From NCBI GenBank assembly GCA_024743255.1, contig JANSWY010000005.1, forward strand, positions 1 to 64,000: 64,000 nucleotides of DNA, written 5' to 3'. The position numbers and the translations under genes are program-made. Below, piece after piece: positions 1 to 64,000 of the stretch. Position 1 is the stretch's first letter, and every line of letters begins with the position of its first letter. The stretch is from a bacterium. Lineage in GTDB: Bacteria; Bacteroidota; Bacteroidia; Cytophagales; Cyclobacteriaceae. The notes beneath the pieces are model-generated. The model was not told where the DNA came from. It saw nothing but the letters and a program-made list of their open reading frames with translations, and ran no database searches.

Positions 1-2920
1 GCATGATCCATTTCGATGATAACACCAAATCACCCTGTTCAACAGTCAGCAAAATATTGCCAGCTTTTGGCGAAGGAAATGAAATTGTTGCTTCTTCTCC
101 AACTTCATAATTATCCTTTTCTGTTAACAGCGCTAAAGTTCCTTCATTTTTATCACTGGTTGGAATACCTCCATATGGGTAAGCACTCACAAAAATACCT
201 GATGTGTGACCCTGAGGTACAGCATCCTCAATTTCTATAAAGTAATAACCTTTTTGTGATGGTTGAAAAGGTATTGTAGTTAGACCTTTTCCTGAAGTAA
301 CTGATCCTTCATCAACAAGAAAGGAGTGTTTATCTGTCTTATATTTTCTTTTAAAATCACGACGGTTATTGTATTGGTACCACCAGTATGAATCATTTCT
401 ATAGATTCTATAGGATATTTCCCTACCAGCAACAGATTCACCTTCGTGATTTACTACAACTACCGGAATTTCATTTTTTGAGTTTAGCCTTACATTCCAT
501 CTATCAAATTTAATTCCAACGTAATGCGAAAATGGATGTAAATCTGCATAGGCCCAGGAATGGTTTGGCCTACCTCCTTCTTCACTAACTGAAGTTGTAA
601 TTTTAACCTTTAATGGTGATGGTGACTGTTTTAATGAAGGCACAATCCACTCTATATTGACTGTTCCATCACTGTTTAATCTACCAGAAGAAATCTTAGA
701 TCTTATATCCTGAAAATTGAAATTTCTATTTCCAAACTTATAGTCCTTGAACTTTGGAAAATTCGGAGCTACATCAAAAATCTCTACCTCCGTTTCATAA
801 GGTAATTCACCAGCTGTGGCTCCAAATAAATATTTAGCTTCCACATCAATATCAATGGTATTATTCTCCGGAAGAATGGTTCTCAAAGAAGGATCAACTT
901 TGACTTTTAGGCGATTCGCTACAACCGTTTCGATTTTTAAAGTGTGATAAAATCTTTTGTTTCCTATTGAGATATTTGCATTCCAATTACCAGTAGGTGC
1001 ATTTTCATCAGTTTTAATTTTGAAGTTGTAAAAACCATCTTCCGCATCCGAATCAGTTTGCTGAATAACCATAGTGCCTTCAGGGTTAAATACTTTCAGA
1101 TATGCCGGACCACTTGTGCTACGGTTGCTCTTAAACCTTGCTATGCAAGAAATATTTATAGAATCGCCAGGTCTGTAAACTCCTCTTTCTGTATAGATAT
1201 AAGCTCTTGTCTCAAGTCCAAAGGTGCTTATTCCACCAACATTAAAGCCAGAATTGTTCCATTTCATCTCATATGGTTTCAATACGCTTACTTGTCCATC
1301 CTTTCTGGCTACTACAGTTCTGTTTTTGTAAGCACTTAAAGTAGCTACACCTTGAGCATTAGTGACCGCCGTAGAGTAATTATTAGATCGGGATTTAGAC
1401 TGCAAACTCACTCCTTCCAGCGGTTTACCTGTCTTGAGGTCTGTAGTAAACACCTGATATTTGTCGTTACTCCATTTTGCAAGAATTCCAATATCACTTA
1501 TTGTGAATGGTTTAAAAACCTGACCATGCTTTTGGATAAATTTCAAGTCATCTCCCTTGACATCTACCAGCATATCCTTTGGGTTAAAATTGAGGCGGAC
1601 AAGATAGAGTCCGTTATCAAATTCATTCAGTACTCCTGAAAAGTCTACTTCATGTAGTAACCATTCATTCTTTGAGTCTCCGATCTCAAGAGTTTCATTA
1701 TACACGATAGCCCCAATCGATGAAATGTAGGTATTACGAAACTCAGCATTTCTATTCTTAAGGCTATTGATTTGCTCACGGTTAAAGAAATTTTCAATAT
1801 CGTTGTTAAAGACCTTCTTAACTTCAATATGAACCCTAGATAGATTGCTGGTCATGAACTGAAGTCTTTTATTATTCGTGGTTGGCATAAAAATACCATC
1901 AGAAGCAAACTCCACTTGCGGAGGAATGTCTTTGAAGGAAACATTCTTAATGATCTTGCTTCCAGTCTTAGTACCCCATTTACTTTTTATTCCTTCAGCC
2001 AACTCAATTTTATATGATTGACCATACTTGAACTTACCTTCCAGCAAAAGGAACCTTCCCAATTGTTGAATCTTAAATTCCGTTTGAGGTGAAATATTGA
2101 TGAAACCACTTAGCTCCTGAGTCTTGTCAAGGTTATCTGAAAACTGTAGTTGAATAGCAGGAGCCTTTCCTTCCTCAAGCTGCTGCACCTGAGTAACAGA
2201 CATTTCTTTGAGAGGTGTAACCACAACTGTCTTTTCCAGTATTGTTTCCAAGTCTAGTTCATCTCTGTCTATTTGGAATTTGAAGTTTTGATTAGATGAT
2301 GTTCTTTCTATCCCTTCTGAAATGAAACTAAATGTCTTGGAATTCTCTGGGCTCCATTTGATATTCTTTGACCCAAATGTGGTAGATGTTTTGAGATCTT
2401 CCAGAGAGGTCTCCATATTGAAAGAAACTTTACCTCGGTACACTAAGACCTTAGGGTTGTTTGGATTCTGAAGCTCCAGATCACCTTTAAAGATATTAAT
2501 ATCTCTCCCTATCACGGAGAATTTCAGATTTACCTCCTGGACAGTCTTTTCTTTAAACTCATCACTCAAAGCTATTAGGTCTAATGTCCCAGAATAAGTT
2601 TCTCTGCTATCCAGTTCGTTCGATGGTTTGAAAATTAATTTATTACTCCCTTCCCATATGGCTTGTCCTTGGATTGATGGAGAGAAGTTAAACGGGTTTA
2701 TTTCTAAAGGTTGGTTGATCTGTTCCTCGGACACTACACCGTTAATAAATTGAACTTCAATAACTGAACTCGGCATAATATCTCCACCAGTTACATAATT
2801 AACTACTTTAGCGACTTCAACTGAATATTCTAAAGGGTCCTCTCCTTCTTGTTTTTTAGAGTCAGAACATGAGATAAACGCGATAGCAATTAATAGAAAA
2901 AACAGACTTCTTAGTTTCAT
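1..2920 (-). CDS. Alpha-2-macroglobulin family lipoprotein (partial, C-terminal half outside window)
   Basis: The reading frame is open from the ATG at 2920 to the window edge, about 973 codons; full bacterial alpha-2-macroglobulins run to roughly 1,600-1,900 residues, so the bait and thioester regions are missing here. The N-terminus is a lipoprotein signal peptide ending FISC with the lipidated cysteine at residue 18, so the protein is probably membrane-anchored in the periplasm. The decisive motif is YRPGD at residues 582-586, within ERGVYRPGDSI, the signature of the MG2 macroglobulin domain (usually YRPGE). The preceding region has many beta-rich stretches expected of N-terminal MG domains. 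The family traps proteases and is thought to protect the cell envelope. Upstream on the same strand, 99 nt away, is a SecD-domain lipoprotein that could be co-transcribed. A penicillin-binding protein 1C gene often neighbours this family but would lie outside the window. Confidence 0.88.
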   Translation of the reverse strand, partial: MKLRSLFFLLIAIAFISCSDSKKQEGEDPLEYSVEVAKVVNYVTGGDIMPSSVIEVQFINGVVSEEQINQPLEINPFNFSPSIQGQAIWEGSNKLIFKPSNELDSRETYSGTLDLIALSDEFKEKTVQEVNLKFSVIGRDINIFKGDLELQNPNNPKVLVYRGKVSFNMETSLEDLKTSTTFGSKNIKWSPENSKTFSFISEGIERTSSNQNFKFQIDRDELDLETILEKTVVVTPLKEMSVTQVQQLEEGKAPAIQLQFSDNLDKTQELSGFINISPQTEFKIQQLGRFLLLEGKFKYGQSYKIELAEGIKSKWGTKTGSKIIKNVSFKDIPPQVEFASDGIFMPTTNNKRLQFMTSNLSRVHIEVKKVFNNDIENFFNREQINSLKNRNAEFRNTYISSIGAIVYNETLEIGDSKNEWLLHEVDFSGVLNEFDNGLYLVRLNFNPKDMLVDVKGDDLKFIQKHGQVFKPFTISDIGILAKWSNDKYQVFTTDLKTGKPLEGVSLQSKSRSNNYSTAVTNAQGVATLSAYKNRTVVARKDGQVSVLKPYEMKWNNSGFNVGGISTFGLETRAYIYTERGVYRPGDSINISCIARFKSNRSTSGPAYLKVFNPEGTMVIQQTDSDAEDGFYNFKIKTDENAPTGNWNANISIGNKRFYHTLKIETVVANRLKVKVDPSLRTILPENNTIDIDVEAKYLFGATAGELPYETEVEIFDVAPNFPKFKDYKFGNRNFNFQDIRSKISSGRLNSDGTVNIEWIVPSLKQSPSPLKVKITTSVSEEGGRPNHSWAYADLHPFSHYVGIKFDRWNVRLNSKNEIPVVVVNHEGESVAGREISYRIYRNDSYWWYQYNNRRDFKRKYKTDKHSFLVDEGSVTSGKGLTTIPFQPSQKGYYFIEIEDAVPQGHTSGIFVSAYPYGGIPTSDKNEGTLALLTEKDNYEVGEEATISFPSPKAGNILLTVEQGDLVLSSKWIM

Positions 2921-3019
2921 AAGGATGGATCTACAATGGTTAATAATTTAAGAACTCCCTTCTACCTGAATCTTAATTCAGATAGTAAGAGAGATTTAGT
3001 TCCGGTTTCAAAGATAACA

Positions 3020-3946
3020 TTACAAACGAGTTAATTCCAATTTAGCGGAAATAGGATATTTGATAATTACATTAATATATCTACACTCCTCAAAAGAGAA
3101 GTTACCAGATATTTGACATGCACCATTAGGTATTTCTGAATGAACCATGGGAGCCATAAAAACCTCATCATCAAAAGCCATAGCAATTTGTTTACCAATC
3201 ATACTCCCGGTTATTCTTTTCCATTTCTCAGCGTCTTCAGTATCGAACTCCAACATAACTGCAGGTAAGTTTCTACTGTCGGTCTCCACGTGGGACCGTA
3301 AGATGACTGGTGATTTCATTAGAGAAGTATTTCCAGTTTCATATTTCAAAAAATGAACAGCCAACTCCCCTAAATCAACTCCTTTTAAAACTTTCAAGTC
3401 TTCAGGGAGCCGATCTTTTGATGTTTCCAATAACGACAGGTAATTATCCCTGCTTGCTTCGTCCGAAAAGATCACACTACTTCCATGTGGAAAGCTAATA
3501 CTTTGTGATGCCCCATAAGTCAAAGGAAAATTTTTCTCATTAAATTCTCTTGATGTGATCTGTTCATTTTTGTTGGTCCAGAGCAAGCTGTCTGCAGCTT
3601 GTAAATGAAGCATAAGGTTTTGAAACTCATAGGTTCTCCAAAATTCAAGCTTCCCTTGAGTTTCGGCCAGGTTCATAACCTTATCTATGTCATCAATACC
3701 TTTTACATAAACGAATAATTCATTTTTCGATTTTGCATCAATAATTAAATCATTCCTGTATACACCATATTGCAGCATCCTGGATTTCAGCGATTGCTGG
3801 ATATCTTGGATAGATTCAGATCCCTGAAATTCCAGAACTTTAACAGAAAATCGGACTTCTTTATCACCCAATCTTTTTCCGCATGAACTAATTGAAATAA
3901 TGGTAATGATGATAAGTGCAAAGTTGATGAATTGTGGTTGTCTCAT
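3020..3946 (-). CDS. Lipoprotein consisting of a free-standing SecD periplasmic (P1) domain
   Basis: A 308-residue protein with a lipoprotein signal peptide (hydrophobic residues 9-21, then lipidated C22). The rest resembles the large periplasmic domain of the SecD/SecDF translocase: an N-terminal half with a run of the type KNELFVYVKGIDD followed by GKLEFWRTYEF, close to the LEFWETY motif of Bacteroidota SecDF, and a C-terminal half with KQIAMAFDDEVFMAPMVHSE and IPNGACQISGNFSFEE, matching the SecD block that reads roughly IAIVLDG, SAP, I-GG-AQISG-FT. No transmembrane helix follows, whereas true SecD has six. It therefore cannot conduct proton-driven translocation alone. A role in envelope protein folding or export quality control is inference. 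It sits directly upstream of the alpha-2-macroglobulin gene on the same strand. Confidence 0.75.
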   Translation of the reverse strand: MRQPQFINFALIIITIISISSCGKRLGDKEVRFSVKVLEFQGSESIQDIQQSLKSRMLQYGVYRNDLIIDAKSKNELFVYVKGIDDIDKVMNLAETQGKLEFWRTYEFQNLMLHLQAADSLLWTNKNEQITSREFNEKNFPLTYGASQSISFPHGSSVIFSDEASRDNYLSLLETSKDRLPEDLKVLKGVDLGELAVHFLKYETGNTSLMKSPVILRSHVETDSRNLPAVMLEFDTEDAEKWKRITGSMIGKQIAMAFDDEVFMAPMVHSEIPNGACQISGNFSFEECRYINVIIKYPISAKLELTRL

Positions 3947-4016
3947 TAGAATTGGTTTTATAACATCTAAAGTATGTATTTTTATTGTTTGAGCAAAAGT
4001 ACTACTATAATCAGGT

Positions 4017-4313
4017 ATGAAATTTCTTCAATCACATGTCAATGATCTTCACAAATGCATGAGTGAAAACGGATTCAATCCTGATGATTTTGAGTACATC
4101 AACAGAAAAGGCAGAATCAACATTTCTCTGAAAGAATCTAACAATACATTCAGTTATTTTGGCCGTCAGGAGACCTTATTAGATCCGGATTCAATGAAAT
4201 GGGTCAACAATGAGACTTATGATGTTACATTGTCAGAGACGTCCTCCAAAATCTCATTAGATAGTTGGACCGGAGTATTGGAATATTTCAATCGATGGTT
4301 GGAATCTCAATAG
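4017..4313 (+). CDS. Hypothetical small protein, 98 aa
   Basis: I do not recognise this family. The protein is 98 residues, soluble-looking, without signal peptide or membrane helix, acidic and rich in Ser/Asn. It starts with an amphipathic stretch (MKFLQSHVNDLHKCM) and ends with a helix containing three tryptophans or aromatic pairs. The ATG at 4017 lies 70 nt from the divergent SecD-like gene. An AraC regulator follows 86 nt downstream on the same strand. Codon use looks like its neighbours, which supports a real gene, but no function can be assigned. Confidence 0.55.
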   Translation: MKFLQSHVNDLHKCMSENGFNPDDFEYINRKGRINISLKESNNTFSYFGRQETLLDPDSMKWVNNETYDVTLSETSSKISLDSWTGVLEYFNRWLESQ

Positions 4314-4399
4314 ATCTAATTAATACGTGTTAGTGTTCTGGTATTTTGTGTTAGCCCCTGGAAAGAAAAGTCATGAAATTTGTTTAAACTTCAATAATC

Positions 4400-5302
4400 A
4401 TGGCGGATATAGAAAGATCACATTCCATTTCAGAAATACATGAGGTATTTAACATTGAAAAACCTACTCACCCTCTTATATCAGTAATTGATGTTTCACA
4501 GGTTGAGTATGGTGAAGAAAGGATCGGAATGAAATACACATCTGACCTTTATTGCATCGCATTGAAGGATGCTAGTTGTGGATTGGATTATGGAAGAAAC
4601 CACTATGATTTCAGTGAGGGAACTCTAATCTTTACAGGTCCAGATCAGGTTATGTCGGTTCGCAAGGCACAGAAGCGTGGATCTATTCAAGGGAGCATGC
4701 TGTACTTTCATCCGGACCTGATTAGGAACACTCCCTTGGGAAGTAAAATTGATGACTACACCTTCTTTTCCTACGATGTTCACGAAGCACTTCATTTATC
4801 GGATCAGGAAGAGAATATCATTAATCAGTGCATGAATATGATTCAGCATGAAATTAGTGAACGGATTGACAATCACAGTCAGCAGGTATTGGTTTCTAAT
4901 ATTGAGCTACTTCTCAATTATTGTTCCAGATATTATGACAGACAATTCAATACAAGAACTACTCATCACCAAGACACAGTAAGCAAGGTTGAAGCTTTAT
5001 TGAAGGAATATTACAAGTCTGGGAACCTTTTGGAGTACGGTCCGCCTTCTATACAGTATTTGGCAGAGGAGTGTCATGTGTCGCAAAATTACCTTAGTGA
5101 TTTACTGAAAAAGGAAACTGGTAAAAGTGCCAAGGATCACATTAATGACTTCTTAGTAGATAAAGCCAAGAATTTGCTTTTAATTTCGGATGATTCCGTA
5201 AGTGGCATTGCTTATAAATTGGGGTTTAACTACCCACATTATTTTAGCCGGCTTTTTAAGGCAAAAACTGGAATGACTCCACAGGAATACCGTGAGAAAT
5301 AA
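4400..5302 (+). CDS. AraC family transcriptional regulator
   Basis: A 300-residue cytoplasmic regulator. The C-terminal ~100 residues form the AraC/XylS double helix-turn-helix: the first HTH includes SIQYLAEECHVSQNYLSDLLKKETGKS, and the second includes VSGIAYKLGFNYPHYFSRLFKAKTGMTPQEYR, which is the canonical family signature. The N-terminal ~180 residues look like a cupin-type effector domain (YDFSEGTLIFTGPDQVMSV). The start at 4400 gives a full-length family member. Only 21 nt separate it from the bestrophin gene downstream, so the two are probably co-transcribed, but regulation of the channel by this protein is inference. The ligand is unknown. Confidence 0.9.
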   Translation: MADIERSHSISEIHEVFNIEKPTHPLISVIDVSQVEYGEERIGMKYTSDLYCIALKDASCGLDYGRNHYDFSEGTLIFTGPDQVMSVRKAQKRGSIQGSMLYFHPDLIRNTPLGSKIDDYTFFSYDVHEALHLSDQEENIINQCMNMIQHEISERIDNHSQQVLVSNIELLLNYCSRYYDRQFNTRTTHHQDTVSKVEALLKEYYKSGNLLEYGPPSIQYLAEECHVSQNYLSDLLKKETGKSAKDHINDFLVDKAKNLLLISDDSVSGIAYKLGFNYPHYFSRLFKAKTGMTPQEYREK

Positions 5303-5323
5303 TTAAATACTTTAATTTAAAAT

Positions 5324-6379
5324 ATGTATACCAAAAAAATCTTCACCGCCAAGCAGATGGCAATTTGGACAAGATATGAGACATTGTTCTTTTTGTGCAT
5401 TATTACCACTGCTGTAGCATTATACTATTTTCTAGATCTTCATTGGCTTAGAATCCCATGGACTCCATTAGCATTAATAGGTACAGCTGTGGCATTCGTA
5501 ATAGGTTTTCAGAACAACTCCGCCTATGGTAGGATTTGGGAAGCCAGGAAAATTTGGGGTGGTATTGTTAATGTTTCAAGGACGTTTGGAATGTTTGTTC
5601 AGGATATGACTACAAATGAACATGCACTCGAGAAATATTCTGACGATGAGATTTATGCTGAAGTCAAAAGGTTAACACACCGTCATATCGCCTGGATGAC
5701 GGCATTGAGGCATGCAATGAGGGCACCAAGACTTTGGGAAACTCAAACACAACATAGAACAAACAGAGAATGGAATGTCAATCCACCGGAGAAACTGACA
5801 ACACTGGATGATGATTTAATCTTATACTTAACAGAAGAGGACATTGAATATCTTAAAACAAGAGACAACAAACAGACCGCACTCCTATACCTTCAGTCAC
5901 ATCACCTTAGAAAACTTAAAGAAAAGGGTCTGATTTGGGAGTTCTCTTTTCTAGAGTTAGAAGGTGTATTAAAAGACCTGTTTGATTTACAGGGCAAGAG
6001 TGAACGAATCAAAAACTTTCCTTATCCGAGACAGTTTGCAACATTGAATCACTTTTTCATGTGGGTATTTGTGTTACTCTTACCATTAGCATTAGTTCCT
6101 CAGTTTGGGGAAATTGGTATGGAAATAAAAGATGTAAATCCAATTATTGGAAACTTGTTTGTATGGTTTTCAATTCCATTTTATGTGATAGTTTCGTGGA
6201 TTTTTCACACAATGGAAAGAATTGGTCGTACCGGAGAAAATCCTTTCGAAGGAACAGCAAATGATGTTCCAATCTCTACTATAGCTCGTGGAATTGAAAT
6301 TGATTTAAGACAGAATTTAGGAGAAGATCCTGACCAAATACCTAGTCAGTTTCCTGTTCGAATATTTACTCAGTTTTAG
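5324..6379 (+). CDS. Bestrophin family ion channel
   Basis: A 351-residue inner-membrane protein of the bestrophin/UPF0187 family. Two helices near the N-terminus (about residues 20-65) are followed by FQNNSAYGRIWEARKIWGGIVNVSRTF, the family signature (FR-N-SY-R-WE-R--WG). A second hydrophobic pair lies at about 240-295 (HFFMWVFVLLLPLALVPQF and LFVWFSIPFYVIVSWIF), and a conserved GENPFEG motif follows, as in other bacterial members. Eukaryotic bestrophins are chloride channels, while characterised bacterial ones can be cation-selective, so ion preference cannot be read here. It follows an AraC regulator by 21 nt and ends at a bidirectional hairpin. Confidence 0.9.
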   Translation: MYTKKIFTAKQMAIWTRYETLFFLCIITTAVALYYFLDLHWLRIPWTPLALIGTAVAFVIGFQNNSAYGRIWEARKIWGGIVNVSRTFGMFVQDMTTNEHALEKYSDDEIYAEVKRLTHRHIAWMTALRHAMRAPRLWETQTQHRTNREWNVNPPEKLTTLDDDLILYLTEEDIEYLKTRDNKQTALLYLQSHHLRKLKEKGLIWEFSFLELEGVLKDLFDLQGKSERIKNFPYPRQFATLNHFFMWVFVLLLPLALVPQFGEIGMEIKDVNPIIGNLFVWFSIPFYVIVSWIFHTMERIGRTGENPFEGTANDVPISTIARGIEIDLRQNLGEDPDQIPSQFPVRIFTQF

Positions 6380-6390
6380 AGAAAGACAAA

Positions 6391-6422
6391 GGGCAGCCCA
6401 ATGCATTACACTTTGGCTGCCC
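6391..6422. terminator. Bidirectional hairpin terminator between convergent genes
   Basis: A perfect 8-bp stem, GGGCAGCC at 6391-6398 pairing with GGCTGCCC at 6415-6422, closes a 16-nt loop in the 55-nt gap between the bestrophin gene (+) and the beta-propeller lipoprotein gene (-). On the minus strand it is followed by a T-rich run. It is placed to stop transcription from both sides. Confidence 0.75.
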
Positions 6423-6434
6423 TACCTAATTTAA

Positions 6435-8054
6435 CTATTCAAAGTATCTAACAATCACTGCATTAGGATTTAGTAATTCCGCGGCTCCAGACTCAATTAG
6501 ATCATCTTGAGCCATACCATTACTATTAAATCTTTTCACAGAACTTGTGCCTCCATTTCCTATAATAATATCGCCATTTGGAAGGAAGTCAAAACCTTCG
6601 CATTGAGAAAGGCCTGTTAGAAATTGTGATTTAAGGTTGCCATCTGAATCATATCTAGAAACAGTAGTTCCACTATAATTGAATACTAACAAGTCTCCAT
6701 TGTCGTCAAAGTAAATATTTGTTGGACCTGTTGCATCATCAATAAATACTCCAAGGTTTTCACCATTAGGCCCAAACTTGGTAATTGTACTTTGAGAGAA
6801 TGAAGAAACATATAGGTTACCATCTGAATCCCAATCAAGTCCAATACTTGATGTAACACCAGATTCAGTAAACTCATCTACAAAACTTCCATCAGTATTA
6901 TATCTAAGCACTTTCCCATTACCTTGCCATTGTAGTACATAGAATAATCCATCCGGTCCTACTTTCACACGGGTTGGACCACCAATGCCGTTAGCCCAAT
7001 CTTCGATAAAATCTCCGGTCTCAGCATCGTGTTTTGTGATTCTTCCACTACCTAGATTGGAGATGAGAACAGTACCATCATCCATAAAAACGATATCTTG
7101 TGGCCAATCAAGCTCTTGTTTAATAAAGACCTCAAACCTCTCGCCTCTTCCATCAAATTTGACAATTTGCCATGGTGGATTACTAAAGTTTCCAGCGTCA
7201 CTTACATAGATATCATAATTGATATGAAGTAATTCAAGTAATCTGGATTGTTCAGATAATGAGTTAGAGCCATCTGCATTAGTACCATCAGCAATGGTTA
7301 GTACAAAGGCTGCATAAAAAGTAGAATCAACAATGATATCTCCGTTTGAATCTTTACTTGTTTCGTCAAGATTTAGATCGATATTGGACCCACTTGGCGT
7401 GATAGACAAATAGTTATCATTTGCATCAGCGACATCAAGATCGAAATCACCAGCATTCGATGCAGGCACCATGAAAAGACGGTATTCTGAAATAAAACTT
7501 TCATCCTGAACCTTGTTGAATGTAATATTGAAGTCCCTTGCATCTCCAAGATTGGAAACGTCCCAGATTTCAATGCCCGCAACTATTGGTGCATTGATGG
7601 CTTGAGTTGTTAACGTAAATGAATTAGATGGTCCAGTTAGTACATTGTTTGCTTCAATACCATTAGACATTATATAGATTACATAAGAGACATCTTCAGC
7701 AATCGTCTGGTTGTCAGTATCTAATGTGTTTTGGTCTAATTCCACCGTGTAAGAACCACCGGTACTTGTAACCTCTGTGACTGCATTACCTGTTGTTGAT
7801 TGAGCTGATGAAAGATCGAATGAAGATGAATTAGTCTCTGCTACAACAAAAATTGAATAGCTGCTTACAGAACTCTCATCAGAAGCTCCTAAGAATTGAA
7901 TTGAAATGTCTCTCCCATCTCCAAAATCAGAGATGTCCGAAACGGTTACATTCGTTACACCCGGAGCATCAGGCAATGAGGGTTCTTCGTCATCACATGA
8001 CATAAAAATTAGCACTATAAAGCAGTTGAAAAATAAAAGAAATTTCCTGGTCAT
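6435..8054 (-). CDS. Lipoprotein with two beta-sandwich repeats and an NHL/SMP-30-like beta-propeller
   Basis: A 539-residue exported lipoprotein: hydrophobic signal, then FMSC with C20 as the likely lipid site. Residues ~30-150 and ~150-270 are two related repeats, each opening with a block like VSDISDFGDGRDISIQF or VSNLGDARDFNITF and carrying DESSVSSYSIFVV or DESFISEYRLFMV, consistent with fibronectin-like modules. Residues ~275-539 are repeats of the type WPQDIVFMDDGTVLISN, PTRVKVGPDGLFYVLQ, IGLDWDSDGNLYVSS, PTNIYFDDNGDLLVFN and CEGFDFLPNGDIIIGN, an NHL or SMP-30-like six-bladed propeller. Such propellers bind proteins or small ligands; no catalytic residues can be claimed. The gene is divergent from the membrane AraC regulator at 8242 and ends at a hairpin. 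Confidence 0.8.
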   Translation of the reverse strand: MTRKFLLFFNCFIVLIFMSCDDEEPSLPDAPGVTNVTVSDISDFGDGRDISIQFLGASDESSVSSYSIFVVAETNSSSFDLSSAQSTTGNAVTEVTSTGGSYTVELDQNTLDTDNQTIAEDVSYVIYIMSNGIEANNVLTGPSNSFTLTTQAINAPIVAGIEIWDVSNLGDARDFNITFNKVQDESFISEYRLFMVPASNAGDFDLDVADANDNYLSITPSGSNIDLNLDETSKDSNGDIIVDSTFYAAFVLTIADGTNADGSNSLSEQSRLLELLHINYDIYVSDAGNFSNPPWQIVKFDGRGERFEVFIKQELDWPQDIVFMDDGTVLISNLGSGRITKHDAETGDFIEDWANGIGGPTRVKVGPDGLFYVLQWQGNGKVLRYNTDGSFVDEFTESGVTSSIGLDWDSDGNLYVSSFSQSTITKFGPNGENLGVFIDDATGPTNIYFDDNGDLLVFNYSGTTVSRYDSDGNLKSQFLTGLSQCEGFDFLPNGDIIIGNGGTSSVKRFNSNGMAQDDLIESGAAELLNPNAVIVRYFE

Positions 8055-8241
8055 TGTATTTAAATTTTTAAAACCTTAATACCTCAAATAAATGTGATTG
8101 ATATGAGCCAGGAACTATAATTATACGCTCTGTTGGCAATATAAATTTAGATTTACACCAACTAAGTTTCGATTTACATAAGGTGATTGTCTTTGTACGC
8201 TGTTATTCCATTAGTTCATAAGTACATTCAAATCGATCAGC

Positions 8242-9300
8242 ATGGAGGCCTCAGAAATAATGATTTTTCTTTTCTTAGTTTGTTCAATACAAGGAATTAT
8301 ATCATCAATTTTTTTCATTATTTCAGGAGTCCGGCAAAACAGCACCAAATTCTATTGGGGTGCACTCATTCTGATATTTTCTATTATTCTATTTTCCTGG
8401 GTTGGGTTTTGGACTGGTTATATTTTCACTCATAGATATTTAATAGGATGGGGTGATTCGTTTGTGTTTTTGATTGGTCCTGCTGTTTATTTTTTAACTA
8501 AAGAAAAGAAACCAAGCAAGCAATTTATACTCCACAGCATTCCATTTCTATTAAACATTGCTTTGGTTACATGGCGAGTGACTTTGGGAGAAAAAAGCTA
8601 TCTCCCTGAGCAAGTACTCCCATTGATTCCATCAATTCTTCTTGCCTTTGAAATCATACATTTAACTGTCTACGGCACATTAATCTTTCATTACAGATAT
8701 ACCAGAGAAAAACTGTCATTCAGGCAATTTGACACAGCTATTGGAGCTTTCTTAGCATTTTATCTTGGCTATACAGGGTACTTTATAACCTTCTATTTCA
8801 TAGAATATGTTCAGTGGATTGACTTTGTTATTGCCATTGTGATGAGTGTTTTCTTCTACTACATTGTGTATAGAACTCATTCTGGTTTTCTTAAAGAGAC
8901 CATGGCTCAAAAATACTCTTCAAGTAGTCTAACATTGGACGACAGTAATTACATATATAATAAGATTTTAGATTATCTGGGTAGCTCCAATGCTTCCACA
9001 GACCCAACTTTCGACCTGGATAAATTATCAAGTGAAATAAAGGTTCCGAAGTACAGAATTTCTCAAACCTTAAGCGTAAACAATGAGTCTTTTCATGACT
9101 TGATAAATCGAAAAAGAGTTAATGAAGCTATGGACCTCCTTACCAGTAAATCTCATGATCATTATACCTTAGAAGCTATTGGTGAAACAGTAGGGTTTAA
9201 AAATAGAATGTCATTCTATAATTACTTCAAGAAAGAAACGGGCATCACTCCAGGTATCTACAAACAACAAAAAAGATCACAGATGCAGTCGGCTATTTAA
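8242..9300 (+). CDS. Membrane-anchored AraC family regulator
   Basis: A 352-residue protein with about seven hydrophobic segments in residues 5-215 and a C-terminal AraC-type DNA-binding domain at about 240-345. The second HTH reads YTLEAIGETVGFKNRMSFYNYFKKETGITPGIYK, the family signature. This 7TM-HTH architecture is common in Bacteroidota and is presumed to sense a signal at the membrane and bind DNA from there. The gene is divergent from the beta-propeller lipoprotein gene, with a 187-nt shared upstream region, so control of that gene is plausible but unproven. The start at 8242 places the first hydrophobic helix directly at the N-terminus. Confidence 0.88.
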   Translation: MEASEIMIFLFLVCSIQGIISSIFFIISGVRQNSTKFYWGALILIFSIILFSWVGFWTGYIFTHRYLIGWGDSFVFLIGPAVYFLTKEKKPSKQFILHSIPFLLNIALVTWRVTLGEKSYLPEQVLPLIPSILLAFEIIHLTVYGTLIFHYRYTREKLSFRQFDTAIGAFLAFYLGYTGYFITFYFIEYVQWIDFVIAIVMSVFFYYIVYRTHSGFLKETMAQKYSSSSLTLDDSNYIYNKILDYLGSSNASTDPTFDLDKLSSEIKVPKYRISQTLSVNNESFHDLINRKRVNEAMDLLTSKSHDHYTLEAIGETVGFKNRMSFYNYFKKETGITPGIYKQQKRSQMQSAI

Positions 9301-9555
9301 CACAAACCCAATTACTGCAACTCCTTATTGTCCAATTTAGCAATGACAAAAACTGTAAATATCTCTGATCATGAATGTTAAATATTTGATTAGATCACAT
9401 CTTTCATTTTCAACCCTTAATCGACAATTTCTTCTTACCTGTCTAATAAATAAAGATATTCCCAAATTCTTATATATCTTCAATAACGGTTCAGGGTAAC
9501 TGAGCTGCATTAAATAACATCGACTTAGATTCTTGCGGTTGATATTATATAAATA

Positions 9556-12489
9556 ATGCAACCAGCAGCTTTTACTAAAACGGGAAATGAAGTGAGCACT
9601 AATTACTCATTAGATAATATTCCATATGAAGACACTTTTGTGATGACTAAGCACATCTGTGAGACTAATATCGCAGGTGTCGCAGTTTGTTACAAAGGAG
9701 AACAAATCACTCACAAATTTGATGGGATTAAAGAAGCAGATCTAGAATTACTTAAGCTTCTTTTTACAGATATTCAAGCCACTGGAATTCTAAATATCAA
9801 TGATGTAAAACAATATTCAAACTATCAGGAGATTGTCTCTACCACTAAATCTCGTTTAATTTCTTTCCATGGTATCCATATTGAAAATGTTAAGTTAAAA
9901 GCTTCAGTAATCCTTTATACCTGCACTAATGTCCCTCACAAAATAGCTGCCGAAAAAATGGATCTATTCCAATTGCAGGCGAGGCAGATAGCAAATCAGG
10001 TGTTTTCTAAGTTGGAGTTGGATCAAACCAATGACAAGTTCAAAAGCACCAAAAAGATTTTAAAGCATCACGAAAAGAACTATCAATCAATATTGGATAG
10101 TACCGGAGACATGATGTTTGAATTAGATATGAACGGAAAGTTCCTTTCAATCAATAATTTGCTAAAAGAAGCATTAGGCTATGAGGAAGAAGAGTTTGCA
10201 GAAATGCATTACAGTGACCTGGTAGCTAATTACAAAAAAAGGAAACTTAAGGAGTTCTTCGATAATCAAATTAATGGTAACAGCGATGAACAGTATGCTG
10301 AGTTCCCGTTGAAAACAAAAGCTGGCTTAAACAAATGGGTAGGTCTGAAAATCGCAATCAACTATCCAGATGAGAATGAAAAGAGATTAATAGTTGTAGC
10401 CAGAGATATCTCCAAGCAAAAAGAAGCAACAAACAAGCTTTCTAAATATCGTAATGGATTGAAGCTAATCAATGAAATTGCATCCAATGCCAATTTCACA
10501 CTGAAAGAGCAGCTATACATGGCCCTTGAAGTTGGTAGCTCTTATCTTGGACTTGAAGTAGCTGTGATTGGACAGGTCATAGATGACACTTATTATGTCA
10601 GATTTTCTCAATTAGCACATCCTGATTATGATGTGAAATTAAAAGAAAGCTATGCGTTAAAGAATGTATTTAGTGATATCACATATCATCAGGATGATGT
10701 AATTACCATTTCTCATAGCAAGGAATCAGAATATGGAAACCATCCTTGCTACCTGGAACTTGGAATGGAGGCATATATTGGAACTCCGTATTACATCAAG
10801 GGAAAAAAAGAGGGTACCGTCAGCTTCTTCTCATTATCGCCTCGTCAAAATCCATTTGATGACAATGAGGTTGACTTCATTAAAATATTTGCAAGATGGA
10901 TTGGTTTTATATTGGAAAGAGAAAGAAACCAGAATTCCCTCCTATCAGAGCAAGGAATGCTAAGAGCTTTTGCCTCCTTCTCCCCTGCTGCTATCGCCAT
11001 GTTCAATACGGATATGGAATATCTTGCTGCAACTGAAAGATGGGTAGAGGAAAATAAGCTTGTTACGGGTAAAATCCTTGGAAAGAACTATTATGAGGAG
11101 TTTCCTGAAAGTAAAGAAGAATGGAAAAAATACCATCAAAGAGCTTTAAAAGGTGAAGTTTTAAGCTTTGAAGAAGACTGGTATATCAATAAGCATGACG
11201 AGAAAGTATGGTTAACCTGGGCTGTTCGTCCGTGGTTTACTGAAGAACATCAAATTGGTGGTGTTATCATATTCATGCAAAATATTACTCTTCAAAAAAA
11301 TCAGGCTGAAGAATTGGTAAGAGCAAAAGAAGCAGCCGAGAAAGCGTCTCAGGCCAAAGACCAATTCCTTTCGACTATGAGTCACGAAATCAGGACTCCA
11401 TTGAATGCAGTTATTGGAGCAGGGCATCTATTGTTACAAGAAGATCCAAGGGAAGATCAGGTCCAAAATATGACCCTACTGAAGAACAGTGGTGAGCATT
11501 TGCTCTCACTTGTTAATGACATCCTGGACTTTAATAAGATTGAAGAAGGCCAACTCAAGTTAGAACAAACTTCATTTGATTTTCTAAAAGTAGTTTCGTC
11601 CATTCAGTTTGCGATGGAACAATCGGCCAGAGAGAAAAATATTGAATTTAAGTTAGATATAGATAAAGAAATTCCAGCTATTCTAGAAGGTGACCCTACG
11701 AGGATTAATCAAATCCTGATAAATCTTCTGAGTAATGCAATCAAGTTTACTGATAAAGGATTCGTACAACTTAAAGTTGAGCTGATATCAAAAGCTAAGG
11801 ACCAATTTAATCTTCATTTCGAGGTTCAGGATAGTGGAATTGGAATAACACAAGAACAATTGAATTCCATCTTTGATAGATTTACTCAGGCTGATGAAGA
11901 CACTACGAGAAAATATGGAGGAAGTGGTCTTGGTTTGACCATTACTCGAAGGCTCTTAGAATTGATGGAATCCGAAATCAGAGTTTCAAGTGCTCCTGGA
12001 GAAGGGTCTACATTTCACTTTGATTTAACCTTACAAGAAGGTGATAGATCTAAAGTAATCAATGAGGTGGTGAGCTCAGGAAATGGTTCTAAGTCTGCTT
12101 CAAATAAAAAGGTATTACTGGTTGACGACCATGAAGTTAACAGAATCATGGCCTCAAAATTCCTTACCAAATGGGGACTCGAAGTTGATTGTGCTAACAA
12201 TGGTAAAGATTGCCTGGATATGATGGAAAGTCAGTCTTATGATCTAATCCTAATGGACCTACAAATGCCAGAAATGGATGGGTTTGAAGCAACTAATCAT
12301 ATAAGAGCCAGAGAAGAAAATTACTTTAAAGACGTTCCGATTATAGCATTAACTGCTTCCGCATTAGTTGAAACAAGAGAACAAGTGAAGAAAGTGGGAA
12401 TGAATGATTACGTAACTAAACCATTCAATCCCAAGATTTTTAGAAATAAGCTAGCCCTTCATTTAAAGGATCCCTCTCTTTCTGAATAA
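9556..12489 (+). CDS. Hybrid sensor histidine kinase/response regulator (GAF-PAS-GAF-PAS-HisKA-HATPase-REC)
   Basis: A 977-residue protein without evident membrane segments. Order of domains: a GAF-like N-terminal domain (~20-165), PAS (~175-295, with SILDSTGDMMFELDMNGKFL), GAF (~300-460), PAS (~470-585), a short coiled coil, HisKA with phospho-acceptor H610 in FLSTMSHEIRTPLNAV, HATPase with NLLSNAIKF (N box), DSGIGI (G1) and GGSGLGLTI (G2), and a C-terminal receiver with phospho-acceptor D901 in LILMDLQMPEMDG. It is probably a cytosolic sensor. No downstream DNA-binding response regulator is adjacent, so its output is unknown. Its stop codon abuts the stop of the convergent permease gene with no bases between. 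Upstream, 9301-9555 holds no gene I can support. Confidence 0.93.
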   Translation: MQPAAFTKTGNEVSTNYSLDNIPYEDTFVMTKHICETNIAGVAVCYKGEQITHKFDGIKEADLELLKLLFTDIQATGILNINDVKQYSNYQEIVSTTKSRLISFHGIHIENVKLKASVILYTCTNVPHKIAAEKMDLFQLQARQIANQVFSKLELDQTNDKFKSTKKILKHHEKNYQSILDSTGDMMFELDMNGKFLSINNLLKEALGYEEEEFAEMHYSDLVANYKKRKLKEFFDNQINGNSDEQYAEFPLKTKAGLNKWVGLKIAINYPDENEKRLIVVARDISKQKEATNKLSKYRNGLKLINEIASNANFTLKEQLYMALEVGSSYLGLEVAVIGQVIDDTYYVRFSQLAHPDYDVKLKESYALKNVFSDITYHQDDVITISHSKESEYGNHPCYLELGMEAYIGTPYYIKGKKEGTVSFFSLSPRQNPFDDNEVDFIKIFARWIGFILERERNQNSLLSEQGMLRAFASFSPAAIAMFNTDMEYLAATERWVEENKLVTGKILGKNYYEEFPESKEEWKKYHQRALKGEVLSFEEDWYINKHDEKVWLTWAVRPWFTEEHQIGGVIIFMQNITLQKNQAEELVRAKEAAEKASQAKDQFLSTMSHEIRTPLNAVIGAGHLLLQEDPREDQVQNMTLLKNSGEHLLSLVNDILDFNKIEEGQLKLEQTSFDFLKVVSSIQFAMEQSAREKNIEFKLDIDKEIPAILEGDPTRINQILINLLSNAIKFTDKGFVQLKVELISKAKDQFNLHFEVQDSGIGITQEQLNSIFDRFTQADEDTTRKYGGSGLGLTITRRLLELMESEIRVSSAPGEGSTFHFDLTLQEGDRSKVINEVVSSGNGSKSASNKKVLLVDDHEVNRIMASKFLTKWGLEVDCANNGKDCLDMMESQSYDLILMDLQMPEMDGFEATNHIRAREENYFKDVPIIALTASALVETREQVKKVGMNDYVTKPFNPKIFRNKLALHLKDPSLSE

Positions 12490-15144
12490 CTATTCATCTC
12501 TAAGAGATTCTACCGGGTTACTTAGAGCAGCTTTTATTGTTTGAAAGCTTATAGCGAATCCCACAATCAGAACTAAGCAAATCGTTGATCCCAAGTATAT
12601 CCAGGGGTTCAATTCTATCCTATCAGCGAAGTTCTGAAGCCAATAATCTGTTGCCAAGTAAGCAAGAGGCCATGAAATCACTGTAGCGATTATTATAAGG
12701 CGCACCACATTTCCAGACAATAGTTTAACCAGCGACGATGTTGCCGCACCCAAAACCTTTCTAATACCAATCTCTTTTCTTCTCAATGCAGCGGAATACG
12801 TGATTAAACCAATTAATCCAATACAGGCAATAAACACTGAAATGGAAGCAAATATTACAAGTACCCTTGCTGTAGATACCTCCGTTTTATACAACCTTTC
12901 GTATTCTTCATCAAAGAAGAAAGATTGCATAGGCTTATCTCCTGCCAATTTTCTATAGGTCTCATCAATGTATGTTACAGTCTCTAGTATGTTTTCAGAG
13001 TTGACTATTTGTACTGATATAAACCCACTGTTATTACTTTGATCAAGCTCTAATGATAAAGGAGCAGTCGCTTTGTGTAATGACTCAAATTGATAATCCT
13101 TGATCACTCCGATAATCTTAATTGGCCTGTCTTTTTTGAAAGCTGATGTCAATGGTTTCCCAATGGGATCATCATATCCAAAAGCCTCAGCTGCCGACTC
13201 ATTTATGACCACAGCATTGGAATCCGAAGGAAATTCTTTTGAAAAAAACCTTCCAGCTACTAATTCCAAACCGAGTACCTCCATGTGCTCATAAGTTACC
13301 TGATTATTAAGGAACAAAAATGTCTCTGCAGCATCTACTTTTCTATATGATCTAATTTCGTAATTCTTTCCTGGAATAGTCTCGGAGTTAGCAACTTGAT
13401 TCACATTCGGATTTCTTCTGATTTCTTGTTTGAATACTTCCAGATTGCTCTTTAGCCAATCAGGTCTTTGAATAACCAAGGTCTGCTCTTTATCGAATCC
13501 AAGGTTTTTAGAGGTCATATAATTTACCTGATTGTACACTACAAATGTGCCTATTATGATAATGATGGAGGTAGCAAATTGTATGGTTACCAGAAAGTTT
13601 CTCAACCAACCGATACTATTTCTACCCGATTGCGCTTTACCCTTTAATACTGCTACAGGTTTGAAAGAGGATAAAACAAAGGAAGGATAGAATCCAGCTA
13701 ACAATCCAACAACAATTGCTAACAGTAGCAATGTCCCCAACCCATAGAATGAATACAAAATACTAAATGAGATCTCTTTTCCAATCAATGAAATGAAATA
13801 TGGTTTAAGTATCATGACCAATACTAAGCCCACAGAGCATGCTATTGAAGCAATCAAAATTGACTCGAAAAGAAACTGAAAAACCAAGGTTCTTTTATTG
13901 GATCCTATAACCTTTCTGATGCCAACTTCCTTAGCCCTTGTTGATGAATGAGCAGTAGCCAAATTAATAAAGTTGAATACCGCTATAAATAATATTACCA
14001 CTCCTATCAGTCCATAAATATATAAGTGAGCAATATTACCAGATGGTTCCAGTTCTCCCAATGAATCAGACTTTAAGTGGATATCAGCAATCGGCTTCAA
14101 TTTAAATTCAACCGTATTTCCAGATGCCTCCCATTCCGATATTTTCAATCCGGTATAATATTCAATTTCAGGTGCCATGTGATCATAAAACACCTGGTGA
14201 ATCTTCTTTTCAAATTCAGGAATATCAACTCCTTCATTTAGTACTACATAAGTATGTTGTGATGTGCCTACCCACCTATTTACATTCCATCTCTTGTTAC
14301 TACTTATGGACCCAAGTAGATTAAATTTAATATGCGAATTTGCCGGAACATCTTCTACCACTCCAGTAATGGTATAAAATGTAGTATCCTCATCCACAGA
14401 AAGCTTCTGTCCCATCGGATCACCATCTCCAAAATACTTTTTGACATAAGACTCAGAAATTACCATGGATTTAGGATGTTTCAAAGCTGTCTCAGGATCA
14501 CCTTTTAACAAATGAAAATCAAATACATCAAAGAATGATTCACTGGCAAACAGAATTCCTTCCTCATTAATCTTCTTACCTCCTTTACCGATCAATAATT
14601 GACCGCTAGCATGAATTCTGGTAGCTTTTATTGCCTCGGGGTAGTTATCCAATAAAATTTGAGCCATAGGACCTGAGGTTGTTGCTTGTTTGTTGGGCTC
14701 ACCTCTTATAACAGCTTCATTACCAACTCTGTATATAGATTGGTAATTGCTGTGAAATCGATCATAACTTAGTTCATTTATTAAGAACAGTGTTATAAAT
14801 ACTAAACATGCTATCCCTACAGATAAACCGAGTACGTTTATCGCAAAATAGCTCTTGTGCTTCAGGAGATTCCTGATCGTTGTGTAATAGAAGTTTTTGA
14901 ACATAGCAATATTTGAGTTTGTTTGACTTTCGAGACCTTTCCATGCATATGGTTGACAGCATTTAATAACATCCCACCAATACATTCTTTGAGCTTTCTT
15001 TAGACCTTTTTCATTTACTCGCTCGTAGAAATATTCTTCCAGATCACCATGAATTTCCTCATAGAGATCCTTCTTACAATACCACTTAAAGAATCTGTGT
15101 GGGAGTTTGGGGATTTGATGGAAACCTGACATTATTTGTCCCAT
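12490..15144 (-). CDS. MacB/FtsX-type permease with N-terminal permease prefix domain (locus 1)
   Basis: An 884-residue membrane protein. Residues ~1-75 form the cytosolic prefix found on PadR-linked permeases (KLPHRFFKWYCKKDLYEEIHGDLEEYFYERV). A first membrane helix (~100-125, FAINVLGLSVGIACLVFITLF) is followed by a periplasmic MacB-PCD domain, three helices at ~380-500 with NLATAHSSTRAKEVGIRKVIGS, a central helix near 550, a second periplasmic domain, and a C-terminal FtsX domain with RRKEIGIRKVLGAA, ending SNPVESLRDE. Such permeases normally act with an ABC ATPase as tripartite or mechanotransmission transporters, but no ATPase gene is nearby. The start overlaps the stop of the PadR gene by 13 nt, so the two are one operon. 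Confidence 0.9.
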   Translation of the reverse strand: MGQIMSGFHQIPKLPHRFFKWYCKKDLYEEIHGDLEEYFYERVNEKGLKKAQRMYWWDVIKCCQPYAWKGLESQTNSNIAMFKNFYYTTIRNLLKHKSYFAINVLGLSVGIACLVFITLFLINELSYDRFHSNYQSIYRVGNEAVIRGEPNKQATTSGPMAQILLDNYPEAIKATRIHASGQLLIGKGGKKINEEGILFASESFFDVFDFHLLKGDPETALKHPKSMVISESYVKKYFGDGDPMGQKLSVDEDTTFYTITGVVEDVPANSHIKFNLLGSISSNKRWNVNRWVGTSQHTYVVLNEGVDIPEFEKKIHQVFYDHMAPEIEYYTGLKISEWEASGNTVEFKLKPIADIHLKSDSLGELEPSGNIAHLYIYGLIGVVILFIAVFNFINLATAHSSTRAKEVGIRKVIGSNKRTLVFQFLFESILIASIACSVGLVLVMILKPYFISLIGKEISFSILYSFYGLGTLLLLAIVVGLLAGFYPSFVLSSFKPVAVLKGKAQSGRNSIGWLRNFLVTIQFATSIIIIIGTFVVYNQVNYMTSKNLGFDKEQTLVIQRPDWLKSNLEVFKQEIRRNPNVNQVANSETIPGKNYEIRSYRKVDAAETFLFLNNQVTYEHMEVLGLELVAGRFFSKEFPSDSNAVVINESAAEAFGYDDPIGKPLTSAFKKDRPIKIIGVIKDYQFESLHKATAPLSLELDQSNNSGFISVQIVNSENILETVTYIDETYRKLAGDKPMQSFFFDEEYERLYKTEVSTARVLVIFASISVFIACIGLIGLITYSAALRRKEIGIRKVLGAATSSLVKLLSGNVVRLIIIATVISWPLAYLATDYWLQNFADRIELNPWIYLGSTICLVLIVGFAISFQTIKAALSNPVESLRDE

Positions 15145-15470
15145 TTAAATGCCAGCTCATGAATTTGATTACGGAGACTTGTTCTCAGCTCCATCGCTTC
15201 ATCTAAAGCTTTCTTTCCAAAAGGAGTGATAGAAAATACTCTTTTACGCTTTCCACCTCTTTTGGATTCCGGGTCTGTTAGTTGAGACTCCAACATTCCT
15301 TTTTTCTCTAATCGATAAAGTGATTTGTGTACTGCACTTACATTTACTGATCTACCTGATTGCTTTGCTATTTCTTTATTTATCGCAACAGCATAAGCAT
15401 CTTCATACAGCACCCCTACTGTTAGTAGTACAATCTCCTCAAATTCGCCTAATTGAGTTCTGCCACCCAT
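15132..15470 (-). CDS. PadR family transcriptional regulator (locus 1)
   Basis: A 112-residue winged-helix repressor. It begins with GEFEEIVLLTVGVLYEDAYAVAINKEIA, contains the recognition region VNVSAVHKSLYRLEKKGMLESQL, and has the wing SKRGGKRKRVFSITPFGKKAL, all typical of the small PadR subfamily linked to prefix-domain permeases. It overlaps the downstream permease by 13 nt and surely shares its transcript. Two 19-bp direct repeats directly upstream suggest autoregulation. The inducing signal is not known; in other members it can be a small lipophilic or antimicrobial compound. Confidence 0.92.
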   Translation of the reverse strand: MGGRTQLGEFEEIVLLTVGVLYEDAYAVAINKEIAKQSGRSVNVSAVHKSLYRLEKKGMLESQLTDPESKRGGKRKRVFSITPFGKKALDEAMELRTSLRNQIHELAFKWDK

Positions 15471-15477
15471 ATCATTA

Positions 15478-15534
15478 AATTTACTTTTGTCTGTAATATA
15501 GGTGAAATTTTATATAATTTACTTTTGTCTGTAA
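15478..15534 (-). promoter_or_regulatory. Two 19-bp direct repeats upstream of padR locus 1 (candidate operator)
   Basis: The sequence AATTTACTTTTGTCTGTAA (plus strand) occurs twice without mismatch, at 15478-15496 and 15516-15534, with a 38-bp period. The proximal copy ends only about 8 nt before the PadR start codon at 15470. Read on the coding strand, a TATATTAC stretch, similar to the Bacteroidota -7 element TAnnTTTG, runs into the proximal copy. Exact duplication in this position suggests an operator for the PadR protein; binding is inference. Confidence 0.65.
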
Positions 15535-15825
15535 AATATTTTTTTTTGAGGTTGTATAATTCAATTTAGGAAAACATATAAAGTAACCTATCTTTTAGGC
15601 CTTGTGAAACCTAATGTAAAGATTGCCAGGGTAGCTACGGCCTTTATAACAAATCGATTAAATATCAGCAGGATTAAGATTGCGAATGCCATGATGTACT
15701 GAGTTAGTTTACATTAGAGACATTTACTGTTGCAATATCCCCCTCCCTACTTATTTCAACTAATATAAAAATTGAATTAGTTTTAAGGAATGTCTGTCTA
15801 AGCGATCAGAGATAATTCTTTAATT
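15535..15825. other. Intergenic region between padR locus 1 and the MoxR operon
   Basis: About 290 bases separate the PadR operator from the divergent five-gene MoxR operon. It holds one possible 34-codon minus-strand ORF, described separately. The final 60 bases before 15826 are AT-rich and presumably include the operon promoter, but I cannot place -33 and -7 elements convincingly. No hairpin terminator, tRNA or repeat was seen. Confidence 0.5.
15588..15692 (-). CDS. Possible 34-residue small membrane protein
   Basis: A short ORF from the ATG at 15692 to TAG encodes 34 residues. Its first two thirds are strongly hydrophobic (AFAILILLIFNRFVIKAVAT) and it ends in a basic tail (FTRPKR), the layout of a single-helix membrane microprotein. 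There is no recognisable homologue or clear ribosome binding site, and hydrophobic ORFs can arise by chance in AT-rich DNA. It would be read in the same direction as the PadR-permease operon and lies upstream of its promoter. Confidence 0.25.
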   Translation of the reverse strand: MAFAILILLIFNRFVIKAVATLAIFTLGFTRPKR

Positions 15826-16455
15826 ATGTTTCCAGAAATCAACAATAACAGTTTTTTAGAGACTATCTACTTACTGAGAAGTAGTGAAGAAATTACATTA
15901 TTCGAAATGATCGATAAAGTTGATGAGGCATTGGAGCTAGATGTTATTGATTTTTTAAAATCTGAGTATCAAAAAGAGTCACTGGACTATCCATATAAGG
16001 TCCCTGAATTTGATTCCAAAGCTGCTGTATGGGGCGCAAAAATCATTTATTTTGTTAGTCACTTAATGGTAAACCGGACAAAAGAATCTCAAGAATTAAC
16101 TTCATTCTTACCTCAGGATGAATTGGAACTTTCCCCTTCTTCTATTTTATCAGTTGATTTGTGCTTGAGGTTTTTACCGGATCTAATTGTGCAACTATCC
16201 TTATTGCAATCTGATGATCCTATAATTTATACCCTGAACAAAGTTTTGATTAAATGGCACTATTCAGGAATTTCATATTTAGAAACAACTGAAAAACTAG
16301 ATTTTGAATTGGTACTAAGTAATCAATGCCTTCTGCAGCTATATGTTGATAGAGTAATAGAAAATAAATCCAGAGAATATCTAAAATCAAAATTGGAAGC
16401 TTACATTTTAGGTTCTATGGGTGAGTACAAAAGTGAATTTTGGAAAGAACTTTAA
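15826..16455 (+). CDS. First gene of the MoxR-vWA-beta-propeller operon, helical protein of unknown function
   Basis: A 209-residue, apparently all-helical, acidic cytosolic protein with no signal peptide or membrane helix. I do not recognise a named domain with certainty; it may be one of the small accessory 'bpX' proteins of these ternary systems. Visible blocks are LETIYLLRSSEEITLFEMIDKVDEALELDVIDFLKSEY at residues ~8-45 and a long helical stretch at ~95-200 (LCLRFLPDLIVQLSLLQSDD). The stop lies one base before the ATG of the MoxR gene, so translation is coupled. Its constant place beside MoxR suggests an adaptor or regulator of that ATPase, which is inference. Confidence 0.7.
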   Translation: MFPEINNNSFLETIYLLRSSEEITLFEMIDKVDEALELDVIDFLKSEYQKESLDYPYKVPEFDSKAAVWGAKIIYFVSHLMVNRTKESQELTSFLPQDELELSPSSILSVDLCLRFLPDLIVQLSLLQSDDPIIYTLNKVLIKWHYSGISYLETTEKLDFELVLSNQCLLQLYVDRVIENKSREYLKSKLEAYILGSMGEYKSEFWKEL

Positions 16456-16456
16456 A

Positions 16457-17587
16457 ATGAATGAAATAGAAAAATTAAATGTTGTTCTAAAGCACCTCAA
16501 GCAAGTTTTTGTTGGGAAGGATGAGATAATAGACTTGCTTGGAATTTGTTTGGTAGCAAGGGAAAACCTATTCCTATTGGGCCCTCCCGGAACAGCAAAG
16601 AGCGCAATTGTTCGAGAGTTTTCTAAATGTGTTGAAGATGGAAAAAATTTTGAATACTTACTGACCAGATTTACTGAACCTAATGAAATATTTGGTCCAT
16701 TCGACATTCGTAAATTGAAAGATGGAGAATTGGTAACAAACACCGAAGGTATGCTCCCGGAAGCGTCCATCATCTTTCTCGACGAAATATTCAACGCCAA
16801 TAGTGCCATCTTGAACAGTCTATTGATGGCTTTAAATGAAAAGGTTTTTAGGAGAGGAAAAGAGACCAGAAAACTACCAGCATTAACATTTATTGGCGCT
16901 AGTAATCTTCTGCCAGAGGACGAGACTTTAAGCGCTTTGTTGGATAGATTCTTAGTCAGAGTAAATTGTAATTATGTTGATCCTGATCTCCTTGACCAGG
17001 TGTTGGTTGCAGGTAGAAGCTTAGAGACAAGGGTTGCAACTGACGAATTACCCCAAATCAATACGGATTCAATTCATTTAATGCAACGTGAATGTCTGAA
17101 GGTTGATCTCAGCACCATTCGAAAAGAGTTTATAGGAATAGTACACAATCTAAGGTCTACCGGAATAAAAGTATCTGACAGGCGTGCGGTAAAGCTTCAG
17201 AACCTTATAGCTGCAAGTGCTTTCTTATGCGAAAGAAATGAAGCTGTACTTTCAGATTTATGGGTATTGAAATATATCTGGGATACCGAAGATCAAATAG
17301 AAATATTGACAGGGATTATCAATAAGGTAATAGAAAAAGAAGATTCCACAAATGCTCATCCTCAAGCGAGTCTTGAATCCTCACCGAACCCTGAACTACT
17401 GATTAGCGAAGTTGAGAAACTACAATCTAAATGGTCTGAGACAATTCCTTTTCAGGAGCAAAACGCAGTGAAGGACAAATTGAGATTCATTCAGGAAAGA
17501 AGTGAATGGATTCACAATGATATATCTAAAATGGAGGTGCAAGAAGCCATTGATAGTCTTTGGAAGACAATACTTAAAGAGAGTTGA
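16457..17587 (+). CDS. MoxR family AAA+ ATPase (RavA-like)
   Basis: I start the protein at the ATG at 16457, one base after the upstream stop; an upstream in-frame GTG at 16421 would overlap the previous gene by 35 nt. The 376-residue product has Walker A GPPGTAKS (42-49), Walker B IIFLDE (105-110), sensor 1 asparagine in GASN (N150) and an arginine-finger region LLDRF (R164). The block RFTEPNEIFGPFDI (71-84) is typical of the RavA branch of MoxR. These ATPases remodel partner proteins together with a vWA-domain cochaperone, here the product two genes downstream. Its stop overlaps the TTG start of the next gene (TTGA). A C-terminal helical extension (~290-376) may be the partner-binding region. 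Confidence 0.93.
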   Translation: MNEIEKLNVVLKHLKQVFVGKDEIIDLLGICLVARENLFLLGPPGTAKSAIVREFSKCVEDGKNFEYLLTRFTEPNEIFGPFDIRKLKDGELVTNTEGMLPEASIIFLDEIFNANSAILNSLLMALNEKVFRRGKETRKLPALTFIGASNLLPEDETLSALLDRFLVRVNCNYVDPDLLDQVLVAGRSLETRVATDELPQINTDSIHLMQRECLKVDLSTIRKEFIGIVHNLRSTGIKVSDRRAVKLQNLIAASAFLCERNEAVLSDLWVLKYIWDTEDQIEILTGIINKVIEKEDSTNAHPQASLESSPNPELLISEVEKLQSKWSETIPFQEQNAVKDKLRFIQERSEWIHNDISKMEVQEAIDSLWKTILKES

Positions 17588-18303
17588 ATTACCTAGCAAA
17601 AATACCAGAATCAAAATTAGAAGACCTTGGTGCAATTCGTCATTGGTCTCATTTAAAAATGGCTCGAAAAGATTCTGAAATTTGGGTATCTGGGTTTAGT
17701 AAAGAACAGATCAATTCTAATGAGTTAAAGTGTATACCATTTATAGAATTATTTCAGGAAACTGATTCGAAGCTTTACCCATTAGGTAAAAGAGTACCAA
17801 TTGCCAAAATAGATCGTCTGATCTGGACACCTATTACTAATGGCTTAACAATTGATCCAATTCAGTTTAATCATAACTTATTTGAAATTAAGGAAACCAT
17901 CAATTGGAGATTACAAGCGTCATCTAAAACTCAGGATACTTTTGCGCTCAAAATAAAGATTATTGATTTTCAAAAATCAGTTGAGAATGCGCCAAAAATA
18001 AGGTTAAACCATCTGAAATGGACAGTTAGCAATGATCAGACTGTACTGGTTTTAGGGAGTCCCCCCCTATCTACAAGGTATGTCGAGTCATATTGGTTGT
18101 CAAGGAATAATCTTATTCCTATGGGTTATGATTTTGACTTAAAGGTGCTTGAAAATGAGATCTCAAACTCAATTGAGAATGATAATGCGGATTATATCCT
18201 TTGGGACAAATCAGGTGGCTATCAGATTATCACTAATAATGTTCTCGAGTCGGTTTCCAGAAGTTCAGTAAAGAAAACGTTAAATCGCCTTTCAGATGAG
18301 TAA
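17584..18303 (+). CDS. Accessory protein of the MoxR-vWA-beta-propeller system (bpX-like)
   Basis: A 239-residue cytosolic protein. The likely start is TTG at 17584, giving a TTGA overlap with the MoxR stop; the first in-frame ATG, residue 23, would cut off a conserved-looking helix. Residues ~20-120 alternate hydrophobic beta strands with the block LYPLGKRVPIAKI-RLIWTPITNGL, and the tail is helical (SVSRSSVKKTLNRLSDE). I cannot name the domain firmly from sequence alone; gene order and size fit one of the small bpX proteins found between MoxR and vWA genes. It overlaps the following vWA gene by 8 nt, so four consecutive genes are translationally coupled. Confidence 0.72.
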   Translation: MNYLAKIPESKLEDLGAIRHWSHLKMARKDSEIWVSGFSKEQINSNELKCIPFIELFQETDSKLYPLGKRVPIAKIDRLIWTPITNGLTIDPIQFNHNLFEIKETINWRLQASSKTQDTFALKIKIIDFQKSVENAPKIRLNHLKWTVSNDQTVLVLGSPPLSTRYVESYWLSRNNLIPMGYDFDLKVLENEISNSIENDNADYILWDKSGGYQIITNNVLESVSRSSVKKTLNRLSDE

Positions 18304-20611
18304 TTACCTTAGCTCATATGATGGCTATTTCTGGAATTGGGATAGTAAAAAAGAAGTTACTGAAGTAGTTGAAGGCAGTACAATTGCATATACTGAAACA
18401 CTTAGTAAGTTATTAAAGGGTTTTACAGGGAAACCCATTCCATCTTTTGGCACCTTGTTATTAGTAATAATTGCAACTAATGATAAATTGTCAGATGACC
18501 TCTCAATTATAGAAAAGCGCCTTAGAACCGAGATAGCCAGGCATCCGTTTGAATCACCAATTGAACTTACTAATATTCTGGAAGATGCTATCAGGCTATT
18601 GCGAATGGTTGAGCAACTCCCTGACACCCTGAAATCAGCGAATTCCAGAATCCAGACCATTGTTGCTTTATTTGAAAATGCGCATAATCTAGTTTCGCAA
18701 TCAAGGATAAGTGGTATATGCCGTGTTTTGGATAACCCGAATAAACATTATCACATCACTAAAGAAAGCGAATTTCCAATTTCCGTTTTTCGTAAGGAGT
18801 TTAGGCCTCTGGCAATGATGGTGGAGAAGTTTCGGTCAGTAGAAGGCCTTATCAAACATTTGACCGCTATACCTTCAATTTCAGAAGAGCTCATGATCGA
18901 AGGGGATGGTGAAGACTCAAGAACCGGTGAATTAAGTTTAATAGATAAATTAATTCAAGATCCAGGCACTTTTCAAATTGGGTCACTAATTAAAAGAATA
19001 TGGTCCGGTTTAAGTGTTCCCTATCACCTATCACTTCCTAGCGGGCAACCATTAGGAGGCTTTAGTGATATCACCAACAAAGGAGATTATGACAAAATAT
19101 TGATTTCAGAATTCGCAAATGACGATGCAATACTCTTGTCAAGATTGGCAAATAATGAGGCCTTATTTCTGAGAAGAGAGGAACCTCCATCTGATGAAGA
19201 GTTTGAAAGAGTCATTTTGGTTGATGTGTCAATCAGGAATTGGGGTACTCCCAAAATCATTGCTTATGCCCTACTTATTGCAATTGCTAATCACCCTAAG
19301 ACAGACATCACTTGCACTGGCTATGCAGTGGGGAATGATGTAATTGAGATTAAGTTCGGGACTGTTGATGAGGTATTGGCTAGCCTTGAGCAGATTGATA
19401 CTTCATTAAATCCTTCTAAGGGTCTTTCAAAGTTTCTGGATGAGTTTAAGAACAAGAAAAACGTAGAAGTCTTCTATATTTCCTCAATTGACTCTATTAA
19501 ATATCCAGAAATGCAACAGGTTCTAAATGAACATCATGCATTTTTTAAATATTGGATTAACGTGAGTCGAGATGGTGACATCTTGTTATATAAGAATCAA
19601 TTCAAATCAAAACGATTAATTCAGGAAATTAAGCTTCCTTTGGAAGAATTATGGTCGAGTTCCCCACGCATAAATAGATCAAAACCAGAAGTCAATTCCA
19701 ATGAAAGTTCTATACCCTTATTGATACCCGCAGCATCAAATTACATTGCTAAAACAATAGTCACAGAACACATCAATCTTATTGTATCGAGAAATAAAGA
19801 CCTATCTATTGCAATCAAATATCCCGAAAGGAAAGGTTTGAATTTCGTAACTAATTTGAGCTATTTCACAAAAGACACTTTGTTTGCGGCCAAGCAAAAT
19901 GAAAATACTGAGATCATAACACTTTGCTATGTCCCGAACCAGAAGAAAATTCATGTAAATAATTTGACAACAAAGGAACACCGTGAGTTCTCCTACTTAA
20001 ACTTTTCTCCCTGGTCAACCCCAGAAATTATCTGTTTTGAAGGAGAGTTCTATTTCATTGGCAAATACTCTTGCTATCACATAACATATGAGCCAAAACT
20101 CAATGTTACTCATATCTCGAAGGTACCTGATACATTAAAAGAGTTTCACAATAGTAACAGATATGGGTTTCCCGTTTACTGCGAGAGTGTATTGCAAAAC
20201 GTCAAATCAATCGCAATTAACAATGTAGGAAATCTAATTTTTAATGGAAGACACGAATTACGAATAACTCACCTCAAACAACTTCGACTTGAAAGGTCAA
20301 ATTTCATGTTTGAATCAGTAAGATCTGGACAAGAGGGACGGAATTCACAATTATTTAAATTTCCAGAAGGAAGTACTATTGAGGCAAGTAAAACCGGCTA
20401 CTTGAAATTTGTAAGTAGTAACAAAGGAATTGATGAATTTTATATTCCAACAGCTCTGGATTTTGATTTAGCTATTGTTAACAAATTGGAATTTGCTGGA
20501 AACAAATACTTTAACTCCACCCAAACAAAGCAGGAGATAAATCAACTATCTGTAATGAATGACACTTATTTACAGGCATTTATCAAAAATATTACCCAAA
20601 CATGGAGTTAA
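18296..20611 (+). CDS. vWA domain-beta-propeller protein of the MoxR ternary system
   Basis: A 771-residue cytosolic protein with three regions. Residues ~1-290 are a helical N-terminal module ending in SGQPLGGFSDITNKGDYDKILISEFANDDAILLSRLANNEALFLRREEPP, a block characteristic of vWA proteins in MoxR ternary operons. Residues ~304-430 are a von Willebrand A domain (VILVDVSIRNWGTPKIIAYALLIAIA). Its metal site is degenerate: the DxSxS motif reads DVSIR (310-314), losing the second serine. Residues ~485-771 are repeated beta-strand units (for example LCYVPNQKKIHVNNLTTKEHREF and EIICFEGEFYFIGKYSCYHI), consistent with a beta-propeller. The vWA part is the expected MoxR partner and the propeller a target-recognition part. 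Overlaps are 8 nt upstream and 10 nt downstream. Confidence 0.85.
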   Translation: MSNYLSSYDGYFWNWDSKKEVTEVVEGSTIAYTETLSKLLKGFTGKPIPSFGTLLLVIIATNDKLSDDLSIIEKRLRTEIARHPFESPIELTNILEDAIRLLRMVEQLPDTLKSANSRIQTIVALFENAHNLVSQSRISGICRVLDNPNKHYHITKESEFPISVFRKEFRPLAMMVEKFRSVEGLIKHLTAIPSISEELMIEGDGEDSRTGELSLIDKLIQDPGTFQIGSLIKRIWSGLSVPYHLSLPSGQPLGGFSDITNKGDYDKILISEFANDDAILLSRLANNEALFLRREEPPSDEEFERVILVDVSIRNWGTPKIIAYALLIAIANHPKTDITCTGYAVGNDVIEIKFGTVDEVLASLEQIDTSLNPSKGLSKFLDEFKNKKNVEVFYISSIDSIKYPEMQQVLNEHHAFFKYWINVSRDGDILLYKNQFKSKRLIQEIKLPLEELWSSSPRINRSKPEVNSNESSIPLLIPAASNYIAKTIVTEHINLIVSRNKDLSIAIKYPERKGLNFVTNLSYFTKDTLFAAKQNENTEIITLCYVPNQKKIHVNNLTTKEHREFSYLNFSPWSTPEIICFEGEFYFIGKYSCYHITYEPKLNVTHISKVPDTLKEFHNSNRYGFPVYCESVLQNVKSIAINNVGNLIFNGRHELRITHLKQLRLERSNFMFESVRSGQEGRNSQLFKFPEGSTIEASKTGYLKFVSSNKGIDEFYIPTALDFDLAIVNKLEFAGNKYFNSTQTKQEINQLSVMNDTYLQAFIKNITQTWS

Positions 20612-22305
20612 AAATCATACCACATAGCAACAACTTGTATTCTACCGCAGGGTTTCTAATCAAGGGTGGAAGTCCGTTCCATTGGGTTAGTGAAATTCAA
20701 CGACTTGAAATAAGCCTTAATGATATTATTTGTTTTGCTATTCCTGGCAGAGGAGTAAATTCAGTATGGGGGTGTCTTGTTGCTTTTAAAGGTGAGTATA
20801 AACCACTTCAAAATAACCCTCATTTAGTAATTCAATTAATGGACGGCAAAATTTATCTTCCCAGCAGATCAATTTTGTACCCAAGAATTACACCTGAAGA
20901 ACTAAACGCACTGTTTCCTGGTGATTACCGATATTTGGTTCACCCAGATGTAGGAATTGTGCCCTTGGAATCCAGGCTAAATTGGTCCGATTTGGTTTCA
21001 TTAAGTGAGTCCGATTTCGAGTTTAAGAAACCAAATAATGGGGTGTTTATTCCAACAGAATTAAAAAGAATCCAGGTAAAACCACAGAGCCCTGAAGAGA
21101 CTTTAAGAGAATTGGATCAGCAAGTTAGTTCCGGGAAAGGTATACCCGAAGGAAAGCCACTTTCAATGCTTGAAAAAGTTAAACTTGCAGTATTCAAGAG
21201 GTTACAAAACAAAAAGGCCAAAACAGAAGTGAATTCTCCAATTTCACCCGCTAAGTCCAATTGGTTTGATCGTCTACTAGGCAAAATTCAAAACAACATT
21301 TCCCAACAGGTAGATAACTTGGAAGAGCGCAATAAAAAGAGTCTGGATAAGTTGATGGAGCTATTTAAAAAGGATGCAGAAGAAGCCCTAAAATATGCTA
21401 TTCCTCTTAATGAGGGAGAAGCATTCAGGGGATCGTCAGATGGACTCATGGATTATTTTAAAAGATGGACCGATTTTTCGTTATTTGGAAACTCAGGAAC
21501 CTCGAATACCCCAACCAGTGGTGCGGTTACAATGCCTACCGATCATTACAGCACATTATATAATCAATATATTCAGACTGCCAGGCAGCTTGAAAAGGAA
21601 GGAGATTTCAAGAAAGCTGCGTTTATTTACTTGAAATTATTGAAGCAGCCTCAAAACGCAGCAAAACTACTCGAGCAAGGAAAATACTTCCAGGAGGCAG
21701 CAAGCATTTACTTACAGAACCTTAAAGATAAGTCTTCTGCCGCCAGATGCTATGAAAACGGAAAAATGACTGAAAGAGCTATAGATCTGTATAAAGAAAT
21801 GAAGAATTTTGAGAAAGTTGGAGATCTGTATAAGGAAATTAATAAACCTGTAGAAGCAAACGAGTTTTATGAACTAGTTGTTGACAACTACGAAAAAGTG
21901 CACAATTATCAACGAGCAGGAAACATTATTAAAGAAAAAATGGGAGACCTACCCCGTTATCAAAATCTCATGAAAAAGGGGTGGATCAATAAAGTTCAAG
22001 AAAATAAATGTCTTGATAACTTAATACAATCAATAGAAGAACCCACAATAATTAATTCTGAAATAGAAGATATTTATTTAAACCATACAAATAATCAGAA
22101 TATCGAGGACTTTATAAAAGTAATCGTAAAGGAATATCAACGTAACAGAGGAGTCAACAAATACATTAAAGAAATCAGCTATGAAATCATATCTGAATAT
22201 GCCAATCAAAAACCAAATCTGCCAAACATATTACAAATACTTAATTCAAAAGACACCATGTTATCAAGAGATATTACGAGATTCCGCAATGGAAGTACTA
22301 ATTAG
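20602..22305 (+). CDS. bpX6-like N-terminal domain plus TPR-like solenoid, last gene of the MoxR operon
   Basis: A 567-residue cytosolic protein. Residues ~1-145 are a beta-rich domain (YSTAGFLIKGGSPFHWV, LVIQLMDGKIYLPSRSILYP, FPGDYRYLVHPDVGIVPLE) that I think corresponds to the bpX6-type N-terminal domain of MoxR ternary systems, with moderate confidence. Residues ~185-270 are charged and partly coiled coil. Residues ~320-450 are helical repeats of the TPR/SNAP kind: AARQLEKEGDFKKAAFIYLKLL, AAKLLEQGKYFQEAASIYLQ, AARCYENGKMTERAIDLYKE, VGDLYKEINKPVEANEFYE. The tail is helical and unassigned. No nuclease or membrane-pore effector is visible. It overlaps the upstream vWA gene by 10 nt and overlaps the convergent LuxR gene by 4 nt. 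Confidence 0.75.
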   Translation: MELKIIPHSNNLYSTAGFLIKGGSPFHWVSEIQRLEISLNDIICFAIPGRGVNSVWGCLVAFKGEYKPLQNNPHLVIQLMDGKIYLPSRSILYPRITPEELNALFPGDYRYLVHPDVGIVPLESRLNWSDLVSLSESDFEFKKPNNGVFIPTELKRIQVKPQSPEETLRELDQQVSSGKGIPEGKPLSMLEKVKLAVFKRLQNKKAKTEVNSPISPAKSNWFDRLLGKIQNNISQQVDNLEERNKKSLDKLMELFKKDAEEALKYAIPLNEGEAFRGSSDGLMDYFKRWTDFSLFGNSGTSNTPTSGAVTMPTDHYSTLYNQYIQTARQLEKEGDFKKAAFIYLKLLKQPQNAAKLLEQGKYFQEAASIYLQNLKDKSSAARCYENGKMTERAIDLYKEMKNFEKVGDLYKEINKPVEANEFYELVVDNYEKVHNYQRAGNIIKEKMGDLPRYQNLMKKGWINKVQENKCLDNLIQSIEEPTIINSEIEDIYLNHTNNQNIEDFIKVIVKEYQRNRGVNKYIKEISYEIISEYANQKPNLPNILQILNSKDTMLSRDITRFRNGSTN

Positions 22306-23819
22306 CCTTTGGCAAGAACTTTATTCAGTGCTTCACTCCTATTTGATACACCCAACTTCTCATAAATATTTTTAAGGTGATACTTTACGGTATTAATTGA
22401 CACATACATTGCATCCGCAATTTGCCTATTGGTCTTATCAGACAATGCCTGCTGGAAGATTTCGATTTCTCTATCAGACAGAGGCTTAAACAAGCCTTCA
22501 TTAATCATCTCCGGGTTTAATACCACTTCTTCAGTTTGATTGTTGAAGACTGAATTGATCTGTAATCTCAGAGTATCTATTTCCTGAGATAATAATGCAT
22601 TCTTCAATCGGGATCTCTGAATAATCAGCCCGATAGCGACTGCACTAAAAAGAATTACAACACTTGTGATAATTATTAGAAAGACCTGGAAACGTTCCTG
22701 TTCAGCTATTTCAGCATTTGCCTGAAGTATTTCTTTCTCTTTCTCGGCAGTTTCATACTTCACACGAAACTCTTCAATGTTATTAATTGTCTCCTGATTA
22801 CTAAGGCTATCTTTGATTAAATGGTACTCTTTCAAATGTCCAATTGCATTCTTGTAATTAGTTCTAGCCATCTCAAGTTCGTAAAATAGTTTAAAAGCGT
22901 CTCTTCGGGGAGCAAGAATTTCCTCCTTTCCACTTACCACTAAAGATTCTTCCAAGTACTGTTCGGCTGAAATAAATTTTTCTTGCTCAAACAATAAGCC
23001 GGCCATAGCATTTAGACACTCAATAAGCGTTTCGTACTCATTAAATTGTTTTGCTAGCTTGATGCATTCATTATAGTAATATTCTGCCTTGGTAAAATCA
23101 CCATCATCCATATAAGTATTGCCCATAGTGTAATACTGAAAGGTTAGCAAGTACAAATCTTTGGTCATTTCTAGTATCTCAGTTGCTCGTTGGTTGACCT
23201 GAAAAGCACTATCCGGATAATTTAATGCGTTATAACAGTAACCTAATTGCACCAGATTCCTAGCCATGGAAGTAGAGTCACTGATGGCGGTTGACTCGAT
23301 CAAAGCATCTTTCGTGTAGCTCAATGCAGCATCTGGATTTCCGAGATCAAAAAATATCCCTGCGATATTTCCTAGTAGTGCCGACCTCCATTTGTAAGCT
23401 CTGTGTTCTTTACTGTCTTTGGTCAGTTCTAACCCTCTTTCGTAATAGCCCTTGGCAGCATCATTATCATTTTCAATTCTAGCTACATTGGCAAGTCCAT
23501 TCAAGGAACCAATTTGAGTGAAAATATCTCCTGCGAGATCAGCATATTCTATTGATAAGTTAAGCGATTGAGTTGCTGAATCCACATCGTAACGCATACC
23601 GTAGGATACACCCAGATTATAGTAATATATACCTTTAATTGAATCTCCTGTATCCTCAAGAATTCCCAAGGCTTTTTTTAAAGTCACTACCATCTCAGCA
23701 GGATCTGATTTTGTGTCTGCTTCCGAAATAATTTCTAATACTGATTTTTCCTGAGGGGTTTGACTAAGAACTAATCTCACTGAAAACAGTAACAATATCA
23801 AAACCAATAGCTGCTTCAT
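22302..23819 (-). CDS. Membrane-tethered TPR-LuxR family transcriptional regulator
   Basis: I place the start at the ATG at 23819 because it begins a clean signal-type sequence (MKQLLVLILLLFSVRLVLSQ); an in-frame ATG at 23867 adds 16 unlikely residues. The 505-residue product has an exported region with TPR repeats (~25-340), a short coiled coil, one membrane helix (VFLIIITSVVILFSAVAIGLII, ~378-399) and a cytosolic tail ending in a LuxR/GerE HTH (LSDREIEIFQQALSDKTNRQIADAMYVSINTVKYHLKNIYEKLGVSNRSEAL). It would link a periplasmic signal directly to DNA. It is divergent from susC, whose upstream region carries an inverted repeat, so control of susCD is a reasonable inference. Its stop overlaps the end of the MoxR operon by 4 nt. 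Confidence 0.88.
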   Translation of the reverse strand: MKQLLVLILLLFSVRLVLSQTPQEKSVLEIISEADTKSDPAEMVVTLKKALGILEDTGDSIKGIYYYNLGVSYGMRYDVDSATQSLNLSIEYADLAGDIFTQIGSLNGLANVARIENDNDAAKGYYERGLELTKDSKEHRAYKWRSALLGNIAGIFFDLGNPDAALSYTKDALIESTAISDSTSMARNLVQLGYCYNALNYPDSAFQVNQRATEILEMTKDLYLLTFQYYTMGNTYMDDGDFTKAEYYYNECIKLAKQFNEYETLIECLNAMAGLLFEQEKFISAEQYLEESLVVSGKEEILAPRRDAFKLFYELEMARTNYKNAIGHLKEYHLIKDSLSNQETINNIEEFRVKYETAEKEKEILQANAEIAEQERFQVFLIIITSVVILFSAVAIGLIIQRSRLKNALLSQEIDTLRLQINSVFNNQTEEVVLNPEMINEGLFKPLSDREIEIFQQALSDKTNRQIADAMYVSINTVKYHLKNIYEKLGVSNRSEALNKVLAKG

Positions 23820-24345
23820 GGACATAACATAGATTGAAGGATCAATATAAAAAATTAACCTAATCATTCAAAAAAGCTTCAGCTAATAGCTTGAAAACTA
23901 ATGGCTTCCAACACCTACAACTCCAGTCAATTACGAAATTTTGAAAATTGCATTTTATTAAGAGAAACTTCCTTACAACCCAACAAATAATTACCCCTAC
24001 TTATTTAACAATTATGTGACGAAATTATTGGGATAGTTCAATAATGAACATAACTGTTCGGAAATAGTATAGTTTTCACACAACTACTGTTTTATATCCG
24101 AACAGCTTGTAAATACTTGTATAACAAGGTTTAATAAAAAATGTTTAAGTTTTTTTAGTCAGATTAATGACATTTAAATAACTGGTTAACAGAGGGATAA
24201 CAAACGTCATTTTTCAATACTTATTAATAAAGTGCAAATAAATATTTGCAAATACGTTATCTGCCATATTTTTTTTATAAGGTATTACGTAAATTGAACT
24301 GTTTTAAGTTTTTAACAATCTTATTTTTTAACTAAAAAGAACAGC
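23820..24345. other. Long regulatory intergenic region between the LuxR gene and susC
   Basis: About 526 bases without a supportable gene. The region is very AT-rich and contains the 13-bp inverted repeat listed separately. The last 40 bases before susC are A/T-rich (ending AAAAAGAACAGC before the ATG), the usual leader type for Bacteroidota genes that lack a Shine-Dalgarno sequence. The length implies a long 5' leader or several regulator sites. I saw no small RNA gene or riboswitch that I can name. Confidence 0.5.
24054..24105. promoter_or_regulatory. 13-bp inverted repeat upstream of susC (candidate operator)
   Basis: The left arm CTGTTCGGAAATA (24054-24066) and right arm TATATCCGAACAG (24093-24105) are reverse complements except for one position, separated by 26 bp. 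Centre-to-centre spacing is about 39 bp, near four helical turns. No T-run follows, so it is more likely a dimeric regulator site than a terminator. It lies about 240 nt upstream of the susC start. Confidence 0.55.
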
Positions 24346-27300
24346 ATGAAGAAGCTTTTACTACTATTTGCGCTGACTATGACAGGACTTTACTCACAGT
24401 CCTGGGCGCAGGGACGTACGGCTTCTGGTACGGTTGTGTCATCAGATGATGGCTCAGGTCTACCAGGAGTTAGCGTGTTACTTAAAGGGACTACCAACGG
24501 TACTATCACTGATGCCGATGGTAATTACAAACTCAACATTCCAGATGACAATGCCGTGTTGGTATACTCATTTGTAGGTTACAAAACTCAGGAAATTGCT
24601 GTAGGTTCCAGATCAGTGATCGATGTACAGATGGCATTTGAGGTGACAGAATTAACAGAACTTGTGGTTACAGCCGCTGGTATTGAAGCCAACAAGCGCG
24701 AGTTAGGTTATTCTATCCAAAATGTCGATGCAGATGAAGTTCGTCAAGCGAATGAAACTAACTTCGTTTCTGCACTAAGTGGAAAAGTAGCCGGAGTACA
24801 GGTTACTAGTTCAGGTGGTAGCCCAGGTGCTGCTGCTCAGATCAGAATTAGGGGTAACAAAACAGTACAGGGTAGCAACGCTCCGCTATTCGTAATTGAT
24901 GGTGTGCCGATTGACAACTCTACTTTTAACACTTCTGATTCTCCTGATGATGATCCTTCTGATTTAGGTTCAGGTGGTGTGACCAACTCTAACAGAGCTA
25001 TCGACATTAACCCTAATGACGTAGAATCTTTAACAGTACTTAAAGGTCCTGCTGCTACTGTACTTTATGGTATCAGAGCTGCAAACGGAGCAGTAGTTAT
25101 TACTACTAAAAAAGGAGCTAAAAATCAAAAGGCTCAGGTTAGATATAACTTCGGTTATACTTTAGATCAGGTGAATAAATTACCTGGATTACAAAGAGAG
25201 TATGCTCAGGGTGCAGTTGTAGGTGGTGTTCCTACTTTCCAGGCTGCAATGACAGGTTCTACGCAAAGAACAAGTTGGGGTCCTAGATTCTCAGACTTAA
25301 GCTATTCAACTACTCCTTCTGTATGGGATGAGAATGGTCTTATTGTTTTAGCAACTGACCCAACTGCAACAGGAGTTACTCCTACTGCTTATAACAACGC
25401 AGATCTTTTCTTCCAAAATGGAAATACCTTCTCTAATAACATTAGTGTTCAGGGTGGATCGGAAAAAGCTAGTTATTACTTCTCAGCGGGTAGACTGGAT
25501 CAGACTGGTATCATGCCAAACAGTGATTTCGAAAGAACTAGTATTAAGCTGACTACTTCTTATGAGATCGTTAAAAATCTGAATGCTACTATTAGTTCTA
25601 CTTACATTAAGTCTGGTGGTAAGAAAGTTCAGAATGGTTCTAACACTTCTGGTGTAATGCTTGGGCTATTAAGAACATCTCCAAACTTTGACAACAGTGC
25701 AGGATTCCAGTTCCCTGATGGAACTCAAAGAGCATATAGAGGTGGAAGTATCTATGATAACCCATTCTTTACGGTTAACAAAAACTTTGCGACTGATGAA
25801 GTAAACAGATTTATTGGTTATGCTCAGTTTACTTATGATCCAACGCCTTGGTTAAACTTCACTTACAGGGTTGGTACTGATACTTACGGTGATGATAGAA
25901 TTCTTAGAAATGCTATCAATTCTTCTACATTGCAAGATGGACAGGTAATTAACCAAACTATCAGAAGTACAGACCTTAACAGTGATCTATTAGCTACTGT
26001 TAAAGGTGACTTAGGAGAGTCTTTAAACTTCAATCTGACAGTTGGTCACAACTACTATAATAAAGATGTGCACATCAACAGAATTGATGGTAGAGGTTTA
26101 GCTTCAGAAGATTTCTTCAATATCGCTTCAGCTCAGTCGGTTACTGTTTCTGAAGGAGTAAACAGAAGAAAGTTATACGGACTTTACGGAACTTTAACAC
26201 TTAACTACAACAGTCAAATCTTTGTAAACTTAAGTGGTAGAAACGATTGGTCTTCTACTCTTCCAGAGCAGAACAATTCATTCTTCTACCCTGCTGCTAG
26301 TTTAGGATGGGATTTCACTCAAACATTCGGAATCAACAGTTCTATATTCAACTATGGTAAAGTAAGAGTATCATGGGGTCAGGTAGGTAACGATCCTGGT
26401 TTTGCTGTTACTTCTAATGGATTCTCTCAGTCTCAGGTTATTGATGGATGGACAAACCCTAATGGTGTATTGTTCCCGGCATTTGGTGTTAACTCATTTA
26501 ACTCTAATGGTATCTTAGGTAACCAGGATCTGGTAGCTGAAATCACAACTACAACTGAAGTTGGTGCTGACTTACAATTCCTGGATGGTAAAATTGGATT
26601 AGATGTTACTTATTTCAACGCTAAAACTTCTGATGCGATTCTTAACATCACATTGCCAAGTAGTAGTGGATTCCAACAAAGAGCAGTTAACTCTGCAGAG
26701 ATTACTAACAAAGGTATAGAGGCAGCTCTTTCAGCTTCTATTGTTGACAATGCTAGCTTTACTTATGACATTGGTGTTAACTACACAAGAATCAGAAATG
26801 AAGTAGTTAAGCTTGCTGATGGAATTGATGTATTGACAATTGACCCATTTGGTACTCAGAGAGTTGTTGCAGGATTCCCATTTGGTACTTTCTTTGGAAC
26901 TAGATTCTTAAGAGATGACAATGGTAACATGGTTATCGATCCTAGCAATGGTATGCCTTACGAAGATCCTACTGAAGGTGTAGTTGGAGACCCTAACCCA
27001 GACTTCCTTCTTGGATTCAGAAATACATTCACTTACAAAGACTTCACTCTTAGCTTCCTATTAGATATCAGAGAAGGTGGTGATGTATACAATGGTACTT
27101 CTGGAGTATTAAACAACTTTGGTGTTGGTAAAGAGACTCTAGATAGAAATGAAGTTGTAGTATTCGAAGGAGTATTAGGTGAAACTGATGCTGATGGAAA
27201 CGTTACAGCTACTTCAACTCCAAATGATATCGAAGTTGTAAAAGGTGGTACTGACGGTGGTACAAACTTCTACTCTAACTACGGTTTCGTGAACTTGACT

Positions 27301-27564
27301 GAATTAACTATTCAGGATGGATCTTGGATCAGAATGAGAGATATTTCATTGAGCTATAATCTTCCAGGTACATTATTGGATAAGACTCCTTTCAGTGCTG
27401 CTAATATCACATTGAATGCTAGAAACTTATTCCTAATCACAGATTACACTGGAATTGATCCTGAGACAAACCTAACTGGTGACTCTTCTAACGTATTCGG
27501 TTACGATTACTTCAACAACCCTAATACTAAGAGTTATGGTATCAATGTTAATCTTACTTTTTAA
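24346..27564 (+). CDS. SusC/RagA family TonB-linked outer membrane protein
   Basis: A 1,072-residue outer-membrane transporter. Residues 1-22 are a signal peptide ending SWAQ. Then come a CarboxypepD-like domain (GTVVSSDDGSGLPGVSVLLKGTTNGTITDADGNYKL, ~26-110), a TonB-box-like stretch (LTELVVTAAGIEANKRELGYS), the plug with LTVLKGPAATVLYGIRAANGAVVITTKKG, and a beta-barrel ending NVNLTF. It imports a nutrient across the outer membrane with TonB energy, together with the SusD-like lipoprotein 19 nt downstream. No glycoside hydrolase or protease is linked, so the substrate cannot be read from context. Codon choice (AAC, TTC, GCT, GGT, AGA preferred) differs visibly from the flanking genes and suggests high expression. 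Confidence 0.95.
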   Translation: MKKLLLLFALTMTGLYSQSWAQGRTASGTVVSSDDGSGLPGVSVLLKGTTNGTITDADGNYKLNIPDDNAVLVYSFVGYKTQEIAVGSRSVIDVQMAFEVTELTELVVTAAGIEANKRELGYSIQNVDADEVRQANETNFVSALSGKVAGVQVTSSGGSPGAAAQIRIRGNKTVQGSNAPLFVIDGVPIDNSTFNTSDSPDDDPSDLGSGGVTNSNRAIDINPNDVESLTVLKGPAATVLYGIRAANGAVVITTKKGAKNQKAQVRYNFGYTLDQVNKLPGLQREYAQGAVVGGVPTFQAAMTGSTQRTSWGPRFSDLSYSTTPSVWDENGLIVLATDPTATGVTPTAYNNADLFFQNGNTFSNNISVQGGSEKASYYFSAGRLDQTGIMPNSDFERTSIKLTTSYEIVKNLNATISSTYIKSGGKKVQNGSNTSGVMLGLLRTSPNFDNSAGFQFPDGTQRAYRGGSIYDNPFFTVNKNFATDEVNRFIGYAQFTYDPTPWLNFTYRVGTDTYGDDRILRNAINSSTLQDGQVINQTIRSTDLNSDLLATVKGDLGESLNFNLTVGHNYYNKDVHINRIDGRGLASEDFFNIASAQSVTVSEGVNRRKLYGLYGTLTLNYNSQIFVNLSGRNDWSSTLPEQNNSFFYPAASLGWDFTQTFGINSSIFNYGKVRVSWGQVGNDPGFAVTSNGFSQSQVIDGWTNPNGVLFPAFGVNSFNSNGILGNQDLVAEITTTTEVGADLQFLDGKIGLDVTYFNAKTSDAILNITLPSSSGFQQRAVNSAEITNKGIEAALSASIVDNASFTYDIGVNYTRIRNEVVKLADGIDVLTIDPFGTQRVVAGFPFGTFFGTRFLRDDNGNMVIDPSNGMPYEDPTEGVVGDPNPDFLLGFRNTFTYKDFTLSFLLDIREGGDVYNGTSGVLNNFGVGKETLDRNEVVVFEGVLGETDADGNVTATSTPNDIEVVKGGTDGGTNFYSNYGFVNLTELTIQDGSWIRMRDISLSYNLPGTLLDKTPFSAANITLNARNLFLITDYTGIDPETNLTGDSSNVFGYDYFNNPNTKSYGINVNLTF

Positions 27565-27572
27565 GAACTAAT

Positions 27573-27578
27573 AGGAGA
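27573..27578 (+). promoter_or_regulatory. Shine-Dalgarno-like AGGAGA before susD
   Basis: AGGAGA lies 5 nt before the ATG of the SusD-like gene. Most genes in this window lack such a sequence, as is normal for Bacteroidota, so its presence in the short susC-susD gap may help translation of the second gene. Confidence 0.45.
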
Positions 27579-27583
27579 AAACA

Positions 27584-28972
27584 ATGAAAAAATATTTAAA
27601 TATAAAAGCGCTGGTTATTGCTTTGGCAATGATTGGACCAATGTCATCATGTGACTTTGGTGACACAAATATCAACCCAGCTCAACCAGAGGAAGTATCT
27701 ATGTCGGCTCTTATGCCAAATGCACAAGTAGCACTTTCATGGGCCGTTGGTGGTGAATTCGTAAGAATTAGTGGATTGCTAACTCAGCAATTTGAGGGTA
27801 TTAATGCCCAGCAGGAAGACAACTATCAGTACCTAATCAGAGAAGCAGATACTGATGGAATGTGGCAAAGAATGTACTTCAACACTTTAGCTTCTACAAA
27901 TCAAATAATCATGCAAGCTGATGCAGCTGATGCTCCACACTACAAAGGTGTTGCTCAAGTGATCATGGCTTATGGTATTTTGACTTTGACTGATGCTTTT
28001 GGTGATGTTCCTTATACTGATGCATTTGGAGCAGTTAATGATAACTTTACACCTACTTATGATACTCAGCAGGATCTTTATTCAACTATCCTTCCTGGGT
28101 TACTTAATGAAGCTGTTACAAACCTTAGTGCTGCAGAAAGTTTAGGAGGTTCTCCATCTACGGATGATCTTTACTTCGGTGGAGATTTAAATAGCTGGAT
28201 CACTGTTGCTAACACTCTTCAAATGAAGATTGCTTTCCAGGCTTCTAAACAAACTGGAAATTCTGCTTATACTTCAGCATTGACTCTTTCAGCAAACGCT
28301 ATTTCAAGCAACGCTGAAGACTTTGAGTTGTTCTTCGGAAATGCTGGTAATGAGGTTAATCCTCAGTTCCAGTTCTCTCAAGACAGAGCTGGTAACATCA
28401 GAATGGATGCTGCTTTCTCTTCCAGATTCTCTGCAGATGACACTAGACAGCCATTATTCATTAATGATGACTTTGAGCTAGGTGCAAACAACGCTGGATA
28501 CTACAGTGTAAGTGCTGCTCCGGTTTCTCTTCTTAGTTATGTAGAAGTTAAGTTCATGGAATCAGAAGCTGAATTAATGCAAACTGCATCTGATGTAGCT
28601 GCTTCTAAGACTGCATTAGACGAAGCTGTTAATGCTTCTTTCCTTAAGATCACAGGAGCTGGAACTCCAGCTGCTTATCAAACTGATCTTGATGCTAGAT
28701 GGGCTGCTGAGACTACTAATGCTGGTAGACTTTCAGTTCTGATTGATGAGAAGTTCATTGCTTGTTATTCACAAAGCACTATTGTTTGGAATGATTTCAG
28801 AAGAGTTGGATTACCTGTATTGACGCCAAATACAAATGGTGTGAATGCATTTAATGCTAACGGAGAAATTCCTAGAAGACTTCCTTACCCACAAGAAGAA
28901 AGACTTCTTAACCTAGACAATCTTCCGATCCAAACTCCAAACCTTCAAACAAGGTTCTGGTGGGATCAATAA
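27584..28972 (+). CDS. SusD/RagB family nutrient-binding outer membrane lipoprotein (SusD_2-like)
   Basis: A 462-residue surface lipoprotein with signal peptide and lipidated C23 (MSSC). The early motif DTNINPAQPEEV, the helix-rich TPR-like body (WQRMYFNTLASTNQIIMQADAADAPHYKGVAQVIMAYGILTLTDAFGDVPYTDAF), and the C-terminal segment WNDFRRVGLPVL with RRLPYPQEE are characteristic of the SusD/RagB superfamily, closest to the SusD_2 branch. It caps the SusC barrel and binds the substrate. It lies 19 nt after susC, shares its strong codon bias, and is followed by a hairpin terminator. Confidence 0.94.
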   Translation: MKKYLNIKALVIALAMIGPMSSCDFGDTNINPAQPEEVSMSALMPNAQVALSWAVGGEFVRISGLLTQQFEGINAQQEDNYQYLIREADTDGMWQRMYFNTLASTNQIIMQADAADAPHYKGVAQVIMAYGILTLTDAFGDVPYTDAFGAVNDNFTPTYDTQQDLYSTILPGLLNEAVTNLSAAESLGGSPSTDDLYFGGDLNSWITVANTLQMKIAFQASKQTGNSAYTSALTLSANAISSNAEDFELFFGNAGNEVNPQFQFSQDRAGNIRMDAAFSSRFSADDTRQPLFINDDFELGANNAGYYSVSAAPVSLLSYVEVKFMESEAELMQTASDVAASKTALDEAVNASFLKITGAGTPAAYQTDLDARWAAETTNAGRLSVLIDEKFIACYSQSTIVWNDFRRVGLPVLTPNTNGVNAFNANGEIPRRLPYPQEERLLNLDNLPIQTPNLQTRFWWDQ

Positions 28973-28993
28973 GATAAAACTTTGAGGTAGTAA

Positions 28994-29033
28994 TTGAGGT
29001 GTCCGAGCTATGTTCTGGCACCTCTAATTTTTT
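28994..29033 (+). terminator. Rho-independent terminator after susCD
   Basis: GAGGTG at 28996-29001 pairs with CACCTC at 29019-29024, with further CC/GG pairing inside after a one-base bulge, and is followed by TAATTTTTTAG. This is a typical intrinsic terminator 20-60 nt after the susD stop codon. It separates susCD from the hydrolase gene starting at 29052. Confidence 0.75.
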
Positions 29034-29051
29034 AGACTAAACAACAATACC

Positions 29052-30434
29052 TTGAAACGGACATTAATTCTTATCTCATTCCTATTACTATCTACATATT
29101 CATTTTCTCAGGAATCTTTTGAAACAGGAGTCGTAGTTGATTCTGTTATTTGTGATCATGACACTGAGCAGAGCTATGCATTATACCTTCCCTCCTATTA
29201 TGATGAAAATAAAAGCTGGCCAATCTTTTACATCTTTGAACCTGGAGCAAGAGGAAAGTTGCCGGTAAACATTTTTAAAAAAGCTGCTGAGGAGCATGGT
29301 TATATCATTGTGGCTTCCAACAACTCCAGAAATGGTAACTGGCAAAGAGTATTTGATGCAGCTGACGCAATGCTATTGGATACTCAAAAACGGTTCAGTT
29401 TAGACACAGCCAGATTCTATACTTCTGGGTTTTCCGGTGGAGCAAGAGCAGCAATTGCAATATCCACTCTTACAGGAAAAATAAGAGGTATCATTGGTTG
29501 TGGAGCCGGCAATGCTAATAGAATTGATTTAAGTATACGCAAAAGAGATAACCTTGTCTATGTGGGGATAGTTGGTGACCGGGATATGAATTATCTGGAG
29601 CATAAATTGTTCGAAGAGCATCTTAATGAATTGGAGATTCCAAATATAAGATTAATCAGCCATGACAAGCATCAATGGCCATCTGAAGACATGATTCTTT
29701 TGGCGTTCAATTGGTTGGAATTAAAAACCAACTCTCAGTTAACTAGCGAAAGAAAAGAACTTATTAAAAAGAGTTTTCAGGAACATTTCAAAACAATTGT
29801 AAGTGATGGAGACATTATCGAATCACTAAGATTTCAAGAGTATCTAAAGCGGGATTTAAATATTGAATTAAATGATTCAATTATGAGCCTGGGTAAATCC
29901 AAAGAAGTAAAAAAACTCCTTGCTCGAAAAACCAAAATCGAAAAGAAAGAAATTGAGACCAGAGCGTATCATAATAAAGCTTTTAAGGAAATACCAGAAA
30001 CCAGACTTGTACCTACCGATAGCACCAAAGGTGTTTTATGGTGGGAGTCACAGATTAGAAGATGGCAAAAGAAGTCTCAATCTGAAGATGTATTGGAAGC
30101 AAATAGCAGTCTTAGAATCCTTAATCAAATTTGGGCTCGTTGTGCTCAAAATACTTTCCAAGAGGAGTCTAGAGGAGACTTTGAATTAGCAATGAAATAC
30201 AACGAAATATGGCTAATCGTGGAACCTGAAAACACTTGGGGATTATGGACAAAAGCTAGATTATTAACAGCCCAGGGTCAGTATGATAAGGCGATGGATC
30301 AACTGTTATTTGCAGCTAAAACCGGGAAAATATCATTAAAAGCCATTAAGAGAGAGAAGCTATTTTCTCCCCTATTATCTCATCAAAAGTTTGTAGAATT
30401 GGAGCCGTTGCTTTGGACTCCCAATGAATCGTAA
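29052..30434 (+). CDS. Secreted alpha/beta hydrolase with C-terminal helical (TPR-like) region
   Basis: The start is TTG at 29052, chosen because it begins a good signal peptide (MKRTLILISFLLLSTYSFSQ) and no suitable ATG exists. Residues ~25-230 are an alpha/beta hydrolase resembling esterase D/PHB depolymerase-like enzymes: YALYLPSYYDENKSWPIFYIFEPGARG, then the nucleophile elbow GFSGG with S128, and a late histidine candidate in SHDKHQWP. The remaining ~230 residues are charged helices, including a TPR-like unit (WLIVEPENTWGLWTKARLLTAQGQYDKAMDQLL). It is separated from susD by a terminator, yet its position suggests it may process a substrate imported by SusCD. The substrate is unknown. It converges on the stress-protein gene with 18 nt between. 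Confidence 0.8.
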   Translation: MKRTLILISFLLLSTYSFSQESFETGVVVDSVICDHDTEQSYALYLPSYYDENKSWPIFYIFEPGARGKLPVNIFKKAAEEHGYIIVASNNSRNGNWQRVFDAADAMLLDTQKRFSLDTARFYTSGFSGGARAAIAISTLTGKIRGIIGCGAGNANRIDLSIRKRDNLVYVGIVGDRDMNYLEHKLFEEHLNELEIPNIRLISHDKHQWPSEDMILLAFNWLELKTNSQLTSERKELIKKSFQEHFKTIVSDGDIIESLRFQEYLKRDLNIELNDSIMSLGKSKEVKKLLARKTKIEKKEIETRAYHNKAFKEIPETRLVPTDSTKGVLWWESQIRRWQKKSQSEDVLEANSSLRILNQIWARCAQNTFQEESRGDFELAMKYNEIWLIVEPENTWGLWTKARLLTAQGQYDKAMDQLLFAAKTGKISLKAIKREKLFSPLLSHQKFVELEPLLWTPNES

Positions 30435-30452
30435 AATAATTGTCACCTCAAT

Positions 30453-31376
30453 TTAAATTTTCCATAACGCTTCAAAAAATCCCATATTCTCACCTTTGTT
30501 CTTCACTATCAAGATGGGAATATCTGAGTCTAACATCAGTACTTTCTCTACAATGGAGCCTAGAAGCAACGCTGATGTAGCGGTTCTGCCTCTGGATCCA
30601 ATCAAGATCATATCTACACCTGTTTGGTGGGCATGATCATTTATGAGAGCTGCCTTGCCATCATGATCTGAAAGTAAATATTCACAAGGAACTTCTTGAG
30701 TTACATTATGATCTGCGTAAAACTTTCTCATATCATTCATGGCGTGACCTTTCATGATTTCTGCGAACTCATCATAAGATTTACCAGATTTGGAGTATCC
30801 TGTTGGAACACTATAAATATGGGCAAACTTCAATTGCACATTCTCCTTTTCGCTTAGCTTTTGACCTAAATTTAGAGCCAGTGTTGAGTGTTTAGAAAAG
30901 TCAACGGGAACCAATATGTTTTGAATTGATGAATTATACTTTTCGGTCACCAATAGGATTGATGCCGGGCTCTTTCTCACAATATGACCAGACAACAATC
31001 CAGATCCCTTCAAACTCCTCTTTCTTCCCATTACCATGAGATCCGCATTTTTAACTTTGCAGATTCTTAGAAAGCTTTCTAAAGGCGGACCTTCCTGAAC
31101 TATAATATCAAAGGAAGCATCAATGTTTTCAAAATGTGGTGCCACTTTTTGGTCTATTCCATCTGATATATTCTCGTCTAATGGAGCCAGCAAATAGGGA
31201 TACTTTTCAGTGACCTCATTTGGGAGTTCCAGTTCTTTAGCAATATGAACAAATATGAATCTTTTAAGCGGCAATGTTTGAGCCAGAATAGGAATGTATT
31301 CAATGATTCGATCATCCATTTCACTGAGATCTAACCCAATTACCACTACTTCATAATTAATGCTGTCTGTCTTCAT
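30453..31376 (-). CDS. Tandem-domain universal stress protein (downstream of V-ATPase)
   Basis: A 307-residue cytosolic protein with two Usp domains. The first (~5-145) starts YEVVVIGLDLSEMDDRIIEYI and ends MVMGRKRSLKGSGLLSGHIVRKSPASILLV; the second (~150-290) starts IQNILVPVDFSKHSTLALN and ends MILIGSRGRTATSALLLGSIVEKVLMLDSDIPILIV, which fits the G-2x-G-9x-G-(S/T) nucleotide-binding motif. It may bind ATP. It is the last gene of the V-ATPase transcript, 11 nt after the K subunit gene. Its link with the ATPase is positional; a second Usp gene opens the same operon. Confidence 0.9.
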   Translation of the reverse strand: MKTDSINYEVVVIGLDLSEMDDRIIEYIPILAQTLPLKRFIFVHIAKELELPNEVTEKYPYLLAPLDENISDGIDQKVAPHFENIDASFDIIVQEGPPLESFLRICKVKNADLMVMGRKRSLKGSGLLSGHIVRKSPASILLVTEKYNSSIQNILVPVDFSKHSTLALNLGQKLSEKENVQLKFAHIYSVPTGYSKSGKSYDEFAEIMKGHAMNDMRKFYADHNVTQEVPCEYLLSDHDGKAALINDHAHQTGVDMILIGSRGRTATSALLLGSIVEKVLMLDSDIPILIVKNKGENMGFFEALWKI

Positions 31377-31387
31377 GTTTAAAAAAT

Positions 31388-31843
31388 TTAACCTAGCAGT
31401 CCTCGTATTAAAAATAGCGATGCAAAAGCAATAATCGCATACAATTCAGGAAAAACTGCCATGATAAGTGCTCTTCCGAAAATATCATTTCCAGAACCAA
31501 TACTATCAATACTACTTGCACATACTTTCCCTTGATACATCCCAGAAAACAAACCCGCTAATCCAAGAGCTAGTCCCCCACCTAGTATTCCTGCTCCTTG
31601 TAACAAAGTCATTTCCGGAGAAATCAGATCCTGAAGTATAAAGAAACCTGCAAATCCGTATAGGCCCTGAGTCCCTGGTAAAGCACTTAAAACGATAAAT
31701 GACCCAAATGAATCAGGTCGCTTTTTCAATGCTCCAACTGAAGACATAGCAGCAATGGCTGTTCCCATTGCACTGCCACAACCTGCTAATCCAACTAGCA
31801 GGCCAATTCCTATGAAAGCTATAATTAGTGGTGTAATTTCCAT
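31388..31843 (-). CDS. ntpK: V-type ATPase subunit K (rotor proteolipid), predicted sodium-binding
   Basis: A 151-residue membrane protein with four helices, a fused tandem c-subunit like Enterococcus hirae NtpK (156 aa). The E. hirae sodium site uses L61, T64, Q65, Q110 and E139, with Y68 hydrogen-bonding the glutamate; this protein has L55, T58, Q59, Q104, E133 and Y62, each exactly six positions earlier. Motifs are LPGTQGLYGF, GMYQGKV and FPELYAI. On this basis the ring is predicted to carry sodium rather than protons. It forms the membrane rotor of the complex encoded upstream and lies 20 nt after subunit I. Confidence 0.94.
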   Translation of the reverse strand: MEITPLIIAFIGIGLLVGLAGCGSAMGTAIAAMSSVGALKKRPDSFGSFIVLSALPGTQGLYGFAGFFILQDLISPEMTLLQGAGILGGGLALGLAGLFSGMYQGKVCASSIDSIGSGNDIFGRALIMAVFPELYAIIAFASLFLIRGLLG

Positions 31844-31863
31844 GATTTCTATTATCTATTAAT

Positions 31864-33690
31864 TTAACTTGACTTACTTAATGGTCTATATGGCAAACCC
31901 TTGCCTTTAAAACCTACATTTCCATAAAACTCTACAAATGTTAATCGAAGTGGGTGTACAAATGATCCTAAGGCCGCAATGCCGAAGTTTAAAGTATGCC
32001 CAAATAGCAAGAATACTATTCCTATAATGACGCTAATGATTCCTCCTTCCATTATTTGCATACCAATTTGATTTACTACTAGCCCAAGCACTGAAGAAGC
32101 TAGTCCAAGTGCGAAAAGCCTGACATAGGACAAAATATCTCCCAGTATCCCAGTAAATATGAAGAACAATGGCATAAACGCACCTCCTATTCTACTCATG
32201 ATAGATATATCAAGACGATGAAAAAATACTACGAGAGCAACTCCGACAATAAGCATATAATTCTTAAAACCGCTCATCACATCCAATGTTTCAACCCCTT
32301 GCATTTCAACCAGAAAGATCCAAATTAGACTGGAAACAATAAGCAGCTTACCAAACGGCGCTATTGCATACAATTTCCCAGAGTAGCGGAGATTGTTGTA
32401 GATAGCAACAATAATCCCGGTCAAGATTTGAATAACACCGATCATTAATGCTACATTAAATGCATTGAAAACCACAGAACTATCATCGGGTATAATCACC
32501 CAATCTGATAATTGACTGATCCAAGCTATAGGATGATCCGGGAGTAGCATGATTCCGAAAAGGCTGCCGGATTTAATAAGCCCCATAATCATTGTAATAG
32601 AGCCTAAAATCAATCCCAGAAACGCTACACGTTTACTATTTTTGAGAAATGTGAAGTACCCAATACCCATGGCTAATGTTAAGACAAAACCATATCCCAT
32701 ATCACCAAGACAGTATGCAAATAAAATAGGATAGAATACTGCCAGGAAAGGTGTTAAATCAGTTTCATAATAATTGGGCAATTCAAATATCTTAGTAATT
32801 GGTTCGAATAATTTCGGATATTTTCTATTCTTTAAAACAACAGGAACATCATCATCCCATTCAGGTTTTCTGATTTGCCATGCGACTTGCTCACTTTTGA
32901 GAAACCCAACAATCTTTTTCTCTTTATCCACTGGAAACCAGGCGCTTAAAGAAATTAACTTCCCTTCAAAGTGCTCATGATATTTAGTTTCAGTTTCTTT
33001 TAGCAAAATCTGATCTTGTTGATATAAAACTCGCTGCTCCAATTCTGGAATGAATGGCAGGTATACAGTTAGTGATAATTTTAGGGCATCTAATTTTGTT
33101 TCTAATTCTTGAATTTCACTTTCCAGTTGAGACAGTGATTTTGGAGGAAGTGCAAAGCTTTCAAAGTTATCATCAATATTGACTTCCTTCCTCGCAATTA
33201 TCACAAAATAGATGATTGGTCCCGATTGATTGATCACTTCTAAAACAGCATCTTCTAGATGGATAGTATTGAATTTCTTCTTATCAGTATTCCCCAATAA
33301 AACCTTAAACCCATTTTTTAATAGTGGCTTAAAATTCTCATAATCATAATTCCCCCAGGGAGCTATTCTATCTTGTGCTTTTTTGAGTTGTTCAATTTTT
33401 TTATTGGCTTCATTAATGTCTTCTTCAGCCTTAACCAATTGATTAATCACCTCCTTTAACTCCAGATTGGCACTTGTAACATTCGTATCACCTTGTTGAG
33501 CTTCTGAATTAAGAAACTTAAGTAAACCGTTAATTAGATTTTGCTCATGAACCAAATCCTCTGATCCCTCATAATTATCAATCTCCTTTTCCTCTATATG
33601 CAAGACTCCCAAATCCTGCATTGATCGTGTAAAGGCACTTCGCTGATTTTCATGAGTCATTATGATCAGTTTTCTGAATTCGGTTTTCAT
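31864..33690 (-). CDS. ntpI: V-type ATPase subunit I (stator, a-subunit)
   Basis: A 608-residue protein. The N-terminal ~300 residues are cytosolic with long coiled coils (ELKEVINQLVKAEEDINEANKKIEQLKKAQD). The C-terminal half has about seven or eight membrane helices, including PFLAVFYPILFAYCLGDMGYG. The conserved arginine helix is GDILSYVRLFALGLASSVLG, where the arginine faces the rotor ion site. The end carries the family block ALGSFVHPLRLTFVEFYGNVGFKGKG. It provides the ion half-channels. Its ATG overlaps the stop of subunit D by 4 nt. Confidence 0.95.
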   Translation of the reverse strand: MKTEFRKLIIMTHENQRSAFTRSMQDLGVLHIEEKEIDNYEGSEDLVHEQNLINGLLKFLNSEAQQGDTNVTSANLELKEVINQLVKAEEDINEANKKIEQLKKAQDRIAPWGNYDYENFKPLLKNGFKVLLGNTDKKKFNTIHLEDAVLEVINQSGPIIYFVIIARKEVNIDDNFESFALPPKSLSQLESEIQELETKLDALKLSLTVYLPFIPELEQRVLYQQDQILLKETETKYHEHFEGKLISLSAWFPVDKEKKIVGFLKSEQVAWQIRKPEWDDDVPVVLKNRKYPKLFEPITKIFELPNYYETDLTPFLAVFYPILFAYCLGDMGYGFVLTLAMGIGYFTFLKNSKRVAFLGLILGSITMIMGLIKSGSLFGIMLLPDHPIAWISQLSDWVIIPDDSSVVFNAFNVALMIGVIQILTGIIVAIYNNLRYSGKLYAIAPFGKLLIVSSLIWIFLVEMQGVETLDVMSGFKNYMLIVGVALVVFFHRLDISIMSRIGGAFMPLFFIFTGILGDILSYVRLFALGLASSVLGLVVNQIGMQIMEGGIISVIIGIVFLLFGHTLNFGIAALGSFVHPLRLTFVEFYGNVGFKGKGLPYRPLSKSS

Positions 33691-34277
33691 GCTTCTTGCA
33701 TTTTTCGGTTCTTCATGATCTTTTGTCCAGCCTTGGAGATGTTTTCTTTATCCTCCAGAAATCGCTTAATTTTGATTGTTGCGTCCTCCATCTCTGGAAT
33801 TTGGACCTTCTCGTATAGATTCACTTTTTGAGTGGTCTTTTTACGAGCATTATCCAGGAGCTTAATCTGAGTTCCAAGAATGTCTATCTTGAAATCCAGT
33901 TCTGTTGCTTCTTTTAGAATTTCCATTCCTGCTGGTATCCATGCTGGGTAACTCCACCAACTAAAATCAGCCATTTTAAATGTAACCTTTTGAATTTTAG
34001 GAACTTTTACACCAATGACTAATTCATTTTCAACTCTCAATCCCTCAATGAATAGCACTTTAGGAAACTCTTCCCAGAAACCGGAGTTTTCCAATACACG
34101 GGACATGAGTCTGTCCTTTTCAACCTTCGCTGCATTCAACTTCTCTTGCCTCTCCTTTACTTCCAATCTCAAAGCAGTCTCCTTATTTTTCAAAATAGGC
34201 AAAGCTTTCTCCCGAATAGTCAATTGTTTCTTGAGCTCCTGTATAGTTGTTTTATTGTATTGGAATTTAAGTGACAT
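33687..34277 (-). CDS. ntpD: V-type ATPase subunit D (central shaft)
   Basis: A 196-residue, almost wholly helical protein. The N-terminus (KFQYNKTTIQELKKQLTIREKALPILKNKETALRLEV) and the C-terminal coiled coil (LGTQIKLLDNARKKTTQKVNLYEKVQIPEMEDATIKIKRFLEDKENISKAGQKIMK) match the rotor shaft subunit D, including the typical R-T-QKVN pattern. It turns inside the A3B3 head. The gene sits two nt after subunit B and overlaps subunit I by 4 nt. Confidence 0.93.
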   Translation of the reverse strand: MSLKFQYNKTTIQELKKQLTIREKALPILKNKETALRLEVKERQEKLNAAKVEKDRLMSRVLENSGFWEEFPKVLFIEGLRVENELVIGVKVPKIQKVTFKMADFSWWSYPAWIPAGMEILKEATELDFKIDILGTQIKLLDNARKKTTQKVNLYEKVQIPEMEDATIKIKRFLEDKENISKAGQKIMKNRKMQEA

Positions 34278-34279
34278 GA

Positions 34280-35617
34280 TTAGGCTGTTTGTTCTTCAGT
34301 AATTTTCCAGTACTTATTCAGAAACTCTTCCTTTATACCCACTTCATACCTCTCGAAATGTTTTTGCAAAAGCTCCCATCCAGTTTCTAACATTTCATCT
34401 ATACTTATATTGATATCGACTGCAAGAAGCTTGATTGCATAATCCTTTGAGAAATTAAGGCACCTTACATCATATTCATTTAGATCAAATCCATTTTCTT
34501 TTTTCGTCTTGGCATCCATTGCATCGGCATATAGACGAATCAATGCATTCATTACCTGAGGGTGGTCCTCTCTGGTCTTTTTTCCAATAACGTTTTGCTT
34601 TAATCTTGATAAGCTCCTGAATGGGTCTACTATGACCTTACCAATATCTGAATCACGCTTTAGATAAAGCTGTCCTTCCGTGATATATCCTGTATTATCC
34701 GGAATAGCATGTGTTATATCCCCTTCATTAAGAGTGGTTACTGCAATCATCGTGATTGAGCCTCCATGTTGAAATTGGACCGCTTTCTCATAGATGGATG
34801 CTAGATCACTATAAAGCGAACCCGGCATACTGTCTTTTGATGGAATTTGATCCATTTTATTAGCAACTGTAGCAAGAGCATCTGCATACAACGTCATATC
34901 AGTCAATAATAGCAGCACCTTTTCCTTCTTGTCATTTGCAAAGTATTCTGCAGCGGTACAGGCCATATCAGGAATGAGTAATCGTTCCAACGAAGGGTCT
35001 TCCGAGGTGTTGATAAAACAAACAATTTTATCAAGCACCCCAGCAGATTCAAAGGTATTCTTGAAGAATAGAAAATCGTCATTGGAGAGTCCCATTCCAC
35101 CCAAAATGATTTTATCCGCCTCAGCTCTAAGGGCTACATCCGCCATTACCTGATTGTATGGTTGATCAGGATCTGCAAAGAATGGTATCTTCTGACCGGT
35201 AACCAAAGTGTTATTTAAATCTATCCCGGCTATTCCAGTAGCCAATAGTACGTTAGGTTTTGCTCTATTTACGGGATTTACGGTTGAGCCTTTTATTATG
35301 CGTTCTTCACCAGATACTGGAGATCCATTATCTATAGGTTGTCCTAATGCATTGAAAAAGCGACCAGCCAGCAAATCACTTACTTCCAGCGTTGGTGGCT
35401 TCCCTGTAAAAATAACTTTTGATTGAGTTGAAACTCCTTCAGTTCCTCCAAAAACCTGCAATGTCACCAAGTCGTTAACAACACTTATGGCCTGTGCTGG
35501 TCTATCATTAATCCATGCGAGCTCTCCATATTTGATATTGCCAGCTTTTACCACACAGGTTGCTTTGGTGATTCGCTCAATTCTGGTATATGTCTTACGA
35601 AATGCCTTGGTTTGCAT
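34280..35617 (-). CDS. ntpB: V-type ATPase subunit B (non-catalytic)
   Basis: A 445-residue soluble subunit of the A3B3 head. It has the family blocks GRFFNALGQPIDNG, ATGIAGIDLNNTLVTGQKIPFF and DMTLYADALATVANKMDQIPSKDSMPGSLYSDLASIYEKA. The P-loop position (KIPFFADPDQPYNQV) lacks a Walker A lysine, as expected for the non-catalytic subunit. ITHAIPDNTGYITEGQLYL is also conserved. The start overlaps subunit A by 23 nt, so translation is coupled. Confidence 0.95.
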   Translation of the reverse strand: MQTKAFRKTYTRIERITKATCVVKAGNIKYGELAWINDRPAQAISVVNDLVTLQVFGGTEGVSTQSKVIFTGKPPTLEVSDLLAGRFFNALGQPIDNGSPVSGEERIIKGSTVNPVNRAKPNVLLATGIAGIDLNNTLVTGQKIPFFADPDQPYNQVMADVALRAEADKIILGGMGLSNDDFLFFKNTFESAGVLDKIVCFINTSEDPSLERLLIPDMACTAAEYFANDKKEKVLLLLTDMTLYADALATVANKMDQIPSKDSMPGSLYSDLASIYEKAVQFQHGGSITMIAVTTLNEGDITHAIPDNTGYITEGQLYLKRDSDIGKVIVDPFRSLSRLKQNVIGKKTREDHPQVMNALIRLYADAMDAKTKKENGFDLNEYDVRCLNFSKDYAIKLLAVDINISIDEMLETGWELLQKHFERYEVGIKEEFLNKYWKITEEQTA

Positions 35618-37367
35618 AACTTCCTGATTTATTGTTTATTAAATCACTGATCTGACCTTCATATTTCATAAATGAATCTGATTTGTATTCCGAAAAATTC
35701 ATTTGCGCGACTAGATTGATCATGTTCTTAAACAAATCCCTAACCTGCTCAAACTCCTCAAATTCATAGTCAGTATTACACAATCCTAAAATGAAATTCA
35801 GCATGTATTTTTGACGATCCATTTCTGTTCTCATATCTATGTCATCAAAGGAGTTTTGCTGGATGATACCAAAATCAATCAATTCGCTTTTCCAGAAATT
35901 GATGTGATAGTCAATGGGGACTGCATCGTCACCAAGAATATTGATTTGGTCTCGTGCCTCTAGTCCTATCCTAAGAATATCTTTTGCTTTCTTAATCTCC
36001 TGAACCCAACCCTTCTGTATATTCTCATCACTATATTGCTGAAATTCCAGGTAGTCGAGGTATTTTGAGTATGAGGCTAATGGATCAATAGCCGGGTATC
36101 TTTTAGAGTCTGCTCTTTTTTGAGAGAGCGCATAAAAACATCTCGCCACCTTACTTGTGGATTCTGTTACAGGTTCTTTGAAGTTCCCTCCTGCTGGTGA
36201 AATCGTTCCGATGAATGTTACAGAACCACTTTCATCATTATACAGATTTACAATTCCAGAGCGACTATAGAAATTAGCAATTGTGGCTGGCAATTCAACC
36301 GGAAATGCATCCTGCCCAGGAAGTTCTTCCATCCTATTAGACATTTCACGCAACGCTTGCGCCCATCTAGATGTGGAGTCCGCCAAAAGCAATACTTTTA
36401 GTCCCATACATCTATAATACTCTGCGAGTGTCATTCCTACATATACAGAAGCTTCTCTGGCGGCTACAGGCATATTGGAAGTATTACAAATGATTGTAGT
36501 TTTGGTATCGAGCTTGTGTCCGGTAACAGGGTCAGTTAAGTTTGGAAACTCTGAAAATATTTCAACTACTTCATTTGCTCTTTCCCCACAAGCTACTATA
36601 ATTAAAATGTCTGCTTCACTATTCTTTGCTATTGCCTGTTGCAATACTGTTTTACCTGTTCCGAAAGGACCTGGTATGTATCCGGTTCCTCCTTCCATCA
36701 TTGGGTTTAAAGTATCAATCACCCTTAAGCCAGTTTGAAATATCTTTCCTGGTCTCAATTTTTCTCTAAATCCTCTTAAAGGTACTTTGACTGGCCATTT
36801 TTGCACCATTGTCACTTCCTGTTCCACCCCATTTTGATCCTCTACGCGAGCAATTACATCTCTAATTCCGTATTCACCTTCCGAGGCAATCCACTTAACA
36901 GTGAAAGACCCTTTCCAGGACAATGGCAACATGATTTTGTGGTCAATGTTTTGTTCTTTCACATTGCCTAACCAGTGACCGGCCATTACCTTTTCCCTCT
37001 CCTTGGCTAATGGTTCAAATGAAAATCTGGAATCATCATCTAACGGGCTGGTACTATCTCCTAACTCGATGAAAGTCCCTGACATTTTTTCCAGATCACT
37101 TTGTAACCCATCATATTTTTTAGAAAGGATACCAGGACCAAGTTCTACTTCCAACATTTTACCAGTAAACCTTACCTCAGTTCCAATTTGTATTGACTCA
37201 GAGGACTCGAATAATTGTGCAGACACAATGTTTTGTTGCACACGAATTACTTCCGCCTTTAACCATTTTCCAGCATTTACCAGACATACTTCATTCTGTG
37301 TTGCTGGACCATCTACTTCAACGAGCAGTAAGTTTGAAATTATTCCTTTTACTTTTCCAGTTGTCAT
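35595..37367 (-). CDS. ntpA: V-type ATPase subunit A (catalytic)
   Basis: A 590-residue catalytic subunit with Walker A GPFGTGKT at residues 233-240, preceded by the bulge typical of V-type A subunits (residues ~90-190). Downstream blocks include [68 protein letters not shown] and [12 protein letters not shown]. It hydrolyses or makes ATP in the A3B3 head. Its ATG overlaps the DUF2764 stop by 4 nt. Confidence 0.96.
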
Positions 37368-38185
37368 ACTAGTGGCATCTTTGGTGAAGAAGTTTTTTCT
37401 TTTAAATCTTTTATTAGGTTTTCGAATTTTTCTTTAGCCAATTCTCCTTTTGCAGCGAAACCTTTCCAACGGAACAGATGTATTAGCTTCAAGACATATG
37501 CAAACACAACTTCTGAACTAAAGGGCTCTTGCCAGCATTCGGCGAAATTCCAATAATACTCATTCACTTTCCTTTCTATTTCCTCCAGGTCATTCTGCTC
37601 TACCAATGGTGAGATCTGCATATTGACATCATCCACGGAAATCAAACCAGATAAGGATCGAGCGCTAGGAAAAAATGGCTCTACTGTTTCGCTTTCGGTA
37701 TTTAAGAATGGATATGCCTTTATATTAATATTGGCTATGGTACGCTTAAGCTGGAATCTCCACTGGAAATAGGTTTGTAAGAAGGGAGAATCTATTTTTC
37801 CTACATGGTCATAGAAATATTGATTTAGAGAATGCTCCATATCTCTAAGTGTGAGCGAAGAAAAAGATCCGGAATTGTCATTTAGGTAATTGATCATATA
37901 GTCCGGTAGTGTATGGTATTCTCTTCGGTAATTTTCTAATACCTCTATAGGGTAATAAGATGGATTGACGAAATGTCGAATTTTGAAATCGTGATACTCT
38001 CTGAATAAGATGTAAAGCAGGTTTTGATTGTCACTCATCAATAGAAGGCACTTGTATACCCTTTGATCTTCTGTCGCAAGGTTTTCATGAATTAATTCAA
38101 GTATTTCCGTAAGTTGCTCTTGTGAATGAGAAGAATCTTCTATCTGTAGTTCCGGCAATGACGATATGAGGTAATAATATTTCAT
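37364..38185 (-). CDS. DUF2764-type protein of V-ATPase operon (candidate subunit C/d equivalent)
   Basis: A 273-residue helical, acidic protein beginning MKYYYLISSLPELQIED, the family hallmark. The gene lies between subunits E and A, the slot held by subunit C in Enterococcus hirae, and no C gene is seen here. A role as the C/d-like socket between rotor ring and shaft is inference from position and its helical character. It has Y/W-rich repeats (LNQYFYDHVGKIDSPFLQTYFQWRF) but no membrane helix. It shares one base with the stop of subunit E (TAATG) and overlaps subunit A by 4 nt. Confidence 0.85.
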   Translation of the reverse strand: MKYYYLISSLPELQIEDSSHSQEQLTEILELIHENLATEDQRVYKCLLLMSDNQNLLYILFREYHDFKIRHFVNPSYYPIEVLENYRREYHTLPDYMINYLNDNSGSFSSLTLRDMEHSLNQYFYDHVGKIDSPFLQTYFQWRFQLKRTIANINIKAYPFLNTESETVEPFFPSARSLSGLISVDDVNMQISPLVEQNDLEEIERKVNEYYWNFAECWQEPFSSEVVFAYVLKLIHLFRWKGFAAKGELAKEKFENLIKDLKEKTSSPKMPLV

Positions 38186-38790
38186 TACTTATCTTCAAAC
38201 AGAATTTTTCTGACCGCTTTAGAGAGATAGCTTTTGAATAACATATTGAAATCTGCTTCAGTAAACGAAAGCTCATAACCATCTTTTTGGTTACTAATCT
38301 TAAATCCTGAGTCCAATTGGTAATTAGTGGTAATGACCAGTTCAGGCAAGATCGAATGAGTCTTCTTCTCTAACGTAGCTTTCATTTCCTCTAGTTTGGT
38401 AGGAATTGATAGCTGTAGATCCCTCCCTTCCTTCCAATTATCCAAAGTTGAAATGATAAGCTCTTTAACAAATTCCTGATCAGACATTAATTCGTTCGTC
38501 GGATTGATTAATGCTTCAGCCGTGATCATCTTGGTGATTTCTATACTTAAGTCCTGCTTAAATTGTTTTGCCTTTTGGTAGACTTCTGTCTCTACTGATG
38601 ATCTATATTTTTCAGCTTCTTTTTTGGCTTTTGCAACTATTTCACTTGCCTCTTTTTCAGCTTCAGCAAGTCTTTCCTCTGCTTGTTGTTTGGTCTCATT
38701 AAGAAGCTTCTCAGATTCTTTATGAGCTTTATCCATTCCTTCATTAAATAATTGCTCTGCAAGAGCATCCAAATTATTAAGTTCGGCCAT
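38185..38790 (-). CDS. ntpE: V-type ATPase subunit E (peripheral stalk)
   Basis: A 201-residue protein with a long N-terminal helix rich in Lys, Glu and Ala (ESEKLLNETKQQAEERLAEAEKEASEIVAKAKKEAEKYRS) typical of the peripheral-stalk E subunit, and a globular C-terminal domain (~100-200) that binds the A3B3 head. The partner G/H subunit is not encoded in this operon. The start at 38790 lies 11 nt after the stop of the leading universal stress protein gene. Confidence 0.9.
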   Translation of the reverse strand: MAELNNLDALAEQLFNEGMDKAHKESEKLLNETKQQAEERLAEAEKEASEIVAKAKKEAEKYRSSVETEVYQKAKQFKQDLSIEITKMITAEALINPTNELMSDQEFVKELIISTLDNWKEGRDLQLSIPTKLEEMKATLEKKTHSILPELVITTNYQLDSGFKISNQKDGYELSFTEADFNMLFKSYLSKAVRKILFEDK

Positions 38791-38801
38791 TGAGTAAATA
38801 T

Positions 38802-39611
38802 TTATTGAATAACTAAAACAGGAACTGGACTATGAAATGCCATTTCCTGCGTTAAGCTTTCATGAAAAATTCTTTCTATGAAATTGTAACTCTTTGGAAT
38901 TACACCAATCATTTCAATTCCATTATTCCTTGCAAACTCGATGAGCCCCCACGACAACTGTGCATGCTGAGAAAAGCTGGATGTTGTTGCTATCCCGTTC
39001 AGGTCCTTAAGTAGGATTTCACGGTTTCCCAGTTCCTTTTTGGTCATAGTTTTCTCATCTCGATTCAGCGTTATTAGATCTAAATCAAACTTGACTTTAT
39101 CTGCTAACTGCACTAAAAAACTTAACCTGCCATGATCGACTGCTTCACTATAATCACAAGCAAGCCCTACCCGGTTCATGGGCGCCAATACCGCATTATT
39201 TGGAACTACAATAACTGGTACATTCACATTTTTGATAATCTTTGCAGTCTTTGTACCAAATAGCTCCCCTAACCCAACTGCTCCCTTTGTACTCATCACA
39301 ATTAGTGAAATTGGTTCCTTTTCAATATAGTCTTCTACTACATCTACTACATCACCAATCATCTTAACCTTTGTGCAATTCTCTAACTCAGGTATTTTAT
39401 TTTCAACCGCTGAGAAATTTTTATCAATACTTTTCTCTTCTTCATGCAACAACCCTTTCGCGTTATATCCTTCATCAGTATAGGGTCTATTGTAAGCATG
39501 AAATAACACTATATCGTATCCAAGCGCCTCATTGAATCTAACGGTTTCCACCAGAGCGTGAATCGATTGATCGCTAAAATCTGTTGGGAATAGAATTTTT
39601 TGAGTACTCAT
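38802..39611 (-). CDS. Tandem-domain universal stress protein (leading the V-ATPase operon)
   Basis: A 269-residue cytosolic protein with two Usp domains. The first begins KILFPTDFSDQSIHALVETV and has a good nucleotide motif (LIVMSTKGAVGLGELFGTKTAKIIKNVNVPVIVV). The second (~145-269) is less canonical (MIGVIPKSYNFIERIFHESLTQEMAFHSPVPVLVI) and lacks the glycine pattern, so only the first may bind ATP. It is the first gene of the V-ATPase transcript, 11 nt before subunit E. The 242-nt region upstream, 39612-39853, should hold the operon promoter; I cannot place its elements. Confidence 0.9.
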   Translation of the reverse strand: MSTQKILFPTDFSDQSIHALVETVRFNEALGYDIVLFHAYNRPYTDEGYNAKGLLHEEEKSIDKNFSAVENKIPELENCTKVKMIGDVVDVVEDYIEKEPISLIVMSTKGAVGLGELFGTKTAKIIKNVNVPVIVVPNNAVLAPMNRVGLACDYSEAVDHGRLSFLVQLADKVKFDLDLITLNRDEKTMTKKELGNREILLKDLNGIATTSSFSQHAQLSWGLIEFARNNGIEMIGVIPKSYNFIERIFHESLTQEMAFHSPVPVLVIQ

Positions 39612-39853
39612 CGTTTGGTTTATGTTGTAATCTTCAAGATTGCTATTGAAACAAATTGAATTGCATCAAATCAAACTCTCATGTTACCAAATGATGCAGT
39701 TGATAACAGTACTCCCAAGATAAAGGTTATGGTTTCCTAGATTATGATTTCTCTCATAGACATGAATGCGATTTCGCATATAATTGATTGACCAGGATTT
39801 ATTAGACAGAAGGATGATGAAATCTTGCTTAATACAATTAGTAGCTGAGGCTA

Positions 39854-42214
39854 TTACTCAACTTTTAGTCCATCAACCGGATTGCTTTTAGCGACTCGTC
39901 TTATCTGGCTTGACATAACAATTGTCATCATTAATATCATAATCATCACCGCTATCACAATTCCTGAAAAGGTCATTGGCATGGGATAAGCATATAACAT
40001 TTTCATATTGGCATCAATCAGTAAGTAGCTAAATGGTATACCTATAGTCAAGGAAACAATAGTTAGTACAGCATATTGCTTCATAATATTTCCTGCAATA
40101 TTTCGCATCCGTGCTCCCAGGGCTTTTCTAATACTAAACTCTCTTGTCCTTCCAGTCACGTTTATTTTGACCAACCCATACAACCCCAGGGCGGCTAATA
40201 GAATTGCAATGGAAGCAACTGCATTGAAGAATTTCTCTGCAGTGTAAACCTGGTCAAAGAAATAAGACCAAACACCAGCTTGTTCACCTCCCTGAAATGG
40301 AGTTTCCGGGAATAACCTGGCCCAAGATCCCTGTAGACTTTCTTTTACATCTTCCAGTTTGCCTTCTTGAGATTTGATGGATATGTAGTTATAGGAATTC
40401 TCATCAGCAACCCTAAATACAGTAGGCCTTGTTTTGTCATAGAAGCTATAAAGGTGGAAGTCCTTTACCACACCAACGATCTCGTATCTATTAATATCTG
40501 ATTTGAATACATGGCCAATTGGATTACTCAAACTTAGGTTATTAACCAGTTCTTCATTTACGATCAATGATGTTTTATCATCCTCAAAGTTTGATTTAAA
40601 GAATCTTCCTTCCTTCAGGTTAACTCCATGGGTTTGCAAATAACCTGGCTCGATACTAAGAGACCTTGCTTCAATCTTTTTATCAGGTTGGCTTAAAACT
40701 ATTGTTTCTATTTCTTTACCCAGATGATGTTCCGATCCCGATATTGAGATTACATTTGGATCTTTTATTAATTCAGCCTTCAAACGTTCAAATCCGATTG
40801 AGTTCACTCTTGCGTAGACTGTTTGCTTTTGGTTATAGCCCCAACTTCTATTGTGCTGAAATTCTACATTTTGAGCAAACATTACAGCTCCAGTGATTCC
40901 CGTACAGGCAAGAACTATTTGTACTCCCAACAGCATCTTGGTCACCGGACTTTTCTTCCCAAGTTTTACTGAGCCTTTCAATATTCCAACGATCTGAAAT
41001 TTCGAAATATAGATTGCCGGATATCCTCCAGAGATTAATCCGGTAATTAATATTAAAACGGGTAGAAATACCCAGAAATTAAGATTATTAAAATCAAGTA
41101 GCAGCAACGTTCCGGAAAGATCACTAAACCAAGGTAAGATGAATAAATAAGATAGCAGCAAACCTAAAGCCAGAGCTAAAGTAGTGATTACTATATTTTC
41201 CAGCAGAAACTGAAGGATTACCTGACTACTGTTTGCTCCAATTACTTTCCTAAGGCCAATTTCCTTCAGTCTTTTAGCAGCTGACACTATCGCTATGTTG
41301 ACATTATTGAAACATGCTATCAATAGCATAAAAATGGCTATTATAGGTAGGCCAATTCTTGCTTCTACATTATCATCATAACTGATGTCTTCCAGAATAA
41401 ATGAAGATCGAGCATGCAGAGTATTTAAAGACTCAAGTTTGAATTTCGAAATGGACCAGTCGCTTTCTTTACTATTTTGAATTAATCGATACTTGTCTAA
41501 CCCTTGCTCCAAAATTTTGAAGTCAGATGATTCATCAAGCTGTATAAGCAAGCCTGTGTTGTAAAGTGACCAGTCCTGTGACACATATTTTGGATCAAAA
41601 TGCTCAATGTTTGAGTAATTGATCAGGAAATCAAAAGAGATTGCATGTGCATCGGGCAACTTCTCAGCTACACCAGTTACAATGAAATTTTTCTTAAAGT
41701 GTTCATTAAATATGATCCTGATAGTCTCTCCTATTGGATCAATAGCACCAAAGTACTTTTGTGACATTTGATGAGATAGTATTATCGTACTTTGATCTTG
41801 CAAAGACTCTTTATCTCCCAGTCGAAGTGGAAATGTCATAATCTCCAGAAATGTAGGATCCACCAGTCTGATACTTTCATGAAATACATCTTCTCCCCTC
41901 TTCACAACAACATTTCTATCCTCTATTCTGGTTGTACTCCTGATTTGCGTGAATTCATTATTAACATGTCTGTAAAGCGGTACAGGGGCTTTTCCATATT
42001 GCTTCTCTGTTCCGTCGATATTCACAAAGTATGTCAACAAGTAAGTATCATTTTTATTAACATGGTGTTGATCTATACTCTTATCCTGTTCCAGGAAAGA
42101 AAACACCATAATGCTTATTCCAATAGCCACTGCTAAGCCCAAGATGTTGATAGCAGTTGTAAATGGATTCTTAAGTAATGACCTAATCGTAGTTTTGAAG
42201 TAGTTAGAAAACAT
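39854..42214 (-). CDS. MacB/FtsX-type permease without prefix domain (locus 2, third paralogue)
   Basis: A 786-residue membrane protein. It starts NYFKTTIRSLLKNPFTTAINILGLAVAIGISI, exactly where the prefix domain ends in its two upstream paralogues, so it lacks that domain. It then has a periplasmic MacB-PCD domain, the FtsX block ACFNNVNIAIVSAAKRLKEIGLRKVIGANSSQVI, a second periplasmic domain and a C-terminal FtsX domain with RTREFSIRKALGAR, ending NPVDGLKVE. It has its own upstream copy of the 40-bp operator-like module. No ABC ATPase gene is nearby. The transported substrate is unknown. Confidence 0.9.
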   Translation of the reverse strand: MFSNYFKTTIRSLLKNPFTTAINILGLAVAIGISIMVFSFLEQDKSIDQHHVNKNDTYLLTYFVNIDGTEKQYGKAPVPLYRHVNNEFTQIRSTTRIEDRNVVVKRGEDVFHESIRLVDPTFLEIMTFPLRLGDKESLQDQSTIILSHQMSQKYFGAIDPIGETIRIIFNEHFKKNFIVTGVAEKLPDAHAISFDFLINYSNIEHFDPKYVSQDWSLYNTGLLIQLDESSDFKILEQGLDKYRLIQNSKESDWSISKFKLESLNTLHARSSFILEDISYDDNVEARIGLPIIAIFMLLIACFNNVNIAIVSAAKRLKEIGLRKVIGANSSQVILQFLLENIVITTLALALGLLLSYLFILPWFSDLSGTLLLLDFNNLNFWVFLPVLILITGLISGGYPAIYISKFQIVGILKGSVKLGKKSPVTKMLLGVQIVLACTGITGAVMFAQNVEFQHNRSWGYNQKQTVYARVNSIGFERLKAELIKDPNVISISGSEHHLGKEIETIVLSQPDKKIEARSLSIEPGYLQTHGVNLKEGRFFKSNFEDDKTSLIVNEELVNNLSLSNPIGHVFKSDINRYEIVGVVKDFHLYSFYDKTRPTVFRVADENSYNYISIKSQEGKLEDVKESLQGSWARLFPETPFQGGEQAGVWSYFFDQVYTAEKFFNAVASIAILLAALGLYGLVKINVTGRTREFSIRKALGARMRNIAGNIMKQYAVLTIVSLTIGIPFSYLLIDANMKMLYAYPMPMTFSGIVIAVMIMILMMTIVMSSQIRRVAKSNPVDGLKVE

Positions 42215-42262
42215 AAATTTTTTGAGGTTTTGACCCTGTTATATTAGTATAAGTTCTATTAT

Positions 42263-42302
42263 ATATAACTAATATACGGCTTCAAATTCTTATTTGTTCT
42301 AT
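42263..42302 (-). promoter_or_regulatory. 40-bp operator-like module, copy A (before the third permease)
   Basis: On the plus strand it starts ATATAACTAATATA and ends TTTGTTCTAT, with exactly the same total length (40 bp) as the copies before padR (47831) and the TonB receptor (53155). On the coding strand the proximal part reads TATATTAG, one base from the Bacteroidota -7 element TAnnTTTG. It lies about 50 nt before the permease start at 42214. Candidate binding site for the PadR protein of this locus. Confidence 0.7.
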
Positions 42303-42315
42303 AAAATAGAATTAA

Positions 42316-44901
42316 TTACGATTCAACTTTAAGACCATCTGCAGGATTAGTAGATATAACCTTTCGTATTTGAGAAAAAATTACAGACAGTATGACCAAT
42401 AAAAGCAATGCGACAGCAAAAATGATACCCCATGGAGACATGGGCATTGGATATGCATAAAGAAGATCCAGGCTTGCTTTAATCAGTATATAACTTACAG
42501 GTATTCCACAACAAATTGAAACAAGAGCAAGAACGATATATTCATTTGTAACCAAGCTCGCCAGATTCCATTTACCAGCCCCCATTACTTTCCTAATACT
42601 AAACTCTTGATACCTACCTGCTATGTTCAAACTAACCAAACCATATAAACCTAGTGAAGCTAAGATTATAGCAAGAATGGCAAGGATTCTGTAAAACTTA
42701 TAAGCAACTTCCAATAATGAAAAATAGTCACCCCATACATCCTCCTGATATCCGCCTATGAAAGGAATATTAGGATATAATTCGGCCCATAGATTTCTTA
42801 GTTGAATATAGCTATCAGTATAATAAACAGGGTTCACACGGGCTACCAGGTACCGCCTTTCTTCAGGGTTGGTAACTTTAATTATCGATGGTTTAATTCG
42901 TTTAAAAAATCCTTCTACATGAAAGTCCCTTACCACACCTTTAACACGATACTTATCCCCTTCTATTACTAGAGACGCAGCAGTAGGATTTTCTAACCCC
43001 ACTAATTGCACAAATGATTCATTGACAAGAATTGACTTTTCATCTACAGGATTAAACAATTCTCCTTCAACAGGCATAACTTCAAGTATTTTTGGATAAT
43101 CTGCATCGACTTCAAATTTCGTGACCTGATAAGATTTGCCTGCATATTGGACCACAGTTGAATCCCTGGCTTTACCAAAATGATCCTTAGCTCCTGTTAT
43201 AGATATAATATTAGGGTTACTCTTTAACTCATTGGATATAATATTATATGCAGCATTATTTGGGATATGTGCATAAATCATATTCTGTTGATTATATCCC
43301 CAGCTTTTTAAGTTTTGGTAGTCACTATTTTTAGCAAACATAATGGCTATTGCAATAGCTGTACAGGTAATTATCAGTTGAATTCCCAACAATGTTTTGG
43401 TCAATAGGTTTTTCCTACCAAATTTCACAGCCCCTCTAAAAATTGTTATTGTTTCAAATTTTGAGATATAAATCGAGGGATAAATTCCAGAAATAACTCC
43501 AGTAGTTAAGAGTAGTCCGCCAACAAAAAGCCATAAAACAGGATCCGTAATCACCAACGGATTATCCCATGAACCCAGACTTAACTCCTTCATTCCTGGA
43601 TTAAAGAGTGTTATACAAAGAATAAAACCTATAATTATCGCAATTGAAGTCAGTACAAGGTTTTCTGATAGAAACTGAAATATAATCTGTCCCCTACTTG
43701 CTCCAATCACTTTCCGCATTCCAATTTCCTTCAATCTTCTGGCAGCAGAAACAATAGCAATATTGATATAATTAAAGCAGGCCAACAACAGTATCAGGAT
43801 AGCAATAAATGGTGTCCCTTTTCTCGCTTCCTCATTATCATCAAATGAAACGCTATCCACAAGATCCCTTGCTCTAAAATGTAAGTCATTGAGAGCTATA
43901 AACTCATATTTTGCAACAGGCCAGTCGTTTTCCTGAGAGTTTTGAATCTCAACATACTTTCCCATACAGGAAGAGATATAGTTAATTTGTGAGGGATCGT
44001 CTAACATGATGAATGTCGCATCCACCATACCGTTCCAATCTGAATAATCTGTGACCCTTTGTAGATAATTAATATTTATCAGGAAGTCAAAATCAATAAT
44101 GTGAGCTTTTGGAAATTCTTTAGTAACTCCGGTTATTGCATAATTATCGCATTCACCATCTTCCGTTGTGATCGTTAAAGTTTGTCCAACTGGGTTTTCA
44201 TCACCAAAGTATTTCTGAGATGTTCTTTCACTGATAATGACAGTATTTCTCTTTTTTAACGTATTTGATACTCCCCATTTTAGAGGAAAGCTGAACATGG
44301 TAAGAAACGAAGGATGCACAAAACGCACAGATTCATGGAATGAGTTTTGATCGTAAGTTACCACTGCCCGGCTATCTGCTATTTGAGATAAATGTCTAAT
44401 CTGTGGGAAGTCTTCTTTTAAAAAATTAGCTAATGGGGCCTGAGTAATTCCAAAATGTTCATTCTTTCCGTTTCTATCCACATGAAAAGTTGCAAGAAAT
44501 ACCTTATCCTTATTCTTGTGGAATCTATCCATATTGTAGTCCTGACGAAAGAAAGCATATGTAACGAGTGCTACACCAATTGCAATGGATAAACCGATAA
44601 TATTAATTAGAGAGCTTAGAGGATTCTTCTTTAACCCTCTTATAGATGTCTTAAAATAGTTTTTGTAGAGGTTAATAAAGTTAAATCTGCTTCTGGAGGT
44701 AATTTCCCTGAGTGCAAATGGACGAAGAAAGTTGATTACCTGAAACCAAAAAAAGACAAATCTCAAGAACCAGATTCTATCCTCAAGCTCGTAATAGTAC
44801 TCCTCAAGATCCCCGAGAATTTCTTCTAGCAGTTCACCCCTGCAAAAAATTGAGAGGATCTTTTCTACTATTCTTGGGAAGCTATTCATTGGATGCCTCA
44901 T
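42316..44901 (-). CDS. MacB/FtsX-type permease with prefix domain (locus 2, second paralogue)
   Basis: An 861-residue membrane protein. Residues ~1-75 are the permease prefix domain (RIVEKILSIFCRGELLEEILGDLEEYYYELEDR). It continues with YKNYFKTSIRGLKKNPLSSLINIIGLSIAIG, a periplasmic domain, ACFNYINIAIVSAARRLKEIGMRKVIGAS, a second periplasmic domain and the C-terminal FtsX unit with RYQEFSIRKVMGAG, ending NPADGLKVES. It is closely similar to the 855-residue protein encoded two nt upstream, pointing to tandem duplication. It shares the transcript of that gene and padR. Confidence 0.9.
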   Translation of the reverse strand: MRHPMNSFPRIVEKILSIFCRGELLEEILGDLEEYYYELEDRIWFLRFVFFWFQVINFLRPFALREITSRSRFNFINLYKNYFKTSIRGLKKNPLSSLINIIGLSIAIGVALVTYAFFRQDYNMDRFHKNKDKVFLATFHVDRNGKNEHFGITQAPLANFLKEDFPQIRHLSQIADSRAVVTYDQNSFHESVRFVHPSFLTMFSFPLKWGVSNTLKKRNTVIISERTSQKYFGDENPVGQTLTITTEDGECDNYAITGVTKEFPKAHIIDFDFLININYLQRVTDYSDWNGMVDATFIMLDDPSQINYISSCMGKYVEIQNSQENDWPVAKYEFIALNDLHFRARDLVDSVSFDDNEEARKGTPFIAILILLLACFNYINIAIVSAARRLKEIGMRKVIGASRGQIIFQFLSENLVLTSIAIIIGFILCITLFNPGMKELSLGSWDNPLVITDPVLWLFVGGLLLTTGVISGIYPSIYISKFETITIFRGAVKFGRKNLLTKTLLGIQLIITCTAIAIAIMFAKNSDYQNLKSWGYNQQNMIYAHIPNNAAYNIISNELKSNPNIISITGAKDHFGKARDSTVVQYAGKSYQVTKFEVDADYPKILEVMPVEGELFNPVDEKSILVNESFVQLVGLENPTAASLVIEGDKYRVKGVVRDFHVEGFFKRIKPSIIKVTNPEERRYLVARVNPVYYTDSYIQLRNLWAELYPNIPFIGGYQEDVWGDYFSLLEVAYKFYRILAILAIILASLGLYGLVSLNIAGRYQEFSIRKVMGAGKWNLASLVTNEYIVLALVSICCGIPVSYILIKASLDLLYAYPMPMSPWGIIFAVALLLLVILSVIFSQIRKVISTNPADGLKVES

Positions 44902-44903
44902 CT

Positions 44904-47471
44904 TTAGGATTCAACTTTTAGTCCTTCCGCAGGATTCGTTCTTGAAATCTTTCTGACCTGAGTAGCAATTACAAGTAGAAGCAAAGAAAGTAAAATAACA
45001 ATGGCTAAAATCACTGAGCCAATAGTTACAGATTGGGCGTACTTAAACAGTATGTCCAGATTCTTTTTCACTAAAAAGTAGGTCATTGGAGCTCCAACAA
45101 TCATTGCGATAATCGCCAACATTGAATAACGTTTGATTACATCAATGGCCAGGTCACTAAGTTTAGCTCCCATTATCTTTTTAATACTAAATTCTTTTTG
45201 ACGAGCTAATGTATTAAATACAATCAGACTATAAAGACCCATGCCGGCAATCAATACTGTTATCGTTGCAAGAATGTCATTGTACTCTTCCATAATGTCA
45301 ATTTGATCATAAAACTGACCCCAGACATCCTCCTGATGACCCGCTATAAATGGAGTAGCTGGAAATTGCTCTAACCAACTTGTATTAAGGTCTGCAAAGA
45401 ATTCTGTTGATTTTCCTTCTTCACATTTCATAGAGATGTAACGACTATCTTCTACCGGAGTATTCAAGATCACTGAAGGTTTAATTGCACTGTAAAAGTT
45501 AAGGTTATGAAAGTCCCTAACAACTCCAACAACAACATAGGAATTCCCTGAAAAGCTAAACTCACCTAATTCCCCTAATCTTTGATAAAGTAATTCGTTA
45601 ACAAGGACTTGCTTATAGGAATCATCACTAAAATTGGCGCCATTAACAATTTCAATTTCAGCCATATCTACAAATTGCCCGCTCAATCTAAAGACATCCA
45701 GTTCAATTGAGCTGGTATCAAATTGTACCATTACCGAGTCCTTGTTGATCCCAAGTTGATGTTGCGTCCCGGTGAATGCTGTTATTACATCTGAGTTTTT
45801 GGCATACTCAGTTATCCAATTGATTTCCTCAGGAGAGCTTGTTCTGATGTATACAATATCATTAGGATTGTATCCCCAACTTCTGGTATTTTGGTACTCT
45901 TTGTTTTGTGTGAACACAACAGCGGTATGTATTGCATTACAAGCAATAACAAATTGAGCTCCAAGTAATATTTTGGTGATTAAGCTGTTTTTACCAAATT
46001 TTAGTGTGCCTTTAAAAATTTTGTCAGGCTCAAATTTCGCGATATATATTGATGGGTAGACACCAGAAATCAAGCTTGTTACAATTAAGACTGAAAGAAT
46101 GCACACCCAAAATAATGGATCTGTTATGCTTATTGCCAACTTAATACCACTCAATGAGTTAAACCATGGTAAAATCACTAACAAGGAGAACAAAACACCC
46201 AGAATAAGAGCAAAAGCAGTAACAACCAAATGTTCTGTCATGAATTGAGATATGATTAATCTCTTGTCTGCTCCTATTACTTTTCTAAGACCTATCTCTT
46301 TTAATCGTCTTGCAGCACTGGCAATTGCTATGTTTATGTAATTGAAGCAAGCCAATGCAAGTATTAAAACCGCAGCTATAGGCAAGGTGACCCTACCTTC
46401 ATAATAGTTATCATGAGACAGCTCATTTTTGAGCTGTCGCGATGCAAAATGTAATCCACTAAATTGTTGCAGGCCAAAGGATTCAATCCTATTATCAGAA
46501 ACTCCCTCATTGTAATTAGTTATGTAATTCTTTAAGCCAAGTAATACAGTGCTCACATCATTAGGGTCCACTATTTGCAGGAAAGTGCCATCAATCATTT
46601 CGCCCCATTCAGATGTTCTTAGATCATATTTAAACGCATTTGAAATGTTTATGAGAAAATCAAACTTTAAAGCATGCGATATGGGAAAAGGACTTGCAAC
46701 CCCGGCAATTCGGAATTTCACCATTTCACTTCCCATGTTCACTTCTATTTCCTGACCAATTGGATTTTCATATCCGAAATACTTGTGAGACATGTCATGG
46801 CTTAGTATGATCGAGGAATCATCATTAAGCTCCCGGGACACTCCCCATTTTAGCGGGAAACTAAACATTTCAAGGAAAGCTCCATCAACAAACAGAATCT
46901 CTTCATAGTGGACATTATCCCGATATTTAACAACTGTCTGCTCTTTTGAAACTCTTGAAAATTTAGAAATTTCACCCATATCATCATGGAGTGTAGTTCC
47001 CAAAATAATTGGAGAATGACCGTATTTAACCAATTGTCCATTTTGCTCCAACTCCAAAGTTGTTAAATAAATTTGATCCTTATTTTCATGAAACTGGTCA
47101 ATTCTGAAGTCGTGTGAGAGGAAAGCATATATGGTCACACACATACCTATCGCTATGGTCAAACCCAAAACATTGATAAAAGAAGAAAGAGGATTTCTTC
47201 TTAATGTTCTGATAGAGGTTTTCAGGTAATTAGACAACAATAATAAATAGATGATTCTCTGCCTATCAATAAACTCCCTGATTGAATATGGACGAATGAA
47301 ATTGATCGCCTGAAACCAAAATAAGAAAGGTCTTTGCCATCTTGGGTATTCCTCCAGTTCGAAGTGGTATTCTTCCAGGTCTCCCAGAATCTCTTCCAGG
47401 AAATCTCCTTTACAAAAAAATCCCAGAAGCCTTTGAACTGCTTTTGGGAGCTGATACTTGGATGGATCCAT
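44904..47471 (-). CDS. MacB/FtsX-type permease with prefix domain (locus 2, first paralogue)
   Basis: An 855-residue membrane protein with a prefix domain (KAVQRLLGFFCKGDFLEEILGDLEEYHFELEE) at residues ~10-75, the first helix in RNPLSSFINVLGLTIAIGMCVTIYAFL, a periplasmic MacB-PCD-like domain, ALACFNYINIAIASAARRLKEIGLRKVIGADK, and a C-terminal FtsX unit (RQKEFSIKKIMGAK) ending NPAEGLKVES. It lies 9 nt after the padR stop and 2 nt before the second paralogue, so the three form one operon driven from operator copy B. No ATPase partner is present. Confidence 0.9.
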   Translation of the reverse strand: MDPSKYQLPKAVQRLLGFFCKGDFLEEILGDLEEYHFELEEYPRWQRPFLFWFQAINFIRPYSIREFIDRQRIIYLLLLSNYLKTSIRTLRRNPLSSFINVLGLTIAIGMCVTIYAFLSHDFRIDQFHENKDQIYLTTLELEQNGQLVKYGHSPIILGTTLHDDMGEISKFSRVSKEQTVVKYRDNVHYEEILFVDGAFLEMFSFPLKWGVSRELNDDSSIILSHDMSHKYFGYENPIGQEIEVNMGSEMVKFRIAGVASPFPISHALKFDFLINISNAFKYDLRTSEWGEMIDGTFLQIVDPNDVSTVLLGLKNYITNYNEGVSDNRIESFGLQQFSGLHFASRQLKNELSHDNYYEGRVTLPIAAVLILALACFNYINIAIASAARRLKEIGLRKVIGADKRLIISQFMTEHLVVTAFALILGVLFSLLVILPWFNSLSGIKLAISITDPLFWVCILSVLIVTSLISGVYPSIYIAKFEPDKIFKGTLKFGKNSLITKILLGAQFVIACNAIHTAVVFTQNKEYQNTRSWGYNPNDIVYIRTSSPEEINWITEYAKNSDVITAFTGTQHQLGINKDSVMVQFDTSSIELDVFRLSGQFVDMAEIEIVNGANFSDDSYKQVLVNELLYQRLGELGEFSFSGNSYVVVGVVRDFHNLNFYSAIKPSVILNTPVEDSRYISMKCEEGKSTEFFADLNTSWLEQFPATPFIAGHQEDVWGQFYDQIDIMEEYNDILATITVLIAGMGLYSLIVFNTLARQKEFSIKKIMGAKLSDLAIDVIKRYSMLAIIAMIVGAPMTYFLVKKNLDILFKYAQSVTIGSVILAIVILLSLLLLVIATQVRKISRTNPAEGLKVES

Positions 47472-47480
47472 ATAGCATTT

Positions 47481-47816
47481 TTACTTTGCTACATCAATTG
47501 ACAAATCTGGTATTTGCTGCCACAAATTCACTTTCAGGTCTCGGCTTTTTTGTAGAGCACTTTTCCCAGAAGCTGTGATCTTAAAAATTCTTTTTCTCCT
47601 ACCCCCTCTCAGGTCAGTAGCTCCTCCCATACTTGATTCGATATAACCTTTCTTCTCAAGTCTGTTTACCGTGCCATGAACAGCACCAATAGTAATAACT
47701 CTATTAGTTTGATCTTTCAGAATTCTTCTAATAGCCAATCCATATGCATCATCCTTCAGCATTACAATCATCAATAGAATCAATTCTTCAAGTTCTCCTA
47801 AATGGTCTTTACTCAT
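47481..47816 (-). CDS. PadR family transcriptional regulator (locus 2)
   Basis: A 111-residue winged-helix protein: HLGELEELILLMIVMLKDDAYGLAIRRILK, the recognition region ITIGAVHGTVNRLEKKGYIESSM, and the wing DLRGGRRKRIFKITASGKSALQKS. It belongs to the same small PadR type as the other two in this window. It is first in an operon with two permeases. The 40-bp module directly upstream (47831-47870) overlaps its likely -7 element TATATTTG, which suggests autorepression, and the same module occurs at two other promoters. Confidence 0.92.
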   Translation of the reverse strand: MSKDHLGELEELILLMIVMLKDDAYGLAIRRILKDQTNRVITIGAVHGTVNRLEKKGYIESSMGGATDLRGGRRKRIFKITASGKSALQKSRDLKVNLWQQIPDLSIDVAK

Positions 47817-47830
47817 ATTATTCCTACTTT

Positions 47831-47870
47831 ATATAACAAATATAACAGATTGCATTGATATTTGTTCTAT
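47831..47870 (-). promoter_or_regulatory. 40-bp operator-like module, copy B (before padR locus 2)
   Basis: On the plus strand it starts ATATAACAAATATA and ends TTTGTTCTAT. The half-sites AACAAATAT and ATATTTGTT form an inverted repeat on one helix face pattern. On the coding strand TATATTTG (complement of 47837-47844) matches the Bacteroidota -7 element exactly, 20 nt or so before the padR start at 47816. Overlap of the half-site with the promoter fits repression. Confidence 0.75.
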
Positions 47871-47883
47871 TTATTATAACATA

Positions 47884-49386
47884 TTATGGTTGATCCGAAC
47901 TGGAACGTTTATACTTACCTAGTTCCGAAGTTGGTGCTATTACAGTACTGTTCCACATTTCGGGTGAGTAAGCGAATTCTCTTTTGAATTTTACAGATTT
48001 TGGTTCAGTGACATTTTCAAAAGTTTCAGCATCAATTTCTTCACGATCAAGGACCAGATATTCCCAATAAGCTTCGGTATCGAAATAGAGTTCTGTTGAG
48101 AACTTAATTTCATTTAATTCTTTGTCGTATAAAAATCGCTTTTGCTTTTTCTTAATTGTAAAATCACGTTCAATGGAAGCACTTTCGTTTTGTTGTGCGT
48201 AAATATATTTGGGATAGTAACCCTTCGCCCCTTTCTCGAATATGACTCTACCCTTCTTATATTTCATAGAGTGTCCTAATCCCATTAATTGGAAGTTTTC
48301 ATTGTCTTTGCCGGGAGCATAATTATAATCCAACTGAAGTACAGCAAATGATTGTGTTGAAACATAAATTCTACCTTCGAACAACCCTCTTCTTTTTGGG
48401 GTGAAAGAGATGTCGTATACTAACTCATCATTTAATATGGTCAAATCATTCAATGTATAATTGTACTTCCCCATACTATTCAGGAATTCCCAATTCTCAC
48501 CTTTAAGTGACGCATAATTCTTGAGAATGAAGTTCATTGAATATTTTAAAGAACTCGAACTTAAATGATAATTGATAGAATCCTCCAAATCTTCCTTCCA
48601 GGTAGAATCCGGTGTTTCCTTGTGGCCAACTTTAGTGCTAAAAATACCAGTTCTGAATTTGTAATAGGTTTCAGTTGTCTTGTTGGTTTCTTCAATGTCT
48701 TTGAAAAAGGTTGCCAGCTTTTCTTCCAGGACTTTCGATAGATCTTTCATTGAGCTTTCTTCTAACGAAATTGCTTGTACAGGCACAAGTTTTTGTTTCC
48801 CTTCATCCTCATACAACTCCAGAATTGCATCCTGGTATTCAACAAATTCTTTGGGCATTAGGTCATAGAATTCATTGAATGTCTTTTCATCTAACCCTAC
48901 AAAGTTCGATCTTTTAAGAACTATCTGGTTCTTATCAGGGAATGGTGCATTCTCATATTTGTGGAAGAATACCTTCTGCTTATTGGTAGATTTTACGTAA
49001 TTGCTATCATACCTTTCTACCACTCTTTCAAGTATTTGTTCTACAGTTAATGGTTCTGAGTTTACCTGAAATTCCTGAAGATTAATTGCTGCTGGTTTCA
49101 GGTGTACAACAGGATTGTAGAAAATTTCCTTTACAGTAGCGTAGTAAGTCTCATACCCAATATAGCTGATCATTACTGTGTCACTTTCAGCTATTCCCTG
49201 CACATTAAGGACATACTTACCTTCCGAATTAGAGATCGTACCAATGCTTGTTCCTTTTACACCGATACTGGCAAATGCCAAAGGCTCATTTGTTTTGGCA
49301 TCAATGATTTTTCCAGTCAGGGTTTTTTCTGCTGCCCAGGTTGGTATTTGAATTAAGATTATAAATAGAAATGCTAGTCTTTTCAT
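47884..49386 (-). CDS. Exported protein with CarboxypepD-like N-terminal domain, function unknown
   Basis: A 500-residue protein with signal peptide (MKRLAFLFIILIQIPTWAAE). Residues ~22-105 are a CarboxypepD-regulatory-like beta-sandwich (LTGKIIDAKTNEPLAFASIGVKGTSIGTISNSEGKYVLNV), the domain often seen at the start of TonB receptors, but no plug or barrel follows. The rest (~110-500) resembles a large group of Bacteroidota envelope proteins with the segment EPLTVEQILERVVERYDSNYV and beta-rich C-terminal half. Enzymatic activity is not evident. It lies downstream of the dehydrogenase gene, 58 nt away, and just upstream of padR. Confidence 0.75.
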   Translation of the reverse strand: MKRLAFLFIILIQIPTWAAEKTLTGKIIDAKTNEPLAFASIGVKGTSIGTISNSEGKYVLNVQGIAESDTVMISYIGYETYYATVKEIFYNPVVHLKPAAINLQEFQVNSEPLTVEQILERVVERYDSNYVKSTNKQKVFFHKYENAPFPDKNQIVLKRSNFVGLDEKTFNEFYDLMPKEFVEYQDAILELYEDEGKQKLVPVQAISLEESSMKDLSKVLEEKLATFFKDIEETNKTTETYYKFRTGIFSTKVGHKETPDSTWKEDLEDSINYHLSSSSLKYSMNFILKNYASLKGENWEFLNSMGKYNYTLNDLTILNDELVYDISFTPKRRGLFEGRIYVSTQSFAVLQLDYNYAPGKDNENFQLMGLGHSMKYKKGRVIFEKGAKGYYPKYIYAQQNESASIERDFTIKKKQKRFLYDKELNEIKFSTELYFDTEAYWEYLVLDREEIDAETFENVTEPKSVKFKREFAYSPEMWNSTVIAPTSELGKYKRSSSDQP

Positions 49387-49444
49387 TTTGTTGTTGTGAG
49401 TGAGTTATTTTGATGATGCCAAACCATAATAAAAGGTTGCTTGG

Positions 49445-50431
49445 CTAAGTCATTTTTATAATCACATTACCTTTTTTTAAATCTTGGTCCACATAACGAT
49501 GCGCATCTGATAGTGATTCAAACGGGTAGACTTTATCTACAAATGATTTAATAATTCCATTTTCCACCATCTTACTCAAAGTCAATAGATCTCTTTTATT
49601 GTCACTAGCGAACTGGAATATGACCCTTTTGTCTTTTAAAAACCGCCTGGTCAATAAGGCAATGAACATGTATAAAGTTTTCGGGTTTCCCATTAAAAAA
49701 GCTCCCCCTGCATTCAATAAATCAATACATCTGTAGTAAGGAGCATTACCAAAAATATCAAAAATGATATCATACTTCTTGTCTAGCTCCCAGAACCTTA
49801 TTGACTCATAATCAATAACTTCGTCAGCTCCAGCTTCTTTTAAAAGTTCAAATTTTCCCTTTGAATCAACACAAGTAATATGGGCTCCCATATCTTTAGC
49901 AATCTGAATGCTATATGTACCTATACTGCCTCCAGCACCATTGATTAAAAGTCTATCTCCCTTTTTGATTTTCGCTTTTCTCATGAAGTGCAGTGCATTA
50001 AGTCCACCAGTTGGAATAGTGGCAGCTTCATCTGGATTCATTCCTTCTGGAATTTTACTTAGAGGGTGATCCTTTGGCAGACATATATATTCTCTGTATG
50101 AACCCATTCTAAGTCCGGTAGGTCCATAAACTTTTTCTCCTACCTCATATTCTGTGACTTCACTTCCAACAGCTGTAATTTCCCCTGAGAACTCCTGACC
50201 AATTACTTTCACTCTTGGTTTAAGTACTCCCATATAAAGTCTTAGAGGCAACCAGAAAAGAGGATGAATCTTAAAACTTCTTAGCTCGCAATCTCCTTTT
50301 GTAACAGTGGTTGCGATTACTTTAAGCTGCACTTCATTTTCCTTTGGTTCAGGAATTCCTGCTTGTTTGAGCTCCATTACATCCGGAGTTCCGTACGCTG
50401 TTAGGATCATTGTTTTCATTGTATTTTCCAT
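49445..50431 (-). CDS. Zinc-independent medium-chain dehydrogenase/reductase (quinone oxidoreductase-like)
   Basis: I start at the ATG at 50431, one base after the stop of the small upstream gene (TAGTATG); a more upstream ATG at 50461 overlaps that gene. The 328-residue protein has the GroES-like N-terminal domain (VQLKVIATTVTKGDCELRSF and VIGQEFSGEITAVGSEVTEYEVGEKVYG) and a Rossmann domain with LLINGAGGSIGTYSIQIAKDMGAHITCVDS, the quinone-reductase type GxGGxxG NAD(P) site. Catalytic-zinc ligands of alcohol dehydrogenases are absent. It likely reduces an alpha,beta-unsaturated carbonyl or quinone using NAD(P)H. Its place after a TonB receptor and near PadR may suggest a detoxification role, which is inference. 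Confidence 0.88.
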   Translation of the reverse strand: MENTMKTMILTAYGTPDVMELKQAGIPEPKENEVQLKVIATTVTKGDCELRSFKIHPLFWLPLRLYMGVLKPRVKVIGQEFSGEITAVGSEVTEYEVGEKVYGPTGLRMGSYREYICLPKDHPLSKIPEGMNPDEAATIPTGGLNALHFMRKAKIKKGDRLLINGAGGSIGTYSIQIAKDMGAHITCVDSKGKFELLKEAGADEVIDYESIRFWELDKKYDIIFDIFGNAPYYRCIDLLNAGGAFLMGNPKTLYMFIALLTRRFLKDKRVIFQFASDNKRDLLTLSKMVENGIIKSFVDKVYPFESLSDAHRYVDQDLKKGNVIIKMT

Positions 50432-50432
50432 A

Positions 50433-50636
50433 CTAAGCACCGAGTTTTGAAAATGCTTCAAACACTAAAAATGCTGGCCATACGATTGCTTTAAGCACAC
50501 CCAAAGCTCCCATCCAAAATCCTGCAGCAGTACTAATATTGTAAGCTGCTGAACCGAAGAATCCCAGGCCATAGAAACAACTAGGCCTGGAACATTTATA
50601 TTTCTTTTCTTCACTCATTTTCAACCAGTTAAACAT
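50433..50636 (-). CDS. Small cysteine-containing membrane protein, 67 aa
   Basis: A 67-residue protein. From an internal Met at residue 7 it reads MSEEKKYKCSRPSCFYGLGF, with a CxxxxC-like pair (KCSRPSC), then one or two hydrophobic segments (FFGSAAYNISTAAGFWMGALGVLKAIVWPAFLVFEAF). Similar small proteins occur in many bacteria, without known function as far as I recall. The first ATG (50636) shares a base with the TonB receptor stop (TAATG), indicating coupling; the internal ATG at 50618 is an alternative start. Co-expression with the receptor and dehydrogenase is likely. Confidence 0.72.
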   Translation of the reverse strand: MFNWLKMSEEKKYKCSRPSCFYGLGFFGSAAYNISTAAGFWMGALGVLKAIVWPAFLVFEAFSKLGA

Positions 50637-53068
50637 TAAAAATATACTCGATACATTAGGTTCGGGAAGAATCCAAATTGAGTTAGATACCCAACAGAAC
50701 CAGGTTCCGACGCATCATAGAATTCGTTGATTCTACCTTTATTATTTGTGATGTTATCAAGATTTAAGAATAGTTCATGAGTAGCTTTTGGCTTATTCCA
50801 TTTGTAACTTGCAGAAAGAATAATCTGGTATACATCTTCAATGCTGTTTTCATATGCCTTTGAGTAATCCCAGTAATTGTTGTTCTCCGGATCAACTGCA
50901 AGATTCCCTTGTTCGTCTCTCAGAAGTGGTATGATTTTCTGTCCACCTGCAAAGAATATTTTAGAGTTTAGTGCAAGTGTCTGATTCTGCTTTTTGCCCA
51001 ATTTGGTAAACTCCTTACCGAACAGAAGATTAGCAAGATAATTTCCATTATATCTGGTATTTCGTTCAATCCCATCAAGCGCAGTGTATTTAGATTGATA
51101 CAGAGAAGTATTTACCATGTAGTAAAAGTTTCTGTTAAAGAATCTTTCCAATGAAATTTCTACACCATAATTCTTTCCTGTCCCTTCATTTACAAGATCA
51201 ATGTATTGAAATTCAAGTCCCTCATTAATAGTAGCATAATAGCTGTTTGGATCATTTGCGACTGGCAGATTGTATAAATCCTGATAATATCCTTCGATTT
51301 TCGCTCTGATGTTTTTACCAAACCTTTTCTCGTAACCCAGTACATAATGGTGTGCTTTGAGAAGACCTAAGTTTTTATTTGGCTCGGTAAGGGATCCGTC
51401 TTCTTGTTCAACTTTGGCAAAGTAGTTATGGATACTTTCCATGTTGCTGTGTTTACCATAACCTGCATTTAGTGATCCGCCGTTATTTAATCGCAAGCTG
51501 AATGCGACTCTTGGTTCAATTGTGCTCTTGTTATTTAAAAGGACATTCATATTATGAACACCAGAAACCATTGTTAGCCTTTCATTGATTCTGTATTTCC
51601 AGGAAACAAAATTTCTTACAGTTGAGACATTTTCATTGAAGTCCACCAGCGTTGTTCTATCGCCAGGAGTTTCCGTAAACTGGCTTTGGAAGAATTCATA
51701 TCCTAATAATGCGTATTTACTTCCTACCTGAATTTTATGCTGTGAATTGATTTTATTATTATAAGTTACAGAAGCACGATACGATGATTTCTTTAGTCTT
51801 CCAATCAGGTTTCTGGTATAATCCACTGTGGAGTCTCTTAAATGATTCCCTTCTTCATCAAATATTTGAATAAATCGATCCTCATATATGTCATCATCTA
51901 TACCTTCATGGGAATAAAGTAACGTTGAATTGACATAGCTGTTTTTATTGATATTAAAGGTGTGGTTGATACCTTGATTAAGCAGATATGATCGCTTCTT
52001 GTAATCTTCGTTGATATCAGCAATCATAAATCGATTCCCTGGAGTCTCCCAGGTATCTGGCTTCACATCTTCAAAAAGGAAACTACTGTAACCGCCTAAT
52101 CCGAAAACTGAAAATGTCCCTAAACTCTTAGTAGGAAAAACCAATTTATAAGAAGCATCCTGAAACTTTGGAATACCATTAATATCAGCTAACCCAAGGT
52201 CTGCTATAACAGAAGCTGTTGAATAACGATAGTTGGCAATGAATGAACCTCCATAACCTTTCTTAAATGGTCCTTCAAGGGTAATATCAGTTCCCAGTAG
52301 ACCAAACCCAAATACTGCTTCATACTTTTCATTGTTACCTGCTCTGAGTTTTACATCATAAACAGCGGAGAGAGCGTCACCATATTCTGCCGTAAAAGCA
52401 CCTGTATAGAAGTCAGAAGTTGCCAGCACATTGTTGTTAAGAGTACTAACAGCTCCTCCTACTGCGCTCTGATCTCCAAAGTGATTAGGGTTAGTTATTT
52501 GAATTCCCTCAAGTCTCCACTGGACATACTTAGGAGAATTACCTCTTACTATTATGTCATTACTTCCGTCTTGTGTAGCTGTAACACCGGCAAAGTTTGA
52601 CATAATTCTGGAAGGGTCATTAAAGCCACCAGCGTACCTACTTGTTTCTTCGGAAGAGATGGATCTTGCACTTAGCATTGCCATATCATTTGCAGCTTCA
52701 CCTTTATTGACATTTGCCACTATAACTACCTCTTCCATCTTAACCATGGATTCCTGCATAGTTAAATTTAAAAGTACCTCCTTCCCAGAATTAACTACTA
52801 CATTAGGAATTACCTTTGGCTCATAACCTATGTATGAAAGTTCAAGATTTATTCTTCCCGTTGGAACATTCTCAATTCTAAAGTTTCCATTAATATCGGT
52901 AGTCGCTCCTATTATTGGATCGCTTCCCAATACAATGACCGTCGCTCCTATCAGCGAGGTGTTGCTTTCGTTATCTTTAATTACACCTCTGATTGTTTGA
53001 GTTAGTTGTTGTGCGCTTGTTACACCGAATACCAATATTAGGCTTGCAAGTGTGATTAGTTTTTTCAT
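50636..53068 (-). CDS. TonB-dependent receptor with CarboxypepD-like domain
   Basis: I start at the ATG at 53068, which begins a clean signal peptide (MKKLITLASLILVFGVTSAQQ); an in-frame ATG at 53119 adds 17 residues. The 810-residue protein has a CarboxypepD-like domain (IRGVIKDNESNTSLIGATVIVLGSDPIIGATTDINGNFRI), a plug with GGFNDPSRIMSNFAGVTATQDGSNDIIVRGNSPKYVQWRLEGIQITNP, and a barrel ending in VYF. No SusD partner is adjacent. The substrate is unknown. The upstream region has the 40-bp module shared with padR locus 2 and one more partial copy, so it is predicted to belong to that regulon. Confidence 0.92.
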   Translation of the reverse strand: MKKLITLASLILVFGVTSAQQLTQTIRGVIKDNESNTSLIGATVIVLGSDPIIGATTDINGNFRIENVPTGRINLELSYIGYEPKVIPNVVVNSGKEVLLNLTMQESMVKMEEVVIVANVNKGEAANDMAMLSARSISSEETSRYAGGFNDPSRIMSNFAGVTATQDGSNDIIVRGNSPKYVQWRLEGIQITNPNHFGDQSAVGGAVSTLNNNVLATSDFYTGAFTAEYGDALSAVYDVKLRAGNNEKYEAVFGFGLLGTDITLEGPFKKGYGGSFIANYRYSTASVIADLGLADINGIPKFQDASYKLVFPTKSLGTFSVFGLGGYSSFLFEDVKPDTWETPGNRFMIADINEDYKKRSYLLNQGINHTFNINKNSYVNSTLLYSHEGIDDDIYEDRFIQIFDEEGNHLRDSTVDYTRNLIGRLKKSSYRASVTYNNKINSQHKIQVGSKYALLGYEFFQSQFTETPGDRTTLVDFNENVSTVRNFVSWKYRINERLTMVSGVHNMNVLLNNKSTIEPRVAFSLRLNNGGSLNAGYGKHSNMESIHNYFAKVEQEDGSLTEPNKNLGLLKAHHYVLGYEKRFGKNIRAKIEGYYQDLYNLPVANDPNSYYATINEGLEFQYIDLVNEGTGKNYGVEISLERFFNRNFYYMVNTSLYQSKYTALDGIERNTRYNGNYLANLLFGKEFTKLGKKQNQTLALNSKIFFAGGQKIIPLLRDEQGNLAVDPENNNYWDYSKAYENSIEDVYQIILSASYKWNKPKATHELFLNLDNITNNKGRINEFYDASEPGSVGYLTQFGFFPNLMYRVYF

Positions 53069-53154
53069 CGCAATAGTCTTATTCAAGTAATAAACAATTA
53101 GTTCTATATTATATAACATATAAAACGGACATAGCCATCCATAAGTTTTATTTT

Positions 53155-53194
53155 ATATAACAAATATACGTCAGTTAATAAAAATATGTTCTAT
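53155..53194 (-). promoter_or_regulatory. 40-bp operator-like module, copy C (before the TonB receptor)
   Basis: On the plus strand it starts ATATAACAAATATA and ends TATGTTCTAT, 40 bp as in copies A and B. On the coding strand TATATTTG (complement of 53161-53168) matches the -7 element. A partial extra copy, TTCTATATTATATAACATAT at about 53102-53121, sits closer to the gene. The receptor start is about 87 nt from the full module. Confidence 0.72.
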
Positions 53195-53323
53195 TAAATA
53201 GATATAATTGATTTATCGAATAATTTAAGGTATTCATCGATCTCCTTTAGCACTATTCAGTTAACCATTATAGATTGATAATGCGTTTGGAACCGCTTAT
53301 TAGAAACAAGACTTACTCGTAAC

Positions 53324-54451
53324 ATGAAACTTTTTAGTATTCTGATATTTATGATCGGAGTTTTCACAACCAATGTGCTATATAGTCAATGCACAACTTA
53401 CGGAACAACAGTTGATATTGATTTCAACGGTACTTGCAATGAGACATCTAACAGAAACCATAATGATGTAGGAACAATTACTATAATTGGAGATTTATCA
53501 TTCAGTAGTGGAAGATTTACAGTTAGAGGCCCAGTTGTGGTTGAAGGTAGTTTAACTTTCACTGGAACTGCTAGCTTAAGAATTTTAGTAGATGGATCAT
53601 TGCGTGTTGCCGATGGAGGTACTGTAACTGGACAGGTTGTCGAAATTGGCGCAAATGGGTCTCTTACTATAGATGCAAACGGTTCAATGTCTGCTACTAC
53701 TCTGACCAATGATTGGTCAGGACCTGCCACTAATAACATCATCGTTAATGGTGATCTCACTGTTTCTGGTACTTTCACAAATGGAACCGACGGAGCAATT
53801 GCTGGCTCTGGCACAATAGATGCCGACATAACAGATAATGGTTCATCAACTTTCACAGGAACACACAACGGAACTTGCACCGGTGGATGTAATGGAACCT
53901 TGCCTGTAGAACTTATCTCTTTTGAAGCTTCCAACAACAATGGCAATTGCAAGTTGAACTGGTCCACTGCCACCGAGCTAAATAATGATGGTTTCGAAAT
54001 AGAGAGAAGTTATAATGGGGTTGACTTTGAAGTAATTTCATTTGTTGAAGGAAATGGTACGACTAATGAAGTTAAGAATTACCAATTTCTAGATAAAGAA
54101 GTGGCAGCAGCGGCATACTATAGATTGAGACAAATAGATTTTGATGGAGCGTTTGAATATAGTCCTACCGTCTACTATCAACACAATCGATTTTCCAATT
54201 TAAATTCAATTAAGGTTTACCCAACGAAATACAATGGATCAATACAACTTTCTGATTGGCCAAACGAAATAGCAACTATCAAAATCATATCACTTTCAGG
54301 AGTCTCAGAAAATTACGATGAAGTTTTATCAAAAAATAAGGCAGAATTATTGATTAATGAATTTTTATCGAGTCCTGAAACGGCACTGGGTACATACTTA
54401 ATACATATTGTCACCCAAAATGGTAGTTGGTCAAACAGGGTAATAAAGTAG
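53324..54451 (+). CDS. Secreted beta-helical protein with T9SS type A sorting domain
   Basis: A 375-residue exported protein. The signal peptide is MKLFSILIFMIGVFTTNVLYSQ. Residues ~45-185 are repeated short strands (GDLSFSSGRFTVRGPVVVEGSLTFTGTASLRILVDGSLRV, GDLTVSGTFTNGTDGAIAGSGTIDAD), like a beta-helix. Residues ~190-285 are the Bacteroidota module LPVELISFEASNNNGNCKLNWSTATELNNDGFEIERS. Residues ~295-375 are a T9SS sorting domain (IKVYPTKYNGSIQL to GTYLIHIVTQNGSWSNRVIK), slightly degenerate as NP of the usual VYPNP is replaced by TK. It should be secreted or surface-attached by the type IX system. Only 6 nt separate it from the convergent kinase gene. Confidence 0.85.
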   Translation: MKLFSILIFMIGVFTTNVLYSQCTTYGTTVDIDFNGTCNETSNRNHNDVGTITIIGDLSFSSGRFTVRGPVVVEGSLTFTGTASLRILVDGSLRVADGGTVTGQVVEIGANGSLTIDANGSMSATTLTNDWSGPATNNIIVNGDLTVSGTFTNGTDGAIAGSGTIDADITDNGSSTFTGTHNGTCTGGCNGTLPVELISFEASNNNGNCKLNWSTATELNNDGFEIERSYNGVDFEVISFVEGNGTTNEVKNYQFLDKEVAAAAYYRLRQIDFDGAFEYSPTVYYQHNRFSNLNSIKVYPTKYNGSIQLSDWPNEIATIKIISLSGVSENYDEVLSKNKAELLINEFLSSPETALGTYLIHIVTQNGSWSNRVIK

Positions 54452-54457
54452 CTAAAA

Positions 54458-56662
54458 TCACATAGGTTCGCCAGAAGGAAAATACATTGTAAATGTAGTG
54501 TGATCATTCTCTACACTTTCTACCTCAATGTAACCTCTATTTAGTTTTACAAGGTCATAAACAATATTCAGGCCTAAGCCACTACCCTTTTCACCCTTTG
54601 TCCCGTCAGATACCTTTTCTTCATTTATCTCATAAAGGTTGTCTAACTTTTCTTCCGGAATACCTATTCCTGTATCGGATACTGTTACCCTTATTTTTCC
54701 ATTTTCTTTATAAGCGCCAAGAGTGATCGTCCCTCCTTCCGGAGTAAACTTAAGTGCATTACCTGTCAGGTTACGGATGATAGTCATGAAACCATTCAGA
54801 TCGACCCAACCTTTGACAGATTTAGGAATATCGGTCTCTAATTTGATTGATTTTGATTGCGCCTGTAATTCAATACTGCTAAGGCATTCTTCCAGAGTCT
54901 CTTTTATATTTAAGTACTCAGGATTATATGGCATAGAGCCTTCTTCCTTCATCGCCCAACTTAACAGGTTATCAAGAAGGTTTAAAACTCCATCAGATGC
55001 CGTATTTAAATGACCCGACATCTCCTGAAGTCTTTTATCTTCCTTGGCGTCATACTCTGATTCTAAATGGCTTTTAATAATCGAATAAAACCCTAGCATT
55101 AGATTCATTGGTCGTCTTATGTCATGAGAAATAATTGAGAAGAACCTTGATTTTGTCTTGTTTAGCTCGGTTAAATGTTCGTTGGCTTGAGAAAGCGCTT
55201 CGTTCTTTTCAGTTATTTCTTCATTCTGATTGTATATCTCATTATTCAGCAAACCCAGTTGATGATTGGCTTTTTGTTTGGATTGATAAAATAAGAAAAG
55301 CACTATGGCGATTACCAAAAGCAGTCCAAGTCCTACATAAGTTGCAGTCTGTTTTACTTGAGAATACTTCAACTCCGCAACATACCTTACCCTCTCCCTT
55401 TCATAAGAAAATGCTATTGAGTCGCGCTCTTTCCTAAACTCATTTTCGGCTTCCAGCTTGGCAATCCTTTTGGATATTGACTCATTGTAAAGACTATCTG
55501 ACAACATTTTATGCTTTCTATGTGCCTCGTACGCGTTTTTATAGTTGCCTAGCTTATTTTCAACTTCAGCCAACTCCCCTGCTGCATCTCTCACAATAGT
55601 CGGATATCCAATTTCCTCAGCAACTTCAATAGCCCTTTTAAAATACTTTTTGGCCATCACCAAGTTTCCTTTTCTTGAATGAGTCTGACCCAGACCTACA
55701 AGGGAATAAATTAGCGAAACCCTATCATTAATTTCATTGCTTAATTGAATTGCCTGATTCAGATAATTTAGAGCTTCATCATATCTTCCTTGCTCTGTAT
55801 AAACCTCACCAATATTGATATAACTACCTGCCAATCCCATTTTATCATTAACCTGCTCTTGTATTTCAAGAGATTTCTGGTAATTCTCTAAGGCCTTATC
55901 CAACTCCTTCATTTTCCAATAAATCACACCAATATTGTTGTATGAAGTAGCTGTTTTGCGCAGTTCTTTCTGATTTATCTTAATTTCCAAAGAGCGATTA
56001 TGATATTCAAGAGCCTTTTCGTACTCACCTTGTGTAGAATAAACTGTAGCAATATTGTTGTAATCGCCGCTCATAGCGAATGTATCTCGTATTGCTTGGT
56101 TAATTGTAAGTGATTTAAACAATGATTCTAAAGCCTCAGAGTAGTTTCCTCTTTGCCTGTAGATAATTCCTAATCCTCCAAATGCTCTTGCCTCCCCTTG
56201 CTTGTAATCTATGAGTTTAGCATCTTCTGCAACCTGCAGATAAAGTTTCCTTGCTTCATTGTAATTCCCTTGGGTCATGCAAACCCAGGCTTTCAAATCA
56301 TTAGCATCTATTACTTTTTCTGCCAGTTCTAGTTTTTCCGCCAATTCAATGGCCAGATTAGCGTGTTTATAAGTATTCGCTGAATCCGAATATTGATACT
56401 CGTAAGCTATAGCGATATAAATATCTACTCTTTGTTTTTCTGTAGCGTTAGAGATAAGTGAATTAAGAGAATCGATCGTTGGCTGATGTTGAGACATGGC
56501 GATACTGGTCGTGCATAGCAGTATTGCGATACCTACGTATTTTATGATATACCTAAATAAGGTATGTTGCCAATTACTATATGTTCCCAACTTTTTTACT
56601 TTCCGAGTATGTTCCAATAAATTGTCCGCTGAAATATAATTAATTAGAACAATCTCCGTCAA
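54458..56662 (-). CDS. TPR sensor histidine kinase
   Basis: A 734-residue membrane kinase. The first hydrophobic segment is IIKYVGIAILLCTTSIAMSQ at ~39-58; the true start may be an internal TTG at 56590 instead of the ATG at 56662. Residues ~60-395 hold about seven TPR units (for example GEARAFGGLGIIYRQRGNYSEALESLFKSLTI), probably periplasmic. A membrane helix (ATYVGLGLLLVIAIVLFLFY, ~440-460), a coiled coil, HisKA with H513 in FFSIISHDIRRPMN, and HATPase with N box GNALKFTPEG, G1 DTGIGI and G2 GSGLGLNIV follow. No receiver domain or adjacent response regulator is seen, so its partner is elsewhere. It converges on the T9SS cargo gene. Confidence 0.88.
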   Translation of the reverse strand: MTEIVLINYISADNLLEHTRKVKKLGTYSNWQHTLFRYIIKYVGIAILLCTTSIAMSQHQPTIDSLNSLISNATEKQRVDIYIAIAYEYQYSDSANTYKHANLAIELAEKLELAEKVIDANDLKAWVCMTQGNYNEARKLYLQVAEDAKLIDYKQGEARAFGGLGIIYRQRGNYSEALESLFKSLTINQAIRDTFAMSGDYNNIATVYSTQGEYEKALEYHNRSLEIKINQKELRKTATSYNNIGVIYWKMKELDKALENYQKSLEIQEQVNDKMGLAGSYINIGEVYTEQGRYDEALNYLNQAIQLSNEINDRVSLIYSLVGLGQTHSRKGNLVMAKKYFKRAIEVAEEIGYPTIVRDAAGELAEVENKLGNYKNAYEAHRKHKMLSDSLYNESISKRIAKLEAENEFRKERDSIAFSYERERVRYVAELKYSQVKQTATYVGLGLLLVIAIVLFLFYQSKQKANHQLGLLNNEIYNQNEEITEKNEALSQANEHLTELNKTKSRFFSIISHDIRRPMNLMLGFYSIIKSHLESEYDAKEDKRLQEMSGHLNTASDGVLNLLDNLLSWAMKEEGSMPYNPEYLNIKETLEECLSSIELQAQSKSIKLETDIPKSVKGWVDLNGFMTIIRNLTGNALKFTPEGGTITLGAYKENGKIRVTVSDTGIGIPEEKLDNLYEINEEKVSDGTKGEKGSGLGLNIVYDLVKLNRGYIEVESVENDHTTFTMYFPSGEPM

Positions 56663-56695
56663 TTTAAATGATTAAAGGTAGAAAATATAGGTTGA

Positions 56696-58111
56696 ATGCA
56701 ATCAGGTGAAATCCATATAATTGAAATTCTTCAAAAAAACAGTGAAGTAAAGTCAATACATCTCACTGAAATGATGCTGGCAAAATGGCCTGAGGAGCTA
56801 TTTGATCATAAAATTGAAGAGGTTTACCTGGAATATGTAGTCTGTCCAGTATCCTGCCTAATAAAGTTATTCAAAATTAATTCAATCAAAAGATTGGGAC
56901 TGATCGGAATTGCGGAAACCGAAGAGGATTTGGATGAAGAAGTAGGGTTGTACGAATTACCAGCAGAGATTGGACAGCTTCAAGATTTAGAAGAATTAGA
57001 TATCAGTGAAAATAGCCTTGTTACACTTCCAGATACGCTGCAAAACTTACATAAATTAGTAAAATTAAACTTAGGCTGGAACAATTTTCAACCTGATTCA
57101 GAATTTCACTTTCCAAATACAATTCAGGACCTTGATCTATCTTCAAATGGATTAACGAAGATTCCTCAGGAGGTCTTTGAGTTACCCCATCTGGAAAACT
57201 TATACCTACAGCATTGTCAAATAAAATCTAGCCCTTCATTTAAGGACCTGGAGTCACTGAGGAGTTTGGATTTGGCTTATAACAAAATGGGCTCAATCGA
57301 ATTTGACGAATCATTAAATCTTCATTCTCTGGTGTTAAAGGGTTGTGAACTAAAACAGATTCCTAAGTCACTATATCCAATGACCTCTCTTCAAAGGTTG
57401 AACCTGGAAGACAATCATATTACTGATGTTCCGGCTGATATTGGACATTTATCGGAGTTGATTGAAATAAACATCTCCAGAAATGACATCATGAGAATTC
57501 ATCAGGATATAGATAAGTTGCAGCAGCTACACGTGTTAAATGTGGATAGGAATGATTTGAGATCTATTCCGAAATCTTTAGGAAAACTTCAAAAGTTAAC
57601 TCGTCTTACTATTTCAAATAATAAGATTCAGGAGCTTCCTTCTGCATTATATGAGCTAACAAACCTTGTTACCTTGAATGCCAATTGGAATGTGCTTTCT
57701 CAGATTTATCCAGGCATAGGAAAGATGAAACAGCTCAAGCATCTCAATTTGCACTCTTGTAAACTATTGTTTTGTACTGATGATATAAATGAGTTACACA
57801 ATCTGGAAGAATTAACTTTAAGTCACAACTGGCTAAAAAAGATCCCCAAGATGGACCAATTGCAAAACCTCAGACATTTGAGTCTTAGCGGTCTGCATGA
57901 ACTAGAAAAGCCAGAAGAGGAACTAAAGAAACTGTTCCAACTTCACAGCGTGAAAGAGATTTCCCTTTCCTATTGGAAAATCAACTTCATCCCGTCTGAA
58001 TTAAAAGAACTAAAAAATTTGAAGAGAATCAATCTAGGTCGCATTCCGGAACTTCAGAAAAATGCCGCTTTCTGGAGAGAGGAATTTGACCCTATTTACT
58101 TGTGGTTCTAA
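56696..58111 (+). CDS. Cytosolic leucine-rich repeat protein
   Basis: A 471-residue protein without signal peptide or membrane helix. About fifteen leucine-rich repeats run from ~70 to ~455, with units such as LPAEIGQLQDLEELDISENSLVTLP, LQRLNLEDNHITDVPADIGHLSELIEINISRNDI and IPKSLGKLQKLTRLTISNNKIQELPSALYELTNL, the 23-residue bacterial type. The N-terminal ~60 residues form a cap. LRR arrays bind other proteins; no enzymatic domain is fused here. It shares a stop-to-stop junction with no bases to the gene at 58112. Confidence 0.85.
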   Translation: MQSGEIHIIEILQKNSEVKSIHLTEMMLAKWPEELFDHKIEEVYLEYVVCPVSCLIKLFKINSIKRLGLIGIAETEEDLDEEVGLYELPAEIGQLQDLEELDISENSLVTLPDTLQNLHKLVKLNLGWNNFQPDSEFHFPNTIQDLDLSSNGLTKIPQEVFELPHLENLYLQHCQIKSSPSFKDLESLRSLDLAYNKMGSIEFDESLNLHSLVLKGCELKQIPKSLYPMTSLQRLNLEDNHITDVPADIGHLSELIEINISRNDIMRIHQDIDKLQQLHVLNVDRNDLRSIPKSLGKLQKLTRLTISNNKIQELPSALYELTNLVTLNANWNVLSQIYPGIGKMKQLKHLNLHSCKLLFCTDDINELHNLEELTLSHNWLKKIPKMDQLQNLRHLSLSGLHELEKPEEELKKLFQLHSVKEISLSYWKINFIPSELKELKNLKRINLGRIPELQKNAAFWREEFDPIYLWF

Positions 58112-59047
58112 TTACTTTTTGAATTTCTTCTTCTGTTTTAAAATGGCCCTTGAAACAAACTCAGCTGATGTACTTGCAGATTGCACCGATCCATAATCTA
58201 TATCTGAGTCTTCTTCTGAAGCGACATATGCAGCCTTAGTAGCGCTTGAGGCACCTTTGAGATCAGCATACTCAGAAGCTTTCATTTGCTGTTTAGCTTC
58301 TCTTGTCTCCGTACGCTGTAAATAGAAATGAGATAACATATGGTAAACTGTTCCATCACCGTGATCAAATCTTATGATAACTGCTTCTTCTCCATATTTT
58401 TCTTTCAGCTCTTTTGACCTCACTAATACTTTAACCTTTTTCTTATCAAGAATTTCTATTGGATATGAAGAACCTTCCAGCCACCAAACAGGATCATTTT
58501 CTTCATCAAAGAAGCCTTTTAAAACTGTATCCTCTCTATCTAGTAATTCAATCCGAACCACTTCATCTGCAGATGGATTTCCATTGTATTTCACTGTTCC
58601 GGGAAACCCAACTTCTAATACATTTTTAAGAGCCCAATCCGTTGTTATCAATTGACCTCCTGAAGCCACGAATCCCGCAAGTTTTCTTGCTCCCTCAGCT
58701 GGAAATTCTGAAGCACAATTCACAAATACTGTTTGTGAGGGTTTCAATTTCGCATCTAATAATTGATTATGATTTATTCTCACATGGGGCATACTAATAT
58801 GCTTCAATACCAAATGAATATGATCATAGGTACCATCTACAACTACTACATCTGATTTATCTAATGACTCAAGAATGTCAATATTCTCCTTATCCTCATT
58901 TTCAAGTCTGTCTCTGAGCAGTTTATTGGCCATCTTGTATGATTCGGCCATTTTCTCATCCCCAGCTTTCTCGTCAGGCGACTGAGATTGGTTTGGGATT
59001 GGTTCTTGTGGCTGTTGATTTAAAAAATTATCGTCCTTCTGATCCAT
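58112..59047 (-). CDS. Unknown protein with a class I glutamine amidotransferase-like Rossmann domain
   Basis: A 311-residue soluble protein. Residues ~1-60 are disordered, Gln/Glu/Asp-rich (MDQKDDNFLNQQPQEPIPN). Residues ~68-250 alternate beta strands and helices: DVVVVDGTYDHIHLVLKHI, TVFVNCASEFPAEGARKLAGFVASGGQLITTDWAL, and VIIRFDHGDGTVYHMLSHFYLQ, like ThuA/GATase1-fold proteins. A cysteine occurs in FVNCAS, but the usual nucleophile elbow is not clear, so catalysis cannot be claimed. The C-terminus ends in a basic cluster (KQKKKFKK). The start at 59047 gives 75 nt to the permease gene upstream of it on the plus map. No function is assigned. Confidence 0.6.
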   Translation of the reverse strand: MDQKDDNFLNQQPQEPIPNQSQSPDEKAGDEKMAESYKMANKLLRDRLENEDKENIDILESLDKSDVVVVDGTYDHIHLVLKHISMPHVRINHNQLLDAKLKPSQTVFVNCASEFPAEGARKLAGFVASGGQLITTDWALKNVLEVGFPGTVKYNGNPSADEVVRIELLDREDTVLKGFFDEENDPVWWLEGSSYPIEILDKKKVKVLVRSKELKEKYGEEAVIIRFDHGDGTVYHMLSHFYLQRTETREAKQQMKASEYADLKGASSATKAAYVASEEDSDIDYGSVQSASTSAEFVSRAILKQKKKFKK

Positions 59048-59122
59048 AACAGTTTAGTTGTTCCTATTAAAGTTAATGTAAATCAGAAGGACGATCAAAT
59101 AAAAATATTTTACCGTATTGGG

Positions 59123-61729
59123 CTATTCATACCGCAAGCTCTCTACAGGGTTTGCCCTTGAAATTCGTATTGTCTGCCATAGAACTGCAATAAAGGCACA
59201 TGACATCACAATCACACCCACGATTATATAGATCCAAAATGATACATTGGTTCGGTATGCAAAAGTGCTCAACCAATCTGATGTAAAATACCAGCCAACT
59301 GGAAAGCCAATCAAGAGTGATATTGCAATTGTTTTAATGAAAGACCCACTCATCAGAGTAAACACATTTAATCTGGTGGCACCATTTACCTTTCTAATTC
59401 CAATCTCTTTGGTTCGCCTCTTTGTTTCATGAAGTGCGAACGTGAACAAGCCTATTGAAGATAGAAGCAACGCTACAATACCAAAGCCTAAATAGATCCT
59501 ACCTGTAAGTTCCTCCTTTTTGTATTGCGCTTCCACCAAGCTCTCCATGGATTCAAATGTGAATATTCCACCAGTATTTACAGATCGAAATAGTTTTTCC
59601 AACCAACCAATGGTCTCAGCCTTATTTATCTCATTCACTGCCAATAAGAAACTTTCATCTTCGTAAATTCTATATTGTAGAATCAGAGGTTTTACGGCTT
59701 GTGACAAATGTTCGTAATGATAATCTTCTACTACACCTATCACATCAAATTTGTACTCTCTCCTACCACTTGTGTTACTCATCAATTGAGTTCCGTCTAT
59801 TTGTTCAATTCCATAATACTTCTTAGCCGCTTCATTAATCACCACTTTCAAATCTCCGGATTGGTCAAGACTGTCATTGAAAAACCGTCCTTCAATAAGA
59901 TTCAATCCAAATAAATTATAATATCCAGGGTCAACATACATTTTGTTCTCTGTGGTATACTCATCAGTTCCTCCAACAAGTTTCCATGAGGTTTTAGAAA
60001 TATTATTAATTGGCATACTGCCCTGGCTCATCTGCTTGATATCGGGATTAGCGCTCAACTTATTCCTGACAAGTTCATATCTTCGTTCCATTTCAAGTCG
60101 CTCCTCACTACCTGAAAAACCAGTCATCATTTCAAAGAAATCAACACTGATGATTCCATTCTGCCGGATACCAGTATCTTTATTTAGCATGAATTGAAAT
60201 TGATAGAATATAACTGTGCTACCAATCAACAAAACAACTGTTACTGCATATTGTATTGTGGTAAGAACCCTCTGCATTTTAGGGACTCCCAGAAAGCTCA
60301 TCTTTCCGGATATAGCTTCCTTGCCCTTAATCTGTAATACTTTGAGATACGAAATGAGCAATGAAATAAATACAGCAATGGAGGTGACACTAGCAATACC
60401 TAACACGTTCTCAAGCATCTTCGAATCCAGTTGAAGTTCAAAACTCTGCTGGATGTAATGCTCAAGCCCCGTATATATTCCAAGTCCAAGTATTGTTGCA
60501 AGTAAAAAATAAAATACCCTGCTTACGACAATCTCAAGACTTAAATCGAAATTTGAAGCACCTATTACCTTTTTGACACCTAACTTCTTCACAAGGCTTA
60601 ATTGTAAGGTAGTTTGCAGATTAACAAAACTGATAGCCGTAATAAATAGAATTAATAAAGAGACAATGCTCATTGTCTGAAAGTTCTTGCTGTCACCATA
60701 CTTACCAAATAAGCTTATTTCAAATGGGCGATCATAGTATATTGACTTTAATGGAAAGGATGAAAGTACACTTTCAGGAAACCGCTCGTTGCTTCTTCCC
60801 AATGTGGCTATCTTTTCATTAAACTCTTCTCTGACAAAATGTTCATCTGTTAAAAACACTTCATGAGGTATTCTACGCCAAAACTTCTGTGAATGTGTTG
60901 GTAATAGAAAATCAAAAGTAATTGAGCTGCTTGAAGGTATGTCTTTCAGAACCCCAGCTATTTGATATGTCCCTAATTGATCACACTTTATGTTGACAGT
61001 TTGACCTACTGCATCCCCATCACCGAACAACTTTGAAGCGAAAGATTGTGTTACTAAAATATTAGATGGATTATTTAACTGTCCTATTATTGAACCATTA
61101 ACCAGCTCAAAATCAAATATTTCTGTGAATGTACTATCAACTACCAATCCCTTGCCAGTGTGCTCATATTCGGGAGTTATGACTTTGATTTCATCTGGTC
61201 GGTAGACATGTACTTTGCTTACCTTTTGAATAGAAGGAAACTGTGAGTAATCAAGATTGAAGAATAGTTGTAAACTAATTGGTGATAGATCAGCTTTTGG
61301 GTTTGTTCTGGCTACACCCATATGGATCTGATCAATATTAGAATGAAACTGATCCATTGCCCGCTCATTCTGTAACCATGCATTAATTACCTGATAAAAA
61401 ACTGAACCAAGCACTAAAGTAACCAGACTCATAATTGAGACTAGTCTGTGCCTCATAAAATTTCTTTGTGCTGTTTTGAAAAATAACCTAATCATTCCGT
61501 ATATATTGAGTTTTTGAGTTTTTGTGAAATTGACAAGGATAGGTCGGATCAGAAGAAGGCACTCCTTGGCATAGATCCGTCTTGCTTTACGTAGTGAATG
61601 CTCCTCTAATAATTCATTGAATATTTCCTCCATGTCACCTTCGATTTCTTCCAGGTAGTCTTGATTGACAAATAGTCGCATCAACTTCAATGGAAGTTTT
61701 GGAGGTATATGTTGATTTGATTGACTCAT
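59123..61729 (-). CDS. MacB/FtsX-type permease with prefix domain (locus 3)
   Basis: An 868-residue membrane protein. The prefix domain (KLPLKLMRLFVNQDYLEEIEGDMEEIFNELLEEHSLRKARRIY) spans ~10-60. The first helix follows MRHRLVSIMSLVTLVLGSVFYQVI; two periplasmic domains alternate with membrane units, including FVNLQTTLQLSLVKKLGVKKVIGAS and a C-terminal RRTKEIGIRKVNGATRLNVFTLMSG, ending NPVESLRYE. The C-terminus groups it with the locus 1 permease (SLRDE) rather than locus 2 (GLKVE). The start overlaps the PadR stop by 4 nt. No ATPase partner is adjacent. Confidence 0.88.
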   Translation of the reverse strand: MSQSNQHIPPKLPLKLMRLFVNQDYLEEIEGDMEEIFNELLEEHSLRKARRIYAKECLLLIRPILVNFTKTQKLNIYGMIRLFFKTAQRNFMRHRLVSIMSLVTLVLGSVFYQVINAWLQNERAMDQFHSNIDQIHMGVARTNPKADLSPISLQLFFNLDYSQFPSIQKVSKVHVYRPDEIKVITPEYEHTGKGLVVDSTFTEIFDFELVNGSIIGQLNNPSNILVTQSFASKLFGDGDAVGQTVNIKCDQLGTYQIAGVLKDIPSSSSITFDFLLPTHSQKFWRRIPHEVFLTDEHFVREEFNEKIATLGRSNERFPESVLSSFPLKSIYYDRPFEISLFGKYGDSKNFQTMSIVSLLILFITAISFVNLQTTLQLSLVKKLGVKKVIGASNFDLSLEIVVSRVFYFLLATILGLGIYTGLEHYIQQSFELQLDSKMLENVLGIASVTSIAVFISLLISYLKVLQIKGKEAISGKMSFLGVPKMQRVLTTIQYAVTVVLLIGSTVIFYQFQFMLNKDTGIRQNGIISVDFFEMMTGFSGSEERLEMERRYELVRNKLSANPDIKQMSQGSMPINNISKTSWKLVGGTDEYTTENKMYVDPGYYNLFGLNLIEGRFFNDSLDQSGDLKVVINEAAKKYYGIEQIDGTQLMSNTSGRREYKFDVIGVVEDYHYEHLSQAVKPLILQYRIYEDESFLLAVNEINKAETIGWLEKLFRSVNTGGIFTFESMESLVEAQYKKEELTGRIYLGFGIVALLLSSIGLFTFALHETKRRTKEIGIRKVNGATRLNVFTLMSGSFIKTIAISLLIGFPVGWYFTSDWLSTFAYRTNVSFWIYIIVGVIVMSCAFIAVLWQTIRISRANPVESLRYE

Positions 61730-62061
61730 TTAGTGGTGGTAGCAACAGTGTTCGGAACAGAATCCCAAAGTTTGGCTCTTACATCTTTCATTTCGTGTAA
61801 TACCTGGATACCAGTGTTTGTGACACTGTAGATTCTTTTGCGCTTACCTCCCCTTTTTTGAGTAGCTTCACCAAAGATCGAACTTAGATAACCCTTTTCT
61901 TCCAGTCGTTTTAAAGCTGACTGAATGGATCCCACACTTAAAGTTTCTTTTAAGCGCTCCTCTAGTTCCCTCTTGATTTCTACCCCATAAGCATCCTCCT
62001 TAAGGACTATTACAGTCAACAAAACCAATTCTTCGAACTCACCTAGCTTAGTCTTTTTCAT
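61726..62061 (-). CDS. PadR family transcriptional regulator (locus 3)
   Basis: A 111-residue winged-helix regulator: KLGEFEELVLLTVIVLKEDAYGVEIKRELEE, recognition region LSVGSIQSALKRLEEKGYLSSIF and wing TQKRGGKRKRIYSVTNTGIQVL. It overlaps the permease gene by 4 nt (ATGA). Two exact 17-bp direct repeats lie within 60 nt upstream, as in locus 1 but with a different sequence, which suggests that each PadR has its own operator. Confidence 0.92.
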   Translation of the reverse strand: MKKTKLGEFEELVLLTVIVLKEDAYGVEIKRELEERLKETLSVGSIQSALKRLEEKGYLSSIFGEATQKRGGKRKRIYSVTNTGIQVLHEMKDVRAKLWDSVPNTVATTTK

Positions 62062-62065
62062 TATA

Positions 62066-62117
62066 TTATTCGTAATTGCAGTAAATATAATGAAATTATT
62101 TTATTCGTAATTGCAGT
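62066..62117 (-). promoter_or_regulatory. Two 17-bp direct repeats upstream of padR locus 3 (candidate operator)
   Basis: TTATTCGTAATTGCAGT (plus strand) occurs exactly at 62066-62082 and 62101-62117, a 35-bp period. The proximal copy is 4 nt before the padR start codon at 62061. On the coding strand TATATTTAC, near the -7 consensus TAnnTTTG, runs into the proximal copy. Arrangement matches the repeats before padR locus 1. Confidence 0.65.
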
Positions 62118-62137
62118 TTTAATAAAATCTCAATGAA

Positions 62138-63904
62138 CTAGCTTTGAAAGCGGACGGTAAATGTAGTCCCTTCGCCTTGTATGGTTACATAGGAAATATC
62201 TGCTCTAATCATATCTACATAGGATTTCACAATTGACAAACCCAGCCCAACTGTCTCTTCTCCAGCAGTGGGTTGAGCACTTAACCTGTGAAATTTCTTA
62301 AATAGATTCTTTTGATCTTCTTCGGAGAATCCAGGACCTTGGTCAGTAATATGAACTAAGGGTGCACCATCTTCAATTAGTGCATTAACCGTTACTTCAG
62401 ATTGGGGTTCACTGTATTTTATAGCATTAGAAAGCAGGTTGTCAATTACCTGATTCGTATAAAATCTATCAGCGAATACTATTAGTACTTCCTCAACATC
62501 ATGATTTACTTTAATACCTTTCTTATTAGCTTTTGATTCATAATCTCTCAAAACTCCTACAACTACCTCAGAAAGATTGAACCGTTCCATCACAAGGTTT
62601 CTTTTACCGGATTCAATGGCATCCACATCGAGTATTTTGGTAATCATTGAAGCCATTTTCTGTGAAGACTTAGTGACATAACTATTGAGTTTCTTATCCT
62701 CTTCAGTGAGATTCGGGTTCTCCTTGAACATTAATGAAATATTGAGAATATTGGACAATGGTGACCTTAAGTCGTGAGCCAGAATATTGATTAGGTCATT
62801 TTTTTCATCATTTAATTTCTTCAGTTCTTTGTTTCGGTCGGCGATAGTTTCATTTTTCTCAGTCAATAATAGATTAGCCTTTGTTTTAATTCTAAACCTT
62901 ACCAGAATAGCTAAAAACAACATTACCACTATTGTAATCCCCAAAATCAATATGTTTGTGAGTTCCCTCCTTTCCTGTTCTCTCCTTGAGGCTTCCAATA
63001 ATTCCTGGTATTGCAGGTCCTTTTCTCTATTGGAAATTATGATTTCCTCATAAGGGCCAATTTCAGCTGAAGTTGCGATTCTATCGATTATATTGGTTGC
63101 CCCTTCACCAAGATACTTGACCACAATTCTTTCTTTATCAACTAAAAACTGTTCACTACTGAAATAATCTGTAACTGGGCTTTCCCAATCACTATTCTTG
63201 GGATAGACCATTGCAATTCCATCTAATTTGAGTGGATAAAAGAACTGTCTTCTAATCGTTGAAGAATTATCCAGAGCAACCAAAAAATTGGATAAATCGA
63301 TATAACCAAAGCCATTTTCGAGGTTTTCTATTTTTTCAATAATCTGGCCACTATTCTCAACATATTCGTAATCGAAATTTATCTCCAGATCGTCCTCCAA
63401 TTTCTCCAATGCTGTGATGTAAGTAGTATTTGGTATAGTTACAGCAGTCATATTTTGAAAGACTTCTCTAAACTCTTCTCCTCCTTGAGCTATAGGAATT
63501 TTAGAATTGGATATCAAAACTGAGATATCTGATAAATACGGTGGTGTGAAGTTTAAATATTGCCTTCTTTCTTCAGTGATTGATATAGATGACGACCCGA
63601 AGGATGCTCCGCTCTTGTTTCTAACAATATCCAGTACCTCGTTAAAACTTTTGGTTTCTTCCCATTCTAACTCAAGATCAACCTTATATTTCGTTTCAAG
63701 GTACTGGACAAAAGACAAAGCCAGCTCATGCTCAACGCCATCAAGGATATCCTTAGAACTTGAAATTGAAATGTTATTGGGGTACCAATAGAATGTAACA
63801 GTCCCCTCCTTCTTGTTTAGAATGGTAGTCCAGTCTTCATCATCTTGCGCGAGAAGGCTGGTAGTTATTAGATTCAAAAGCATGAAAATCAGAAATCTTC
63901 CCAT
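62138..63904 (-). CDS. Histidine kinase with periplasmic solute-binding sensor domain
   Basis: I start at the ATG at 63904, which begins a signal sequence (MGRFLIFMLLNLITTSLLAQ); an in-frame ATG at 63964 adds 20 polar residues. The 588-residue protein has a SBP_bac_3-like sensor domain (~30-285, with ISSSKDILDGVEHELALSFVQYLETKYKVDLELEW and EERRQYLNFTPPYL), a membrane helix (LTNILILGITIVVMLFLAILVRF, ~320-342), a coiled coil, HisKA with H377 in NILAHDLRSPLSN, and HATPase with LLSNAIKYSEP, DQGPGF and GLGLSIV. It likely responds to a small ligand, perhaps an amino acid, as in BvgS-type sensors. No response regulator is adjacent. It precedes padR locus 3 on the same strand. Confidence 0.9.
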   Translation of the reverse strand: MGRFLIFMLLNLITTSLLAQDDEDWTTILNKKEGTVTFYWYPNNISISSSKDILDGVEHELALSFVQYLETKYKVDLELEWEETKSFNEVLDIVRNKSGASFGSSSISITEERRQYLNFTPPYLSDISVLISNSKIPIAQGGEEFREVFQNMTAVTIPNTTYITALEKLEDDLEINFDYEYVENSGQIIEKIENLENGFGYIDLSNFLVALDNSSTIRRQFFYPLKLDGIAMVYPKNSDWESPVTDYFSSEQFLVDKERIVVKYLGEGATNIIDRIATSAEIGPYEEIIISNREKDLQYQELLEASRREQERRELTNILILGITIVVMLFLAILVRFRIKTKANLLLTEKNETIADRNKELKKLNDEKNDLINILAHDLRSPLSNILNISLMFKENPNLTEEDKKLNSYVTKSSQKMASMITKILDVDAIESGKRNLVMERFNLSEVVVGVLRDYESKANKKGIKVNHDVEEVLIVFADRFYTNQVIDNLLSNAIKYSEPQSEVTVNALIEDGAPLVHITDQGPGFSEEDQKNLFKKFHRLSAQPTAGEETVGLGLSIVKSYVDMIRADISYVTIQGEGTTFTVRFQS

Positions 63905-64000
63905 TTGTTCTATGGTTAAGTTTATTTCTGGTTCCCTGCATGAAATATAGGCGTTATTGGACAAATAAAAAGGCTTAGAATTGATTTTAGTTAAAAACCA

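Follow-up and report, generated by a model that had tools for sequence, protein, structure and literature searches.

What is the role of a gene that appears to encode the periplasmic P1 domain of SecD on its own, as a lipoprotein, in a genome that also encodes SecDF? The gene lies near one end of the window, by which we mean the whole stretch of 64,000 nucleotides that was analysed (C93:1-64000 of genome G000, which comprises 6.6 Mb in 192 contigs). Its open reading frame extends over positions 3023-3946 of the minus strand, with the ATG at 3946 and the stop codon at 3020-3022, and encodes 308 amino acids. A preliminary description had suggested that the product is a SecD ectodomain that became a lipoprotein of the envelope, next to an alpha-2-macroglobulin (A2M) gene. 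The features that bear on this reading are collected in Table 1.

Table 1. Features at and around the lipoprotein gene, with positions in the window
Feature	Position	Strand	Basis or remark
A2M lipoprotein-like gene, truncated at the contig start, 973 aa present	1..2920	(-)	99 bases downstream of the lipoprotein gene, co-directional
TAnnTTTG before the A2M gene, possible own promoter	3009..3016	(-)	
Candidate full-P1 SecD-type lipoprotein gene, 308 aa	3020..3946	(-)	ORF; PF22599 E 3e-16; hhalign to SecDF P1 99.9%
Second half of P1, including the P1 head	3023..3490	(-)	Pfam, alignment, hhalign
Variable linker, residues 109-152, shorter than that of SecDF P1	3491..3622	(-)	alignment
P1 base-like N-terminal half, residues 30-108, including LEFWRTYE, without LDLxGG	3623..3859	(-)	alignments
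Predicted lipobox Cys22; GKRLG at +2..+6, without surface-export (LES) motif	3881..3883	(-)	
Predicted signal peptide, residues 1-21	3884..3946	(-)	one K/R near start, hydrophobic core, 19-residue Kyte-Doolittle mean 1.83
TAnnTTTG, Bacteroidota -7-like element	3994..4001	(-)	47 bases before the lipoprotein ATG; suggestive only

The gene product and the SecD P1 domain

The frame lies where the preliminary description had put it, on the minus strand, and carries the SecD P1 blocks LEFWRTYEF, AMAFDDEVFMAP and IPNGACQISGNFSFEE; its residues 210-295 match the Pfam domain SecDF_P1_head (PF22599) with 59.8 bits against a cut-off of 27 (E 3e-16). SecD_1st (PF21760), the N-terminal domain of the P1 base, is found with 12.4 bits (E 0.11), below its cut-off of 27; in the lipoprotein of genome G793 the same model is over the cut-off, with 50.3 bits. 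Most of the similarity to SecD P1 lies in the second half of the protein, and the N-terminal P1 segment can be recognised only weakly. The NCBIfam SecDF equivalog gives 113.6 bits, with a cut-off of 1037, and the matches to the NCBIfam SecDF and SecD models are partial and far under the cut-offs, as is expected of an isolated domain. When structures were searched with phmmer, Thermus SecDF was found (3aqo, 9e-8; 3aqp, 7e-7), and when an alignment of two lipoproteins was compared by hhalign with ten Bacteroidota SecDF P1 sequences, the probability was 99.9 and the E value 4e-31, with lipoprotein residues 36-301 set against P1 residues 91-406 of 412. The E value of PF22599 and the hhalign probability together rule out a chance similarity. 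The P1 of the genome's own SecDF is 23.6% identical to the protein, and among 20 SecDFs the closest reaches 30.7%.

In an alignment with SecDF P1 regions from the same family, the window lipoprotein is colinear with the later part of P1: a helix and a strand of the base (R-x-R ... LEFW) are followed by a shortened variable linker, a D-centred segment and the head, and the C-terminal end falls approximately at the point where SecD would enter TM2. Missing are the LDLxGG motif beside TM1 and most of the about 90 residues after it; a segment like the one that follows LDLxGG is still present in three longer relatives (G793, G882 and G948). The lipobox of the preliminary description is found again, with Cys22 fitting a PROSITE-style pattern. 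So is the lack of membrane helices, since the largest 19-residue Kyte-Doolittle mean beyond the signal peptide is 0.76, from which follows that no membrane helix is predicted there.

The same features could be thought to arise from a broken secD. The stop codon is separated from the next gene by 99 bases, which leaves no frameshifted SecD membrane part downstream, just as the preliminary description had it, and one full, intact SecDF of 998 amino acids is encoded on another contig of the genome. A broken secD is ruled out by these two observations, and the intact SecDF further implies that the window gene encodes an additional, paralogous SecD ectodomain and is not what is left of a disrupted gene.

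Structure models were built from thin alignments (12 and 8 rows), and the mean pLDDT from AlphaFold is 46.6 for the whole window lipoprotein and 54.1 for a 156-residue part of it. For the whole protein, SecDF/P1 chains take ranks 1 to 5 among the PDB matches of Foldseek, at E 2e-3 to 1e-2 and with a TM of at most 0.22; the first PDB match of the 156-residue model is 5yhf, with an E value of 0.11 only. Models of this quality say little about the fold. The sequence comparisons argue strongly that the window protein is the SecD P1 ectodomain of a Bacteroidota SecDF without its membrane part.

Relatives of the protein and their descent

A protein search of 98 genomes of the family gave one further free-standing copy, in Splendidivirga corallicola BMA10 (G016), and when the genomes with two matches were checked, the full-P1 form was found in at least two of 390 family genomes (G000 and G016). 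Among the matches listed, there is no further full-P1 copy in 241 genomes of the order, and an intact short P1 frame occurs in at least eight of 396 genomes of the class (G882, G948, G793, G835, G825, G941, G748 and the window genome). With Splendidivirga added to these eight, there are at least nine intact full-P1 lipoproteins, all such numbers being lower bounds. The count excludes the copy in G756, a P1 frame with one in-frame TAG within the match, a P1 piece at a contig end (G808) and the short frames of G032 and G186; two other partial frames are a SecDF cut by a contig end (G038) and an interrupted SecDF frame (G443). Two scans of viral contigs and a first scan of genome contigs gave no relative of the window lipoprotein, and a second scan of genome contigs gave the Splendidivirga copy and seven SecD/SecDF loci, five of which are titled Planctomycetota or Phycisphaerales. 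The reading of the protein as an envelope lipoprotein made from a SecD ectodomain is supported, and the form recurs in other Bacteroidia, with at least eight more intact copies. As a separate matter, two genomes that share a genus each have two full-length SecDF-type frames at a distance of about 4 kb (G158:C1:4674559-4679065 and G223:C1:3859784-3864321).

All nine intact copies have an N-terminal segment resembling a signal peptide and an aligned Cys. The PROSITE-type lipobox pattern is present in six of the nine in its strict form and in all nine in a loose form, which was written after the nine copies had been seen, and either form fits one of 60 distinct SecDF N-terminal parts. The free P1 copies are accordingly inferred to be lipidated. 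For surface export, PMC5080379 describes a lipoprotein export signal (LES) with K-(D/E)2, or a polar residue and acids, near +2..+6, a rule shown there for signals from Capnocytophaga, Bacteroides and Flavobacterium. Two acids in +2..+6 occur in none of the nine copies, and since the known surface-export signal is absent from all of them, they probably face the periplasm.

To see which parts of P1 are kept, consider the columns that are near-invariant in SecDF, that is, with a residue common to at least 19 of 20 SecDF P1s. In the nine lipoproteins, 195 of 269 such cells are kept in the second half with the head and 99 of 241 in the base, a contrast that is inflated in that the head aligns better and also seeded the searches; for the N-terminal part and the C-terminal end, the corresponding values are 33 of 72 and 34 of 62. 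Eleven near-invariant columns are kept in all nine lipoproteins. Of the motif next to the membrane, none of the letters G, L, D and L is retained in any copy, several copies being gapped there, and the paired glycines of LDLxGG survive in three and four of the nine. As judged from this alignment, the head is the better conserved part of the free P1 copies, and a kept head together with a lost LDL is what would be expected if the head works uncoupled from the membrane.

Selection can be estimated from the only close orthologous pair, G882 and G948, where the lipoproteins are 68.6% identical, with a dN/dS of 0.21 and a dS of 0.86 (430 codons, Nei-Gojobori). Between the same two genomes, dN/dS is 0.052 for the P1 of SecDF and 0.033 for the rest of SecDF. 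These ratios support the view that the lipoprotein of this pair is kept by purifying selection, under a constraint weaker than, or different from, that on SecDF; no orthologue of the window copy was found, so that the estimate covers the G882/G948 pair only.

Seven further proteins have the head only, with an N-terminal signal-like segment as judged by eye (G191, G472, G198, G263, G622, G639 and G618). Their sizes are 146-312 amino acids, PF22599 is over its cut-off in all seven, the G198 protein has a lipobox and the G622 protein an extra DUF4440 domain; in RefSeq such proteins are named 'SecDF P1 head subdomain-containing protein'. A PF22599 survey of 109 genomes found a free-standing copy in four, the window genome included. 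By eye, the gene for the P1-head and DUF4440 protein (L062:5841-6689) lies amid respiratory complex I (nuo) genes, and the head-only proteins at L063:6022-6459 and L064:5940-6377, from two genomes of one genus, have similar neighbours. In a tree of the head, six of the seven head-only proteins cluster (94/93), and the seventh, that of G472, pairs with the Splendidivirga lipoprotein (90/88) on very long branches, a pairing that may be false. A constrained head tree with the window and Splendidivirga copies monophyletic is 2.2 log units better (p-AU 0.552), which neither establishes nor rejects their monophyly; a single clade of the nine free-standing copies in the head tree is not rejected either (p-AU 0.413).

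Did the full-P1 lipoproteins arise once or repeatedly? In the P1 tree with all nine copies, the G793 lipoprotein groups with SecDFs from the genus to which it belongs, three in number (99/98); this placement is stable in trees with fewer rows (100/98 and 100/99). The G835 copy, too, falls beside three SecDFs from its genus (87/90), but with fewer rows this placement is not recovered, and the five-copy tree pairs G835 with G756 (99/99) without a firm position for the pair. The copies of G882 and G948, which belong to the genus of G793, are placed apart from the SecDFs of that genus and join the G825 copy (92/89, all-nine tree). The P1 tree leaves out the SecDF of G709, for which no end motif was found, and the own SecDFs of G748 and G825 are outside the data set. 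The genus of G793 (g255) has two kinds of P1 lipoprotein, one in G882 and G948 (L067:4621-5919 and L069:3357-4646) and one in G793 (L068:5614-6945), the latter being closer to SecDF.

Forcing all nine full-P1 copies into one clade costs 20 log units, with a p-AU of 0.079, and one clade for four copies gives 0.060. One clade for five shorter-branched copies, G756 now among them, gives a p-AU of 0.00996 (C20) and 0.00914 (LG+G4), for a subset picked for its short branches after the first tree had been seen. With G793, G835 and G756 held together, p-AU is 0.00787 and 0.0622 under the two models, and with G793 and G835 held together, a pair also chosen after the tree had been seen, it is 0.0056. 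A single family by vertical descent is hence rejected by the test on five copies, but not by the test on all nine. As a clade of all copies would imply the rejected clade of five, the data are better read as two or more independent conversions, and the SecD ectodomain has probably become a lipoprotein at least twice. The end branches of six of the nine lipoproteins are 1.65-5.67 long, whereas the median for the whole set of rows is 0.42, and those of the window and Splendidivirga copies are the longest in the P1 tree. The window copy has no firmly supported place there.

Gene neighbourhoods

The A2M neighbour, to which the preliminary description had drawn attention, turns out not to be a general companion of free P1. 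At E<=1 there is no A2M match in nine other full-P1 loci, including the copy with the stop codon, nor in seven head-only loci, all scanned as stretches of 5-14 kb, some of them cut by contig ends. For the window A2M gene itself, a search of 147 other genomes from the order gave no match at E<=1e-75, and the window genome has a second A2M, with a frame of 1862 amino acids. An A2M partnership was rejected as a general explanation on these grounds, and the gene is, as far as shown, not part of the system. Both genes are preceded by TAnnTTTG, which we take to be a Bacteroidota -7-like promoter motif and of which the window holds no excess (50 occurrences, where 76 are expected), so that co-transcription of the lipoprotein and A2M genes might occur or might not. 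A scan for sigma-70 promoters is at the level of shuffled sequence (8 found, 7.2 expected), and a scan for terminators found none.

At the other loci, conservation of the neighbouring genes is limited to one genus. In G793 (L068:2166-6945) the P1 lipoprotein gene lies directly upstream of a full secDF, on the same strand and at a distance of 265 bases, and this tandem is the clearest trace of an origin by duplication. In G835 (L071:1463-6434) groEL, part of an LptE-x-SecG-GroEL cluster, is followed after 97 bases by the P1 lipoprotein gene. The remaining full-P1 copies adjoin genes without visible link to export.

Elsewhere in the window, a protein with the bpX0/bpX1 domains of the MoxR-vWA-beta-propeller ternary system is encoded at 18296-20611, and V/A-type ATPase genes (V_ATPase_I and ATP-synt_ab domains) at 31864-37367. 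Among ten of the larger open reading frames, which were scanned, five are MacB/FtsX-type permease genes, three of them in tandem (12490-15144, 39854-47471 and 59123-61729).

Possible function and comparison with known systems

The reading that we prefer, with a probability of about 0.4, is that free P1 is a lipid-anchored, static binder without a motor, which acts beside SecDF and derives from a secDF duplicate. SecF and every membrane segment would have disappeared from such a duplicate, with TM1 replaced by, or turned into, a lipoprotein signal peptide. The P1 ectodomain would then be exported and lipidated, and would stay at the periplasmic side of a membrane, given that there is no surface-export signal. 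With the proton-driven motor absent, free P1 could not pull; its static head may bind emerging or unfolded chains, or P1 partners (periplasmic chaperones, BAM), and the lipid-anchored protein may hold exported proteins or hand them over next to SecDF. The SecD P1 head contains a pocket for substrate binding and is in contact with PpiD (PMC11470409), and SurA is predicted by modelling to bind the P1 head (PMC9987972). According to PMC7695460, overproduction of SecDF in E. coli moves Sec components into outer-membrane fractions, an effect lost without P1, and the interaction between Sec and BAM is described as independent of the proton path. For free P1 itself, we infer both the binding activity and the link to export. 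Against an export role is that most full-P1 copies are not near sec genes, and from the rarity of the form, with at least two of 390 family genomes, follows that its function is dispensable.

A different possibility is that the P1 head fold and its pocket were recruited for another envelope ligand, in a module unrelated to Sec. The very fast divergence, with the long end branches in six of nine copies, the mostly unrelated neighbourhoods and the occurrence of exported head-only proteins in further architectures, such as head plus DUF4440, speak for this, but it is the pocket-bearing half that is kept best, including the 11 near-invariant SecDF columns common to all nine, and we regard such a recruitment as rather unlikely. 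One may also picture free P1 as a decoy or regulator, which draws chains, chaperones or SecYEG away from SecDF and thereby damps or tunes export. The same domain is indeed present alongside SecDF in the window genome, and the G793 copy adjoins secDF; an identity of 23.6% to the P1 of its own SecDF is, however, poor for mimicry, and the link to secDF is not conserved, which makes competition an unlikely role.

If, on the other hand, the lipoproteins were decaying duplicates without function, their patchy distribution, their long branches and the in-frame TAG of the G756 copy would be accounted for. Nine frames are nevertheless intact with an aligned lipobox Cys, dN/dS is 0.21 in the one pair measured, and the loss of membrane segments together with the gain of a lipobox has taken place probably more than once, so that decay seems quite improbable. 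Least credible of all, and in our judgement very improbable, is a functional pair with A2M, where a protease trap and P1 would join in envelope defence or quality control: the two genes are co-directional and 99 bases apart, and both N-termini look lipoprotein-like by eye, but the arrangement is seen once, without an A2M match in the nine other full-P1 loci, and the A2M gene has a possible promoter of its own.

Returning to the static binder, a wider proposition is that SecD ectodomains became, in several independent events, lipid-anchored factors of the periplasm that have no motor yet still take part in export. It is tentative, and the odds are somewhat against it. If it is true, P1 has a useful activity, such as holding chains or passing them on to chaperones or BAM, even without the proton motive force and the membrane part of SecDF. 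How much of the help that SecDF gives in late export comes from proton-driven pulling by P1, and how much from plain binding and hand-over, is still argued, and natural P1 proteins without a motor would be a ready experiment on this question. The free P1 copies suggest, moreover, that there is a class of envelope lipoproteins for which searches of full-text literature gave no paper.

How do these proteins compare with known systems? The closest structural reference is the P1 ectodomain of Thermus SecDF (PDB 3aqo, 3aqp and 5yhf), the head of which is matched in 3aqo and 3aqp. In contrast to P1 as it occurs in SecD and SecDF, the lipoproteins are without membrane helices, SecF and LDLxGG, and have a lipobox in place of TM1. 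The head-only proteins of Bacteroidota and relatives resemble the window protein in that the head is exported and no membrane part is seen in their frames, but differ from the full-P1 lipoproteins in having no recognisable P1 base. In Vibrio, SecD2/SecF2, controlled by VemP, is likewise a case where the main SecD is accompanied by another protein of the SecD type. SecD2/F2 is a second full pair of translocase subunits, whereas the window protein is free P1 only.
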